In this document: one piece after another, positions 1 to 64,000 of the stretch
Layout: every line of letters starts with the position of its first letter
Numbering within the stretch: position 1 is the first letter of the stretch
Translations under genes and position numbers: made by a program
Assembly (NCBI GenBank): GCA_023091665.1
Contig: JALJCQ010000027.1
Span: 1 to 64,000 of the forward strand
DNA: 64,000 nucleotides
Origin: Pythium myriotylum
Taxonomy: Eukaryota; Oomycota; Peronosporomycetes; Pythiales; Pythiaceae
Reading direction: 5' to 3'
Notes under the pieces: generated by a model
Databases searched by the model: none
Seen by the model: only the letters and a program-made list of their open reading frames with translations
Told to the model about the DNA's origin: nothing

Positions 1-368
1 TCTAAACCCTAAACCCTAAACCCTAACCCTAAACCCTAAACCCTAAAACCCTAAACCCTAAACCCTAAACCCTAAACCCTAAACCCTAAACCCTAAACCC
101 TAAACCCTAAACCCTAAACCCTAAACCCTAAACCCTAAACCCTAAACCCTAAACCCTAAACCCTAAACCCTAAACCCTAAACCCTAAACCCTAAACCCTA
201 AACCCTAAACCCTAAACCCTAAACCCTAAACCCTAAACCCTAAACCCTAAACCCTAAACCCTAAACCCTAAACCCTAAACCCTAAACCCTAAACCCTAAA
301 CCCTAAACCCTAAACCCTAAACCCTAAACCCTAAACCCTAAACCCTAAACCCTAAACCCTAAACCCTA
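1..368. repeat. Telomere array (CCCTAAA)n
   Basis: An almost perfect head-to-tail array of CCCTAAA, i.e. TTTAGGG read toward the end, occupies the left edge. This is the plant/oomycete-type telomere repeat, so position 1 is a chromosome end. One 6-base unit and one 8-base unit sit within the first 50 bases; the rest is uniform. The array stops abruptly at about 368. Confidence 0.98.
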
Positions 369-665
369 CCAGACACACCCGGTATCCACAAGGTTTTGCG
401 CGCGGACGACCAGTTCCAAGTGCACGCCCGCCAAACTTGGCACACGCCATCTCCCACCGATCATACACATTGTGATCGGCGTCGACAATCAAGCTTCCCA
501 CCACGGGACCCCACAACAGCCTTCGTCATTTGTGACCGAGGCTCGCCAGACTGTGTCTCACCCCACACAAAAGTGTCTACCACACTCCATTCGCACCCCA
601 CACGTCTCCCACTTGGTACACACACGCTCATACCCTAGTAGCCGCAGAAAGCTGCCTCTGGTTAA
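369..665. other. Subtelomeric sequence without a recognisable gene
   Basis: This stretch joins the telomere array to the first transposon relic. Short open frames occur on both strands but none has a recognisable domain or sensible composition. No internal repeat was seen. Confidence 0.6.
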
Positions 666-1190
666 TAATAGGTAGCGATTATCGCTGGTGTCAAAGAGGA
701 GCGGAGGGACGACAAGGCCGTTTGTGTCGGCGTGATCGCTGAACATCGTTCCGAGGGCACTATGTGCATTCTGCTATTCGTCCTTCAGAGAAAGAGCGGC
801 TGTGACGTGTTCAAGGAGTTCGATCGGTTCGTTGATCCGACCAGGCTGATCTGTTCTGTCCAACAGCGCCTGCCGATACGGGTACTACGATGTTCTACGT
901 CCCTGCCAGCTGCACGTCGGTAGCCCGACCGTTGGACGTTGGCGTCATAACACCTTTCAAGGAGCAACAGCGCGACCTCTTCGAAGAGCTTTGCGGCGCT
1001 GTATCCCCTCCGAACACCACCAGTGAGCAGCGCACGATATGTACAAGCGAGTAATGTACCTGCTTCCTAACATCAAGGACGACACGAGCCGCAAGGCTTT
1101 TTTCAAGTCCGGTCTGTTCGTTCCATTTCGCCCAAGCGCGCCGATCCACACGGCGATCTCCGACTACGAGGTCCTTTGTCTAAATACTTG
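666..1190 (+). pseudogene. Pogo/Tigger-like transposase fragment with internal deletion
   Basis: Read on the plus strand in several frames, this segment resembles the C-terminal half of the pogo-like transposase found on the minus strand at 1404-2652. It includes the stretch starting GTMCI and the segment from QQRLP to the C-terminus. The part holding the second catalytic aspartate (LLLDSLKVH in the other copy) is missing, because the sequence jumps from the equivalent of SVQ directly to QQRL near 860. Frameshifts and stops break the rest. The two copies face each other across about 200 bp. It is a dead relic, and no inverted terminus was found on its telomeric side. Confidence 0.7.
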
Positions 1191-1227
1191 AATGCCACTT
1201 CGACTTGCTGCTTTTAGGCGACGAAAC

Positions 1228-1253
1228 TACCGCAAAATGCTGATAGATCTGGC
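1228..1253 (+). repeat. Left terminal inverted repeat of the pogo-like element
   Basis: Twenty-six bases are perfectly complementary to 2891-2916. The adjoining 1254-1274 is similar to the complement of about 2869-2890 with several mismatches. Confidence 0.88.
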
Positions 1254-1403
1254 ATGCTGAAAGATCTGGCAGGGCAGTTTTTCCCTAATGTAAGGTTCGT
1301 CCAATCAGGAGTTGCGACTCAGATTTTTGTACCCTGTTTTGGCACGACTCGATTTGAACTTTGGCGCCAAGAAAAAAGAACCGGAAGATGTATTTGTGAA
1401 TAG

Positions 1404-2652
1404 TTAGACAAGGGCCTCGTACTCTGACATCATTGTGTGCAGCGGCGCGCATGGGCCGAATGGAATAAATGGACCGGACTTGAAAAATGCGTTGCGAATC
1501 GTGTCGGTCATGATCTTCGGGAGAACGTACATCACGCGCTGATACATATCGTATCGGCGTTCACTGGCGGTGTTGGGAGGGGGTACGTCGCTGTAGAGCT
1601 CTTCGAAGCGGTCGCGCAGTTGTTTCTTGAAAGGCGCCTTGACACCAACGTCCAGGGGCTGGGCTACCAACGTGCAGCCCGAAGGGACATAGTACGTCAT
1701 AGTGCCCATCTCGGCGAGGCGCTGCTGGACAGCCTCACATTTGTGTACCTTGAGACTATCCAGCAGCAGCACCGTGGGCCCCGTGACGACGAACTGCCAT
1801 ACCTTGTCGATCCACTCCAACATGACGCGTTCGTCGAACCACGCCTTCGTCTGGACCGAGTACGTCGCCTGGTCCGGGCTGACGAACCGACCAACCTCAT
1901 TGAACACGTCGCTGCCGTCTTCTCCCTGAAAGACGAAGTGCAGGATGCACATGGTGCCATCGGCGCAAACGAGGAGCGCTACAGTGCAGCGATGCCCCCC
2001 CCTTACCGGCACCGTCCGCAGCGACATGGCTGGCTCCAACGAACTCGACGGTGTACTCCACGCCCGTCTGGGAGAAAACGGCAGTCTGGTCCATGTTAAA
2101 AAGCACAAACGGCGGCGGCAAAGCCGCCGCCGCGTCCAAAAAGTGCTGAATAAGAGCGGTACTTACCTTGAGCGCGAAGACTTCCTTCTGTGCCATGAGC
2201 GTGGAGCGCTTCTTGCGGCCCGAGTGGGAGATCTTGCGGATGGTCAGCTTGTGGCGACGCATGAATTTGAAGCACCAGGCACGCCTGGCCTCGACACTCT
2301 TGCTCGCGATAAAGTCAGGTAGCAGCTTCTTACACTCGGCAATGATACCGAGAACAGTGATGGCCTTGTTGTCTCTGCGCCGCTCCTTGATCCAGACGAT
2401 GATGGCCTCCTCGTGCTCGTCAGACGGCGACTTTCTGCCGCTCCCGCCAACCGTGAGCTTCTTCGCGCGCTTTTCTTCTTCTGCTGCGCGTCGGAGCACT
2501 TGCAGTTGCTTCTCCCATGACTGATGGGCGGAGCGCGAGTAGGTCTTACCCTTGCAGAACTTCACACGACTGAGAGGTGACGCATGGAACAGCTCGACTT
2601 GCTGTATTTTTAACTCGACAGTGTGGTGGAGCTGGATCCGTTGCTGCGGCAT
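1404..2652 (-). pseudogene. Pogo/Tigger-like DDE transposase, one frameshift
   Basis: The gene starts at an ATG at 2652. The N-terminal frame (to about 2000) has a CENP-B/Tc5-like helix-turn-helix region, with EARRAWCFKFMRRHKLTIRK as the recognisable stretch, then the first catalytic aspartate in NMDQT. The second frame, ending at 1404, has the second aspartate in LLLDSLKVH and the third in AQPLDVGVKAPFK, the usual pogo-family DDD pattern. The frames meet at a run of G/C bases near 1994-2002, where a one-base length change would explain the shift. All three catalytic residues survive, so the lesion looks recent or could be a sequencing slip in the homopolymer. Role: cut-and-paste transposition of its own element. 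Confidence 0.85.
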
Positions 2653-2890
2653 TTTTGGAAATGGCGCGAAACTGATGCAGACGCTTGAACATTTACACCC
2701 ACTTTTGCGATACGCAAAGAACCACTCACCTCAAATCCAACACTGCAAAAATCTGATTGGCCAATGAGAGAAGACCGTGGTGTGCTCATTGATCTGGCAC
2801 CTTTCGAAATTGATTGAGGGAGGGGTGCCAGTTCTTTCAGCATTTTGCGGTAACACCAAGGAAAAACCACCCTGCCATATCTTTTAGCCT

Positions 2891-2916
2891 GCCAGATCTA
2901 TCAGCATTTTGCGGTA
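2891..2916 (-). repeat. Right terminal inverted repeat of the pogo-like element
   Basis: This is the perfect inverse of 1228-1253. A diverged extra copy of the same terminal motif lies just inside at 2822-2852. Confidence 0.88.
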
Positions 2917-3090
2917 CCAGCACCACCCATCCGAGTAAGGTAGACAGCACAGAACTAGTTCAAGTGATTTTGTTCACCCGATATCGCCCACACCTCAGTC
3001 CTCTGTATGGGTACAAAGTCACGTCACATGTCACAGAAATTTTGAGCGAAGATTCTCGTGACTGATTTAAAGTTTCCAGTCCCTTCTTGG

Positions 3091-3110
3091 GGGACAAATG
3101 ACAAAAGAGG
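3091..3110 (+). repeat. MULE left terminal inverted repeat
   Basis: This 20-bp sequence recurs inverted at 6248-6267 without mismatch. It is immediately followed by a run of 24 G residues (3112-3135). Confidence 0.85.
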
Positions 3111-3111
3111 T

Positions 3112-3135
3112 GGGGGGGGGGGGGGGGGGGGGGGG
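3112..3135. repeat. Poly-G run (24 G)
   Basis: Twenty-four consecutive G residues lie just inside the left MULE terminus. Such a run can form G-quadruplex structures and is prone to length error in sequencing. It is mirrored by a C run at the other end of the element. Confidence 0.9.
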
Positions 3136-3159
3136 CACATTTGTCACTCATCAAAACCT

Positions 3160-3573
3160 ATGGAGAAACCGAAAGTCAAGTGCAAGAAGTGCAAGAGCGA
3201 GTTTGCGAATAACCGCAACTTGCTCGAGCACCAGCAGCCGCGCATCTGCAAAGAGAAGCAGCGCTCCAAGTTGAAGGAGGCGCGGAAGGCTCAGGCGAAG
3301 GAGCGAGCGCGTGAGCTTGACGCAACGCGGAAACGAGCGAAATACGTACGCAAGCTTCTGAGTTGCGTCCTGTGCGCGGGTCCAGCTCGCCGTTGGGTCG
3401 GCAACACGCTGTGTAAGCACTCGCTGCACTTCAAGTGCTACAAGCGCATTAAAAAAGAACATTTTGCGGTGGATCCCATCTACGGTCGCCGCGCCGGCCT
3501 CCGGCAGTGCCCATTCTGCCGCCGAGAGTGCATCCTCACAGACAGTTGTGCCCCCGTCCAACTTTCACAGTAG
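3160..3573 (+). CDS. C2H2/RING-type zinc-finger protein inside the MULE
   Basis: The 137-residue frame begins at the ATG at 3160; the open frame extends upstream only through the poly-G run, so that part is not believed. Residues from about 6 give a Cys-rich C2H2-like stretch (KCKKCKSEF followed by H and C). A lysine/arginine-rich helix follows, then a RING-like finger with CVLC, CKHSLHFKCYK and CPFCRREC. The last pattern matches the C3HC4 arrangement of E3 ubiquitin ligases. The gene reads inward from the left end of a Mutator-like element, opposite to the transposase. It may be an accessory protein of the element or captured host sequence. The function is inferred only from the finger pattern. 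Confidence 0.62.
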   Translation: MEKPKVKCKKCKSEFANNRNLLEHQQPRICKEKQRSKLKEARKAQAKERARELDATRKRAKYVRKLLSCVLCAGPARRWVGNTLCKHSLHFKCYKRIKKEHFAVDPIYGRRAGLRQCPFCRRECILTDSCAPVQLSQ

Positions 3574-4151
3574 AAACCATAAAATAGAAGAGTCTCAAAA
3601 CATCAATTCTTCATGTGTTGTACGTTCAATACACAATATAATGTTGACCACTCGGGATTGTGGATAATAACATCTAGCATAACGATCTAGTTAGTTACGG
3701 ATGTAGACGTGAAATATGGACTAAGGACAATATGGTGCACTTCATTCATGGAAGAAAGGAACACTCACAGGAGCAATTTCTCCATTTTGTGAACATACAG
3801 TGCCTCGAAGTTCTAGTTCGGACTCACCTACGTCTAACTATCGGTGCCTTTTCTCTAAACCGTGCGCAAAATTCGCCTTTTCTAAGGGGAAACAGTATCG
3901 GCCGCGCAAAGTTACCGGAGATTTTGCTCAATTTTGCCGGAGAAAATGCGCACGTTTGCCAGAGAAGTGCACAAAACGGTCGGAGAATTGCGCAAAACTG
4001 TCGGAGAGTTGCGCAAACACCGGGAGATATGCGCAAAACTACGGACAACAGCAGTTATCACTGAGTCAGTACACAGCCAACTCAACACTATTTCAGACCG
4101 GCATTGCTTCCCACCTGTGGTACGATGGAGTTGGATTTTCTGCCGGGAACC
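3574..4151. other. Intergenic spacer of the MULE with degenerate 21-bp repeats
   Basis: This spacer separates the zinc-finger gene from the transposase end. At 3977-4038 three adjacent units of about 21 bp share the core CGGAGANTTGCGCAAA, and more degenerate versions extend left to about 3905. The repeated phase keeps several frames open by chance, so these frames are not called as genes. Confidence 0.6.
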
Positions 4152-6088
4152 TTAGCCACGAGCACACGTCCGAATGTTGTGCCCGATTTCTCCGCAATTC
4201 CCACACCTGGTGCCTTTTCTTGCCGTGTTTGCTCCATCTTCGCCCTGGCTCCGGATTCGCTTAGTCTTGTTTCTACCAACATTTGTCAGGTCTTGTACCG
4301 GCGGCAAAGTTTGATCCATAGTGATGGATGCCGGCGGGACAAGCTCAACACCGCCGTTTGGGTCACAACCATAACCTTCGAGGAAATTCACGATGAAATA
4401 ACATTCATCACACACGTCGTATATCCGCTTTAGCGTTTGCTAAAGCGGCGGCGTAGTGACGACATGGAAGACCGTACTGTCGAGTGTACGGGCACGTGCA
4501 AGTCTTGGCACTCAAATGGCACTCAAATCGATTCGGCGTTGTACATATCGGACGTGGATGCTGCGAACAAAGGCGACAAAATTTCATTTTTCCACAAAAC
4601 CGTGTAAACACCGACCTGGCTGCGTTCTTCCTCCACTTTGTTTTGAGCGTAAGGCGTCAAAATGTGGCCTTCTTCAACCCACCTCTTTCCCAACTCCTCG
4701 TTTTGTACTGCATCCTCCATAAACTCGTCCACGTAGCGCATCAAGAGTTGTAGCGGAAACATCTGCCTCGGCTTGATGGCCATTCCGTTGGCGGACTCGA
4801 CGAAATTGGTTGTACGCCACCCGTAAAGTGTCACTCCTTGGATTTCATCAGGATGCATAGTCCACTTCAACGGTGGAATACTAGCCACGTTCTTAGCAAT
4901 CGCGGGATGAGTGAGCTCCAGAGAAAAGAGCAGGGACCGAAATTCTTCCTGCGTCTGGGCAGCTTGGATTCTGTAGACAATGCTTGTCAAGTGCGCCGGA
5001 ACATTCCCCTTGAAGTTGCTCTTGATATTACCGACAATGTGCTATGTGCAAAAACGGAGTAGAAGACCATGGCCGCCTTTCTCCACAGCAGCGCAGAGAC
5101 CGCGACCCCGATCGAAGAAAACCGGCACATTTTCGAGGGAGATCCGTGCTTGGCTAGCGCTGCGCAAGAACCAAGCGCAGTTGTCTTCGTCTTCCGACTT
5201 GCAGAGGCCGAGGGCTAAGATGACGTTGTTGTTGTTGCCGTTGCGACCGACCAAAACCAACATGATTTCACGAAACACCCCATGCTTCATAAACGTGGCG
5301 TCGATGCCGAGTACCTTCTGACCGTGCGTGTCATGACGTGGGACGACTAAATTCAAGAGAAAGACGCGCCGATAGCGGCCGCCTGCGTCCACTTCAAAGT
5401 CACACCGGCTAATCGGGTTCGCAGCACAGAAAAGCTCTACCAGAGACCTGATCTTGGCGAAATCTTTCTCAAACTTGCCCAGGTTGGTCTTATTGATGTC
5501 TGCTTGAGCACGATACGTCATACGCATTCACACGTCTAGTCGGGCGAGAAACTTGACTTGACTCTACAGAGCCTCCCCAGAAATCTTCGGGTTTGCCATA
5601 ACGGCTGCCCGCGCCGCAGGGAGCTCTTCTAGTTGCCGCTGCGCGGGCCGACGCAGCCTGCTGCATCCATTGTGGCTAAGATCGCAGGACGAAATTGCAT
5701 ATCCGTGTACAGCCACCCCTTCGCACTTGGAGGCTCGGACATGGAACTTGCACGCTGTCTGGCTCGAGCACACGAAGACAAAACACTTCCCGCCGCTTGC
5801 AGACTTGTCCATTTTGACCCGTCTTCCTTGCGACAAAGCGAGATCTTGAACTTTCTTCTTGAGTGTCACCCGATCATTGAAAATCGCCCCCTTCTCAATT
5901 GTTGACGGTCCAACCCTGTCTGGACCATCGCCATCAAGTCTTTCTCTCTGCATGCCACAGTTCCGAATGCCCACTGCTTGTTGACGTTGCCGCGCCGGTC
6001 TGCGTGAATTGCACGCCTCATAGCTTTGCGAGAGAGACAGCGTAGTTCTGAGTGCCTGTGATTGTTGTGCCAGCTTGTTGGTACTCAT
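4152..6088 (-). pseudogene. MULE (MuDR-type) transposase, multiply broken
   Basis: From the ATG at 6088 on the minus strand the order is as follows. An N-terminal MuDR/FLYWCH-like Cys-His region comes first (about 5690-5900). The MULE DDE core follows with IDATF near 5300 and a second aspartate in PVFFDRGRGL near 5110; the glutamate lies in NFVESANG near 4800. A SWIM finger (CTCPYTRQYGLPCRHYAAAL, about 4440-4520) and a CCHC knuckle (CGNCGEIGHNIRTC, about 4155-4200) complete it. The first three segments are in one frame interrupted by stops at 5564, about 5530 and 5042. Frameshifts near 4535 and 4420 separate the SWIM and CCHC parts. All domains are identifiable but the protein cannot be made as it stands. 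Confidence 0.85.
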
Positions 6089-6155
6089 GATATTTGTGCC
6101 CCCTCCCCACTTCTGTCATTTGGGTTTAGGGTGGGGTATCATTTTCAGACTTTTG

Positions 6156-6165
6156 CCCCCCCCCC

Positions 6166-6196
<31 letters not shown>

Positions 6197-6202
6197 ACAC
6201 AC
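6156..6202. repeat. Poly-C run (27 C) followed by (CA)n
   Basis: Twenty-seven C residues are followed by a short CA dinucleotide run, just inside the right MULE terminus. This mirrors the poly-G run near the left terminus. Confidence 0.9.
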
Positions 6203-6247
6203 TATTGTCGCAACTTTTCCTCTTTTGTCTGACAAACTCTAATCCCC

Positions 6248-6267
6248 CCTCTTTTGTCATTTGTCCC
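6248..6267 (-). repeat. MULE right terminal inverted repeat
   Basis: This is the exact complement of 3091-3110. The flank TTCTTAGG follows it and resembles TTCTTGG to the left of the element. Confidence 0.85.
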
Positions 6268-6437
6268 TTCTTAGGTCCAAAGGGGATTTAGTACTCTCCA
6301 CGAAAAGAGTTAATTCTGCTCCTGAGACGGTTATAAGACTCGGCCAAAAGGGTTAACCAGGCCCCGGAGAAGCACTCTACAATAACGAAAACATACCGCA
6401 AACGATGTTCCAAGTGCCGCGGGTACGGATCAACGAC

Positions 6438-6503
6438 ATTAGAGTACAGTATTTGCGCTCAATAGACTTCACCTTCATCACCTTCATCAGCATCATCATC
6501 AAA
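6438..6503 (+). mobile_element. Extremely 5'-truncated LINE insertion (66 bp)
   Basis: The segment contains TGCGCTCAATAGACTTCA and ends in a CATCATCATC-type tail. It is flanked by an exact 10-bp direct repeat, GATCAACGAC, at 6428-6437 and 6504-6513. The same tail motif occurs at the 3' end of the RNase H-containing LINE at 22702-23288 and, diverged, near 62096-62135. This combination of tail, truncation and target duplication is the hallmark of target-primed reverse transcription. Confidence 0.75.
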
Positions 6504-7205
6504 GATCAACGACGCTAAGTTCGTGGTCACCCCTGTGCACTCGTGTTCACCTTGGTGAACGAAACAGCTGTTTTTGGTCACCTACGTGTAAAAATCCGGT
6601 CCCGAAGTCGTAACCACTCCAATTACTTCCTCGGTCCCGAATTAATTGCAAGGTTGCAGTTTGGGAGCCGGCCGGGAATAATTGCAAGGTTTGATACCAT
6701 TGGTTGGAAAGGTTTAAGCGAGCTATATTATTGGTCGTTAGTGCTCTGTTGATTTCCAGTCGGTCCTGGTCGATGCAAGTCCATGGACCTGCGCGCGGGC
6801 CCAAAGTCGGTGGATCGTGTGCACACTGTGCCTCCAGCGCTCTGTGGCATCTTTTAACGCACCCCTCCGAAGACGCCCTTGCTTCATTTCCACACAGCTC
6901 AGTCACAACAGAGAGACGTTCACCGAGACTCAAAATCCTACAGCCATAGTTGATGCGCGTTCTTCAACTTGTATACAAAAATGAAGTGCGGTGAGTATGG
7001 AGGTGTGCTGACACCATGTGTGATGTTCACGGGCCAATTGCGCGCGCTCCACGGCGCCAAATTTGAATCGGAAAGAAGCAAAAAGTGCGCGTCTGATCGC
7101 TCTATCGATTGGTTAAAACGGCAGATCTGTAGCCTTTCAATTGGCAGAATCCGACGCTCTGGCCCGAAACCTAGCAATTATTCCTGGACTGAGGAAGTAT
7201 ATAGC

Positions 7206-7228
7206 TAGGGTTTACCCTAAACCCTAAA
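7206..7228. repeat. Interstitial telomere motif, head-to-head
   Basis: The sequence reads TAGGGTTTA immediately followed by CCCTAAACCCTAAA. One TTTAGGG-type unit thus meets two CCCTAAA units in opposite orientation, about 6.8 kb from the terminal array. Confidence 0.85.
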
Positions 7229-7519
7229 TTAGCTCAGCTCCCATTTTTTTGATTGTGTGCATGCATTCAGTGCGAAATACCCTTTTGGCACTCTTTTGCC
7301 CTTGGCATATTTTACGCATTTCCACTACAGGTTTTAGTAGGCATATTTGTTCGTAATGCTGAACTTCGCATGCAAACGCCAACTAGTACAACGACATCCT
7401 GTTGCCGACAAACTTAGCAGAGTATCATTGTTTTGTTTCCAAAGGTTTGAGGTATTCCGCGTTGATTGCCGAGTTTCGGTGACAAGAAGAAGATCTTGTA
7501 CAGTAGCATGCATTATCGC

Positions 7520-9211
7520 TTAGCAGCCGCTACCACCGGCAATGATGAGGCATGAAGTGCTCTCATAGATACCCATGATGTTGACCATGACTGACCACAC
7601 GAGTGCAAAGGTCACATAGGCCACGGTAATGGCACCGAGGATCTTGCTAGAACCACCCGTGCGCTTGAGCTCCTGGGTCTCTTCCTTCTGCCTTGGGAGA
7701 AAGTAAAGAAACACGAACGAGAAGATCGTACTCGCGTACATGATGATGATTGCGTAGGTGATGTCCCAGCGAACGGCGTTGCTGTCTCCCTGGATGCGCT
7801 TGTTGGAGAAGTCGAACGCATTGTTGATGATACGCGTGAGCGTCGTCGCGAACGGTGACGAGAGGTTGGAGACCGTGGTGAGTAGTCCGTACATCGCACC
7901 TTCATTGCCTTCGCCAGCGAGCTCCACGATAACATACGTTGAGATGACGAAGTTGATTCCAGCTGGGACTTGAATCACGAGCGGGATGCCAAGCCAGAAC
8001 CACTGGCTACGGAAGACGTCCCACACCGAGATGAAGGCGACCACGGCGTCGAATGCCATGACGGTCAGCGTGGTCACGATGATGATCCAGCGCCAGCTCC
8101 ACTGCAGGCCGTATTTTCCTGTGATTGCAATGCCGAGCATGAAAGCAAATGAAGCGATGATGCCGGCGATCGTGTTATTGATCGGCGTGACCTTGATGAG
8201 GAAGCGCTTCACAGGCGAGGCCGCGACCCACGTGATGTTGGAAAATACGCCCTGGAAAAAGTAGTAGAAGATGACCTGGTACACAGCCCGCGTCTGCACG
8301 AGGCGCCAAAGCTCAGCCATGTACTCGCGGAAGTTGACGCGTGGTGCCTTCTCCTCCGTGATAAAGAACCACACGATAGGCACGATCGGACAGAGGACGA
8401 TTGCGATGATCAGCATGAGGGTAGTGAAGCTCACCGAGAAATCGAAGTCACCGCCGTACTCCTTGCCGTTGAACAGGAAACCAACGAGCAGTTGGCCAAA
8501 AACTGTGAACAGAGTGCGCACACCGTAGATCGCAGACTGCGTGGTGCCACGCACAGCCATGGGCTCTCGTTGCGCGAGCTCCACGACGAGACCGTCGGCG
8601 CACACGTTCGCCATAAGGTAGCCGACCGCCGCAAGCATCATGAGCATGATGTACTTGCTTCCCTTACCAGGCGCTGCAGCGTTGGCGCGAGCCATCGCGG
8701 CGGCATACTCTTCGGGTTGCTTGTCCGGGTTGAGGAAGGCGTCGTCTGGATCCGCCCAGTACGGATCACCAACAGGAATGAACGCCATGACGAAGAGCAT
8801 TATGATGCAGAGTGTCCAGCCGATGACTAGGTAGGGGCGACGGCGGTAACCGAAGATCGGAACGCAGTCCGAGAGGATGCCGTAGAAGAGCTTGAACGAC
8901 CACGGCAACACCACGAGCGTGTCGGCTGTGAGGTACGTCTTGCCGTCAACGTTGAGGTATGCTTGAAGAAACGGATAGATTGTTGCTGGCAACGTCGAGA
9001 GCATAATGCCAACTGCGCTGTAGTGGAGCAGCACACCGATGTTCTCACGGGCAAGGAGGTTGGGAGCTCCTCCGGCTCTCAGGGCGCCTCCTTCGATGTC
9101 TTCTTGCGGGGTCTTCACGCCGAAGTAGTCACCGTCCTTGTCTTTTGCGGTGGTGCTGCTGACGTACGAGGCGCGCTCGCTGATCTCCATGGCCGTGCGG
9201 TTGACGGTCAT
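7520..9211 (-). CDS. Folate-biopterin transporter (FBT/BT1 family), copy 1
   Basis: This 563-residue protein belongs to the FBT/BT1 group of the major facilitator superfamily, membrane carriers for folates, pterins or related compounds. A cytoplasmic N-terminus of about 65 residues (including EDIEGGALRAGGAP) precedes roughly twelve hydrophobic spans. The loop after the second or third span has the family-type FKLFYGILSDCVPIFGYRRRPY near residues 105-126. A second conserved stretch, ANVCADGLVVELAQREP, follows mid-protein. The start ATG at 9211 agrees with the sister genes. An initiator-like TCATTCCG on the minus strand lies at about 9277-9284. It is the first of three same-strand paralogues with about 1.6 kb and 0.9 kb spacers, and it shares near-identical patches with copy 2. 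The substrate cannot be told from sequence. Confidence 0.9.
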   Translation of the reverse strand: MTVNRTAMEISERASYVSSTTAKDKDGDYFGVKTPQEDIEGGALRAGGAPNLLARENIGVLLHYSAVGIMLSTLPATIYPFLQAYLNVDGKTYLTADTLVVLPWSFKLFYGILSDCVPIFGYRRRPYLVIGWTLCIIMLFVMAFIPVGDPYWADPDDAFLNPDKQPEEYAAAMARANAAAPGKGSKYIMLMMLAAVGYLMANVCADGLVVELAQREPMAVRGTTQSAIYGVRTLFTVFGQLLVGFLFNGKEYGGDFDFSVSFTTLMLIIAIVLCPIVPIVWFFITEEKAPRVNFREYMAELWRLVQTRAVYQVIFYYFFQGVFSNITWVAASPVKRFLIKVTPINNTIAGIIASFAFMLGIAITGKYGLQWSWRWIIIVTTLTVMAFDAVVAFISVWDVFRSQWFWLGIPLVIQVPAGINFVISTYVIVELAGEGNEGAMYGLLTTVSNLSSPFATTLTRIINNAFDFSNKRIQGDSNAVRWDITYAIIIMYASTIFSFVFLYFLPRQKEETQELKRTGGSSKILGAITVAYVTFALVWSVMVNIMGIYESTSCLIIAGGSGC

Positions 9212-10873
9212 GGTCGCTGGTCAATGGTTCCGTTGGTTGGTAAGAGGCTTGGCTTGTGCACGAGCTGGAAACTTTCGGAATGACCGATGTAAGACGCAGC
9301 CTCGACGCTTTCATGGAGGGCATCCATGAGGATCAACTCATAACTCGACGAGGGACGGCGAAAGACTCACCCATGGAGATGGTTCAGCGGTGATGCTCAT
9401 GACGGCTGTGCAGACCACTCCGTCGGAGCGACTCCGACCCGTTAGCTCGTGGATGAGCTACCGTTTCCACGGGAAGTGGTGGACTCTTTATAGCGTTTGC
9501 GACATGCAACGAGAGTCTCCTTTGAGTCAAATGGTGATGGACCGATGAAGAGGTACTCACTGCAAAAACTGTACAGTCGTTTGGCTCGACACCCCCTTCT
9601 TTGCTCGCTTGACGCGATGCCTTCTGAACCAGCAAGCGCATCCCATCTTCACGCAACCCGAGATGGAACCCAGGAACCACCCACAACCGAGAACTTGAGC
9701 TTAGGAACTTCCACCCACAATCGAATACGCTAGCGCCCGGATAATACTACTGAAGACCTATCTTTGTGCCGCAAAGACTAAGCCAGAGTCCTGTGTTTTC
9801 TCGCCAGCGACCCCGCGCGCGGGGTGCTCGCTATTTACAATACCGTACAGTACTTTCCTGCAGAATGGGCTTAGGTGATGAGACTCCCATCACAGGAAGT
9901 CTGGGTTGCCGAGAACGTTGAAGATGGTTGAAGTTTAATCACGTGTTTCGAGATTAACCAATCGGAGCGAAGTGTCCAGATAGTGATGAAGAAGGTTGAC
10001 GGCAGTGTCACCGATTCGCGTTCAGGTGATGAGCTGCGCATGAATGGCTGATTCACTCATGTCCCACGATAAGTTGCCGAGGCAATCCATCGTGGCTTGG
10101 GATGTACTGTACGTTGACGAAGCGCAGTTGTGGATGCTGAAAATTATAATGGTCGCCGCTTTGACACGCCAACTGCTAGGAGTGCTGCACCCCCTCGGTT
10201 ATCACCCACAAAAGCACAACAAATCAGAACTAAGAAGATATGGACCATCAGTTGATCGATCAGCTGCTGGCAAGAGGTCGGCGGGTATTCGAGGATGAAA
10301 AGAGCTGGAATAGAGCGATTCTTCCGACTGCTGAGTTCTCGAGATGCCCTGGGATCGACTCGACGCGATGCCTGAAATCCTCGGTCGGTAGACATTGCCG
10401 GAAGAAACACGAGAGCGTGGAATGGCCAACGAAGACGGGAGTGGATCCACGAAACTAACCAATGAGATTGTTCGATGCCGTGTTCAGTGGATACAGTGGG
10501 ATTTTAGCAGGTTACAAAAGACGATGGTCTTGAGGATGAGCGTCGGCCGTCTGATACCAGATGCTCTGGGTTCCCGCGATGTTTGGCGTCACTCCGCCGT
10601 GGGGCTTCAGGACTGGGCACGACAGTACGCCATTCCGCAAGGAAAGTTGCTCGGATGAGAAGTTGTGAGGATTTAGCAAGGGAAACGGGCAGCTTAAACA
10701 CGGTATTGGGTCGTTGGAGGCACGGAGGCGGCAGGCGAGCATGAAAACGATGCATGATCATTAAGAACGGCGAGCGCTCACTTTAATCGTTGGTATGCAT
10801 GCAGAGGATCCAGGAGTACGCGCGAGATGCCAAGCAGAACGGAAGGTATACGCCCTGGTAAGAAACCTACACC
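9212..10873. other. Spacer between transporter copies 1 and 2
   Basis: This is the upstream region of transporter copy 1 and the downstream region of copy 2. Short open frames exist on both strands but none has recognisable domains. No inverted ends or transposase remnants were seen. Confidence 0.55.
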
Positions 10874-12565
10874 TTAGCAACCACTACCGCCAGCGATGAC
10901 AAGGCATGATGTGCTGTCGTAGATGCCCATGATGTTGACCATCACCGACCAGATCAACGCGAATGCCACGTATGCGACTGTGATAGCGCCCAGGATCTTG
11001 CTGGAGCCACCCGTGCGCTTGAGCTCCTGGGTCTCTTCCTTCTGCCTTGGGAGAAAGTAAAGAAACACGAACGAGAAGATCGTACTCGCGTACATGATGA
11101 TGATTGCGTAGGTGATGTCCCAGCGAACGGCGTTGCTGTCTCCCTGGATGCGCTTGTTGGAGAAGTCGAACGCATTGTTGATGATTCGCGTGAGCGTCGT
11201 CGCGAACGGTGACGAGAGGTTGGAGACCGTGGTGAGTAGTCCGTACATCGCACCTTCGTTGCCCTCACCCGCCAGTTCAACTACCACGTATGTCGAGATG
11301 ACGAAGCTGATACCTGCTGGGACTTGAATTGCGAGCGGGATGCCAAGCCAGAACCACTGGCTGCGGAAGACGTCCCACACCGAGATGAACGTGACGAAGG
11401 CGTCAACGACGATCACAATGAGCCCCGTGATGACGATGATCCAGCGCCAGCTCCACTGCAGGCCGTACTTGCCAGTGATTGCGATACCCATCATGAAGGC
11501 GAACAGCGAGATGACGCCGGCGATCGTGTTGTTGAGTGGCGTGACCTTGATGAGGAAGCGCTGGACGGGCGATGCGGCGACCCACGAGAGACTTGAGAAC
11601 ACGCCGCTGAAGAAATAGTAGAAGATGACTTGATACACGGCACGCGTCTGCACGAGGCGCCAGAGCTCCGACATGTACTCACCGAAGTGGACGCGCGGCA
11701 GCCTCGACTCTGTGATGAAGTACCAGACGATCGGAACGATGGGGCACACGCTGATCCCAACGATCAGCATGAGCGTCGGGAAGCTCACCGAGAAATCGAA
11801 GTCACCGCCGTACTCCTTGCCGTTGAACAGGAAACCCACGAGGAGCTGACCGACGATCATGAAGACGGTGCGAACGCCATAGATGGCTGACTGCGTGGTG
11901 CCGCGCACGGCGATCGGCTCGCGTTGCGCGAGCTCCACAACGAGACCGTCGGCGCAGACGTTGGCCATGAGGTAACCGACCGCCGCGAGCATCATGAGCA
12001 TGACGTACTTGCTCCCCTTACCAGGTGCGGTAGGGTTGGCACGGGCCAGCGCTGCATCATACTCAGTCGGTTGCGTTTCTGGGTTGAGGAAGGCGTCGTC
12101 TGGATCCGCCCAGTACGGATCACCGACAGGAATGAACGCCATGATGAAAAGCATGGCAATGCATGTAGACCAGCCGATGATCATGTACGGGCGACGACGG
12201 TAACCGAAGATCGGAACGCAATCCGAGAGGATGCCGTAGAAGAGCTTGAACGACCACGGCAACACCACGAGCGTGTCGGCTGTGAGGTACGTCTTGCCTT
12301 CCACATTGAGGTAGGCTTGGAGGAATGGGTAGATCGTCGCTGGCAGCGTGGAATAGACGATGCCGACGGCAGCGTAGTGAAGCAGCACACCGATGTTCTC
12401 ACGAGCGAGGAGGTTGGGAGCTCCTCCGGCTCTCAGGGCGCCTCCTTCGATGTCTTCTTGCGGGGTCTTCACGCCGAAGTAGTCACCGTCCTTGTCTTTT
12501 GCGGTGGTGCTGCTGACGTAAGAGGCACGCTCGCCAACTTCCAACGCTGAGCGGCCGACGACCAT
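10874..12565 (-). CDS. Folate-biopterin transporter (FBT/BT1 family), copy 2
   Basis: The 563-residue protein is closely related to copy 1. The frame stays open upstream to 12619, but the ATG at 12565 aligns with the starts of copies 1 and 3 and is chosen. It keeps the N-terminal EDIEGGALRAGGAP region, the YGILSDCVPIFGYRRRPY loop and the C-terminal AGGSGC end. At the DNA level it is a mosaic. About 250 bp (11007-11256) is nearly identical to 7653-7902 of copy 1, and 12415-12518 is identical to 9060-9164, while adjacent coding sequence has many synonymous differences. This points to gene conversion. Twelve-span membrane topology and pterin/folate-type transport are inferred from the family. 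Confidence 0.9.
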   Translation of the reverse strand: MVVGRSALEVGERASYVSSTTAKDKDGDYFGVKTPQEDIEGGALRAGGAPNLLARENIGVLLHYAAVGIVYSTLPATIYPFLQAYLNVEGKTYLTADTLVVLPWSFKLFYGILSDCVPIFGYRRRPYMIIGWSTCIAMLFIMAFIPVGDPYWADPDDAFLNPETQPTEYDAALARANPTAPGKGSKYVMLMMLAAVGYLMANVCADGLVVELAQREPIAVRGTTQSAIYGVRTVFMIVGQLLVGFLFNGKEYGGDFDFSVSFPTLMLIVGISVCPIVPIVWYFITESRLPRVHFGEYMSELWRLVQTRAVYQVIFYYFFSGVFSSLSWVAASPVQRFLIKVTPLNNTIAGVISLFAFMMGIAITGKYGLQWSWRWIIVITGLIVIVVDAFVTFISVWDVFRSQWFWLGIPLAIQVPAGISFVISTYVVVELAGEGNEGAMYGLLTTVSNLSSPFATTLTRIINNAFDFSNKRIQGDSNAVRWDITYAIIIMYASTIFSFVFLYFLPRQKEETQELKRTGGSSKILGAITVAYVAFALIWSVMVNIMGIYDSTSCLVIAGGSGC

Positions 12566-13482
12566 GGTTCGCGGAGGTTTGGAGACTTGAGACTCAGCAG
12601 GGAAATTGTGGAATAGCAAACCGAGAGTCTCGTAACGCGAGTCACACCAGTATAGGTAGCGGTGTCCTCGTCAGCATGCCGAGGAACTGATGTGCCATCA
12701 CGATTGTGGATAAAATCCCGCAAACCCCACGCTGTCTTTGAAGCGAGAGGAGGGATTGGTCGTGGCGATTGGCTGGGCTTGTCGGGTCAGCTGCGACGTG
12801 AGGCGTTGAGTCTCAGACTCATCGATATGTACATATTCGTGCTCTTTGTCACCTCCTTCGTCGGAGGACTGATCCAGGTGATGAGTTCCAGAACTCCGAG
12901 CATGTCGCAAGCGCGCCATCGTCGGCGATCTTCGAATAGAAGAAGAGAAGATGACTTGAGATCGTCGACAGCTAGAAGGAAAAGAAGCTGGTTGCTCTTT
13001 CCACAGAAACGCGCTTGGTTCGTGGTGCACGCCACCCCTGGCATGACACTTGGAGAAAGCGATTGAGGGATTGGTCTCGTCTGGTGTTTTGCACTGAACC
13101 CGCTTCAATTTTAATCACTACAAGCATTAACCAATCAGAAGGAGAGTAAGTACACTGATTTGGGCGATTTCGAGGGCGATGTGCACGAGTCCTTGAAGGA
13201 ATGCTGAGGTCATCCGAATCTTCTTCTCAAGCAACAGAACACAACAACAAGATCGACAAACATACTGTACAATGGCCCGTCCGCAGGCCCCACCATGTGG
13301 GTCTAATAAGCTACGTGCACGACCACGCCAAATCGACTGTATGACCCTATGAATGACTATTCGAATTACCATGGTCAACGCCCCTTTCATCACTCTCTCA
13401 CACGTAACACGTAAAGGTTGTTTATTGTACCACGTTGTAAACAAACACAGTTCCCGCTTCCGCACTACAAGCATGCCACCAC
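12566..13482. other. Spacer between transporter copies 2 and 3
   Basis: No supported gene is present. The long open frames on both strands lack domains and are probably fortuitous. The spacer holds the promoter of copy 2 and the terminator of copy 3. Confidence 0.55.
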
Positions 13483-15171
13483 CTAGCAGCCGCTGCCACC
13501 AGCAATGACGAGGCACGACGTGCTCTTGTAAATGCCCATGATGTTGACCATGACCGACCAGATCAACGCGAACGCCACGTACGCGACTGTGATCCCACCG
13601 AGGATCTTGCTCGAGCCCCCATTACGCCTCAGCTCCTGCGTCTGCTCCTTCTGCGCTGGCAAGAAGTACAGGAAGAGCCATGAGGCAACGCTGCTAGCGT
13701 ACATGACGAGCACCGCGTAGGTGATATCCCAGCGCACGGCGTTGCTGTCTCCCTGGATGCGCTTGTTGGAGAAATCGAACGAGTTGTTGATGATGCGTGT
13801 GAGTGTCGCTGCAAACGGCCGGCTACAGTTGGCCACGGTCGTGAGAAGCCCGTAGATTGCGCCTTCGTTGCCTTCGCCCGCGAGCTCGACGATGACATAG
13901 GTCGAGATCACGAACGCGATGCCCTCGGGAACTTGAATGGTCAGCGGGATGCCAAGCCAGAACCACTGGCTGCGGAAGACGTCCCACACCGAGACGAACG
14001 TGACGATCGCGTCGATCACGATCACGACGAGTCCTGTAATGACAGTGATCCAGCGCCAGTTCCAGTGAAGGCCGTACTGGCCTGTGATCGCGATCCCGAC
14101 CATGAACATGAAGGACGAGAATACGCCCGCGATGGTGTTGTTGATCGGCGTGACCTTGATGAGGAAGCGCTTGACGGGTGAAGCCGCGACCCACGTGATG
14201 TGCGAGAGCACGCCGCTGAAAAAGAAGTAGAAGATGACCTGGTACATCGCGCGCGTCTGGATCAGACGCCAGAGCTCAGACAAGTACGCGCGGAAGTTGG
14301 CACGTGGGGCCATCTCCTCCGTGATGAAGAACCACACGACCGGGATGATCGGAGAGAGAACAACCGCGATGATGAGCATGAGCATGGGGAAGCTCACCGA
14401 AAAGTCAAAGTGGCCGCCGTACTCCTTGCCGTTGAACAGGAAGCCCACGAGGAGCTGGCCAAACATCGAGAACAGCGTGCGCACGCCGTAGACGACCGTC
14501 TGCGTGGTGCCTCGGACGGCGATCGGCTCGCGTTGTGCGAGCTCCACGACGAGCCCATCGGCGCAGACGTTGGCCATGAGGTAGCCAACCGCCGCGAGCA
14601 TCATGAGCATGACGTACTTGCTGCCTTTGCTCGGCGCGCTGGTGTTGGCCTTAGCGACGGCGGCGGCGTACTCTTCTGGCTGCTTGATCGGGTTCAAGAA
14701 CGCGTACTCGGGCTCCGACCAGTACGGGTCGCCCACGGGCAGTGAAGCCATCACCAGCAGCATGCAGATGCACATCGTCCAGCCGATGACCATGTACGGC
14801 CGGCGACGGAAGCCAAGGATAGGCACGCAGTCCGAGAGGACCCCATAGAAGAGCTTGAACGACCACGGCAGCACGACCAGCGTCTCGGCCGTGAGGTGGG
14901 TCTTGCCGTCCACATTCAGGTACACTTGCAGGAACGGGTAGATGGTCGCGGGCATCGTCGAGAGCATGACGCCGACCGCGCAGTAGTGGAAGAGCACGCC
15001 GATATTCTCTCGCGAGAGAAGCCTCGGCGCACCGCCAGCGCGCAGCGCACCACCCTCGAGGTCGTCCACCGGCGTCTTCATGGCGATGTAGTTGTCGTCT
15101 TTGTCTCGCGTCGAGCAGCTCACGATCGACGCGCGCTGGACAGCGTCGATGGCGTTGCGCGTGAGCGTCAT
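13483..15171 (-). CDS. Folate-biopterin transporter (FBT/BT1 family), copy 3
   Basis: The 562-residue protein is the most diverged of the three tandem copies. The ATG at 15171 (MTLTRNAIDAV) aligns with the other starts; the open frame further upstream lacks an ATG. Conserved landmarks are EGGALRAGGAP near residue 50, the FKLFYGVLSDCVPILGFRRRPY loop, MANVCADGLVVELAQREP and the AGGSGC terminus. Roughly twelve hydrophobic spans are visible. The gene is more GC-rich than copies 1 and 2 and shows less patchy identity to them, which suggests it escaped the recent conversion. Three tandem copies imply dosage or substrate diversification, but no substrate can be assigned. Confidence 0.9.
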   Translation of the reverse strand: MTLTRNAIDAVQRASIVSCSTRDKDDNYIAMKTPVDDLEGGALRAGGAPRLLSRENIGVLFHYCAVGVMLSTMPATIYPFLQVYLNVDGKTHLTAETLVVLPWSFKLFYGVLSDCVPILGFRRRPYMVIGWTMCICMLLVMASLPVGDPYWSEPEYAFLNPIKQPEEYAAAVAKANTSAPSKGSKYVMLMMLAAVGYLMANVCADGLVVELAQREPIAVRGTTQTVVYGVRTLFSMFGQLLVGFLFNGKEYGGHFDFSVSFPMLMLIIAVVLSPIIPVVWFFITEEMAPRANFRAYLSELWRLIQTRAMYQVIFYFFFSGVLSHITWVAASPVKRFLIKVTPINNTIAGVFSSFMFMVGIAITGQYGLHWNWRWITVITGLVVIVIDAIVTFVSVWDVFRSQWFWLGIPLTIQVPEGIAFVISTYVIVELAGEGNEGAIYGLLTTVANCSRPFAATLTRIINNSFDFSNKRIQGDSNAVRWDITYAVLVMYASSVASWLFLYFLPAQKEQTQELRRNGGSSKILGGITVAYVAFALIWSVMVNIMGIYKSTSCLVIAGGSGC

Positions 15172-16101
15172 GGCCAGCGGTTGTTGCCGTCGAGGAGAAG
15201 GAACTGTGAGTGGCTCGAACGAAGAAGATTGCAGAGTGGTCTCTGCTGTCGGCAGCGCTGAGCAACGCAACACGAGCGCCGCGTCGTGCAGTCTTCTACA
15301 AACTTCGGGAACAGAAAGAGAACACGGCCTCGTCTATTGACGGAGATGCAGCCGGCCACTGCTGAACTCATTTGGTGTATGTCGCTCAAGCACGACAACC
15401 CTTTCGCTTTCGATGCTTCATTTGGAGATACCGAGCGCCCGAGCGACTCGTGGGCATAGGGTTCCTCCAGATTCCACGAACGCCATTGTTGCTTCAACAA
15501 TCTTGGCGTTTTCGAACCAACGAGGCACTCGGAACTGGACTCAAACGCTTGTGCGTGACTGTTCAAGTCGCCTCGTGATCTGTTTCCTGTGCGTGGAGAT
15601 TCAGCACGGGACTGGACATTTCGATGCGTCGATTCTCCGCGTAAAACGCGAGGAGCGTGCGCGGCAGAATGGCCGTTGCGAGTGTCCAGTGCCGCCGGCT
15701 TCGTCACATTGAGACCAGAACCAGACGCATCGTCCGAGCGACAACGACGCATTGACGGAAGAGTGTTCGACGGGGGCACGTTTGCGGCTGAATAGATGCA
15801 CTCCGTTCTCCATCAAGTGCCCACGAGGCGCGATGACTGAGGCCCACACCAGCCTCCACTGGGGCAACGCTCTATCTCTTTGTATCCATCTGCATTTGTG
15901 TATTCATAAGAATTAATACCTCTTGTAGTAGTTTGTAATCAATAATTTCATAATAGGTAAAAGATACGCCATGAGACTCTCATAATGTATTAACACAACA
16001 ATACCGATATATTTTAGCTATCACAATTGAAGATCAAATGAGAGCGAACCCGCGTCTTGGTATCCGCCAGTCACGACGTTGATAAAGAAAGAGCCGAGTG
16101 C
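15172..16101. other. Spacer upstream of transporter copy 3
   Basis: No gene is supported. The stretch 15890-16030 is AT-rich, as expected of a 3' flank, and lies next to the end of the secreted-protein gene on the minus strand. Confidence 0.55.
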
Positions 16102-16569
16102 TTAGCAGTATACCTTGCCAGTGCCCATGCAGTTGGTCACAGCGAACGAAGCGCCGTCCGTGCAGTTTCCCGTGGCGATGTCGCTGCTGTCCGGCGGCCA
16201 GAACTGCGTGCGCCAGTAGCGGACCCACATGCCAAACTCGTTCTCGCTCTCGACCGAGAACGAGTTGCGGCCCCTCATGAGCTCACGTTGCGCCTGGTTC
16301 GCGCCGACCCACGCGCACTCCTTGGTCTTCGCACCGACCCAGCAGGCGAGCTGGTGGCAGCCCTTCTTGTTGCTGCCAATCAGAGGAATGACCGACTGGG
16401 CGATCGTCCAGGATGAAGTGACGAGCGACGCGGCCGAGACCGGATCGATGGCCTCGGCTCGCAGCTCGCGAGGCTCTTCCTTGAAGACTTGCTTCTGCTG
16501 GGAGAGAGGGTTGGCTTCTTGTGCCGAGACAGTGGAAAACACCGCGATAGCGACGACCGCGAGCTTCAT
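16102..16569 (-). CDS. Small secreted cysteine-containing protein A
   Basis: A 155-residue protein starts with a clear signal peptide (MKLAVVAIAVFSTVSA, cleavage after about residue 16). A variable linker follows, then a C-terminal half with cysteines in KGCHQLACW, KECAW and GNCTDGASF and at the extreme C-terminus. The last 60 residues share the pattern MWxRYWRTxFxPxD and GNCTDGAxFxVTNC with the divergent neighbour at 17434-18009. The pair are therefore paralogues of one extracellular family. The protein is not recognised as a named family, and the short RELR in the linker is not in a convincing RxLR-dEER context. It is probably apoplastic, with conserved cysteines forming disulfides. A good initiator sequence lies 27 bases upstream. 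Confidence 0.75.
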   Translation of the reverse strand: MKLAVVAIAVFSTVSAQEANPLSQQKQVFKEEPRELRAEAIDPVSAASLVTSSWTIAQSVIPLIGSNKKGCHQLACWVGAKTKECAWVGANQAQRELMRGRNSFSVESENEFGMWVRYWRTQFWPPDSSDIATGNCTDGASFAVTNCMGTGKVYC

Positions 16570-16595
16570 CGTGAGCAGTGTGGAGACTTGAGATC

Positions 16596-16611
16596 AAGTT
16601 GCAGACTGAGC
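16596..16611 (-). promoter_or_regulatory. Oomycete-type initiator for secreted protein A
   Basis: On the minus strand the sequence reads GCTCAGTCTGCAACTT, close to the oomycete initiator plus flanking element GCTCAYTYYNCAWTTT. It lies 27-42 bases upstream of the ATG at 16569, the normal spacing. Confidence 0.55.
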
Positions 16612-17056
16612 ATGGTCTCCCATACGCAGACTCCTTTACACTCGGCGGTGGAGACGATCGTCCTCTGCTGAGTGATGCGACGTGGATAATTCGACACAGT
16701 GCCTTCCAGAGAAGGTCATCCGGTCGGATTGATGGAACAAGAAGAATCCAGCTCAGTCGAGGCATCAACAAGGACAAGCTCACCAGATGGATTGATATCG
16801 GCCAATCGAGCATTTATGTGAACTATTTCGACCCAATCCGCAGTGGCTTCTCCTCGTTCAGGTGGACAGTCTTGCCTCCAGATGGCCGAACCATCCACAA
16901 ACAGCCAGAGGGAGACCACTTTCGGCGTTTAGTCCGCATTACTGAGGATTCGTCTCTGTCTTGCAACATTTGCTTGTATTGGGTCATGACCCACGGACTC
17001 ATCGACGTATAAACACCAGTCTGCTGTCGTTGGAACCCACAAGCTGTGCTTTGTCC

Positions 17057-17272
17057 AGAGGTTTCCCAAGGACCATTTGGCGTGGAAAGTCTCCTCCAAA
17101 TCAATCGAGATTTCGCTCCTCGACCCGAGAGAACAAAGTTGTTCTGAATCCATTGTATATGTTTAGAGGTTTCCCAAGGACCATTTGGCGTGGAAAGTCT
17201 CCTCCAAATCAATCGAGATTTCGCTCCTCGACCCGAGAGAACAAAGTTGTTCTGAATGCATTGTATATGTTC
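17057..17272. repeat. Two-copy 108-bp tandem repeat
   Basis: The segment beginning AGAGGTTTCCCAAGGACC at 17057 recurs at 17165, giving two adjacent 108-bp units that differ at only a few bases near the 3' end of the unit. It lies in the shared upstream region of the two divergent secreted-protein genes. No gene is called in it; the open frames seen here are by-products of the duplication. Confidence 0.9.
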
Positions 17273-17290
17273 GGTCCCGCCGGATGGGCG

Positions 17291-17369
17291 GAGAGCATCT
17301 GGGTGAGCCCCCATGGACTCCATGGGGTCTCCATGATGGAGACGGGAGGGGGCTCACCCAGACGCTCTC
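17291..17369. repeat. Fold-back inverted repeat upstream of secreted protein B
   Basis: Positions 17291-17312 and 17348-17369 are inverted copies over 22 bases with one mismatch (core GGGTGAGCCCCC). The 35-base loop contains a smaller inverted repeat (GGTCTCCATGATGGAGAC). The predicted hairpin ends 20 bases before the initiator of the gene starting at 17434. Confidence 0.8.
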
Positions 17370-17388
17370 CGAAGCTGACAATTACTCG

Positions 17389-17402
17389 TCATTTCTGCAT
17401 TC
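17389..17402 (+). promoter_or_regulatory. Oomycete-type initiator for secreted protein B
   Basis: TCATTTCTGCATTC closely matches the oomycete initiator plus flanking element TCAYTYYNCAWTTT. It sits 32-45 bases upstream of the chosen ATG at 17434, which supports that start over the longer open frame. Confidence 0.65.
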
Positions 17403-17433
17403 ACCGCCAACGGCTCAAGCCTGCTTGCTCACC

Positions 17434-18009
17434 ATGAAGCTTCTCGCTGCCGTCGCCGTCACCGTCGCTGCCGCCGCCACGGTGTCAGCTCAGGTCGAAG
17501 ACAGCAACACGATTCCGTTTGCCCAAGAGCCAGGCCAGTACGGGCCGGACGCGACCATCCCCTTCGTCGATGAACCGGGATTCTCGGATGCCGAGACCAT
17601 TCGCTCGCTCGACTTTGACGAACTCAAGACGAACGAGATCCTCCACGACGGCGAGCGCGAGTTGCTTGTTGCCGAGACGGTCATCGCTTTTCAAATCGGG
17701 GCGATGGCTGCGCCGATCATCGCCGATATCATCAAGGGCAAGAAGAAGGAATGCCAGCAGATTGCCTGCTACATCGCAACGCCCTCACGAACATGCGCTA
17801 TCAGCGTGGCCGAGCGCGTCCAGAACGAGGTCACGCAGGGTCGTGACCGCTTCCGTTACGAGAGCTTTAACGAAGGGGGTATGTGGGCCCGCTATTGGCG
17901 CACCAAGTTCGAGCCAGCTGACCGCGGAGAGGTGGCCTCAGGCAACTGCACGGACGGCGCTGCCTTCTCGGTGACGAACTGCCAGTCCACGGGTCGCGTC
18001 GCATGTTAA
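17434..18009 (+). CDS. Small secreted cysteine-containing protein B
   Basis: The 191-residue protein starts at 17434, with a signal peptide MKLLAAVAVTVAAAATVSA. The frame is open further upstream, but the initiator at 17389 fixes this start. A variable acidic linker follows. Then comes a region with ECQQIACY and TCAI, and the C-terminal block GMWARYWRTKFEPADRGE with GNCTDGAAFSVTNC shared with protein A. The paralogue lies 0.9 kb away, transcribed in the opposite direction, so the pair shares an upstream region that has acquired a tandem repeat and a fold-back. The protein is probably extracellular. No named family was recognised; effector or cell-wall function is possible but unproven. Confidence 0.75.
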   Translation: MKLLAAVAVTVAAAATVSAQVEDSNTIPFAQEPGQYGPDATIPFVDEPGFSDAETIRSLDFDELKTNEILHDGERELLVAETVIAFQIGAMAAPIIADIIKGKKKECQQIACYIATPSRTCAISVAERVQNEVTQGRDRFRYESFNEGGMWARYWRTKFEPADRGEVASGNCTDGAAFSVTNCQSTGRVAC

Positions 18010-18994
18010 CTATTGATATGACACTCGATTAAATATGAAGGGCCTTATACGCGAGCATTGCCAATATCACGTTCATCAATAGGAAGAGTCGGACATGAGC
18101 ATACTTGACATAACCGGTGCCTGGCTGGCTAAGATTTACCATCGAACTCGTCTTCTACGACGCTACCCATCTTACTCGGCATGATAAAGACGAGTTGACG
18201 ACACATCCGGACCTTGTAGAGACGTAAATACGTTCCACCACATTCACCGAAGCAGAGACAAGATGAAGAGTCGCAAGTCTTCGCTTTGGCAAATGGTTGG
18301 ACGAGATCGGATCAGAGAAATCTCGACTGCGAACCCAATTGCTAAGTTTTATGTATCCCGATCACACTGAAACTGATCCAAAATAAACCAGGGAGCATCA
18401 CTTTTGCTGATGCAGTAGCGAAGTCGCAGCAGTGTGTATGTGTGTGTGTAGGACGGGAGGGGGGGGGAATATGTGAAAAAAAAACAAGCGTACGTTGTGT
18501 AGTTGTGTAATTACAACCGTGTTATGGGTGACCGCAAAATCTCTCATGACTGGATCGAGTGAGTAGTCAGCGGCGACGGGCACGTCCCTTCCTTCTCCAT
18601 GCCGTACCTGACTCAGTAGCTCGTGTTGTGTACGTGTGTAGCCAACACAATGTGCGTGTTTGCAAGTCTGAGACTCGTCAACAACTTCGTTCTGTACCTC
18701 GTTCCATTTATGCAACAAGGTTGATTTACCCTAGGGTCCCAACGAAACGAACGACTTTCCTTTTTGCCTCCTGACGCTCACGTCAAATCGATACAAAAAC
18801 GAAGGTCATCTGCCAACTACCCCAAACGGACAACTTCCAGAAAGTTCCATCTAATTCGGGAAATCTCAGGAATATTTCAGGACGCACAAAAGGGTTAGGT
18901 TGTGCTGGTCATCCCTTTGAGAGGTCGGCCGCAGGCATGTTGAAGTGCACTCCACTCCGTCGGCATTCGTGTCCGTGCCGGACCAAGACAGAAA
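18010..18994. other. Spacer after secreted protein B
   Basis: No gene is supported. There is a short GT-rich simple repeat near 18430-18480 followed by poly-G and poly-A runs. Confidence 0.55.
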
Positions 18995-20257
18995 ATGGCA
19001 TCTGACAGCGTGGATGACGTTGCTGAGCCTCGGCGCCATCTACTGGAGCGTGTTGAACGCACCACGCAGAACACCCTCGCACCCAGCTCAAAGAAAGGGT
19101 AAACCGGATCGATCGTCCGATACCTTACGTGGCTTTACACAAGCGGGGAAGCTCTCCTCGGCAAACAGCTCCTTTCTCAGTCGTTTGGTGATGGCGTGGA
19201 GGATGAAGCTCCAACTCCACAGTACATTCGATCCTTTCTCTCTCAAAATCCACGAATCTCCCCGATCAACTTTGAAGCCTTCCATATGTCGTACTGCATG
19301 CGGGTTGCCTGTGGATCAGCCAGAGTTTGCTACGCTCCCACCCCATTTCACCACACTGAACACACACGTGGTCAACGCCGTCAAGTCAGCCTTTCCTACG
19401 CTACACAAGTTTGCTCTATCCGTGGCGCAGTTTTGTCTGGCGTCGTTGCTGTACCACGACGCTTTTCTCGAGAATACGCTGCCGCCTTCCCATCCTCTCC
19501 GGCACGGCCGGTACTACAAAGCCGAGCAACGCAAGCGCGAATTGGCGCAGTTCGTGAGCTGCGAATCCAGCAACAGCGACAACATTTTGCGACCAACGGG
19601 GGTGCCTCCATATGTGAACATGCAAGTGATGATGCCCATAATGCTCAAGAGCTCCGTGAGCTAACGACGGCGATACGCACTGTGCCCGACGAATTGGTGG
19701 CGCGTACACAAGCTCGTGTCGGTGACGATACGACCAACCTGCGCAGCACGATGACAGACGTGCTGCGTGAAAACGGCGTGTTCGATGCTATTGCACGCAT
19801 CAATGCCGTTGCACCGATGGGGCGACCAGCTGCACCAACTAACGCTGCTGACGATCAGATACAGCAGCGACCACATCGGACTATCTACGACGCGCTCATG
19901 CGTCAGCGCCCACGGTTTCAGCTTCCCACCGGAACAATCCTTGGTGCGTGGCAGTGCTGGTTTGGTGGTGATAACCCACTCCGATTCGCGACTGGTTAAG
20001 ACATGGCGACAAAATACGACAAGAAGCGCCTCTCTGTTCTCAAGTATCTCATGAAATGTATCAACGAGAAGGCTCCGGACTTCCCGTCGTGTGACAGCCC
20101 CTCGGACACCGAGGTTGATGAGGCGTCCATGAGTGCAATCAGTCGCTTCGGTGAGCTCAATAAGACACCGTTGGGTGGTGCGCGTCGGATTGACCAAGTT
20201 AGCTGGACTTCAGCCGCAACGTTTCTCCGCAAGAGCAAACGACAGCGCACCTCGTAG
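18995..20257 (+). pseudogene. Transposon-like protein, two in-frame stops
   Basis: A single 420-codon frame from the ATG at 18995 is interrupted only by TAA at 19100-19102 and TAA at 19997-19999. The N-terminal part reads VRYLTWLYTSGEALLGKQ, reminiscent of the helical core-binding domain of tyrosine recombinases. The C-terminal part has the pattern FQLPTGTILGAWQCWFGGDN, then KRLSVLKYLMKCINEK after the second stop. This pattern resembles proteins of multicopy oomycete elements, possibly Crypton-like. No catalytic Arg/His/Tyr set could be identified, so the assignment is weak. It lies beside other mobile-element debris. Confidence 0.4.
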
Positions 20258-20456
20258 CGAGACCACCACACTCCTATCCATACGCTTCAGGACTCAAATC
20301 CTGAGATTTCCCGAAGTGCTGGCGAATGGGCCCTCCTCGACAAACAGAGATTTGGCAAATCGAATCTGGACGAATTTAGGCCGCAGAATCCTGAAAATCC
20401 GTCCGAAAGTGGATATATCGTCCTGCATATTTTGGTGAATCCAGCATCATTTATCT

Positions 20457-22564
20457 TTGACTGACTATGTCTTCCGGCTCACCATCTGGCTTCCAGAAAA
20501 CACAGTTGCCAAAAGCCAAACTAATCTCTCCTCGTCCCGACGATCCTGTTGCTTCCAACGGCACTTGGATGTGATGAACAACCCGCATGCATCTACGGAA
20601 GACAAGCTAGCCTCGCTCCGCGGTTTGAATAGCCCGATCACAACGGCGAAGTACCCCCTGGTTCTCGATTGTGGCGATGCGTTTGCCTCAATTGGTTACC
20701 CCCGCCTGATTACGTCCATCTACGAAGATCAGACAGATCCTGAAGTACGTGGCATGTTGCGAGCGCAATTTGTCACCCAGATAGCCAAGCGCGCGGATGG
20801 TATCGTTTCTTCTGTCGAACGCAAGAGGCTCGAGCACGTCTCTCGCGTAAGAAGGTGACCATTTTTGGGCAGGCGTTTTGTTTCAAGGGACGCGACTTGA
20901 TGGAGGACCTATTTTTCTTCGACATCATCGGCTTCGATGCCTTGCTCAATCACAACCAGCTCCTAGAAGGCCTCATAAAGTTGGGAATCGCGATTGCATT
21001 TGCAGCCCCACGTATTGCGGAGATCCATTCCCGGCTGAGCTGCCCGATCCTCCGTGTATATGCTGCAAGCGCTGGGGTTCCCGACGCCTGTGTTGTTGGC
21101 GGTGGCATCCTCAACCAACTACGCTTTGGTGGCCGCTTCTTCGCTGTCCAGCCTCGTGGCCATGCATCCGAACTCCCGAAGGTACCGCGTGGACACCGCT
21201 CTCCCTTCTGTCTCGATATCGATGCTGCGCTGGAACATACTCAAGAGAGCGATCCGATTGATGTCGACCAAGCCGGCACGCTCACTAGCGCTGGTGATCC
21301 AGACGGGTCAGGAGATGAGAGCATGGAGGTCTCATACGTCCATGCATCGGACGTGACGGCACCAACTACCCTCGCCAGGTTTATCAACTCCCCAGCGCCT
21401 TCTCAGTTCATTGAGGTATGCCGAAAAAGCACGCGCAGGCAACAAGCTTCCCAACCAATCCGGCACCACCCTCCCAGCCTTGGGATTATTTGTGATATGG
21501 GAAGATACGCAGTCCTTGCTGATCTTGATGTGGAGCTCGAGATTGAAGAATGGTCGGCCCCCGAAGAACCCCCGGTACAGCCATCTCGTATCTCAATATC
21601 CGCGAAGATTACCGGAGACTTACCCGACGAAGTTTCTAATGTGGTCTGCGGTGATTTCCCGATTAGTGTTCCCAACCAAGATGATGAAACAGTCTGTGAC
21701 ATTCAGGATGCTCCAATGACCTATGGAGAACTTGTGCGCCATGCGAAAGTAGTTCACAAACCGAGCTCAGCAGAAGTGCGTGCTAAAGCAAGCGATGACG
21801 CGTTTGATGCGATGCCCCATGTCTACAAGACACTAGACACTGAGCCCGACGCCAGCGTTGTCCTTGCCACAATCCACGACCAGCCATTAGCAAGTAGACT
21901 CGTCCTTAGCGCGTGGGCTGGGCATAATCCCGCAAATGCTGAACGTCTCGTTAACCTACATCTACTGTACCGTTGTATGGCCGCCAGGTACTCCCACAAG
22001 AGTAAGAGCTTCGAACAACTTCATCAAGACTGGTTTCACACGACAGTGCCGGAGAACCGCGGGGACTTCGAGCCAATATTTGGTTTGTTCAACAGTACCG
22101 CTATGATTGACGTTCCACACCCACGACTTCATCGTGTGCTCGCACTATTTGAACTACTCCTGCACGCTACAGCGCCTTCACTTGTAAGAAACGACCAGAT
22201 TCTAACTATTCTAACAGGAGCTCGAGTATGGTGGCTGCCGACAGAACCTCTGCGCCTTCTCCGCCCGATCACGCTTCTCTTGCTGGCTGCCAGCCCGTTA
22301 GGTCGACTCATCTTCCGGTCCACGCCACTACACGATGGACTCCGTGCTGAGACGACCTTGCTTATTGAAACCGCGTCGTCTATGGACCAGCTTGACCGCC
22401 TGCTCAAGGAAGATTTGACAGTAGTACATACTGGAACATTTCGTGTACGTTTTTTTTCCAACGTTTCTCACACAACCCTACAGACCTTTCTATACCCTCT
22501 CAGATCAACAAACCTATTCCACACCTCCTTTCCACAAAACACAACCAAACCGACTTTCCTATGA
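20457..22564 (+). pseudogene. LINE ORF1-like protein, one frameshift
   Basis: Two overlapping frames (20457-20858 and 20855-22564) join naturally if one base is changed near 20850, where RVRR-stop in one frame becomes RKKVTIFGQAF in the other. The first internal ATG at 20571 is a plausible start. The combined protein of about 640 residues has RFINSPAPSQFIEVCRK and YAVLADLDVELE, a layout seen in ORF1 proteins of non-LTR retrotransposons. No zinc knuckle was found. Its 3' end runs into a direct repeat of about 215 bp that recurs at 28658. A LINE reverse transcriptase lies nearby but on the other strand. The identification rests on layout, not on a catalytic motif. Confidence 0.42.
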
Positions 22565-22650
22565 CCTCATTAAGAACAAGCACTCTTAAATCATTTTCCA
22601 CACCAAAAATTCGCGAAGGTTCGGGGCATACCTGAGAGACTCAGAAAATC
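22434..22650 (+). repeat. Direct repeat of about 215 bp, left copy
   Basis: From GTGTACGTTTTTTTTCCAAC to GGGGCATACCTGAGAGAC this segment is about 90 percent identical by eye to 28658-28868, in the same orientation. The left copy overlaps the end of the ORF1-like frame. Both copies are followed on the right by AT-rich virus-like DNA. Confidence 0.85.
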
Positions 22651-22701
22651 CGACTTCACAATAATTATTTCTCTATTCTGACATAAAATTAGTAAGTAGT
22701 A
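22651..22701. other. AT-rich flank with left target duplication
   Basis: This AT-rich stretch follows the direct repeat. Its end (22691-22701, AGTAAGTAGTA) is repeated exactly at 23289-23299 on the other side of the truncated LINE. Confidence 0.75.
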
Positions 22702-23288
22702 GATGATGAAGATGAAGTCTATTGAGCGCAATAAATGTACCCTAATAGCTGGAGCTCGGTGCGTTCCGGTATTACCGTGGGTCAACCTGGCTGGCTAGCC
22801 AGGGATGTAAGTCGGAGGCGAGGAGCTGGGGCAGGTCTGTGTGGCAGTCCCTGCCGGTGGGGTGGCGGACAAGGCTCGTTGTGTGAGCTGTCGTCGCATG
22901 AGTGGCCAGTGCTTTGGCCATGGCGTTGTGTGCTGTTACCTGGTGATGCCACCGTTGAACGCCGACTTGGTCAGCTAGGCGCCGGGCCTTGTGGTAGAGC
23001 GGCCGTAGACGCGCGTTCCGGGGTGGCCTGTACGCACGAAGCTGCTGGAGGAGGAGCGCGTTGTCTCCGATGACAGTGAGGTCGTGCCAGTCATTATCAA
23101 CCGCCGCTTGTAGGCCCGCGAGGAGTCCGTGGTACGCAGCTTGGTTGTGAGTGATGGCGGGGTCCGGCAGGGACACTTCTACGCTCCATAGTATCGTCGA
23201 AGTGGTGCCCTCCGTCGCAAGGTCGACGAGGACGGCTCCGGCTCCGCCAGGCCCTGGATTGTTGCGGGTGATGCCCGCAAAGAAGACA
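22702..23288 (-). mobile_element. 5'-truncated LINE with RNase H, 11-bp target duplication
   Basis: The minus-strand insert is 587 bp. It begins within the RNase H coding region and ends with TGCGCTCAATAGACTTCATC and a CATCATC-type tail. It is bounded by exact copies of AGTAAGTAGTA at 22691-22701 and 23289-23299. The 3' tail is the same as in the 66-bp insertion at 6438-6503, so both come from one LINE family. The insert landed just upstream of the ExoX-like gene. Confidence 0.82.
22772..23288 (-). pseudogene. LINE RNase H domain fragment
   Basis: The open frame reads NNPGPGGAGAVLVD, then an acidic residue in SVEVSLPD, QAAYHGLLAGLQAAVDN and VIGDNALLLQQ, ending in VTAHNAMAKALA. This is the order of type I RNase H motifs: GxGxG start, E in the ExxAL-like helix, D in GDN, and a final H/N-rich segment. 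Several LINE clades carry such a domain after the reverse transcriptase. Here only the domain and the 3' tail survive because of 5' truncation. The first residues of the open frame (to 23314) come from flanking DNA. Confidence 0.75.
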
Positions 23289-23329
23289 GTAAGTAGTATA
23301 TAGGGATACACCATACACTACACATAAAA

Positions 23330-23674
23330 ATGTCCGTTATTTTAGAGTTCGGAAAATACAAGGGAAAGGCTCTTGAGGAAGTATATGATCAAGATGCGTC
23401 ATACTGTCGATGGTTATACAATCAACAATCCGAAGAATCGGATATCAAACGCTTTTTACAAGGTAAGTTCCAAGATGGAGACGATAGTTATATCATGCGG
23501 TGGGGCAAACATAAGAACAAATCAGTTAAGTGGATTGTTGAAAACGATACCCAATATTTCAATTGGATGTGTAAAAATGAATATATCAAGAATAAATGCC
23601 CATCATTGAAAGAAAACCTGAACGAATTTAACACACAGAATTTAAAAAGGAATCAACATCCTTTTTTGTCTTAA
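23330..23674 (+). CDS. ExoX-like C-terminal domain protein, two repeats
   Basis: A 114-residue protein is encoded in AT-rich DNA unlike the surrounding host sequence. It contains two copies of a short motif, FGKYKGKALEEVYDQDASYC with W afterwards (residues about 6-30) and WGKHKNKSVKWIVENDTQYF with W (about 54-76). The (F/W)GKxKxK...(Y/W)xxW pattern matches the small domain found at the C-terminus of exonuclease X-like proteins and in many large DNA viruses of protists. A start context ACATAAAAATG resembles those of the viral genes further right. It is probably a fragment of a virus related to the one at 28.9 kb. Confidence 0.6.
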   Translation: MSVILEFGKYKGKALEEVYDQDASYCRWLYNQQSEESDIKRFLQGKFQDGDDSYIMRWGKHKNKSVKWIVENDTQYFNWMCKNEYIKNKCPSLKENLNEFNTQNLKRNQHPFLS

Positions 23675-23920
23675 CCTCCTTTATCTGAAACTGGAACCTT
23701 TTTTTTTAGCTGTAACTTTGGCAGCCAGAAGCCAGCACTATGATGGACTCCTCTCGACTGCAAAATGGCAGGCAGTGATGAGATATGGAGATTCTAAACA
23801 AGTTTGTTCACCGTAATTTCTTACATGCATCAATTCCCTACTAACGCTATACAGGCAAACATGCACTAAAAATCGCTCGATTCCTAATAAGTGGAGCCGG
23901 AGGGCGATTTTGTTCGTCCT

Positions 23921-23959
23921 CGATTGAATAATATTCAATCGACTGTGAAACCTCACAGT
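23921..23959. repeat. Two adjacent short hairpins
   Basis: Positions 23921-23941 form a perfect palindrome with 10-bp arms around one base (CGATTGAATA arms). It is followed at once by ACTGTGA and TCACAGT around AACC (23942-23959). Confidence 0.85.
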
Positions 23960-24404
23960 GTTGATGTGTACTACGGTACGAGTTTTGACGGCAGCAAGAA
24001 ACGTGCTATTGTGAGCCCGGGATGTTTGTTGACCAGTATCAATAGCCGGTGCTGTCTGCACGTCGTTGGCATGGTGACGCCCATAATCATTCCGATGACG
24101 CGTCACCCGTGTCCTTATCTCTCTTTGCCATGAAGGTAAAGTACAAGAAACCTAGACCGGGCTCTCCATAGTCAGATCGAAACCTCCCCAAAATGGCGTG
24201 AGGACGGGTGTCCGTTTGCTCCAACACACGCATGACGTTTTCCCGTTCTCACGAATTCGCCCCATAATGATAACAAAGGATAAAGCTGCTGATGGACGGG
24301 GGTCAATAAATCGGAATCGGTTCACCATAGCATAGCAGTGGAATTACCCTACGCGACGAAATAACCGGATGTAGCCTCGAAATGGCTCACACACTATTAA
24401 TAAC

Positions 24405-24467
24405 AGAGAGTGGAGCGCTCCACTCTCTACTCACTCTGAAACGAACGCTCCACGGAGCGTTCGTTTC
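24405..24467. repeat. Perfect 24-bp palindrome plus 14-bp-stem hairpin
   Basis: Positions 24405-24428 are a perfect palindrome with half-site AGAGAGTGGAGC. Ten bases later, 24438-24451 (GAAACGAACGCTCC) pairs perfectly with 24454-24467 around a 2-base loop. Confidence 0.9.
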
Positions 24468-24469
24468 GT

Positions 24470-27400
24470 TGGGGGGGAAGAAATACCTTTACTTAACCGA
24501 AGTTAGGACCTTCCTTTAAGCACCTAACTCTCGTAACTACTAATTGTTGTCGTTTTCATAACGTCGAGAGGTGAGAAGATAGGGTCCCGTGGACATAGTT
24601 GAGGCTTATGAGTTGCGCGGGGTTGTCGTGTATATATGCGAGGAGTCCTTTATAGTGTGCCTTGTAGGTTGTAAGGATCTGTTTGATGGATACGAAAGCC
24701 GGCGGGGATATCTCAGTACGGTGTTTGCGGTTGACGCGGACGAGCCTCAGGTGTCGCCAGACGATGGCGCGAAAGATCTGCCACAGTAGTTTGATGCCGT
24801 CTTCGTGTCGTGAGTGTTCAGTTCGTATCGGGAGATCAAAGCCAAAAAGGTGATCGTGCTATGTGGGTCTTCTGTCGAATATCGGTCTCCAAGCCGGAAG
24901 CAAGTGTGTCCATATTTGGCTAGCGATGGAACAGTCGAGGAAAAGGTGACGATAGGTCTCGATAGAGTTACAGCCGTGGACGCACAGTCGTCTATCGTGT
25001 TCGCTATGCCAGAAGAAATAGTGAACTGGTAAAATTCGCCACAGTACTCGAGTTGGGATGTCAAGATAGACTGCGGGGATAGCTTGGCGGAGATCGTTGA
25101 GTTCAGAGGCAATTCGGTTGACGTCGAGGCAAGTCGTATCTTGGTGGCGTTGGAAAGGGTGGAGACGCTTGGGCTTCTGACGGGTTGCTGTGAGCCGCCG
25201 TAATATCGTATTCGGGAAGTGAGGGAAGACGTAGCGTTTGGTCGCTGGTCGGATGCTCCACGGCCACTGTGGTTCCTGGGATGAAGGTAGTTCAGTTCTT
25301 TCCACACCGAAATGAGTCACGAGGCAATCGACGATCTGAGTGAGTTGCTTGTGTAAAAACGACAAGGATCGAGAAGACCAATGTGTCACATCACTGCGGC
25401 TGGAGACGATGTATAAAAATTCATCGTTAGTCGGCCAATATTTCCCGTGTAGTAAGAAATCTTGCAGGCTGAAGAATTGGCCAGTAGCAGCGAGTTGTTC
25501 GCGTAGGTGTGCGGTTGATCCCGTTGCGAGCATTTGGTCGCCAGACGGCAGGTCATGTTTCAGGAGAGGGTCGCTATTTAGCCATAGGGGTGCGTGCAGG
25601 AATGTCCGTATTCCGTCAGCCCCCTGCAGGTGATCCCAGGATGTTGTCTCTCGAATTTTGTGCCAAACACGTATCGCACTACTAGCCCACCATGGTCGTA
25701 ACTGGTGATAAGATCGGAGGCCCCGTCGTTCACTCGGTTTAAACCATAGGTAGTCTGCACATTGTGGTCTCCCATAAGGAGAAATCAGGCTGCGAAGGCG
25801 ATAGTCGGCTATTGTTGTCCAATTGAAACTCTCCGGAGCTCTCGTCACCGAGGATGCAAGGCGCTGGATGAGTTTCATCCGCTGACGATCAAGCATGTTG
25901 CCAACACACGGTAGTCGAAGTGTCACCTGTCCTTGATTGTACAGCCATTCGCTTGCAATCAATTGATGTGGGCTGTCGTTAGCAGCAAGTCCCCGCAGCA
26001 CATATTGATTAACCATTCGCTGCCACTGCCGCACTTGATTTCGGCCTACGGATGTGACAGCCGTTGTATACCACAATTGTGAGAGCATGATTGTGCGAAC
26101 GAGGGCAAGGCGACCTTGAATTGTTCGTGCCCTCCACCTCCAGTCCGTGCATGTTTGGATGAACTTCGTGTGAATAACAGATACCCGCGCATCACCATAC
26201 ACTTGTTGTCCCACGAGTATGCCAAGGTATTTTATCGATTCATCCGCCCGGAGCAGCTTTACAGGTAGCAGAAAATTACTCGTCTGGATACTTTCTGTTC
26301 GACGGAAAGCCAGTACGACGGTCTTTTGAAGGTTGATTTTAGCCCCAGACCCTTGACAGAATTCGTCAACAAGTGCAAGTTGTTTTCGACATTGTTCCGG
26401 TCCTCCACTGAATAGAGTAGCATCATCGGCATAGTATGCGCCCGTCGCTGGAGGCAGTCCAGGAATCGCAACACCTAGCTCTGGGTGGGATCGAATGCTT
26501 GAACAAAGAGGCTCCATAGTCATGACAAACAGGAGTGGCGATAGTGGGTCTCCCTGTTTCACACCACGCGTGGGGCGTAGGGGTGGTTGTAACCAGCCGT
26601 TGATATTGAGCACAGTCTCCGCACGTGAGTATAATAGTTGAACCCACGCTAACAGCGATCTTGGGACACCGAAAGCTTCCAACACACGCCACATAAACCC
26701 ATGGTCGACCCTGTCATAGGCTTTTTCGAAATCTAAGAAGGCAGCGTACCCCGGAATGCCACTCTCCGTGAGTTCCTCTTGAAGGTCGAGCACTGTGATC
26801 AGGTTCTGTTGAATTGATCTGCCAGGAACGAATCCTGTTTGATCGTTGTGAATGATATGGGGAATGAAACGGCGAAAACGGTGGGTGAGGACTTTCGAAA
26901 GTATTTTCGTGTCGACTTGCATGAGAGAAATTGGTCGATAGTTCCCCGGTTCCTCTCGCGGTCCTTTCGTGTGGAGAAGACAGATCACACTTCGCCGTTG
27001 GTCGTACATGAGCTCCCCGCGGCGTAGTTGGTAGTGAAAGACACAATGGAGGATTTTTGCGAAGACTGCAGGCGCAATCTGGTACAGGCGAGCAGGTAAG
27101 CCATCTAGACCCGGTGCACCATCAGCTCTGATGGATTTGATTGCTACTTCAAATTCGGTAATCGTTAGGTCCGATCCCAATTCGATTTGAATATTACCTG
27201 GAATGACGGAGTTACACCGTGCCAACAAGTGCTCCTGGGCGGCCATATCCACTGCCATGTCTTCGTCTTCACAGTACTCTGAATCTCCGAACACGCGCCC
27301 CCAGAAACTCTGATGGTGTTGTTTAACCACCCACTCTGATTCCGTAGTCGAGCCGTCTGGAAGCTGGACTCGGTCAATTGGAACGCGGTGTAGTGGAGAC

Positions 27401-28640
27401 CAGAGGGGTCTAAACAACCGCTTCGACGGCGATTCCTCTTCACATAGTTGCCGTTTGAAACGGAGTACTGATAGTGTCTCGTGTAGCGACTGCTCGGCCG
27501 TTATCCATTTGTTTTTCGCTTCTTGCATTAACTCCCAATTGGTGTTTGACGGGTTACGGATGTATGTTTGAATTGAAGAGTCGTATCGAGTTCTCGCTGT
27601 GATGGATTGCGCCCGCGATGGTTGGATATACGACTGTTCTCGCGCCTGAAGCTCTTTACGAATCCTTTTTCTCCAACCATACCATGCGATGCCTGGATTT
27701 CTTGCGGCGTCTAGAGAATCAGCGAAGAGCTCAGCTTCGGAGGCTATCCATTGTTGGATCGATTCTTCTTGAAGCAGCCATGTTGGCGCCCTCCACGGTC
27801 CTCTGCGACTTGAGCACGTCGATGTTACGAGTTCGAGGTAGCATAGGAGGTGATCACTGCAGCGGAACCCGCACTGTTCACTGTCTACATATCCGGCCGA
27901 CCGAACGTCGGCACTAATGAACTTGAGACCAAGATGTAGTCTAGTTGGTTTACACGACCTGGACCGGAGAACAGCCGCTCGTCGGGATGATGAGTCCTCC
28001 AAACATCTTCCAAACCTAAGCGCCCAAGCCATTCCATAGCCGCTACGTTAGCTGCTCGGGATCGTGTTCGCGAATCGAGTTCACTATCCATTATCGTGTT
28101 GAGGTCTCCTCCGACAATGTGGAGTCCATCGTCAGGGAAAGTAGTGGTCAACCTCGTGAAGAAATCGGTTTGTTCTTCCTGGTCAACTGGGGCGTAAATC
28201 ACATGTAGGAATAGCTAGCGTGACCAGCTGAGGTGTACGACAAGGTATCGATCCGGGATCGTGAGTTCATGTAAAACCGTGGCTGTGTCTGCTCCTGGTG
28301 TATCACGATGAATCAAGATCCCAACACCACCATGTCTTCGAGTCTGCATCGAATCATTGATAAAAATGCGAGGATTGTAAGAGGCTTCCAAAGTGCGGGT
28401 CACCCTATCCACCGCGTTGGGATTTGTGAGGTTTAGTTCTTGGAGAAAAACAATGTTGTGCTTGCGAAAATGATGATAACTTTATGATCCGATAGATAAA
28501 AATCCCCCGCTCAGGTTACACGACAATAGTTTGCATGGCGCGGGTAACACGGGACATTGAGCAACCTTAGCAGCGAGCGGCAATAGCAGACACCGTGGTT
28601 AAACTCCAGGTGTCCAAACTGCGCGTCAGTGTCAAAGTCA
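24470..28640 (-). mobile_element. Near full-length LINE (non-LTR retrotransposon)
   Basis: The element lies on the minus strand. Its 5' part, from about 28600, carries an AP-type endonuclease; the reverse transcriptase and a Cys-His region follow. An AT-moderate 3' untranslated segment ends in a C-rich run at about 24470. No RNase H is attached, so it is a different family from the fragment at 22702. The 5' end abuts a copy of the roughly 215-bp direct repeat. Exact ends and target duplication could not be fixed by eye. Confidence 0.75.
24556..28560 (-). pseudogene. LINE ORF2: endonuclease plus reverse transcriptase
   Basis: The endonuclease part (about 28560-27890) shows KHNIVFLQELN, GGVGILIHRD and VIYAPVDQ, then VGGDLNTIMD and LDYILVS. 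It is interrupted by stops near 28490 and 28213 and shifts frame near 27905. The reverse transcriptase frame then runs to a TAG at 24859. Landmarks are PGLDGLPARLYQ, YRPISLMQVDTKILSKVL, FLDFEKAYDRVDH, KQGDPLSPLLF and the catalytic YYADDATLF near 26430. A zinc-binding-like end (CVHGCNSIETYRHLFLDC) lies near 24920. Past the TAG the same frame continues to 24556 with LLWQIFRAIVWRHLRLVR. The element is thus inactivated by at least three stops and one frameshift. Confidence 0.88.
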
Positions 28641-28657
28641 AAAGTAGTAATATATAG

Positions 28658-28868
28658 AACATTACGTGTACGTTTTTTTTTTCAACGTTTCTCACACAAC
28701 CCTACAGACCGTTCTATACCCTCTCAGATCAACAAACCTATTCCACACATCCTTTTCACAAAACACAACCAAACCGACTTTCCGATGTCCTCATTAAAAT
28801 CAAGCATTTTGAAGCATTTTCCAACACCAAATATTCGCGAAGGTTCGGGGCATAGCTGAGAGACACAG
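28658..28868 (+). repeat. Direct repeat of about 215 bp, right copy
   Basis: This is the partner of 22434-22650, in the same orientation, ending GGTTCGGGGCATAGCTGAGAG. Weak similarity continues about 25 bases further left in both copies. It separates the LINE from the viral polymerase region. Confidence 0.85.
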
Positions 28869-29017
28869 AAATATCTGGATTAGAGTATTTATTTATTTAT
28901 TTCATTTTGTTTATATACGTACAAAAAATTTCTATCTTGATATTTCTTGTATAGATATATACGTACGATTTTTTAATTTTATCATTTCAAATTTCTCAAC
29001 CAATATATAAGAAAAAA
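28869..29017. other. AT-rich leader of the viral polymerase gene
   Basis: This short AT-rich stretch contains TATATAAG at 29004-29011 directly before the polymerase ATG. The same octamer precedes the viral protease gene. Confidence 0.5.
29004..29011 (+). promoter_or_regulatory. TATATAAG box before the viral polymerase
   Basis: TATATAAG lies 6 bases upstream of the ATG at 29018. Similar boxes are at 54225-54232 (protease) and, as TATATAAAG, at 38177-38185 (between the ATPase and fibre genes). They may be viral promoter elements. Confidence 0.4.
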
Positions 29018-32000
29018 ATGGCGAAGTCTTCGGATGCATTCAATCAACTTCTGAAACTAAAGATTCCATTAAAAGCTTGGGGAGACTCTTATCGAGCTAA
29101 GATCCGTAATAAGAATGGGCGCGTTGTGTACATCAATAATATTCTCAAGCCATCTAACATCAAATTGATTTCGAGATACTATAAAATTAATGAAGATAAG
29201 ATCAAAACCAACTTGTAAAACACACGCATTAGTAAACCAACTTATAAAACATCAAAGACCAAGTTCGTTGAATCTCATCTTTATGGAAATATCTCTCAAC
29301 GGTCATTCTTTACCGAACTTGAAAATGTTTTGGCTCATCAAGACAAGGCATTTAAAGTTAATATTCAATTAGGATACAAGCTAATCGATGAACGATTTGA
29401 AGAACCATTTGATTACGAGTATCGACCCCAATCCAATACATCCATATTCGATCAACCGATCGCAATTAACTCTAGGAAAGATATTAGATCGAAGGTTATT
29501 GATCATATTAAATCAAAAGATTTCACTACTAAAATCTCTACTCCGAGAAGCGGAGTTAAACTTCAGGAGATTAACGCTTTTAAGATCATGATCTACTACA
29601 GAAATCATTCTCTTGGTGATAGTGAAGTAGTTGTTCCGAAAGCAATAACGGATAATCGACACATTTTAAACTATCCTAAAACAGAAAACAAATGCATGTT
29701 CCACTGTATTGCATACCATTTACAAGATGAGCCTAAGAAAGACTATCGACGTATCACAGCCGCAGTAAAACATCGATTCAAACAGTATTGTGAATTTAAG
29801 AAAATTAACTATTCTGTAGATACGTATAAAGGATTTAAGCCAATTGATATCTATCAGTTCGATGACCTTGAGGAGTGTTTCAAAGTTAATATTGATGTGT
29901 TTGAAATGGATATAGAAACGTCAGAAGTGTCTAAAATAAGAGCTTCAGACAAAAAATTTGAGACAACTATTAACATTATGGATTACAACGGACACGCAAT
30001 GTATATTATTGATATTGATAAAGCTATGGCCAAATATGTTTGCCCAAAATGTGAAATGGTTTTTGGATGTGCTACTAAACTAAAGAATCATAAGAAAAAT
30101 AAGTGCGAATCCAAAACATTAGAAGCTTTTCCCCCTAAACCAACACTATACCGACCAGCAGACAACAAAATCAAATCGTTATATGCCAAATATGGTTTAA
30201 AGACTCAAGACTTTTACCTTGACCATTTTATCGTATATGATTTTGAAGCAATCCTTAAACCACTCGATGGAAACAAGATTTGTAAAATCGAAGATTGCTC
30301 AAAAACGGCAATTTATGGAACTGGTAACGCAAAATCACCAACCCGTTGTCTTGAACACAAAACAAGGCCAATGATTTTAATCGAAAACAAAACAGTTCTA
30401 ACAAATGAACATCAAGCTGTGAGTGTATCAATCTGCAATAGCTTGACTGGGGAAGTTAGATGTTTTATCAATGAAGATCCGCATCAGCTAGTATCGGTAA
30501 TGTTTGAGTACATCAATTCAATCGCTGATAAGATTATTGATTACAACAAAAACAAGTTCCAAATCCTCTACGAGAAGTTGAACACCTCAGAGAAACTAGA
30601 TAAGAAGACACTTACCAAAGAGCGTACAGCAATCGACGAATCTGTCAGTCAAGTTCCTCTACTTGGTTTCAACTCAGGAAAATATGATATCAACTTAATC
30701 AAAAAAGAGATTTTTGATGTAATCGGCTGCGATAACCTACGAATGGTAATCAAGAATCCTGGATATATGTGTATCGCTACTGATAAGCTGAAAATGCTTG
30801 ACATTAGCAATTATATTACTGCAGGAACAAGCTATGATACATACCTAAAGACATACTTAGGCAAATGCAAATGTGAAGATCAGATTCGATGCACTTGTGA
30901 GTTGTCAAAAGGCAAGTTCCCTTACGAATATATCACAACATTTGATAAGCTAAACGAAACTGGATTACCTCCAAGAGAAGCATTCGACTCGAAGCTGAGA
31001 AACTCGAAGATCAGTAATGATGATTATGAACGTATCAAGTTTGTTTGGAACCATTATAATATGAAAACCATTAGCGACTTACTTATTTGGTATAACAACC
31101 TTGTAAAAGCAATCAAGATTCAGCGTGAATTCTATCGAGGCTATGAATTAGACATTTTCACGGATGGTGTCTCTCTTCCAGGTCTCGCTGAAAAGATTTC
31201 ATACCAAACACTTTACAAAGATTTAAAGCTACCTAACCAAACACCGGGTAAAGCATTCAAGTTTCCTAACCATCGCTATGAAGGATACAAGAAGCAAGAT
31301 ATTGAATCCAATCGCGAATTTGACTTGACAATTGATCATCTCAACCACCTATTAGCCAAGCGAAAATATATGTGTTCGTATTGCAATTGTCAATTGAATG
31401 AGTCAAACGTATCTGCTGACCGTGTCAATAACAACAAAGGCCATATCAATGGCAATATCAATATTAGTTGTATCAGTTGCAATGTAGCTCGTAAAGATAT
31501 GTCAATCATTCGATTCAAAGACTACAAACTAACGGAAGCTAATACGAATAAACTTATCTGGTCTATTGATGAGGAACATAAAGACATTTTCTACAAAATG
31601 AAGGCAAACATTGCTGGAGGTCCATCGATAATTTTCGATCGTTATGCTGAAGCAAATGAAACATTCATCAGACATAACAAATCGAAGCTTGTGAAGAAGA
31701 TCAGTGGTTATGATGCCAATGCTCTATACTTATGGGCTGCAGGAAACTCGATGCCTTGTGGTCGCTTAACTACTATTGAAGCATATGATGGTATTATGGA
31801 TGACATCATGAATGATAAACTATTTGGATTCCTGGAATGTGATATTGAAACCCCAGAGCATTTGAAAGAGTATTTCAGTGAGATGACACCAATTTTCAAG
31901 AACATTGAAATTGATCCTTGTAATGAATCTGTTATTGGTAGCCACATGTATGAATACAACAAGACTCAAAAAGATCGCAAGCGTACAGCATCTAGAAAAC

Positions 32001-33001
32001 TTATTGGTAGCTATTTTGGTGAAAAGATTTTGGTCTATACACCGCTACTAAAATGGTACATTCAACACGGAATGGAAATCACCAAGACTTATTCATTCAT
32101 CAAAGCATATGAATCTCGACCAATTGAGAAGTTTATGAATGCGGTATCCGATGCTCGCCGAGAAGGTGATAAAAATCCTGATAGTAAAGTATTAGCTGAA
32201 ACGATGAAGCTTGTTGGAAATAGTGGTCCATTTGGACGATCTGGCATGGATAAAACAAAGCATAAGGAAGTTAAGTATCAATCAGATGAAAATAAAATTT
32301 CTACTGCAATTGAGCATTTTAATTTCCATCACTTGGAACCAATCAGTGGAGACATTCACGAGATTACGAACAACAAGCGACGAATCCAAATGAATAATCC
32401 AATTCATATCTCAATTGCAATCTATCAACTTGCCAAACTCCGTATGCTACAATTTTACTATGATTGTATTGACTATTACTTCGACCGCTCTGACTTTCAG
32501 TATCAGGAAATGGATACCGATTCAGCCTACATTGCATTTACTGATGAACACCCGTTTGAAAACCTTATCAAACCAGAGCTTCGTAAGCACTATAAACTGC
32601 ATCAATATGATTGGTTTCCTAGAGAGGATACTGAGGAAAATGCTGCATTCGATAGACGTGTTCCAGGTTTGTTCAAGGAAGAATGGAGAGGTAATGCTAT
32701 TGTATCACTCGCAAGCAAGAACTATATTTGCTATGATGGCGATAAAGGTCACAAGCAAAAGGTGTCTGCGAAGGGTGTTCAACAATCCAATGGTAAGAAT
32801 TCTGACATTCTAAACCCGAATGCATTCGAAAGCATCGTTGAAAAACAAATTACGTTGTCTGCAACAAACAAAGGCTTCCGCATTGATAAACAAACGCAGA
32901 ATATCATTACATACTCACAGGAGAAGGTAGGATTAAATTACTACTACGATAAGAGGAAGGTTTTGGAAGATGGTATTACAACGATTCCATTAGAAATCTA
33001 A
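29018..33001 (+). pseudogene. Protein-primed DNA polymerase B, one in-frame stop
   Basis: The frame runs from the ATG at 29018 to 33001 (about 1,327 codons) with a single TAA at 29216-29218. No ATG follows until about 29589, so the 1,223-codon remainder lacks a normal start. Domains in order: a conserved Cys/His patch near 29690 (NKCMFHCIAYHL), a C2H2 finger (YVCPKCEMVF, about 30035), exonuclease motif I YDFEAIL (30236), and exonuclease II GFNSGKYD. An HNH-like Cys4 module lies at 31366-31500. Polymerase motif A is GYDANALYLW (31702), motif B KLVGNSGPFG (32206) and motif C MDTDSAYI (32514). It replicates Polinton DNA from a protein primer. A single C-to-T change would create the stop. Confidence 0.9.
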
Positions 33002-33015
33002 TCCCTAATATAAAG

Positions 33016-34105
33016 ATGTCTGACTTACTACTCACCAAGCTCTACAACAACCCAAAGACTGGTTTCATATCAGCAAGCAAGCTATATCACAAAGCAAAAG
33101 CTATCGATCCAAGTATTACACTGAAACAGATAAAGGAATGGTATGCAAAACAATCTAATATACAAGAACATCAAGAAAAACGTAAGAAGGATGAATCATT
33201 CAAGATTGTTTCACACAATCCAAATAGCTGGCAAATGGACTTGGCTTTCTATAAGAACACTACATACTTAACCATTATCAATATCAATTCTCGTATTGGT
33301 TTTGCCAAGGAATTACCAAACAAGCAGGCATCATCGGTTCTTCATGCACTAAAACAATTCGTGAAGGCACACAACGTGAATATTATCACGTCTGACAATG
33401 GAAAAGAGTTTCTTAATAAACAAGTCTTGGACTTTTTCAAATCACAAAACATTGAGCACTTCAACAATGAACCAGGAGATCATATGTAATACCCTTGGGA
33501 AAATTGAACGATTCAACCGCACAATAAAACAGAGACTCATCAAAATAAATCCAAAGAAATTGACTCAGAAGTTGCTTATGGATGTAATTGAAAACTATAA
33601 TTTAACCGAGCACAGTGCAATCCACGCAACTCCAAATGAAATGAAAGGTGAGATTATCCAAAATGATCTAAAACATAACCAGCAAGTATTGGAGCAGGTA
33701 TCGAGTGAATTCAAAATAGACGATAGCGTTCGATATCGACTTAAACCGAAGACATTTGGAAAGGAATCATCTAAATGGAGCAAAACAGTATATAAAGTAA
33801 TTAGTATAGATGGATATCGGGTAGAAATCAAATCAAAGAACAACCATACACTTTACAAACCAGCAAGCGATTTAAAAGTTGTCCAAGCAGAACAAACAGA
33901 AGCACCTGTTGAAAAGAATCAAATCTGGGAAGTAGGAAAGCTTTTGGACCACAAGAAGGACGCAAATGGTAAAACTAAGTATCTAGTGAAATGGAAAGGA
34001 TACGCGGACAGTGAAAACACCTGGGAGCCACAAGGCAATCTTAGATTGACAAACAAGAACAGGATGTCAAATTTAGAGAAATTATACTTCAAATCCAAAA
34101 AATAA
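33016..34105 (+). pseudogene. Retroviral-type integrase with chromodomain, frameshifted
   Basis: The first frame (33016-33489) has a helical N-terminus and the catalytic core, with aspartates in WQMDLAFY and TSDNGKEF. The second frame, from about 33486, carries the catalytic glutamate in [14 protein letters not shown] and a linker. It ends in a chromodomain ([12 protein letters not shown], then [17 protein letters not shown]) at about 33925-34065. A four-base surplus near 33483-33490 would explain the shift. All three DDE residues survive. Polinton integrases insert viral DNA, and the chromodomain is expected to target methylated histones. The start follows TAATATAAAG, a leader shared with the next small gene. 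Confidence 0.88.
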
Positions 34106-34121
34106 CATCAATAATATAAAG

Positions 34122-34196
34122 ATGACTTGCAAATTTATTACCAAAAAAGACACGCAATGCACCAGAGAAGCAAAAAAGGGTGATTACTGCACTTAG
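34122..34196 (+). CDS. 24-residue zinc-knuckle-like peptide
   Basis: The 24-codon frame starts directly after AATAATATAAAG, the same leader as at the integrase start. It contains three cysteines (TCKF, QCTR and YCT), an arrangement like the short C-x-C finger peptides in large DNA viruses. It could be the decayed start of a longer gene. Expression is inferred only from the leader. Confidence 0.35.
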   Translation: MTCKFITKKDTQCTREAKKGDYCT

Positions 34197-34220
34197 CACC
34201 ATAACATCATCCAAATAAAA

Positions 34221-34565
34221 ATGTATAAGAAGGAACTATCTATAATCCATAAGAAAAACAGAATACTGTCCGAGGAGAATAAGGAACTGCAAAAATATAA
34301 ACATCAGATTAACACGATAAACGAATTCGACCTCATCAAACAACAATTGATTCAGATTAATCCTTACATGAAATTTAAGTATCTAATTGTTGATAGACGA
34401 TACAAATCTCGCCTAGAAGAGGTATTCAATGTCCCGTTTGATCAGATTGAAAAAAATATAGGAAACTACTCTACGAAAGAAATGACTTGTGTCACCCCTA
34501 CACTAGTAGATATTGGTAATTTAACTCAATTTAAAGGAACCCCCTTTCTTGCGCATAGACCGTAG
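34221..34565 (+). CDS. Viral coiled-coil protein of unknown function
   Basis: The 114-residue protein is lysine- and glutamate-rich in its first 50 residues (IIHKKNRILSEENKELQKYK), predicting a coiled coil. A short folded-looking C-terminal half follows, with no known motif. The leader CAAATAAAAATG is of the viral type. Its end overlaps the convergent gene at 34521-34763 by about 45 bases. No function can be assigned; small coiled-coil proteins next to the integrase are common in Polinton-like genomes. Confidence 0.45.
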   Translation: MYKKELSIIHKKNRILSEENKELQKYKHQINTINEFDLIKQQLIQINPYMKFKYLIVDRRYKSRLEEVFNVPFDQIEKNIGNYSTKEMTCVTPTLVDIGNLTQFKGTPFLAHRP

Positions 34566-34763
34566 CTTAGCCATCTTTGCTTTCATTTCAGGCGATCCCT
34601 TTTTACAGACGCCAACACCAGTAAAATTCTTTACTTCACCTCGAACAGCATTGACTAATCCTGGCTGTCCTGTATACGCTCCAAGAGCTTGAGCGCCATG
34701 ATCAACAACACCAGATACCAGTGGTTTAACTACAGGCCAAACATTCTCTTGATCCAGATCCAT
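34521..34763 (-). CDS. Basic core or minor virion protein
   Basis: The 80-residue protein has a Val/Ala/Gly-rich body (VVKPLVSGVVDHGAQALGAY) and a strongly basic tail (KKGSPEMKAKMAKLRSMRKK). Small proteins ending in such a GSPEMKAKMAKLR-like tail recur in Polinton-like and adeno-like viruses as DNA-binding core or cement proteins. It lies at the head of the minus-strand morphogenesis block. The preceding frame (34830-36439) may originally have continued toward it, since a GSGLSGG-rich stretch is readable between them in another frame. Confidence 0.5.
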   Translation of the reverse strand: MDLDQENVWPVVKPLVSGVVDHGAQALGAYTGQPGLVNAVRGEVKNFTGVGVCKKGSPEMKAKMAKLRSMRKKGGSFKLS

Positions 34764-34829
34764 AGCGACCCACCACTCAATCCAGATCCAGTAAGAGCGT
34801 CTCCGTCCATATTTAATGAAGCAGCGATT

Positions 34830-36439
34830 TCACCTGGTGAAAAATCTTTCCAAACGACGATTATCATTACCAAGACCACGAGCACCTTGAAGTTTATCAG
34901 ATTCATGTTTTAAAATACTTCGATGTCCTTTAGAGCGAAACTCGACAGCCCTAGGCTTGAGAGCAAGCTCTCTAGCCGTCAGGCTATTAACGCCTGCAAC
35001 ACCAAAACCACTCATGGAGTCAATCGAGAGGGCTCTTTGAAATCGTTTTGGATTGACTGACTTTAGTGTAATATCCTCCGATACAAGACGGTCACCATAT
35101 TTATCAACAATGTGGTTTAGAGCTCCAAGCCAATTAGCATTTTTATCAACACGACTCTTTATAGACGGACTAATTTCCTTCTGTTTCTTACTCATGATGG
35201 CTGCATATTCACCAAGGTAATATGTTTTCTTCCCAATCTTTGGCCCTTCAAGAAATACCTGCTCATCTGCTAACCAAGGGTTGTCATTGTATAATCTGAT
35301 AAGAATATCTTTCACTTGATTGTTACCATCTGAAATAACCTTGTCATTTGGATCCACTGGTTGAATATTGGTATTACTGTTTGCGAACGTATTTGATTCC
35401 GGATTTTTGAACATCGGTGATTGTTTGAATGAGATGTTATTTTGCTTCAAAAATTTGATATACATATCAAGTGTCGATTCCCATGAGACTTGGCTGTTGG
35501 ATTTTGCTCGATCGCCATCAAAACTTTTAATTCACCATCAAATAGTTTTACTCGAAAACCTCCATTTACTGGAATATACCCACCGTGTTGGTTTCTTCCC
35601 TTCTTATATGGGATTGGTAATCTCGTTCCCTCAGGAAAGGTATTGTTCATCAAAATATCACGAAGCACTTCGTATGCTCCAGACTCAATGTTGAATCCAA
35701 ACGGATGCGACGAACCAACGGCGGTATCTTCCGTCTCAATGTCAATAAGATTCCGTATGTAATCATACGTTGCAACCCAATCATAGTTATTTAGTGGTTT
35801 GTTTGCTAACTTCCCGTTATTTACATTGAAAAGTTTGCCATCTGTTCCAATATAGACGTTTTTATCTGGAGTGCCAGAATTTAGAATTGGATTGACTTTT
35901 CTTTTGATAATAGTTGGATTGATGGTGTATTGATCAATTATTTTTTCTCGGGCATTCTTTTGAAAGTTGAAATCGGTTGATTCAACTTGAGTTCCAAACT
36001 CATATGTGCTTCGCGAATCATCAATATCACTTAATGAATCTACCTCATCTCCAATGTCCTCTAAATCGTATTGACTGTCCATTGTTGTCGTTTCCGGTAC
36101 TGCCTGCATACCCATTGTCGTCATTGAAGGAGTTGCTTGTGTTCCAATCGTTGTCATTGTTGGAGCTGCTTGCATCCCCATTCTTGTCATTGATGGAGCT
36201 GCTTGTACACCTGCTGAAGTCATTGTTGGAGCTACTTTCCTTAGCAATTGTTGAAGTTTCGAATTATCTATAGTTTGATCCAGATCAGTAGCCCATTGCG
36301 TTAGTTTGTATCGATCATTCTTAATGCGTGCTAATTGAAGCTCCTCACTGTTCTCTTCAGCGAGTTGCTTCAATTTATTTTTTCGATCGCGGAGAGATTT
36401 AAAACTTGGAAACATTAAATCGAAGATAGAGTGGCGCAA
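34830..36439 (-). pseudogene. Virion-associated protein with 11-residue repeats, frameshifted
   Basis: Two frames (35447-36439 and 34830-35465) join smoothly if one base is changed near 35505, giving a protein of about 530 residues. An N-terminal helix is followed by at least four 11-residue repeats of the form (A/T)P(T/S)MTxxGxQA, encoded by 33-bp units at about 36110-36235. Then come an acidic stretch (LEDIGDEVDSLSDIDD) and a longer folded region with TFPEGTRLPIPYKKGRNQHGG. Another frameshift near 34850 may separate a Gly/Ser-rich tail. It sits among capsid genes, so a minor virion protein is likely, but no family was recognised. Confidence 0.5.
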
Positions 36440-36529
36440 GACACGAAATCGAGATTTCTTAGTCTTACTAATTATCGAGTCTATATAATTACAATTATTG
36501 TTTTAGTTATTGAAAATAACTTGCGCTCC

Positions 36530-37405
36530 TATGGAGCCTTTCTATCACGAATCAATAGCATTATCAATGAATTGGGGTCTTCAAATTTAACATTGTTAAA
36601 GTCTTGATCGACGATGCTCAGAGTAATATTGCTGTATGCTCCATCGTTAATCGAGAGCCACTGATATTCAGGTGGCTGAATTGAGATCAACTGACCAATT
36701 GATGTCCCTTGAGGACGGACTGAACGAAGTCAGAATATCAGGTGGTGTGCTAACCCGATTGTTAATAAGATTAAAACGAATCAAATAACTGCTGACGGGA
36801 TTAACTTGTGGTGAGATATTGCTCAAAAATACTTGATTTGTTGTTTGAATACTTGATGGGTACGTTGCTGGACTGAATCCAATCACATTTGAAAATCCGT
36901 TGTTTGAAACAGTGATGCGAGGAGTATTAGTAGCGGTTGGTAATCCAGTTCCGGTTAATGAGTATAAACCAGTCGATGGACGTGAATATCCACTTGGAAC
37001 AGAAGTTGGTGTTGCTAAGCAAGTAATTTCGCATGAATAATACGTTGCGTTTTCTCTCATAGCGATATACACAACGTTATTACCTTGAGAATCAATCAAG
37101 TATGCACCAATGCTAACTAACTGAGACTGAATGTAGTTTGATATATCTGCATACGAATAGTACCCATTCGGAAGCGTGATCGAAACCGTTTGATAAGTAG
37201 CTGCGGTTGGAACTAAAACGCTGAACGTGTTGTTGCTGTATAAACTTCCATTAATGTTGAATTGAGAGTTGTAAATCTGCAGGCTCGACAGAGCAATTTC
37301 TTGATTTTTGAAATTCACGCTTGATCCAGTAAAGTTGAATCTGAATGTATTGTTCAAGCCATTAGAAACAATGTTATTACGATTAAAAATGATAGTGCTC
37401 GTCAT
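36530..37405 (-). pseudogene. Minor capsid (penton) protein, frameshifted near 3' end
   Basis: From the ATG at 37405 the frame shows NTFRFNFTGSSVNFKNQEIA followed by LSSLQIYNSQFNI. This is typical of the single-jelly-roll minor capsid protein of Polintons and virophages. The main frame ends at 36668. The expected C-terminus (QWLSINDGAYSNITLSIVDQ, then DPNSLIMLLIRDRKAP) lies in another frame and ends at 36530, so a one-base shift near 36720 is inferred. The protein would form the pentameric vertices of an icosahedral virion with the major capsid protein at 41016-42773. Confidence 0.8.
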
Positions 37406-37480
37406 CGTTCTAATATTCGATCTGTAGGAATTGAAGATTGCAGAGTAAACTTTGTTTACGGTTATATTCGATGAGAGAAA

Positions 37481-38149
37481 TTAATTAAGAACTTCACCTT
37501 TGAAATTCTTCCGAATTCGTTGCTTTACAGAGTCTATAAACAACATCTGTCCCTTTTCAGATGTTGCTTGTTTGTAATACCTGTAGATATCATCTTCACT
37601 TACTCCAGGTAGATTGAAATCTTTCAAAATTAGCTGTAGATCGCATTTTGAATTTGCTTTTAGAATAGCAATGTATTCAGAATTCAATCTAATCATCTTA
37701 TCAGTAGCAAAATAACTATGAGCTATGAAGATAGTTGAAAGTCCTTTGTGTCTTCCTCGAGTAAGGAAATGACTGAATAAATCTCTCTGTAGCTTTTTAT
37801 CGTTGGAATAATCATCAATAATAACAAGTTGTAAAGCATTTGGAATCTCTTTGATAGCATCAACACTTGGAGGGGCATCGGGATCATAAAACATTACAAA
37901 ACCTTGTAGTTTCTCTTTGATGAAATCGTATAACTCTTGGTCAGGATTGCGTGCTATGACATGAAGGTGACTATAGACGTGTGGAGACTCTTTAAGTATA
38001 TGAAAAGCTAGATTTGATTTACCAGAGAAGCTTGGGCCTAAAACTATCATTCGGAAAAGCTTCTGGATACCAAGCTTTTCGTTTACTCCAAACGATTTCT
38101 TCTTAAACTCCTTTGGGAGCATTCCACCAAAATCAGGAATTGAACTCAT
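37481..38149 (-). CDS. FtsK/HerA-type genome-packaging ATPase
   Basis: The 222-residue protein starts at the ATG at 38149; the frame stays open four codons further but without an ATG. The Walker A motif is GPSFSGKS (residues 38-45) and Walker B is LQLVIIDDYSND (about 107-117). A later HSYFATDKMIRLNSEYIAIL segment resembles the sensor region of the A32/FtsK-like packaging ATPases of Polintons and large DNA viruses. It is intact, next to and divergent from the fibre gene across an AT-rich TATATAAAG-containing spacer. Its role is pumping viral DNA into preformed capsids. Confidence 0.88.
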   Translation of the reverse strand: MSSIPDFGGMLPKEFKKKSFGVNEKLGIQKLFRMIVLGPSFSGKSNLAFHILKESPHVYSHLHVIARNPDQELYDFIKEKLQGFVMFYDPDAPPSVDAIKEIPNALQLVIIDDYSNDKKLQRDLFSHFLTRGRHKGLSTIFIAHSYFATDKMIRLNSEYIAILKANSKCDLQLILKDFNLPGVSEDDIYRYYKQATSEKGQMLFIDSVKQRIRKNFKGEVLN

Positions 38150-38176
38150 CTTGTATGACAAATCTATCTGTTATAT

Positions 38177-38185
38177 TATATAAAG
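38177..38185. promoter_or_regulatory. TATATAAAG box between ATPase and fibre genes
   Basis: An AT-rich TATATAAAG lies in the 50-bp divergent spacer between the ATPase start (38149, minus) and the fibre start (38200, plus). It resembles the boxes before the polymerase and protease. Confidence 0.35.
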
Positions 38186-38199
38186 GATCGTTTTACAAA

Positions 38200-40784
38200 A
38201 TGCTACCACCTAATTATATTCCATCCTTATACAATCCATCAGACTATATCGGCTTATTGGATTACTTGACTATTAGTATTGGCGATTTGCGATATAACAA
38301 AAGAAATGGGGTGAATTACACTTCGAATTTGTACATCACTGGAAATATCTATCAAAATGGAACAATGATTGATTTGAGTGTGCTGTCGGGTATTACACCA
38401 GGAACAGCTTCCGCTGGGAAATTGACTGCGGTTGACTCTAACAGAGACATCGCGAACATTAATAATCTATCAGCATCACAATTAACAGGAACGCTTCAAA
38501 CACCTGCACAACCTAACATTACATCATTGGGAACAATTTCATCAACACTCACTATTAGTGGATCTACTCCTATAACTTTTAATAACTCCCTGTCCAGTAG
38601 CACATGCTCATTATCTGTTGATTCTGTATCTGGAGATCAGACATTTGGCAGTACAACAGCGAATAAGTTTCATTTGAGAACAAATGGGAATAGAAAAATA
38701 ACGATAGGATCCACTGGATTAGTAGGCATTAATAATACATCTCCAGCTAAACAATTAGATATTATCGGATCGACAGCATTAACAAACTCATTGTATCAAA
38801 TCACTGATGGAACAGTAATTTATCAGCAGTGGTTCGATGGGACTCAATGTTGTCTCCAAACGTTTTCAAATCATCCATTGACTTTTGCATCAAATAATGG
38901 ATCTGTGCAAATGTCAGTATTAACGAATGGAAATGTAGCTGTTAATAACACATTGACAGCTACGAATATATCCGCTTCAACTTTATATGGAACCCTTCAA
39001 ACAGCTGCTCAGCCCAATATTACATCGATTGGAACTTTAGCGACTCTTACGGCTACATCAATTACTGGAACACTTCAAACAGCTGCTCAGCCAAATATTA
39101 CCTCAGTTGGAACTTTAACATCATTGAATTCGACACGATTTATCACCGCTACTTTAACTGCTAATGGGCAATCGTTTAATCTATAAATGGTACTTCAACA
39201 TGTGCTCTTTTTCATTTTTACAATGGGGATGCTTATTTTGGAACATCTACAGCAAACAATTTAGTCTTTCAAACAAGTAATACAGGAAGAATGACAGTTA
39301 GTTCATCAGGTGCAGTATCTGGAATTTCATCGCTAAGTGCTACAACATTAACCGGAACTCTGTCTACAGCTGCACAACCAAACATTGCTTCCACTGGAGA
39401 TTTAACATTACCGAGTTCGCTCGCGATAACGAATGGAACGACTCCACTTTCAATCAGTAATACAACCTCAACGAGTACCTTTCGCTTAACCATTCAAAAT
39501 AGTGGTGGTGCTCAAGATATTGGCTCTTTTACAAGCCATAGCTTATTTTTAAATTCAAACAATACAAGACGATTACAATGCGATACCTCTGGTAATGTAG
39601 ATATTTTAAATCATAATGCATCTACTATTGGATTAAAGCTTGGTGGAACATTAATTACATCGTCGGCTACTGAATTAAACTTTTTATCTGGAGCGACCGC
39701 TGGGACGGCAAGTGCAAGTAAAGCTCTTGTGGTTGATTCAAACAGAAGCATCACGAATATTGCAAAAATAAATTTAACGAGCTCTGATGCTACAACGACT
39801 ACCGGAACTACTAATGCAAGTGCTTTTGGATTGAATATACTGGCTACAACTAATGCAAATGGTCAATATAACGTTGCAGGAATAGCTTTTAGAAACGCTC
39901 TTAGCGATGGCATGCCTCATGGAGTAATTTTATGTCAAAGAACAGCAGCTGCGGCTGGCGATCTAGTGTTTCTGACTCAATCAGCGACCAATAATTTATC
40001 AGAAACTTTACGTTGTCTATCAACTGGAGCTATTGCTGTTAATGCTCCAGCCAACGCTGGAATTACTTGCTTTGGTTCCGCAAACTATGTTGATGGTTCA
40101 TACCAGAAAGTATTAGATTTGCAATCGAACAATGTTTCTCCAATAGATTTTTGTATTGAAATTAACTCTGGAGCAAATACAACTACCACAAATGCTACTT
40201 GGATGGGCAATTTGACTAATAATGACTTGCGATTCGGGGTAAATAACTCAACGAAGATGATTCTGGATACAAATGGACGACTGGGTATTGGAACAACAAC
40301 ACCAAGCACTACGTTGCATGTTAGTGGAACTGTTTCGAATACATTTAATGTTGGTGGCCAACTTTATGCTACTGGAACATCCACAGCTTACACAACAAGT
40401 CAATTGGGCCCCGTTACGGTGTCAGTAGCTGCTATGTTTGGTGGTCCTATTCAATGTTCGTCGATTTATTGTACATCGGATCGTAGATGTAAGGACATTA
40501 TCGACCAACTAGACACTAATTATTGCGATAAATTCTATGACCTAAGTGTTTATGAAAACAAACACAAAGGGTCAGATGAAACAATTCCAAAGATTGGCTT
40601 CATTAGTCAAGAATTGTATGCAGCTGGATACATAAATTTACTATCAATGACACCGAATGAAAACTTGAAGAAAGTGGATGAAGATGACATAGAAGGATAT
40701 CAGATGAACATTGATTATAGTAAAATTACAGCGATAAACTTCTGTATGAGAAAAAAAACTACTCAATCGTGTGAAGCAACTTGA
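38200..40784 (+). pseudogene. Fibre-like protein with S74-type chaperone tail, one frameshift
   Basis: Two frames (38200-39186 and 39291-40784) belong together. The second frame is readable backwards to about 39190, so a one-base shift near 39185 splits a protein of about 860 residues. The body has repeated segments of the type GTLQTAAQPNITSIGTL (at least five copies) and many Ser/Thr/Asn-rich beta repeats, as in trimeric fibres. The C-terminal 110 residues (from CTSDRRCKDIIDQL through GFISQELYAAGY) match the S74 intramolecular chaperone domain of phage tail spikes, with the Ser/Lys dyad present. The start ATG at 38200 is preceded by TTTTACAAA. It is probably the receptor-binding spike of the virion. 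Confidence 0.78.
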
Positions 40785-41015
40785 GATGGAGCTAAAGCAT
40801 AATTTTAGTAAAGCTCAATAGATTCCGGTCTGGCGACAGGTCTGAAGACAAGACGAACTTGTTCGACGGTCAAAGACCATTCGAACATCGTTCGGACCGC
40901 TCGAGCTGTAGCTACCGGAGGTAGCCGAGCAATCTTCGATTGCGGTTCGTTCGGATGTCAACAAAAAAAACTTGTTTTTTTTTTCGTTCGCTCCAATCTA
41001 CTCATATTCGACTAC
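40785..41015. terminator. Convergent 3' region of fibre and major capsid genes
   Basis: This 231-bp spacer lies between two convergent genes. It contains imperfect inverted repeats such as GCTACC/GGTAGC near 40913-40927 and opposed A and T runs near 40964-40985 (ACAAAAAAAACTTG, TTTTTTTTTT). The structure is suitable for 3' end formation of both transcripts. No gene is seen. Confidence 0.4.
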
Positions 41016-42773
41016 CTATCCTGTTAATCGATCGATACTCATAGAACGACCGTATACGACGAGAATTAGACAATTCATTCCTTGACTGGAAGTATTAGTG
41101 CCTGAGACTAGGATAGATTGAGGCACGTCTGGATTCGTTAATCGAGAGCAGTCTGCAATTAGAACACGCTGACCAACATCCCATTTGTAGGAATCAAATA
41201 ATCCATTGCTAATCTCATGCGATAGAGCTCCATTAATAGCTCCGAGCTTCTTGACTTCGTCTTGGAACGATTCAAATGAGTAATCATGCGTTTTGTTGAA
41301 TACATTTTCATTGCCAACCATTACTTGGAAATTGCGAATGCTTGCGCCTGGCTGACAAGTCCATGGAGCACTGTCAAACGGGGATTGGAATTGTTCAATA
41401 TTCGTTGCGCTTACGAAATGACCACTGCTTGTTTCACTATATGGAATCAGAGCAATGTATTTGATATTCTTTAAGCTTGAAGATAATTGAAAGCTAAACG
41501 GAGCATTTTGCTGAGAGTTTTGTTGACCAGTACCTGCTTTTGATTTGAAATACTGTGCGTAGCAATCGAGATAATTGACTTTCTTAACAGGTTTAGCAAC
41601 AATTTGACTTTGATTAGCGATATCGTAAAACGGAATATATAAACGAGTCGTTGTAAATGGGAAGATTTGACCAGAAGTCGAGATGTGTGTAATGTTGTTA
41701 GACATAACGCCAAAAGCTACTCGAAGTGAGCCACCTCCGCCAGTGGTAAGTTTTCCTGCATTTGGATTACCTGGGGCCGCACTTGATACCATTACTGGAA
41801 CCGTCGAGCAACCGTTTAGGGAGAGAGAGGATAAGCTCATTAAATCTCCAGTTGCGGTTGTGATATCAACAAAGCCGGTATTGAACGTCATCGTTAATTT
41901 GATTTGAGGGTTCGCAACGAGATCCAATTCTTTAAAGATTGGATGGAGGTCAACTAAACGAAGCTTTAACATATAATACCACGTACCAGCAACACCTCCT
42001 GCGGTAGTAACGCCAGCTACGTATCCACCAGTACCTTGTTGTTGAATTTTAGAAAGAATTGCACCACTTCGCGTTGTCGGCCAACCAAGAGGGTTTGTTG
42101 CTGTAATCGTTGCTCCAGTGGCATCAGAGGTACCAATTTGTTGTGGATTCCAAATTAGACGCTGAATTAGTCCGTTATTAAGAGCTGGAGTTGTTTCTGG
42201 AATTAAACCAGTAGCTACAGTTGTGGCAGCATTCACTGAATTATTCACAAAACCATCTCCTTGTGTTGAAGCGGTAGGATTGCTACTACTTTGTGGGAAA
42301 TTTAGACTGACTACATCATCTGGAGCAAAATAGCAGTCTGCACCGTTCTTTAATAAGTCATCATCACACCATTCAGTTTGAGCTCGTAAATTGTTCCAAT
42401 AGTTTTTGTAGTCATTGCTCGTAATGACACTTTTACCGTTAATTTCAACCGCTAATTTATCTAAAATGTTCCATACACCAGCCTTTAATCCCACCGCAAA
42501 ACGATTTAGAGTACCATCAAGAGCTGAGGCAGACGTATTTTTAACCGTTACTACATAAGGAACGACTACATATGCATCTCGAAGGCTGCCATAGCCAGTC
42601 GAGCCATTTAGTTGTGAAGTGGCATTAATTATGACAGTTCCCGATTGATACGAACCGTTGTTGTCATCAACAACATTTACAACACGCTTGTCTTTGCTGA
42701 CACTGACAACTGGATCCGGATTAGTTGTTGAATCGAATAAAAACGAATCCGCTAATTGGGTGCTATCACTCAT
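41016..42773 (-). CDS. Major capsid protein (double jelly-roll type)
   Basis: The intact 585-residue frame begins MSDSTQLADSFLF. Characteristic stretches are VVDDNNGSYQSGTVIINATS, YVVVPYVVTVKNT and VWNILDKLAVEINGKSV near the N-terminus. In the second half, TTRLYIPFYDIANQSQIVA and YLDCYAQYFK follow, then PGASIRNFQVMVGNENVF. Length, strand-rich composition and position next to penton, ATPase and protease genes fit the double jelly-roll major capsid protein of Polinton-like viruses. Its promoter region was cut by the piggyBac element, whose TTAA lies 16 bases upstream of the ATG. Confidence 0.85.
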   Translation of the reverse strand: MSDSTQLADSFLFDSTTNPDPVVSVSKDKRVVNVVDDNNGSYQSGTVIINATSQLNGSTGYGSLRDAYVVVPYVVTVKNTSASALDGTLNRFAVGLKAGVWNILDKLAVEINGKSVITSNDYKNYWNNLRAQTEWCDDDLLKNGADCYFAPDDVVSLNFPQSSSNPTASTQGDGFVNNSVNAATTVATGLIPETTPALNNGLIQRLIWNPQQIGTSDATGATITATNPLGWPTTRSGAILSKIQQQGTGGYVAGVTTAGGVAGTWYYMLKLRLVDLHPIFKELDLVANPQIKLTMTFNTGFVDITTATGDLMSLSSLSLNGCSTVPVMVSSAAPGNPNAGKLTTGGGGSLRVAFGVMSNNITHISTSGQIFPFTTTRLYIPFYDIANQSQIVAKPVKKVNYLDCYAQYFKSKAGTGQQNSQQNAPFSFQLSSSLKNIKYIALIPYSETSSGHFVSATNIEQFQSPFDSAPWTCQPGASIRNFQVMVGNENVFNKTHDYSFESFQDEVKKLGAINGALSHEISNGLFDSYKWDVGQRVLIADCSRLTNPDVPQSILVSGTNTSSQGMNCLILVVYGRSMSIDRLTG

Positions 42774-42788
42774 TATTGAAATTGAAGG

Positions 42789-42806
42789 TTAACCCTTTCG
42801 CGAACG
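42789..42806 (+). repeat. piggyBac left terminus with TTAA
   Basis: TTAACCCTTTCGCGAACG is the exact inverse of 54183-54200. TTAA is the target duplication and CCCTTTCGCGAACG the terminal repeat. Confidence 0.93.
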
Positions 42807-42892
42807 ACCGTACAAATTTTGCTCGTTCGACACCTGTTTCAAAAGTAGTCGCAAATCACCCCCCTCGAACGGGCAATTTTTGCTCGATCGAC
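42807..42892. repeat. Left subterminal near-palindromic motifs (two copies)
   Basis: CAAATTTTGCTCGTTCG at about 42813-42829 and CGAACGGGCAATTTTTGC with CTCGATCGA after it (42866-42891) are versions of one motif that is nearly self-complementary. Two further copies lie near the right end at 53981-54005 and 54106-54129. Confidence 0.8.
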
Positions 42893-43504
42893 AAATGTAC
42901 CACGCTGGACCGAATCAGGTTTTGATAATGTCCTGTCTTTGTACGAATTGCTGGAGGTGTTGTGCTGTCGGAGCGTATTTTTTTAGCTAGATTCGGTTTT
43001 TCCATGCAAAGTGCGTAATCTACGGCGGCTAGGTACGTGGTTGACCGAATAAATCGTCCTTGGTGCACAATCGTATGGAAAGCAACGATGAAAGAAACGC
43101 CTTGGAGGGGAGTTTTGTGGAGCAATCACCGCTGACCTGACTACAATCATGATTCGCGCACTGTCTATATCCGCTCATTCCCAAATCGTTGAGGCTCACT
43201 GGTGGCAATGCAGCCTGCACTTGCTCCGCGGGCACCGCTGTCCCGCGCGCCGCGCGGCGCGCGCCCAGTTCGCAGTACAGAGGTATCCGGTGCTCATCAG
43301 TCGTCGACGTCGACGGTGATCAGCTTCCCAACCTGCTTCGTGGATTGACAGAATGCCACCACAGCAATGCGTATTGGAGACGCTATCTGAAGGGCCAGTG
43401 CACTGTGCTAAAACCATGGATACCAAGCGACGAAGGCGATGCATCTGCAAGTGAATCTAGAGACAGTCCCAGCTATTGATGGATGAGTATAATGGACTGG
43501 ATTG
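42893..43504. other. Left untranslated region of the piggyBac element
   Basis: No supported gene. It lies downstream of the transposase gene and holds the left subterminal sequences. Confidence 0.5.
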
Positions 43505-43997
43505 CTAAATGTAATCGTGAGATGCCGTATCAGATATGTTGGAGCCTGGTGTGCTCGGTGTGAACGGCGTTGCCGGTGTGCGAGCCTCGCTTGGTGCAGG
43601 TGTCGAAGCGGCGGTAGAAGGGGACTCAACCATCGGGGCGAACGTGAGGGATCGCTGGACAAGCCGGTCGGATACGACCTCAGAGTGCTCGATGCAAGCC
43701 GACTTGTTCCTGTAGTCGGTGGACGATCGAACAACACATCCAGCGTCTGAAAACGTACCCTGTGGCAGGTAGTACTGGTGGTACTTCTCCCAGCACGACC
43801 AGTCGTGACGCTGACAACCGTATCCCCTCGTGTCTTCCCCGTAGGTTCGCTTGCAGAGCGACACGTTATGCTTCAGGGACACCGTCGTGATCGTTGTATC
43901 CGCACGTCCTTCAAAACGGCAGACTATGCAAGTGCGCTTCCTTCTCTGTCCCTTGAACACGTGCGCGGACGACATATCAGTGCACACTTCTGAGGTG
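43505..43997 (-). pseudogene. Detached C-terminal zinc finger of the piggyBac transposase
   Basis: This frame directly follows the transposase stop but in another register. It contains RRKRTCIVCRFEG, later HNVSLCKRTY and GYGCQRHDWSCWEKYHQYYL. This is the Cys/His pattern of the C-terminal zinc-binding domain of piggyBac transposases, which binds the transposon ends. The preceding codons (GSPANTSEV) overlap the transposase end, so a one-base shift near 44003 has probably cut the finger off. An unusual spliced form is an alternative but no good donor site was seen. Confidence 0.65.
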
Positions 43998-46715
43998 TTA
44001 GCTGGTGATCCGAGACTCGGTAACCGTGCAGGCTGGGACGACGGCGATCTCTCGGATCAAGTCGGTCACGAATGCCCGATGGGAATCGCGCTCAGGTCTT
44101 GTGTCGTTTAGACACAGTCGTCTGGTGAGGTACGCGTTGACACGAGCGATGTCAATGACTGCGAACGCAAGTTTCTTGTGCCACTTCTTGAAAGAATGGC
44201 CATCAGCAACTGAGAAGCGAGCCCGCAATTGATCGTTTCGATCCACGCCCTGCATATGCTGATTGTACTCCTTGATTGCAGTCGGCGCTTGAACCGAGAC
44301 CTTCTCTCCACGGATCTGTCGCTCAACAGACGATATCGACGAGGTGTCCGCATTGGAGATGATTGTGACAATATTCCCATCACACCACGATGCTGCCAGG
44401 ATCTTGGAATCTGTGCAGACAGCTTGTAAGTAGTCTCCTCGCTTGACCTCTCCTCCAGCTCGAGGTGTGCGATCACCAGCTTCCACCCGATCCAAAGGTT
44501 CACTTTGGTCGCCAAGGTCTTGTTCCGAACCTGAGTCGTCATCACCTCTGCTACGCTTCTGCTTCGACTTGTTGGTGTCCTTTTCCCTCTTGCGCGGGTC
44601 AGGGAACACTACATGGCGAGGGAAGTGCTTGCTCAGCTGCTTCACAGTTCCTCTGCAGAACAATCGCTTGATGCGAAGGGCTTCGAGCAACTGGACGGAC
44701 GTGTAGTAGTTGTCACAGTTGACGATTCGACCGCTGCCGTGGAACGGGCGCGTGATCTCGAGCACGATCTGCCTTGTCTTCGACGTGATACTCATTTCAT
44801 CAGCGAGAAGCTCCGTGTTCGTCGCGTCGTGCACACCAGTCGCTCTTTGCTCTATGGTGGATTCGCAGTGAAGTCGGTAGCTGAGAGCAATCCACGTAGT
44901 CGCACAGCAGCACATATAAAACTTGAAATGGTACTTGCCCGTCGGTTTCGTAGGGTTGAAGACGATCATGTGACGAGCGAACTTGGACCTCGCAGCCACA
45001 CTCGCTTCGTCCACGGCTAGGTTTCGGCCCACCTCGACGTACTTGCCACCCGTCTGCTTGAGCATGTTGAGCAGAGTGCGAATGCGGACCGCAGCGTCGA
45101 CGCGAAGCTCATCTGGCGTGATCGACCTTGGGTTTCGGAAGCAAAACGCTGAGCGGAGCTGCTTGAAGCGTCTCAAAGACATGATATTGTCGAGGTTGCT
45201 CCTTGTGGTCGTGAAAGTAGCGTCCTCAATTTGCTCACCCCAGTAGTTCGCGTACTCACCCTTTCGAACGAGTGCCATATACCAAATGATACCGAGGAAC
45301 TTCATCAACTCGTCCATCGTAAAAGGAACCGGCACCTTGTTTATTCTGGCTTGACAATTCGTGTGCTCTAGCACTTGTCGCCAATAGTAAACTGGAAGAT
45401 AGGCGAAAAAGCTGGAGCTTGCCGAGTGCTCAAAGATGTGGCGGTACTCCGGCTTGGGTCGGGTCAAATTCGTTCCGTCGTCATGCGAATACAGAGTTGT
45501 TGGGGCTCGCATAGCTGCCTCCGGCGTGAATCGCATGCTTTGGATCTTCTCGACTTCAGCGAGACTTGTAGGTGCAGTTTGCTTCGTGTCAAACTCTTCG
45601 TACTCCACGAGGTGTTGCACATCTTCGTCGATTTCAACAGCATCATCCGGATCGGGGCGACACAACTGTTGCCATCGCGTGACGGACGTCTGTGCGCCGA
45701 GTCTCTTATAGTTCTCGAAGCCTTGCTTGACAATAGCGACGCTGATCTTCTCAACTCGATTCTGGAACTTGGATTCCAGCCAACGAATCTCGTACAATCC
45801 TTGCTTCGTCATGTAGCGGTAGTCGCTGACCCGACCCACGATGTACGCAGCGCCAACATCTTCGTAGGTTTTGTCCTTGAGCCACTTATCGTAGGCTGGA
45901 GAAAAAGCTACTAGTTTCCCCAAAAAAGTACGCTCCAGACCGTCCGTGCGTGAGGTCTTCTTCTTCTTGCCTCCTGTGGTCGTCGCTCGACCGGCACGCG
46001 TGGGCGTCGCCGCGCCCACGAGAGGCTGACCGGCTCTGGCTTTCTGCTTCCCTGGGGCGCGCGGACGGTCCATGGTGTCGGTGGGGCTCAACTCCATTGG
46101 CGCATGCTGTGCGTTCGCACCGCGCAAGCCAAGCTCAAATTCTTTTCGCTCCTCGAGACCACTCGCAGGCTGCCATTCAGGTTCGTCGAGACCAACACGC
46201 TTCACAAGATACTCGACAGTGTTGCCTCTCAACCGCTTCTTGAGGATGGCTTCGACTGCTGGCGCCTCATGTCCCTTTTCGAGGCCGTAGTCACAGTCAG
46301 GGTCGCTCGCGCAATCGCCGTCATCGTCGTCGCCACCAGCGGATTGATCGGGATGTAGCTCGAGAGCTCGAGGGCTCGAGGGAGTAGCGCCGACAGAAGA
46401 CTGACTGGGCGACGAAGAATCGGATTTGCTCTCTTCAAGGTCATGATCGCCGTGCACATGACGGGGCATTGGAGTTACCTTCGCCCTCTTTTTGGCCTTG
46501 CTCGGAGCTGTCTTCCCCTTTGCTTCGAATGCGGCGACAAGGTCATCACAGCTCAGATCGCTCTCCTTCACCCACGTGCACTCCGTATAGCCCTTCCACT
46601 TCACAAGGTAATCGATACCGCGCCTGTGTACGCGTTTGTCTCGGATAGCTTCTACTTCGTACTCGTCTTCGTTCTCATCTTCTATCACTGCTGGTTTCTT
46701 CCGCTTCGACCCCAT
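43998..46715 (-). CDS. piggyBac-type transposase with N-terminal chromodomain array
   Basis: The 905-residue protein has a chromodomain at about residues 18-62 ([16 protein letters not shown]). A second, degenerate one lies at about 153-190 (NTVEYLVKRVGLDEPEWQP), and a third chromo-like segment at about 294-340 (GLYEIRWLESKFQNR). Basic, low-complexity linkers separate them. The DDE_Tnp_1_7 (piggyBac) core starts near 395. The catalytic aspartates are D569 in VDEAS, D668 in CDNYYTS and D825 in QGVDRNDQ. The C-terminal zinc finger is out of frame downstream. It should excise and insert the element at TTAA, and chromodomains suggest targeting to methylated histone tails. It is the transposase of the surrounding TTAA-flanked unit. 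Confidence 0.9.
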   Translation of the reverse strand: MGSKRKKPAVIEDENEDEYEVEAIRDKRVHRRGIDYLVKWKGYTECTWVKESDLSCDDLVAAFEAKGKTAPSKAKKRAKVTPMPRHVHGDHDLEESKSDSSSPSQSSVGATPSSPRALELHPDQSAGGDDDDGDCASDPDCDYGLEKGHEAPAVEAILKKRLRGNTVEYLVKRVGLDEPEWQPASGLEERKEFELGLRGANAQHAPMELSPTDTMDRPRAPGKQKARAGQPLVGAATPTRAGRATTTGGKKKKTSRTDGLERTFLGKLVAFSPAYDKWLKDKTYEDVGAAYIVGRVSDYRYMTKQGLYEIRWLESKFQNRVEKISVAIVKQGFENYKRLGAQTSVTRWQQLCRPDPDDAVEIDEDVQHLVEYEEFDTKQTAPTSLAEVEKIQSMRFTPEAAMRAPTTLYSHDDGTNLTRPKPEYRHIFEHSASSSFFAYLPVYYWRQVLEHTNCQARINKVPVPFTMDELMKFLGIIWYMALVRKGEYANYWGEQIEDATFTTTRSNLDNIMSLRRFKQLRSAFCFRNPRSITPDELRVDAAVRIRTLLNMLKQTGGKYVEVGRNLAVDEASVAARSKFARHMIVFNPTKPTGKYHFKFYMCCCATTWIALSYRLHCESTIEQRATGVHDATNTELLADEMSITSKTRQIVLEITRPFHGSGRIVNCDNYYTSVQLLEALRIKRLFCRGTVKQLSKHFPRHVVFPDPRKREKDTNKSKQKRSRGDDDSGSEQDLGDQSEPLDRVEAGDRTPRAGGEVKRGDYLQAVCTDSKILAASWCDGNIVTIISNADTSSISSVERQIRGEKVSVQAPTAIKEYNQHMQGVDRNDQLRARFSVADGHSFKKWHKKLAFAVIDIARVNAYLTRRLCLNDTRPERDSHRAFVTDLIREIAVVPACTVTESRITS

Positions 46716-47353
46716 CGCTCACTTCCAACACTCAGTTCGCGTGTTGCACGCGTTGGCTATCTCCAAGGGCATCAATCCACTTGGACTTACTATAAGCGCG
46801 ACAACCAATCATGTTCTTTCATCTTTTGCCTTGCTTGCTCTATACCATTAATGCCGATAAAGCTATACCAATTGTAAGCTTTATGATGGTGACTGGTGAG
46901 GTGAAGAATCAACTACCATCATTTAGCTCACCTCTTGTATATAATTACTGGGGGTAATCATATACAAATAAGAAGGATCGTGAAGGTGCTTGCCCATCGC
47001 ATGCTGGCCTCACTTGAATGACACCATCTTTAAACATGATGTTTGTATGTGAATATAGCTCTTTATTGAATACCCATTGTAAGCTTAAAGATGGGCACTA
47101 GGGTCATTCAGATGAGGTTATGAAACGATCATGAAGAGCTGATGAGCTGAGTGCGATGGTGCCGCAGAAAGGAGTATGAGTCTCCTAGGCGAGGCAGCGC
47201 TGACTTGACGAAGCACCAGCTGCGTTCAACAATACCATCAAATCGCTAGCACCTCTGTGTCTGACGCGATAGGACGCTATTCGTAAGCAACAAACACACT
47301 GACGACGCTGGCGCGCTGTGTGTGCCTCAGATGATGAAAAAATTGGCATTCAA
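46716..47353. promoter_or_regulatory. Transposase upstream region with repeated GATGG-type motifs
   Basis: This spacer precedes the transposase ATG at 46715. It contains ACCATCTTTAAA (47023-47034) and the inverted form CTTAAAGATGGG (47084-47095). GTATATAATTA and GTAAGCTT motifs also occur and recur upstream of the coiled-coil and methyltransferase genes. No gene is seen. Confidence 0.4.
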
Positions 47354-49025
47354 TTATCCACGCAACCTGTTATTCGAGAACTCCTGTTGCTTCCCTAGGA
47401 CATATGAGACTACGCTACTGAGTAGTTCCGTACCCGAAGAATCACTCATGGTAATGATGGATGGAGCCACGGCTTCACACAGCGCATCCATATCCCTCTT
47501 CAGCTCGTCTGCCTCGACCACGTACTTTATGTACCCGTCAGGAGTGTGGCTGATGTCGTTTCGCACGTCTCACCATCTCTTGAAAAGCTTTCGGAGGCGA
47601 TTCAATTGGACAGTGTCAGCCCCGCGAGCCTCCGTTACACGCACTGCCATGTCTGCCATGCTTGCATTGTTCCCTAGGGCACCAACAACTCAGCATCCAG
47701 CACACACCAACCAAGGTATGTAGAACTTACAGAATGGGCCATTCTCGAAAGGGCTCTTGGCCCGGCTCTTGAAGCGCCCATCTCCATTGTACGCACAACT
47801 TGTGGCCATCTTGAGTTTCTTGAGCTCGAACTCCACCTTGCTGGCGCGGCTGAACAAGTCAAGCAACGCGAGTGCCTCGTCACGCTGTTCCTCAGCGTAA
47901 TTGCATCTTGGACTGTTCGAGCTGTGCTCGATATTGATGCTGTTGTTGTGCAAACGTAACCTCCGCGGCCTGAAGCTGTGTCTTCAATCGATGCAACTCC
48001 TTCAACTTCGGGCCAAGCAGTTGGGACAACTCGAGGTTAGTCGCTTCTGCCTTGGCCAACTTCTCTTTCGCAGCTTCTAACTCCTTCTCAGCCATCGTAC
48101 TGCCCGATATTTGCTCCCTCAGTGTCCGTGATGCTTGTTCTTTGCGCCTGAGGGTTTCTTGCTGCGTCGCCACTTGCTCATCTTGCTCTTGAATCTTTTT
48201 CTTGAGCTCCTTGATCATAGATATGTAGCTTGATGAGGCCTCCTCCACTGCGCGCTTCTGCTGCTCCTCAATATCCTGTTTCGCCTTCGCCACTGCAGCA
48301 TCGCGGGCTTTTACGGCTTCTTCCAGACACGTACACTGCGCGACAAGCTTCGTGTTCTCCTCAGCGAGTGCAGATGCGTCCGCGGCAAGCTTTCTCTTTG
48401 CCTCAACTTCTTGCTCCAAGCTCGCCTTGGCCTCATCGGCTTCACGTCGAACTCTGGCCTCTTCGTCTCTCACCTTCTGCTTCTGTTGCTGCTTCAATTC
48501 GAGCCGACGCCGCGCTTGCTTGATGTGGTGATTGAGAACACGTTCTTCAAGATGAGCTAAGCGTGTGTTGAGCAACTTGTAGAACGGTCCGACTTTTCCC
48601 CCGCTCTTCTTCTTTTTGTCGTGATCGGAGACGACGCCCAAGAGCCACGCAAAATCTGCATCCGAGATCACATTCGGCTGTGTTTGCACAGCAGGCGGTC
48701 GACCGCGAAGCTTCGGAGCTGGTGTGTCCGAGAAGATGGTGGACTTGTAGTTCTTGTACTTCTTCCTCGGCCTTCCTGTCTCCCCACTGCTACCAGGGCA
48801 CGCTGACGGTGTGGTGGACACTGTCGGTAGCTCTGGGTTCTCCGTCGCGGCGGATGAGGCTCCGACTTGGGAGCTAGTATCCTGGACAGCCGTCGCGCAA
48901 CCATGGCGCAGTTCCTGAGGAGGTGACGATGGCATCAAAATACTTGACTTTTGACTGAATCGGGGGGCCAATCGCGTTGTTCTCGACGGAGCTCGTTTGT
49001 CTGACCGGTCAACTCTAGTGACCAT
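47354..49025 (-). pseudogene. AT-hook/coiled-coil cargo protein, intron and lesions
   Basis: The first frame (47892-49025, 377 residues) has a Ser/Thr/Pro-rich N-terminus, then two AT-hook-like basic motifs, GRPRKKYK and KLRGRPPA (residues about 80-115). A coiled coil of about 210 residues rich in Ala/Glu/Lys/Gln follows. The heptads continue in another frame after a one-base shift near 47905. A 57-nt intron (47730 down to 47674; GTAAGT to CCCTAG) then joins NGPF to NNASMADMAVRVTEARGAD. That frame meets TGA at 47570-47572 but remains otherwise open to 47354. The protein probably binds AT-rich DNA, perhaps as an accessory factor of the transposon. It has the same direction as the transposase. 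Confidence 0.6.
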
Positions 49026-49273
49026 CTTTAAACGGTTCCTTTGAATACCGTTAACTGACGAAACCCTATACCTATTTCAAGCTTAAAGCTGAAGATGTCA
49101 AGCCGACTACCATCAATAATCAATATTTTTGTATATCATTACACCTCCTTAATGTATACTAAAACCAAGCAGAAAGATGGTAAAACTTCAATTGAGTGAC
49201 ATAATTGTGGATACTGACGCACCAGACCACCATCAATAAGCTTGGAGTGTGTATATGATTATGGACGGGAATT
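49026..49273. promoter_or_regulatory. Shared promoter region, left part
   Basis: Without the solo LTR, this spacer and 50126-50189 form one divergent promoter of about 315 bp between the coiled-coil gene and the methyltransferase gene. It includes AGAAAGATGGTAAAA (49171-49185) and ACCACCATCAATAAGCTT, related to motifs before the transposase gene. Confidence 0.4.
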
Positions 49274-50125
49274 TGTGGTGTAGCGGGCAGCAAAATTACT
49301 CTTGCTGGGCGCTTCCCACGTCAGCGTCTGTGCAGGATTCGGTAACGACCGCACCCTGGACACAAACGCCCCAGTTCTTTGGTCTTGTACCCGTTCTGGG
49401 ACCGTGGACTCGAGATCCCGCGTTGCAAGCGCGGAGAAGACAAGATCCGTTGAGCCTTGAGCGGAAGAGACGCGCCGCAACGGTTACACGCGCGGCGTGG
49501 CCTGGATCCGGTGCGTCGCGCGACCGGCAGGACTTGACACGGGATCCGTGCCGCGAGGCTTGGATCCGACCTTGAAAACGACCTTGACCTTCCCACAGTG
49601 TCTCGGGACACTGGAACTTTAACGTGGGCTGCTTGCCACCCACGGGACTTGACGGTTGAAGCTGCACGAGGCGGGGGGCGCGCTGGGTTCTCCTGACCTT
49701 GACCGCAGCTGACGCGTGCCTCTGACCTTCCCTCTTGTTCGCCGCTTGGCCCGGGGACTTGAGCTTGAGGGGGGAAAATCGCAACTTGTTTGTTATCGGC
49801 CAGACGCGTGTCCAAACCCAACTTATGTGGTCCACATAAATCCGGTTTTAACCCCGGATCCGGGTGTTCCACACAAAATCAGAACCTGAGACACGAGATC
49901 CAGCACCTACCCTACGCCTACTACCTGTACCCTACATATTAGCCTAATTAGCCTAGTCTAGCTTAAACTTCGCCTTTCCTTCTAAGACCCGGGACCCGCA
50001 ATGAGGGACATTAGGGCCCTCTGGATCCCCAACCGGAGCTCCTGCGGGACAGTCTAACCGTCGGATCCACGGGGTAGACGGTGGTGAGAGACCGCGGCTT
50101 CTCTTTCTCAATCCGCATCACCACA
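49274..50125. mobile_element. Solo LTR of an LTR retrotransposon
   Basis: The 852-bp segment begins TGTGGTG and ends CACCACA, a perfect 7-bp inverted pair with the canonical TG...CA ends. It is flanked by AATT on both sides (49270-49273 and 50126-50129), consistent with a 4-bp target duplication. It is GC-richer than its flanks and contains no gene. No internal retrotransposon sequence is attached, so it is a solo LTR left by recombination. It splits a divergent promoter of the piggyBac cargo genes. Confidence 0.7.
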
Positions 50126-50189
50126 AATTACATAGCAATACCAAGTCGAAAGATGGTGTGGTTTGAACGCTGAGCCAGAGTGATCGAAA

Positions 50190-51251
50190 ATGTCTGACTT
50201 CTCTGAGCATGAAGATTACCATCTTGTGGCCCTGGCCAGAGAGTACGAGGATCGAGGCAGGAAGGTCTCGTGGGCAGCGCTAGCAGCTGCGATGGCGTAC
50301 TCAAAGAAGGATGCGCAGGCGCTGAAGCGGCGGTTGACCACTCTGAAGACAACACACGGCAAGCTTCTGCGAGGGTTCCCAAGTCGTTTTCTCAAGTCCC
50401 TTGAGCATGCACGATCGGTCACCTCAAGACCCCGAAGACATGTCTTCATCCTCCCATACACTACGCCCACTCACCAGCCCGTCTCGCTTCACCCATTGAC
50501 TCTGAGTAAGGTCGATTCACCGCTATCGTCAAACACTTCTGTCTGCAGAGAATCTCAAGGCGACGAGCACCAACACAACATGGTCAGGACCACCCAACCC
50601 ACCATCGAAGCCAACCCGCTCTCAGTGTCGGACTCTGGCCGCGTGGTTGCAGAGATATTTGCTGGGATCGCCAAGTCTGACGTCCGCCAAGCTGCCGGCC
50701 GCACGGAGTTCAATGTTGACGAGTTGGCGACAGATGGAGTGGCAAACTTGGTTGATCGATGCCAACTCCGTCAACAAGATGTCTTCCTCGACGTCGGCTC
50801 AGGTGTCGGGAACGTGATTGCTCAAGTTGTCCTTCAAACGGCGGCGGATCGAGCGATTGGAATTGAGATCCGCAAGGATGTCGCGTCCCGTGGGTCACTG
50901 GCAATTTTCGAGGCGACGGTGCAGTACCCGCGTCTCTCACGAGCAAGTAACCACCAGAGCGACGTCTTGCAGCTTGCCGAGGATTGGTCGGAGGTACTCG
51001 ATACCACGGTGCTGTACGCAAACAATTTGCTCTTCACGCAGGAAGCCAGCCATGCTGTGCATCACTTATGCTGTGTCTTGCCAGGCTTGCGCATGGTTGT
51101 GCTTGGCGCGCGAGCTTGTCCACGGCATCGAAATCGATGCATGCGAGAGTTTTGTTTGCTGTGGCGCGAAGAGACTGAGACTCTCAGTGTTCGGACTGAG
51201 TACAAACATAGTCGAGTAGCCTTGTACGTCTACACAAGACCAACAGAGTAG
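50190..51251 (+). CDS. SANT-like/DOT1-like methyltransferase (cargo)
   Basis: The 353-residue protein starts with a Myb/SANT-like helical domain at about 5-62 (EDYHLVALAREYEDRGRKVSW) that probably binds DNA or chromatin. A Ser/Pro-rich linker follows. From about residue 140 there is a Rossmann-type methyltransferase with motif I VFLDVGSGVGNVI (198-210), an acidic SAM-ribose residue in GIEIRKD (E226), and VLYANNLLF (about 274-282). The motif I spacing and the NN...F segment match DOT1 histone H3-K79 methyltransferases. Its start follows GAAAGATGGTGTG at 50148-50160. It would write a chromatin mark, while the element's transposase carries mark-reading chromodomains. Substrate is inferred from family. 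Confidence 0.72.
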   Translation: MSDFSEHEDYHLVALAREYEDRGRKVSWAALAAAMAYSKKDAQALKRRLTTLKTTHGKLLRGFPSRFLKSLEHARSVTSRPRRHVFILPYTTPTHQPVSLHPLTLSKVDSPLSSNTSVCRESQGDEHQHNMVRTTQPTIEANPLSVSDSGRVVAEIFAGIAKSDVRQAAGRTEFNVDELATDGVANLVDRCQLRQQDVFLDVGSGVGNVIAQVVLQTAADRAIGIEIRKDVASRGSLAIFEATVQYPRLSRASNHQSDVLQLAEDWSEVLDTTVLYANNLLFTQEASHAVHHLCCVLPGLRMVVLGARACPRHRNRCMREFCLLWREETETLSVRTEYKHSRVALYVYTRPTE

Positions 51252-51319
51252 GGAGGGCAAAAATGAAGTAAAAATGAAGTCCATTACGAGATCAAATTCA
51301 CGCCGCAGGAGCGACCGCA

Positions 51320-52516
51320 CTAGTTGTAGCGATGGGCATCTTCCGTAAGGAAATCCCATGCGTTGAACGTTGGGAAGACGTCCACGTGCTCTGGGAGTTG
51401 CGCAGCTTGGAATTCTTGGAAGTTGGCGGGCAGCCTCGCGCGATCGTACTCAGTGCAGTGTGTGAACGTACGCGAGATCAGTGCTTGAGCTTGCTCCATC
51501 GTATTGCACACGAAGTTCACGAATACGACCTGATGCAAACGCACTTCCGCCAAAACTGGGGTCCATTCGGCGGCCGTGATATGCGCGTCATCGACGACGA
51601 CGACAGGGACATGGCGGTGGAGAGTGAAGCGCAGCGTCTGCAGGCATTCCCCACGGGAGTCGGCAAGGTTGGCCGGCACAAAATGGAAGCCTTGCTGGCT
51701 GCGGAAGACGTCGTCGCTTGAACAGATCAGGGTCTGGAGTCGCCGAGCCTGGGCGCACACCTTCGTCTGCAAAGCAAATGTCGTCTTGCCGCATCCCGGG
51801 AGACCGCGAAGAACGAAGACGAGGCTCTTGAGCGCATCCCATCCAGTCGCACCCGCCCGCAACGTCGCGAAAGCGTCAACCCGTTCTCGTATCAACTCGA
51901 AGAACATGAGCAGCATCGGATGGGTTCGCTCCAGGACTTGATCATCTTGCGCGGCGAAAATATCGCGGCGGATGGCGACCGTGTAGTGTGCAGCGTAAGC
52001 TTCGTTGTCCTGATAGAACAACTGGAGTCGCCTGCGCATCGTTGACTCAGGAATGTCGTGCCACGAGCGAGTGAGGAGGTCTTGAACGTCGAGATTTCCC
52101 TCGAAACTGACGCGACAGAATGCGTGGTAGCCCTCTCGTGCCAGCAACACGTATCTGTTCCACTCTGAGTACGTCACGTTGGTGTTGTCGATTATCACGA
52201 TCGGAACACGTCGAATCAGCGCCTGGAAACACTCCGCTTGGCAACGCGCATGCGCTTCCCCGAGCCTGGTCGAATCATATCTGTAACCGTGGTGAGTGAT
52301 GAAATATGTGTCTGCACTGCAGATCTGGGCCTCGAGCCCAATCGATTCGGCGTAAAGCTTGAGGAAAACTGCGAACGTTGACTTCCCGCACCCTGGTAGC
52401 CCACGGAGGATGACGACGAGGCTTCGACGATCGCGAGTGCGGATGCGCTCGTCGCTGAACTTATCGACGATCATACGGACCACCTCGGGGAACATGCGGA
52501 CGATCGGGTGCTCCAT
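51320..52516 (-). CDS. Double P-loop kinase, N4BP2/polynucleotide kinase-like (cargo)
   Basis: The 398-residue protein starts at the ATG at 52516; the frame is open to 52579 without an ATG. It consists of two tandem AAA_33-type P-loop kinase domains. The first has GLPGCGKS (residues 39-46), CSADTYF and VIIDNTNVTYSEW. The second has GLPGCGKT (238-245), CSSDDVF and VVVDDAHITAAEW. The conserved NTN of the first is DAH in the second, so the second domain may be catalytically altered. Related domains occur in N4BP2-like proteins and polynucleotide kinases, which phosphorylate nucleic-acid ends. A role in repairing or protecting transposon ends is conceivable but unproven. It is convergent with the methyltransferase gene, 68 bp away. 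Confidence 0.75.
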   Translation of the reverse strand: MEHPIVRMFPEVVRMIVDKFSDERIRTRDRRSLVVILRGLPGCGKSTFAVFLKLYAESIGLEAQICSADTYFITHHGYRYDSTRLGEAHARCQAECFQALIRRVPIVIIDNTNVTYSEWNRYVLLAREGYHAFCRVSFEGNLDVQDLLTRSWHDIPESTMRRRLQLFYQDNEAYAAHYTVAIRRDIFAAQDDQVLERTHPMLLMFFELIRERVDAFATLRAGATGWDALKSLVFVLRGLPGCGKTTFALQTKVCAQARRLQTLICSSDDVFRSQQGFHFVPANLADSRGECLQTLRFTLHRHVPVVVVDDAHITAAEWTPVLAEVRLHQVVFVNFVCNTMEQAQALISRTFTHCTEYDRARLPANFQEFQAAQLPEHVDVFPTFNAWDFLTEDAHRYN

Positions 52517-53980
52517 GATTGTGAGACCCAGAGCAACTGTGGCACGAGAGCGAAAAAACTCGTGCTTGATGGGAATCAATGACAGCTTGAGCGGGACAGG
52601 ACGTTAGCATGCATCAACCAACGATGAGAATCACGTTTACTTACACATTCGTTGCACGCGCATTGTGTTGTGTGATAAAGTGGCCGAAAATTTTAGGGCA
52701 CTAGACCGAGGTGATAGGCAGAGACTCAGGGTAGTACCGTAGGAGGCTCCAGACTAACCCATACTATTACTATACTCGGTATCAGCCGCCGGTATTACTG
52801 GCGGAACCGATACTGAGACGATTGTGCCATCCCATAGCCGATTGGCTAAAATGGGGGTCGATTGCGTAGCCGAAAGCCGCAGTCATCACCTGAATACAAG
52901 GGGGATGATCGGCAGGATACTGGCTGAATCGGCAGAAAAAGGGCATGTATTCAGCAGTAGTAATGGGTGTAGAGCCGGTAGCGAACTTAGGGCAGCCGAA
53001 CTTAGCGTAGGGGTACTTAGATCAGCTGATGAGACCAAGGTAATAGACTTCCACTTTCACCGCCAAGCCCGAAAGCAAGCCGCGTCGTCTTGGCAAGGAA
53101 CGTCGCATCAAGGCTCGCCGTCACCAACAGGAGGTGACGTTAAAGAAGACCCCGGTGGAACCTGGCTATTGCTGTCAGGGGAAGCCGACGACTCTCAAGC
53201 GGCCGACTTGAAGCGCTGGGGCAAGACTGCCAGCGGCGTCGGCTGCATCAAGGACAAGGACACTCGTGTGCGCCGGTGGGATCGTCCCCCCGCCACGACA
53301 AGGCAAGGTTACGGTCTCTAGTGCTGGGCACTAGCAGATCTTACGCCCCAAGGAAGCCGCAGCCGTCTCATCGGCTGCGCACAAGTACTCCGAGCCCCTG
53401 CGTGTTGAGCAGGCGTGTTTCTCGGCCCGGTACGACCCCCGGCCCAACTCTGCGAGACGGTCTCCTCGCGGAGCTCAGCTGGCCGACCCCAGAGGCTTCA
53501 CGACCCTCTGGCTTCCCCTCCCCCGACTTCGGTACCAGAGCGCCCACGGTTCACCCCCACAGCGACTTTCGTGGGGTGTAACGTCTGTTGGTAGCTCACT
53601 AGCACCAAGAATCTGAAGGCCTGTTGGCGAGTGGTCAGCTGTCACAAGCAGTCGCTGTGCAGTGATTTTGCTGACCCACTCTACCACAGTTGTTTTGGAG
53701 GCGTTTGCTGTCGCTGTTGAGATGGCGGAGCGGAGCAGAGCGAAGTCGAATGGCTAGGAGGAGGTGGAGAACTGGTTGAGTGGGCCACGATGAATATGTG
53801 GCAACGAGCTCACGCATCATGTGATGACGAGGGATGGACAGCCGCGAAGATTAGCTTTGAAACTTTCCTGAAAACAACGGCGTTCAATTGAGTGGTGTTG
53901 GAAAGCAACGGCACTTGATGCAGCTATTTCTCCAATCGTTGCTTGACCCCACATTTTTCTCCAATCAACATCGACAAGTC
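52517..53980. other. Right non-coding region of the piggyBac element
   Basis: No gene is supported in this 1.46-kb stretch. One frame at 52824-53321 is open for 165 codons but has no recognisable domain. A 9-bp direct repeat GGGCACTAG (52696-52704 and 53327-53335) may mark another small insertion. Confidence 0.5.
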
Positions 53981-54129
53981 AAACGGGCAAATTTTGCACG
54001 ATCGAGGGATGGGACGGTAAAAATTTATCCACTTTTGGGTTGAGGGAACAGCCCAATTTTTCGAATGCATGATATGGAAAGACGAAATTATGGGTGCGGG
54101 AATGGCGAACGGGCAAATTTTGCACGATC
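53981..54129. repeat. Right subterminal near-palindromic motifs (two copies)
   Basis: AAACGGGCAAATTTTGCACG at 53981-54000 and CGAACGGGCAAATTTTGCAC at 54106-54125 match each other and the left-end copies. They probably serve as transposase binding sites, by analogy with other piggyBac elements. Confidence 0.8.
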
Positions 54130-54182
54130 TATAAATATTATACTTGAATTTTGTATTGATACACTTCCTATTGTTCAGCTCG

Positions 54183-54200
54183 CGTTCGCGAAAGGGTTAA
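54183..54200 (-). repeat. piggyBac right terminus with TTAA
   Basis: CGTTCGCGAAAGGGTTAA is the exact inverse of 42789-42806. Confidence 0.93.
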
Positions 54201-54224
54201 TGCCTGTTATATTATGATTAGCTA

Positions 54225-54232
54225 TATATAAG
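54225..54232 (+). promoter_or_regulatory. TATATAAG box before the viral protease
   Basis: TATATAAG lies 9 bases before the ATG at 54242 and is identical to the box before the polymerase gene. Confidence 0.4.
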
Positions 54233-54241
54233 CATTACATA

Positions 54242-54628
54242 ATGATTTTTAAATTAAATAAATTGGGTGAATCGACTGCTAATGAACTACAAGAGCTCGC
54301 AAATCAGCTGAATGTTCATATTGATGGGATAATAGATTTCAGAAAAATCAGAGGCCCCCTAGGGAATGGAAGCTATATTATATTACTTCGATTAGACTCA
54401 GGTGTAGGCCATTGGGTTTGTGTGTGCAACAATGAATACTTTGATTCAATGGGTTTGGGGCCTCCAAGAGTTTTGGGTACCATGAAATATAATGATAAAC
54501 AGTATCAAGGCACATATGATGACTATTGTGGGTTATGGAGTCTGTTGTATTTTTTTTGCAAACAACACAATCAACCTGACTTATTCAGAAATTTTTACGA
54601 CTTGAATACAGAAGTTTCGTTTCGTTAA
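54242..54628 (+). CDS. Adenain/Ulp1-like cysteine protease
   Basis: The 128-residue protein has the catalytic order of adenovirus-type maturation proteases: histidine in GVGHWVCV (H57), aspartate in YFDSMG (D68), an oxyanion glutamine near residue 87-89 (KQYQG) and the nucleophile in DDYCGLWSLLYFFC (C96). Length is short but similar to Polinton proteases. It would process capsid and core precursors during virion maturation. The frame is intact. It was separated from the capsid gene by the piggyBac insertion in their shared upstream region. Confidence 0.85.
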   Translation: MIFKLNKLGESTANELQELANQLNVHIDGIIDFRKIRGPLGNGSYIILLRLDSGVGHWVCVCNNEYFDSMGLGPPRVLGTMKYNDKQYQGTYDDYCGLWSLLYFFCKQHNQPDLFRNFYDLNTEVSFR

Positions 54629-54635
54629 TATAATT

Positions 54636-55027
54636 ATGAATAGAATCAGACGTTATAGAGATACTGGAGTTAATGAAGTTGCTCCAAAACATGATCATAG
54701 AATCGATGTAATAATGAAAGAATTGGAGTATCTTCGATCTGAATTAGCTCAAAAAAGGTTGAAACATCCATATCAAAATACTTCAAAGAAGAGATATTTA
54801 CAAAAGATAGAGAAGCTTTACTCGAGGATGGATTTGTTAGTAAAGGAGACTACCTCGAAATCCCATTAACAATATTGAATGCCAGATACAAACAATGGTG
54901 CATCGATACTGGACATAATCGTATGTTGCGTAAAGCAATCATCGAGAACATCCGAAATGATAAAGTTGATGGAGTTGTGTTCAAATATTATGACGGATAC
55001 GACAAAATACGTGTTTTTCCTAGTTAG
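54636..55027 (+). pseudogene. Viral protein of unknown function, one frameshift
   Basis: The first 40 residues (from MNRIRRYRDTG, helical and charged) are in one frame. After the run of six A at 54751-54756 the sensible sequence continues in another frame (SISKYFKEEIF, ARYKQWCIDTGHN, VDGVVFKYYDGYDKIRVF) to a stop at 55025-55027. The combined product would be about 130 residues. The C-terminal half is reminiscent of small winged-helix modules in large DNA virus proteins, but this is not firm. It overlaps the tail of a convergent minus-strand frame. Confidence 0.45.
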
Positions 55028-55140
55028 TGTGCTTTTCGTTGATATTCTGACACTTCTTGATAGCTGCACTAATTAAATCAATTTCCTTACAGAGCTGTAT
55101 TATTTCAGATGCTGAATGCTTTTCTACTTTCGGGTACTCA
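55020..55140 (-). pseudogene. C-terminal remnant of a minus-strand viral gene
   Basis: A minus-strand frame of about 40 codons ends in a TAG at 55020-55022. It reads YPKVEKHSASEIIQLCKEID and continues helical. It has no start and is cut at about 55140, where base composition changes. This suggests that viral DNA once continued to the right. Confidence 0.4.
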
Positions 55141-55735
55141 TGTAAACTAGTGAGCACCGACAGCCGTCTTTGCTAATTGGGCGAAGCCCCTCTGCAGCCG
55201 CCCTTGATTTGGATCGTATACTGTACATCTTGAGAACGCGTCCATAAAGAGAATTTCCAGAAAGAAGCCGTACTTGTACGAAATTATGCGGATTGTTCTT
55301 GAACGATGATACTCTCTCTACACTGAGCCGACTTGATACGTACCACGTCATGTTCAGCCGCCTTCGGCAGAGCGAGAGGTCCGCGTCCGACCATCACACG
55401 ACGTGATCAACTGCCACCGTTCCTGTTATAATGTGGGCCGTTTTTTCGATTTCGGTTGAAACATCCGCACAAAGACAGAAAGAGAGAGGGTGCGAATGAT
55501 CACCGCATCATGGAACGTTTCTTGACACTCATCCGTGAGTTTTGCATCGCTACATGGAGCGACTGCACGCACGCTGCCACCAATCGAAGCGGAGGTAGCG
55601 TCGAGGTTGCCAAAGCTTTTGATCTCTACCCGCCTTGGTGATGCACAAAGTTTGTCAAGATTGCCGATCATCCTGACCTCGTGCGCTGTACACACTTATG
55701 GTCACAACTGGTTGTCACTTCAACATTAGACCTCT
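55141..55735. other. Spacer between virus remnant and SET gene
   Basis: No gene is supported. It contains ATTGGGCGAAGCCCC at 55176-55190, repeated inverted at 57342-57356. The upstream region of the SET gene lies at its right end. Confidence 0.55.
55176..55190 (+). repeat. 15-bp inverted repeat, left arm
   Basis: ATTGGGCGAAGCCCC is exactly inverted at 57342-57356. The two arms enclose the SET-domain gene. Similarity does not extend beyond 15 bases. Confidence 0.6.
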
Positions 55736-56686
55736 ATGTCCCACATTGATGGGGCCACGGTCCAACATCCGAGGGCTGGTGAGTTGACCACCCCACTCAC
55801 CGCCACACTGGTGGAGATCATCGTCATTGATGACGAAGATGAAGCTGGCCAAGACCAGCCAGACAACGAACTGGAAGTGGAAGCTGTTCAAGCCCGTCAA
55901 GCACGTGCAACGGAGGCTGTCCAACGTCAAGGAGAAATTACCTCTCATTCAGCAGAAGATGATGCCGCTCAACCTCAAGGAGTCGTTGGCCCTCTGACCC
56001 ACCAAGACGGTGTCACTTCAGTGCGCGAATCAACCTCGGCCACCTCACGCCTTGCGCATCCGACAACCTGGCCACCTGACGTGATCAATTTGCGTGACAA
56101 CTTCAACACAGACGAGATTCAATACGTCAACACGTTAGGCATATGCGACTGCACAGCTCCATGCCCACACCCAACTTGCATGAAACCTGCCCTCGGTATC
56201 TACTGCTCGAAAAACTGCTGCCCTTATCGTGGCTACTGTGGGAATAGTCCTCGTCAATCTCCACACCTTCGATTGATGAGGAACATGGGGAGCCAAGACT
56301 ACTTTGTGCAGGCTACGAGAGCAATTGAAGCTGGTGTCATCATTGGTGAGTATCTCGGACGGTTGACAGGCGATCTTCGGCGTGGAAGACGCAATCGTGG
56401 GTATCGATTGGCCATGAGGCACGCCCCTGACGCGTCAACTCCCGGACGTGTCTGCATTGATGCCCAAGTAGTTGGAAGCTTAATGCGCTTCTTGGATCAC
56501 TCGTGTGATGCCAACACTCGTTTCCTGGAAATGTGCAATCTCCGCCGACACACAATCGCTGGTGTGACACGCAAAAGTATCAGGCGAGGTGAAGAAGTTA
56601 CTGTTGACAATGGAGACGAACTGTGGTTTCCTTGCCAATGTGGAACAGCACAGTGTCGTCACCGTGACCAGCAAATCGATGCCTAG
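55736..56686 (+). CDS. SET-domain histone-lysine methyltransferase-like protein
   Basis: The 316-residue protein has a disordered, Gln/Glu/Asp-rich N-terminus of about 130 residues. A Cys-rich pre-SET/AWS-like segment with CDCTAPCPHPTC and CCPYRGYCGN follows. The SET domain has GVIIGEYLGRLTGD, RFLDHSCDANTRF (the RFxNHSCxPN motif with D for N) and IRRGEEVTVDNGDE (the GEELTxDY motif with N for Y). The post-SET cysteines follow as CQCGTAQCRH. It should methylate lysines in histones or other proteins. The substitution of the usual catalytic tyrosine (DNG instead of DYG) may weaken activity. It lies between 15-bp inverted repeats and beside mobile elements. Confidence 0.8.
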   Translation: MSHIDGATVQHPRAGELTTPLTATLVEIIVIDDEDEAGQDQPDNELEVEAVQARQARATEAVQRQGEITSHSAEDDAAQPQGVVGPLTHQDGVTSVRESTSATSRLAHPTTWPPDVINLRDNFNTDEIQYVNTLGICDCTAPCPHPTCMKPALGIYCSKNCCPYRGYCGNSPRQSPHLRLMRNMGSQDYFVQATRAIEAGVIIGEYLGRLTGDLRRGRRNRGYRLAMRHAPDASTPGRVCIDAQVVGSLMRFLDHSCDANTRFLEMCNLRRHTIAGVTRKSIRRGEEVTVDNGDELWFPCQCGTAQCRHRDQQIDA

Positions 56687-57585
56687 CTGAAGGCACGTAT
56701 ATATTGCAGGTTACACGCACATTCACTAACGCACACATGCATGGATAACAGAGAGTGAATAGCAAGGATAACAGAGAGCAACCAGGTCATTGCACTTAAG
56801 GAAAACACATTTATACTAGCAGTGCTCCGCAGGGGTGCTACAGCCCTGCACACTTTATATCCTGTCCCTTGCACAACATGCGTATCTCGCTACCCTTCGT
56901 CCCTATTCACCATGGAAAATAGTGTACAGTCCTACGTAGTGCTGTACTTCGAATGGGAAATTGGTTCAGAGTGAACGAGCCTGAAGAACGGACTGATGTG
57001 CGGACTTCCCAGCCGAAATGCTCGAGTGCGGTATTGCTGCACTTATTCGCACTTAAACGAACACGTACGTACAAGGATAACCGTTTGCTATATATCACAT
57101 CTACATCTGTCACCATTTTGTTAAGTACAGCGTCTCTTGACAGAAAAAAACGAAAGTAATTACAAAAGCTCTCATTATCACTTGTGTTTAGAGACTTTAG
57201 TTACTAATGACTTGTTTATGAACGGTCGTAAAGCTTGGATACAGTATTGGTTCTCTAAGTACGAATTGGTAATGTCATTCAAAGCAAGTAACTTTGTGGC
57301 AAGCTATCGTGCCAACTCCAAAAACTGAGCTCCCTATAATGGGGCTTCGCCCAATCACTGGGTATTTCGGTATCTACCGGTTCATTGAGCTGGACATCAT
57401 CAACATAACCAGTATCATCGGTATCGAATAGATACGTAATATCCATGCTTTTTGTGTCTATATAGATATATATATTTTGTATCTCCAGTTGTTCAATCAC
57501 CCAAATGGGGAAAAACCCAACGTCGTTTGATTGGCTGAAATACGAATAGTGAGAACGTACTTCACTCGCAGAAGCAATTGGAAGC
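56687..57585. other. Spacer between SET gene and Crinkler gene
   Basis: No gene is supported. The inverted-repeat arm GGGGCTTCGCCCAAT lies at 57342-57356. An AT-rich segment near 57410-57480 precedes the Crinkler promoter. An initiator-like TCACTCGCA lies at 57562-57570, 16 bases before the Crinkler ATG. Confidence 0.55.
57342..57356 (-). repeat. 15-bp inverted repeat, right arm
   Basis: GGGGCTTCGCCCAAT is the inverse of 55176-55190. Confidence 0.6.
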
Positions 57586-59475
57586 ATGGTGAAGTTGGTG
57601 TGCGCGTTGGTTGGCGTGGAGGGAAACGCCTTCTCCGTGAAGATCGATGCGAGCGAGTTGGTGGATGACTTAAAGGACGCTATCAAGGCGAAGGATGAGG
57701 ATGAGGACATCAAATGTTCTGCGCGCAAGCTGCATCTGTTCCTCGCCAGGAACGGCGACAACACGTGGCTCGAATCAAGCACCGATGATGTGAAGATGCT
57801 CAAGAAAGGGGAAAAGACTGCTCTAATCGAAGCGCTGACACACGAAGACAATGAACTGCAGGGAGAGTCTGGCCTTCAGAAGGTGTTGAAGGATATGCCT
57901 CAACCAGCAACTGACCAGATCCACGTGTTGGTGGTGATTCCGTCGCGTGACGTCGGTGGAAAGCGTGTTCGAGTAGATGAATGGTTTGTCGACGAAGCAT
58001 TTTCTGTCCAAAAGAAGAAACGAAAACTGGATGTGGACGAAACTGACCAATTCACAAGGTATTTCAAGTTGGCTGGGTTTCCACCGTTGGCACATCCGAT
58101 GGAGAAGTACACGAAGATTGTGGAACGAGATGCATATGCTGTGATTTTTGCAGAGCTAATGCGCAAGGTGAAGTTGTGCTTCGAAGCCAAATCAGGCGCT
58201 AACATGGTCGTGACGGGAAATCCAGGCACAGGGAAGAGTCGCTTCTACCTCTATTGCATCTTTCAACTTCTATTGGGACAACATGAGGAAGTCAAGGAGC
58301 TGTCTTCGTTTGATTTGGTGCTGAATTTCGGAAACAAATACCACAAGTTCCATGCTGAAAGCAGGGAGTTCATCAAGTTGAACGAAGCGGATGCTCTTTC
58401 GATTCAAGATCAGCACCGTGTACTTCGGCTCATCGAGGGAAAATCATCGGAACTTACCGGCTGGAAAGGAGTATCAATTCTATTTGCTTCCCCGGGACTG
58501 GATGGCATGAACGATTACGCAAAAGTTGACTCGTTCACGTACATCTTGCCAGTGTGGAGTCTGGAAGAGCTTCAAGATTACAACTCACTGCTTGATGATG
58601 ATTTCAAACTAGCAGAAGACGTTTTGATATCGCGATACGACAAGTTTGGTGGAATTCCAAGATTCATTTTCACTGCGACGGAGCTTGAGAATGACGAAGA
58701 ACTTCAGAAGGCTATCGCTACATTCAGTGCGTTGGATATCATTTCATATGCCAAAAGCAATCATGCTGTGCGAGACGGAAATTACAGCCACCGCGTTCTC
58801 GAGATGGTCCCGAGCAGAGTGGATTTTCGAGCAAAATTCCATCTTGATTTTTTGTCCAAGTACATTGCCGAGAAGATCGTTGCTAAAGTGGACGAAGACA
58901 GTCTGCATAGAGTATCGGAATTCGCAATTGCACACGCCAATGATGACTCAGGAAGTACATCCGTCGTTCGAGGCAAGATATACGAGATGCTCTGCCACAG
59001 ATGGTTCAATCTACACAAACAAGGACACCTACAGCTCCGTTCGTTGTGCTCGAAGGAGCGCATAGAGTTGATCGTTCCGGAAAATATGCCAATGGTACGG
59101 TTCTCCACTCTCGATGAGATCCGTGCAGTTCCTCGACGCCTGACGTACTACCAGCCGACGTCAAGAACATTCGGTGCGTTGGATGCCTTCATCTTGGATG
59201 GCAAGAACACCAGATGCTATGGCTTGCAGATGACCCTCAACCTGGATCATGGAATCAAAGCTGCACCACTGAGTAGCTTTTTGCTCTGGCTGAACGGTAT
59301 TGGCATCCCCACGTATCAGTTCTACTTTGGTTTCGTGGTTCCAAGCAACTTAGCGCCCCACTATCGGAAGCAAACTATCAGAACCAAGACCAATGAAGTT
59401 CACCAGAGACCAGAAACGTTGGCGAGTGTGAAGCAGTATGTTGTTGCATTAGACCTGTTTGTTGGGAACATTTAA
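57586..59475 (+). CDS. Crinkler (CRN) effector with P-loop NTPase and nuclease-like end
   Basis: The 629-residue protein has the Crinkler header, a ubiquitin-like fold of about 100 residues with LFLAR (51-55, the LFLAK position), then HVLVVIP (113-119) closing the header and a basic KKKRK (143-147). A P-loop ATPase follows with GNPGTGKS (211-218). The C-terminal region has FGALDAFILDGKN and LQMTLN, a pattern like the PD-(D/E)xK nuclease fold reported for NTPase-type Crinklers. No signal peptide is obvious, as is common for this family. Crinklers act in host cells, mostly nuclei, or in conflicts between microbes. An initiator TCACTCGCA lies just upstream. The frame is intact. Confidence 0.88.
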   Translation: MVKLVCALVGVEGNAFSVKIDASELVDDLKDAIKAKDEDEDIKCSARKLHLFLARNGDNTWLESSTDDVKMLKKGEKTALIEALTHEDNELQGESGLQKVLKDMPQPATDQIHVLVVIPSRDVGGKRVRVDEWFVDEAFSVQKKKRKLDVDETDQFTRYFKLAGFPPLAHPMEKYTKIVERDAYAVIFAELMRKVKLCFEAKSGANMVVTGNPGTGKSRFYLYCIFQLLLGQHEEVKELSSFDLVLNFGNKYHKFHAESREFIKLNEADALSIQDQHRVLRLIEGKSSELTGWKGVSILFASPGLDGMNDYAKVDSFTYILPVWSLEELQDYNSLLDDDFKLAEDVLISRYDKFGGIPRFIFTATELENDEELQKAIATFSALDIISYAKSNHAVRDGNYSHRVLEMVPSRVDFRAKFHLDFLSKYIAEKIVAKVDEDSLHRVSEFAIAHANDDSGSTSVVRGKIYEMLCHRWFNLHKQGHLQLRSLCSKERIELIVPENMPMVRFSTLDEIRAVPRRLTYYQPTSRTFGALDAFILDGKNTRCYGLQMTLNLDHGIKAAPLSSFLLWLNGIGIPTYQFYFGFVVPSNLAPHYRKQTIRTKTNEVHQRPETLASVKQYVVALDLFVGNI

Positions 59476-60105
59476 AGGGGTGATACAAAGTAGAGAGGAT
59501 ATAGATGAAACAAAGTTGTTCCTATGTCCTTGTTTCCTCGAGACACTTGTTGCGGCTGCTGCTGATTGTGCTCGATAGTGCTGATAAGACAGAAATGATT
59601 CTCTCTGATAGCCTGTCTAAACCGATAGTGTCGAAATGGTAGCGATTTGCCTCCTATCCTAAGCTACTTCTTAAACAATGTATTCACTCCCCAAAGTTCG
59701 TTGGTTCTGATCACCTCTATGATCTGATAACTTGCAGAACCGCGACAAGGACTGGACAAAACACCAGAGCTTTGATGGACGCTTGTTTCGCCTCAGCAAC
59801 TGGTGCAAGCGAATCTCTCGTAGTCTCCTCTGATGCATCTTATAGCCGGATACAACTTCCACGGATAATCACTTGATCACCAGAAGGCCTTCAACAGACA
59901 CTGCAAGTCTCCATTATGGAGACTAACTGCCTTCATGAGACCACATGGTGAGCAAGAACCCGCTCACGAAGATGCAGGAGACGGTGGATGTCAACCTCCT
60001 CGTCCTCCACTCCCAACGGGTTCCTGAAAACTGTCGGTTCCCCACTCACCATTCTTCGACTTGCGACTTCGACCAACCGTCCTTCTCCCCACGCACTCAC
60101 AAAAG
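59476..60105. other. Spacer between Crinkler and monooxygenase genes
   Basis: No gene is supported. A weak initiator-like CTCACCATTCTTC lies at about 60045-60057, roughly 50 bases before the monooxygenase start. Confidence 0.55.
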
Positions 60106-60837
60106 ATGCTGCCCACCCTTCTTCTCGCAGCCTCGCTCCTCGTGCTCGGCGCCGACGCCCACTCGTACATGGCCATCCCCACGCCGCGCCCCGTCACGGA
60201 CGACTACCGCGCCAAGGTCGCACCGCAGTTCAAGAACAGTCCAGACGAAGCCATCCAGCGAGCTCCGCTCGAAAATTTCTCCGGCGGCCAGCTCGACATG
60301 AACAACGGGTGCCGTGGCTTTGATTTCAATCCGATGAACCCCGTGGTGGAGATAACGCCTGGACAGAAACTCGACGTGCTCTGGCTCACGCACGCCTGGC
60401 ATCCGGGCCGGATCAGGTTACACATCGTGCGACCAAAGACCTTGGGCAGTAAGACCAAGTGGGAGCAGTCTGAGGAAGTACCGCTCACAGACATTGGCGC
60501 CAAGACGACGCTTAGGGCACCGCCGACCATCAACAGCTACCAAAATATCCAGGCAGTGGCCAACATCCCTGCGAGTCTTTCCGGGTGCCACAAGGCAGGC
60601 GAGTGCGCGCTTCAGTGGGTGCTCGACTCGTCCGAGATCGGTCAGCACTACTATACCTGCGCCGACATGGTCGTCAAAGGTAGCAACGGAGCTTCGACCG
60701 CGGCCTCAAGTCCTGCTTCACAGTCACATGCGAGAGCGAAGCCAATGACTGCTGCACCTGCTCCTGCTCCAGCCTCGGCACCAAGGCCAGCGACCGCGTC
60801 GACCGCGGCGAAGTGCGTGCGACGTCTGCGAAAGTAG
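60106..60837 (+). CDS. Secreted AA17-type lytic polysaccharide monooxygenase
   Basis: The 243-residue protein starts at the ATG at 60106. The signal peptide ends ...GADA, so the mature protein begins with His19 (HSYMAIPTPRP). An N-terminal histidine after signal cleavage is needed for the copper histidine brace of lytic polysaccharide monooxygenases. A second brace histidine is in WLTHAWHPG (H96 or H99), and an axial-site tyrosine may be in GQHYYTCAD. Four cysteines and the N-terminal HSYM resemble the oomycete AA17 family, which oxidatively cleaves pectin (homogalacturonan). The last 45 residues are Ala/Pro/Ser-rich. It is a likely plant cell-wall attack enzyme. Confidence 0.82.
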   Translation: MLPTLLLAASLLVLGADAHSYMAIPTPRPVTDDYRAKVAPQFKNSPDEAIQRAPLENFSGGQLDMNNGCRGFDFNPMNPVVEITPGQKLDVLWLTHAWHPGRIRLHIVRPKTLGSKTKWEQSEEVPLTDIGAKTTLRAPPTINSYQNIQAVANIPASLSGCHKAGECALQWVLDSSEIGQHYYTCADMVVKGSNGASTAASSPASQSHARAKPMTAAPAPAPASAPRPATASTAAKCVRRLRK

Positions 60838-62936
60838 TCTTGTACACGAATCGTTCGATGTGATGTTGAGATCATGCTGCGTATCAGTAGCAAACTAAAT
60901 GGAGCCTCAGTGACAAACCATGTCGCCGTCGTATCGCCTCATGGCAGCGTTGCATCACTGCCCTGAGGCTTTGTTCACTGTCAGTGTTCAGTGTGTGAAC
61001 CAGTTCACAACGCTTGGATCGTCTGCACACTCACCCCCAGTCAGTACAGTACTCGCCCAGAAAAGAATTGGCGCGATTTGCTCCTTTGCGCGACCCTTGC
61101 ATGGGATCCCGTGGTGGGATCGCACGGCATCCCGATCCTCTTGAGGCATGAGAAAACACACGCGTGGATTCACTCCGTAATCAGCTGAGCAGGCACGCAC
61201 GAGCGCTTTTGATATCACTGCGTCCAATAAGCTCCGTCATCTTTCACGGCACTTGACTCTTGAGTGTCCTGACTCTTTCTGTCCAAATGGACAAGAAGGC
61301 CACGCGATTTCTCGAGGGGTTCGCCGCTACCGCACGTTTGTCCTTTCTGGCAGCTGGCGATCTCCACGATCATGCTGGTGATGCGTATGAGCTCGATCGG
61401 CGTGATCAACACGCTGAATTCGCCCCGAGAACTTCCTCCGTCATTCGCGAGTCACCCAAACGCGCGAGCCCAAGACCTAACAAGACCTCTTCGGGAGCCG
61501 AGGGGTTTCCCGAGGTCTTTGTCCCAGTACCTACGAGGTCTTGTTCCCCGGGACGTCCAGAGTCGCCTACCGTTCTAGGATAATCCGTCAAATCTCCTCG
61601 ACAGTTCACACTTGGGAAGCGAGCTTCCCACGACAACGGCTGGTAATCCTTCGACTATCCAATCGAACCGAACCTGAAAAGGCCGTGTCAAAAAAATTGG
61701 TGCAATGCAGTGCAGTAGACCAAAGGCTCAGTTTGTCTGGAAACATAAAAAAGTGTTGTAAATTACGGTAAAATATACATTCAGCTACAAAGGATCCGAT
61801 GGGTGCGACCTCATCAAACTTAATAATCTAGAAGTGCGGTCTTCTCGAGATGAAACGTGTTTTTTTCTCCAGTCTAGTTACCCACGATTCTTGTCGATCC
61901 ACCTTAGAGCGCTCGATGTGGGCTAGGATTGACTTCGTGCTCGAGACTCCGGCTCAATTCCAATTTTACCATCTACCAATTCGGATCATCGTGTCATCTA
62001 CCGTATCAAGACCAGCTGTGGCCAGGGACATGACTCAGCTTAGCAAAGAGCAGCATCAACAATCGTGCTCGCAATACTGCTATTAGGATCCACTAGCTGA
62101 ACTCAATAGACTCCATCATCATCATCATCATCGCGCTCGAATGCTCGCCGCCGTTATGCCTACATGGTCGACAGGGAAGTACTCAGTCACAGACCTTAGA
62201 CTCGGTTTGCCTGGAAACATAAAAAAGTGTTGAACCGTGGCTGACGGAATCCCGGATCTGCGGGGAATTGCACATTTCAAAGTCAGCTTTCATTCACCGA
62301 ACAAACCGTAAAACCCACAAAAATCGTATTACCTTCAATACATTGTCACAATCGAGTTTGAGCGGAGGGATCGTACTATTGCGAAATAACGATTCTAGAA
62401 TAGAGTTGGTAAAGGAAATATTAGATTGTCGTGTGGTCTCATCTGAGGCCTAGTGTACATACTGAATTCCAGTGCTACAGAAGACGAGACAGCAGTGGGT
62501 GGAGCGGAGTGGAGGCACCTTCCACAAACCAACGAGTTTGTCACATCCACACGTGGTCGCCAGCTGACGCACTCCCCCGCTCAGAACAGAACCACGCACA
62601 TGCCGACTAAGACTTGAGCAAATAAAAATCTCGGCACATTTCTGCCGCCGTGGTCTCTCCCACCGAGCGCATCCCTTGTTTCGTCGCGCCATGTGCACCA
62701 AACCCAAACATCGGATCCCATGCTTGTCAAAACAAATCGGAGTCTGGGCGAGCTGCCGATTTCGTCTTGACAGCTGGCTCCCTGTGATGGGGGGCGCTCG
62801 GGTGTGGTTGTGGCGCCTTGCAGAAGAAACAGATGCAGCCTCAACGTTTCTCCCACGCTGTCTCATCCACACTCTTTGTTCGCTCGTGGCAGCTACCATC
62901 GTCCACTTCCAAAGTCGCTGCTGAAACCCACTTGAC
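60838..62936. other. Spacer with retroelement remnants
   Basis: No gene is supported in 2.1 kb. A 22-bp sequence beginning CTGGAAACATAAAAAAG occurs at 61737-61758 and 62211-62232. A LINE tail-like CTCAATAGACTCCATCATC lies at about 62102-62140, resembling the tails at 6456 and 22735. These suggest decayed non-LTR insertions. Confidence 0.5.
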
Positions 62937-64000
62937 ATGAAGTCCTCGCGTATCGACGGCGCCGGCTCGCGTGCCGGCTCGGCCGAAGCCCAGGGCATCG
63001 TGCTGCTCGAGGACCAAAACCTCTACGCGTACAACCAGCAGACGCCCGTGGACATGGAGAGCGACCGGAGCCGTCCTCTGCAGATGCAGTTCGGGTTTCC
63101 GTACGACAATACGATGCTCAAGGCCGAACACCCGACCATGAGCTCGCGAGGAGACGCCAACAGCCGCCACGATTTCCAGACGCCGTTTCATCTTCAGACG
63201 ACGCCCTACGCGACCTCGTCGCATGGCACCGTGCCGAGCTCCCACGGCGCGATCCGTCCAGGTGGCGCCGTGGATCTCTTCAGTCGCCACTACATCGGGC
63301 TGCTCTTCAACTGGACGCTCATCGGCTTCTTCGACGGCTCCATCGCCGGACTCGCCCAGCCCTTCCTGAAGAACTACCTCGGCTACAGTGACTCGCAGCT
63401 CAACGCCGCGCTCTCCATCTTCAATGCGCCGCGGCTCTTCAAGTGCGTCGGCGGCTTCATCTCGGATTGCTTCCCCATCAATCGCCAGCGTCGCAAGCCC
63501 TACATGATCATCGGCTGGTCCGGGCTCATGATCTTTATGAGCATTCTCGCGATCATGAACGAGCCGGAGCCCGAGAAGAGGGACGGTGTGGTCGTCGATC
63601 CAACCGCTGACTCGCAAGGTCCCAAGTACGTGCTGCTGATCCTCTTTGGGCTCTTTGGCGCCCTGCTCGTCACAGTTTCGTGCGAGGGTCTGATGGTCGA
63701 GTGCTCGCACCGGGAAGGTGTCTTCGAGCGAGGGCGCACGCCGAGCTGGTGCCTCGGCGTCCGCTTCTTCGCCGAGGGCATCGGCTCCATGTCCTCGGCG
63801 TTCGCGCTCAACAGCGCCGAGTTCGGCGGCACCTTCGCCGAGAGCGTGCCGCTACGACTCATCTTCGCTGGCTATGCGCTGATGGCAGCACTCGGCATCC
63901 TCTTCTCTCGGTGCTTCATCTACGAGGAGCAGACGCCCGTGACGAGCCAGCGGCTCGTGACCCAGTTCCGCCGCATCTGGAGCATCCTCCAGAAGCGCAT
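62937..64000 (+). CDS. Folate-biopterin transporter (FBT/BT1 family), copy 4, partial
   Basis: An open plus-strand frame starts at the ATG at 62937 and runs off the window (354 codons seen). The N-terminal cytoplasmic part is long (about 115 residues) and hydrophilic. It is followed by DLFSRHYIGLLFNWTLIGFF, then FKCVGGFISDCFPINRQRRKPYMIIGW, the family-type loop seen in copies 1-3. Then comes VTVSCEGLMVECSHREG, the counterpart of ADGLVVELAQREP. It is clearly diverged from the tandem trio and in the opposite orientation. Likely a membrane carrier of the same superfamily with a different substrate range. Confidence 0.85.
   Translation, partial: MKSSRIDGAGSRAGSAEAQGIVLLEDQNLYAYNQQTPVDMESDRSRPLQMQFGFPYDNTMLKAEHPTMSSRGDANSRHDFQTPFHLQTTPYATSSHGTVPSSHGAIRPGGAVDLFSRHYIGLLFNWTLIGFFDGSIAGLAQPFLKNYLGYSDSQLNAALSIFNAPRLFKCVGGFISDCFPINRQRRKPYMIIGWSGLMIFMSILAIMNEPEPEKRDGVVVDPTADSQGPKYVLLILFGLFGALLVTVSCEGLMVECSHREGVFERGRTPSWCLGVRFFAEGIGSMSSAFALNSAEFGGTFAESVPLRLIFAGYALMAALGILFSRCFIYEEQTPVTSQRLVTQFRRIWSILQKR

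Follow-up and report, generated by a model that had tools for sequence, protein, structure and literature searches.

We describe a multi-gene piggyBac transposon of Pythium myriotylum that is specific for TTAA and carries cargo genes shared by the family to which it belongs (family 1), by a diverged second family and, in part, by a third lineage. The copy examined here lies in a 64,000-nucleotide stretch of one contig (hereafter the window). We consider it fairly probable that the conserved cargo of this piggyBac family, comprising DOT1-like, double P-loop kinase-like and coiled-coil proteins, acts on the element's own chromatin. Features of the window copy are listed below by window coordinates and strand.

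42789..42806, plus strand: left TTAA and 14-bp terminal inverted repeat (end alignment, genome 18-mer scan)
42805..42896, plus strand: two subterminal repeats of the left end (42805-42835 and 42866-42896), CGGGCAAATTTTGCNCGATC-like
43505..44056, minus strand: Cys/His-rich C terminus of the transposase, in a different frame from the remainder in the window copy
43998..46715, minus strand: chromodomain and DDD piggyBac transposase (905 aa in the window copy, 1,103 aa in copy L015)
46865..47099, no strand: repeated ACCATC-type motifs, upstream of the transposase
47693..49025, minus strand: coiled-coil protein, AT-hook-like motifs present; 446 aa in L015, with a frameshift close to the 3' end in the window copy
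49068..50159, no strand: ACCATC-type motifs in the intergenic stretch from which the coiled-coil and methyltransferase genes diverge, flanking a nested insert
49274..50125, no strand: nested 852-bp insert (AATT duplicated; ends TGTGGTG/CACCACA; found in none of the eight other long copies)
50190..51251, plus strand: SANT-like and DOT1-like methyltransferase, 353 aa (Pfam and structure matches; SANT-like by eye)
51320..52516, minus strand: double P-loop (AAA_33, polynucleotide-kinase-like) protein, 398 aa (Pfam and fold matches)
52672..53688, no strand: nested 1,017-bp insert (GTTGT duplicated; found in none of the eight other long copies)
53980..54136, plus strand: two subterminal repeats of the right end (53980-54010 and 54106-54136), CGGGCAAATTTTGCNCGATC-like
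54183..54200, minus strand: right TTAA and 14-bp terminal inverted repeat (end alignment, genome 18-mer scan)

Ends, genomic copies and empty sites

At the left end of the window copy, TTAA (42789-42792) is followed by CCCTTTCGCGAACG, and at the right end CGTTCGCGAAAGGG is followed by TTAA (54197-54200). The exact 14-bp inverted ends within duplicated TTAA that had been proposed in the first-pass annotation were confirmed at exactly 42789 and 54200, and the identical 14 bases bound copy L015 at both ends. The 11.4-kb unit of that annotation is the span of the window copy, but the element is natively some 9.6 kb long and the rest consists of the two nested inserts. The subterminal repeat pattern (≤ 3 mismatches) gave five matches in the window, all at the two ends of the element, against 0.01 expected; these repeats may be sites for the transposase. 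Searching family 2 for the same repeats gave 0 matches. Elsewhere in the window, a Crinkler N-terminal domain was observed.

The 18-mer end was matched 43 times in the 58.7-Mb genome with at most one mismatch (backward control, 0). The 43 matches comprised nine pairs 8.8-11.4 kb apart (8,816-11,412 bp), nine 320-bp pairs and seven single ends. The annotation had suggested looking for inverted ends 8-15 kb apart, and it is these nine long pairs of the same genome that answer to it. Six of the nine long copies measure 9,625-9,641 bp, while L010 (8,993 bp) and L016 (8,816 bp) have internal deletions. The eight other long copies (L009-L016) were aligned against the window copy; the long copies are approximately 97-99% alike, and TTAA is duplicated at both ends in all nine, as in piggyBac elements generally. 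None of the eight is reduced to a transposase, a case that the annotation had raised against itself: all four gene regions are present, at least in part, in every one.

All four frames are open in a single long copy, L015 (9,641 bp), in which the transposase is 1,103 aa, the coiled-coil protein 446 aa, the methyltransferase 353 aa and the kinase 398 aa. The window copy lacks 100 bp at 44047 that are present in all eight other long copies, so that the last part of its transposase frame is cut off. Among older or cut copies, L019 contains pieces of all four gene regions, and L017, L018 and L020-L023 contain subsets of them within the stretches fetched. The short elements with family-1 ends were likely moved by the family-1 transposase. 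In a further copy, on contig C7, one such 320-bp element interrupts the methyltransferase gene, at a point that reads TTCA in the window copy and in L015. A small family-2 element and a copy on contig C9 have one TTAA in common.

The flanks differ from one long copy to the next, with TTAA bordering each side. Using the joined flanks of the nine copies as queries, at least 40 junction-spanning matches were obtained in the genome (40 scored of 133 candidates); among those scored, 11 belonged to the window copy, 13 to L010, 1 to L012 and 15 to L014, and the joined flanks of the other five long copies had no junction-spanning match among the matches listed. Eight empty-site candidates were read base by base, and seven consist of one TTAA (three for the window copy, two each for L010 and L014); the match for L012 reads TTCA. 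Unoccupied sites with a single TTAA, which the annotation had named as a check, were therefore present in the same genome for three of nine copies, the window copy included. The annotation had also named cargo genes in an unchanged position but lacking the ends as a finding that would count against it. What was found is a separate set of flanks for each copy and, for the window copy, 11 matches to unoccupied places, the three that were read each having one TTAA.

Transposase and cargo proteins

The transposase was matched by the Pfam models DDE_Tnp_1_7 (about 1e-47) and Chromo (1.2e-15), and its DDD triad places it in the piggyBac superfamily. The triad residues D569, D668 and D825 align to those of piggyBat and are invariant in 15 aligned transposases (P0001 and 14 of 76 matches); P0050, a match from outside the alignment, departs from Asp at the second of these positions. 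C963, C966, C980, H983, C988, C1008 and H1013 are likewise invariant in the 15, as would be expected of the predicted C-terminal cysteine-rich zinc domain of the superfamily. Solved-structure matches were piggyBat (8.5e-13), the HP1 chromodomain (7.5e-11) and a second piggyBac-type structure. The chromodomain is closest to HP1, with letters aligned at Y, W and Y, which we take to be the cage positions. No NCBIfam match was found for the transposase. Of the 76 transposase relatives returned by a protein search, 27 contain a Chromo domain, and all organism-named matches were from Phytophthora species (40-55% identity).

The methyltransferase frame is open in the window copy and has a Pfam DOT1 match (1.2e-14). 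By sequence, DOT1L was matched at 1.1e-9 over residues 176-292 only. The D-G-G-G of the SAM motif and F282 are invariant in 15 of 15 methyltransferases, and the DOT1 core (SAM motif, NN-F) is present, though its NN pair varies among relatives; in the C-terminal part, a C-R-H...C...C set shows little or no variation. The structural model (mean pLDDT 75.9, with a low-confidence stretch at 70-138) gave DOT1 proteins only among the 50 fold matches listed (TM by query 0.42-0.48), and its N-terminal helical part is presumably SANT-like, judged by eye. No NCBIfam match was found. We predict a DOT1-type histone methyltransferase, with H3K79 or an equivalent residue as the putative target. Phytophthora relatives (P. 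sojae, P. capsici) are at about 28-31% identity.

The kinase frame is also open in the window copy, with AAA_33 in two stretches (Pfam 7.3e-18). G42, G44, K45, S46 and D69, together with G238-K244 and D268, are invariant in eight of eight sequences; the Asp residues are presumed to serve as general base. Fold matches of the model (pLDDT 78.1) were PFKFB, T4 and bacterial PNK, and PSTK, weak over the whole protein (TM by query 0.23-0.33; for bacterial PNK, TM by target ≤ 0.62). By sequence, solved structures gave only marginal matches (SRP54, TOD6, TOD4), and NCBIfam matches fell below the cut-off. One kinase domain matches the CARF-PDDEXK-AAA defence model of PADLOC (7.9e-21); for the other three proteins PADLOC gave either nothing or weak matches, with E values of 0.0002 or above. 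Six of seven close kinase relatives (55-82% identity) have both domains, and P0008 is cut. Five of these seven (P0005-P0011) agree with methyltransferase relatives in the size of the longest contig (3573, 3151, 4533, 2615 and 3113 bases), which suggests that the two genes are likely neighbours elsewhere too. The methyltransferase-kinase pair likely persists elsewhere at 53-88% identity with its catalytic motifs kept.

Pfam matches bear out the piggyBac transposase, the DOT1-like methyltransferase and the two P-loop domains of the kinase-like protein named in the first-pass annotation. Its AT-hook coiled-coil protein stands as a coiled-coil frame, but the AT-hook part consists of two AT-hook-like GRP motifs read by eye only, and the protein has no Pfam match; in NCBIfam it weakly matched SMC. 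The motif ACCATCWWT occurs seven times in the 9.64-kb L015 element and once in the 52.6 kb of remaining window. It lies upstream of the transposase, coiled-coil and methyltransferase genes, with none upstream of the kinase gene, and this arrangement at three of four genes fits joint control, the rarity of the motif being gauged in this window only.

Related families and conservation of the cargo

Protein searches of the same genome led to contigs C4, C15, C12 and C17. Family 2 is represented by a 9,225-bp element on C4 (L029, 403-9627) with 12-bp ends of the type CCCTTTCGTGGT (TTAACCCTTTCGTGGT). It contains a DOT1-like frame of 416 aa (3.4e-18), a single kinase domain of 183 aa (AAA_33, 4.2e-13), a coiled-coil frame of 569 aa, a zinc-finger/SET-like frame with one stop and a broken chromo-transposase. 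The SET-like assignment was made by eye, no Pfam SET match being found in the pieces scanned. The family-2 transposase is approximately 51% identical to that of family 1, and the gene order differs, with the same gene types plus the SET-like gene. Broken family-2 copies (L030 and L031/L032) are 94-99% like L029 piece by piece. A third lineage is found on C17. Its transposase has three Chromo stretches (2.9e-43) and is 51% identical over 484-1094; other elements are nested between this gene and a decayed DOT1, and no kinase match was found there.

Of 22 related transposase loci, 15 have a DOT1 or kinase match no more than 12 kb away, versus 1 of 37 other piggyBac loci. Related loci are those that match the family-1 transposase (a chromodomain was no criterion); the loci were merged by hand from PF13843 matches and from a transposase search that scored 42 of 227 candidates. 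Three of the seven related loci without a DOT1 or kinase within that distance are cut copies (L017, L021, L022). Fifteen of 21 DOT1 matches are within 2 kb of a kinase match. In the whole genome PF13843 has 99 matches. Two ordinary piggyBacs (L044 and L047) measure 3,637 and 3,582 bp, and of four frames scanned in these units three encode transposases that lack Chromo and the fourth gave no match. The same end finder gave clear ends in both cargo families and none at three of five control loci (L043, L045, L046). The same cargo across copies and families, together with its association with related loci, makes the cargo look like a conserved component and not a chance capture.

Protein identity between families is 35-40%, the motifs being retained, and synonymous change is saturated. 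Within family 1, variants private to a single copy are close to neutral (0.84-1.57 times expectation); variants common to several copies are few, and those of the methyltransferase (11 nonsynonymous to 2 synonymous) run against constraint. Pairwise dN/dS against L015, calculated by a method that ignores transition bias, was 0.38-1.72 for the cargo (15 comparisons, 14 of them below 1; the value of 1.72 is from the methyltransferase) and 0.45-0.55 for the transposase (4 comparisons). The cargo is accordingly not clearly as constrained as the transposase, and the selection signal within the family is weak.

Proposed mechanism, alternatives and precedents

As predicted from its domains, the transposase would move the unit by cut and paste, and through its HP1-like chromodomain it would recognise methylated histone, placing or holding a complex in silenced chromatin. 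The methyltransferase might be recruited to the element's DNA by the SANT-like, AT-hook-like and coiled-coil parts. Silencing there would be opposed by a DOT1-type mark, joined in family 2 by one of SET type, and transposase could then be made. The least certain step is that of the kinase, whose target for phosphorylation could be the ends of nucleic acids or a different small substrate. A role of the cargo in self-directed chromatin modification, and the label "chromatin-oriented" itself, is our reading of these domains. A broader proposal, plausible although we hold it tentatively, is that of an old and widespread chromodomain-piggyBac clade with its own chromatin reader-writer kit, in which chromodomains would read silent chromatin, DOT1 and SET would overwrite it and the double kinase would serve a DNA or RNA step, making site choice and expression independent of host chromatin.

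Gene capture by DNA transposons is common, and an ordinary piggyBac might have picked up host genes that have no function for the element. Near-neutral variants in single copies would agree with this, as would DOT1 genes situated away from these elements (e.g., C25:696760), but two families with diverged transposases, other ends and another gene order carry the same gene types, and the methyltransferase-kinase pair is likely kept elsewhere; we judge capture of this kind unlikely. We give a shade less credence to cargo that serves the host cell or acts against other parasites (viruses, rival transposons), as a shared-benefit island riding with piggyBac. The window copy does lie inside a repeated virus-like unit, and one kinase domain matches a PADLOC defence model, as a P-loop kinase with no such role may do. 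However, the other three proteins match PADLOC weakly or not at all, the same cargo is found in all eight other long copies with none variable, and a chromodomain with DOT1 fits chromatin.

It is very improbable that the unit is a decayed virus-like element which integrates by means of a piggyBac transposase, as Teratorn does. Piggybac-virus fusions exist, according to the available part of PMC6431247, and the neighbours of the window copy look virus-like, yet these neighbour genes are outside the ends and present without the insertion, being separated from the unit by the empty sites, and the four main frames of L015 contain no capsid, polymerase or packaging domain. A viral source of the cargo was also rejected: scans of viral contigs with the methyltransferase, the kinase and the methyltransferase alignment (the last as one short pattern) gave 0 methyltransferase or kinase relatives, by a pattern method that reaches close relatives only. 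Segmental duplication or an assembly artefact would explain the likeness among long copies, but the flanks differ, TTAA is present at each end and empty sites have a single TTAA, and we assign this explanation almost no weight. The preferred reading remains a transposing family with conserved, probably chromatin-directed cargo.

These elements share with the piggyBac superfamily (piggyBac, piggyBat, PGBD-type) a DDD transposase, the TTAA target, short inverted ends beginning CCC and a C-terminal Cys/His-rich part; they differ in their length of 9.2-9.6 kb (ordinary ones here, 3.6 kb), four to five genes and N-terminal chromodomain(s). Teratorn, described in the available part of PMC6431247 as a medaka piggyBac-herpesvirus fusion with 41-182 kb of herpesvirus genes, is likewise a multi-gene unit mobilised by a piggyBac transposase, whereas the present element is 9.6 kb and none of the herpesvirus gene set is found in the four main L015 frames. 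HarbingerS and MuDR elements of Phytophthora carry a SET methyltransferase (Kojima and Jurka 2014, as cited in the part of PMC12730594 available) and are thus also oomycete DNA transposons with a histone-methyltransferase gene, but they belong to other transposase superfamilies, have SET instead of DOT1 and, in that portion of the source, no kinase is mentioned for them. The transposase here is of the DDE_Tnp_1_7 type and not a Harbinger transposase. The captain of Starships is a DUF3435 tyrosine recombinase, and no DUF3435 match was found among the four main proteins.

VANDAL elements encode VANC anti-silencing proteins (PMC5735166, PMC10398659, both from partial text); the likeness, by description only, is confined to the proposed logic of an element-encoded factor against its own silencing, VANC proteins being sequence-specific factors of VANDAL elements. 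In Phytophthora megakarya, expanded hypothetical gene families occur in blocks, often with inverted repeats at their ends, in association with DNA/PiggyBac (PMC7341134); judged by description these are possible relatives, not presented as transposon cargo in the part of that paper available. The excerpts available of PMC12477816 and PMC3522703 contain no such element. A "new class of large eukaryotic transposon", as the first-pass annotation put it, is upheld insofar as a cargo-bearing piggyBac is supported; the claim of size and class is tempered, at 9.6 kb, with Teratorn far larger and SET-carrying Phytophthora DNA transposons already described (PMC6431247 and PMC12730594, in the parts available). 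Among the literature matches listed, none described a cargo-carrying piggyBac with a DOT1, a kinase or a chromodomain; an entry in Repbase Reports or in a subscription journal is possible.

PiggyBac is the model lean cut-and-paste transposon and a main genome-engineering tool. If the preferred reading is true, a piggyBac lineage has spread at 9-10 kb with four to five conserved genes, and a self-encoded chromatin kit can evolve. The long-standing question of whether oomycete transposons fight silencing by means of their own histone marks would become testable, and the gene blocks reported in association with piggyBac in Phytophthora megakarya may be accounted for by cargo-bearing elements of this kind.

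Insertion site and neighboring frames in the window

The left and right flanks of the piggyBac copy in the window (42789-54200) were fused into a single query; among the matches scored, 11 further genomic places lack the insertion. The copy lies within a repeated, virus-like unit (41016-42788 and 54218-54628) in which frames resembling a capsid and a protease were noted by eye; Pfam gave no match for them. The following frames lie in the window outside of the element:

24859-28032, reverse-transcriptase frame of 1,057 aa (RVT_1, 9.7e-39)
39180-40784, Peptidase_S74 chaperone domain frame (5e-05)
55730-56686, SET-domain frame, a short way outside the element (PF00856, 5e-11)
57553-59475, Crinkler N-terminal domain frame (PF20147, 7.2e-23)

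Rearranged copies and small elements

Among the family-1 copies elsewhere in the genome, L023 was compared with L015, in which all four frames are open, and the kinase was found to be 99% alike and the methyltransferase 92%. The methyltransferase gene of L023 also holds a 320-bp element with family-1 ends (L023:289-608). Alignment of another family-1 copy, L011, indicated a coiled-coil gene stretch of approximately 318 bp that is apparently duplicated or inverted (L011:4073-4390).

In family 2, the diverged cargo-bearing family, what appeared by eye to be a mariner-like transposase frame is nested inside the broken copy L030 (L030:5539-7130). A small family-2 element of 331 bp (L016 ends; C9:1537957-1538287) adjoins the copy on contig C9, and the two have a TTAA in common.

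Kinase P-loop domain

Within the double P-loop (AAA_33) kinase-like protein of family 1 (P0004), the P-loop domain at residues 32-128 matched, at 7.9e-21, a model from the PADLOC library that represents a CARF-PDDEXK-AAA protein.
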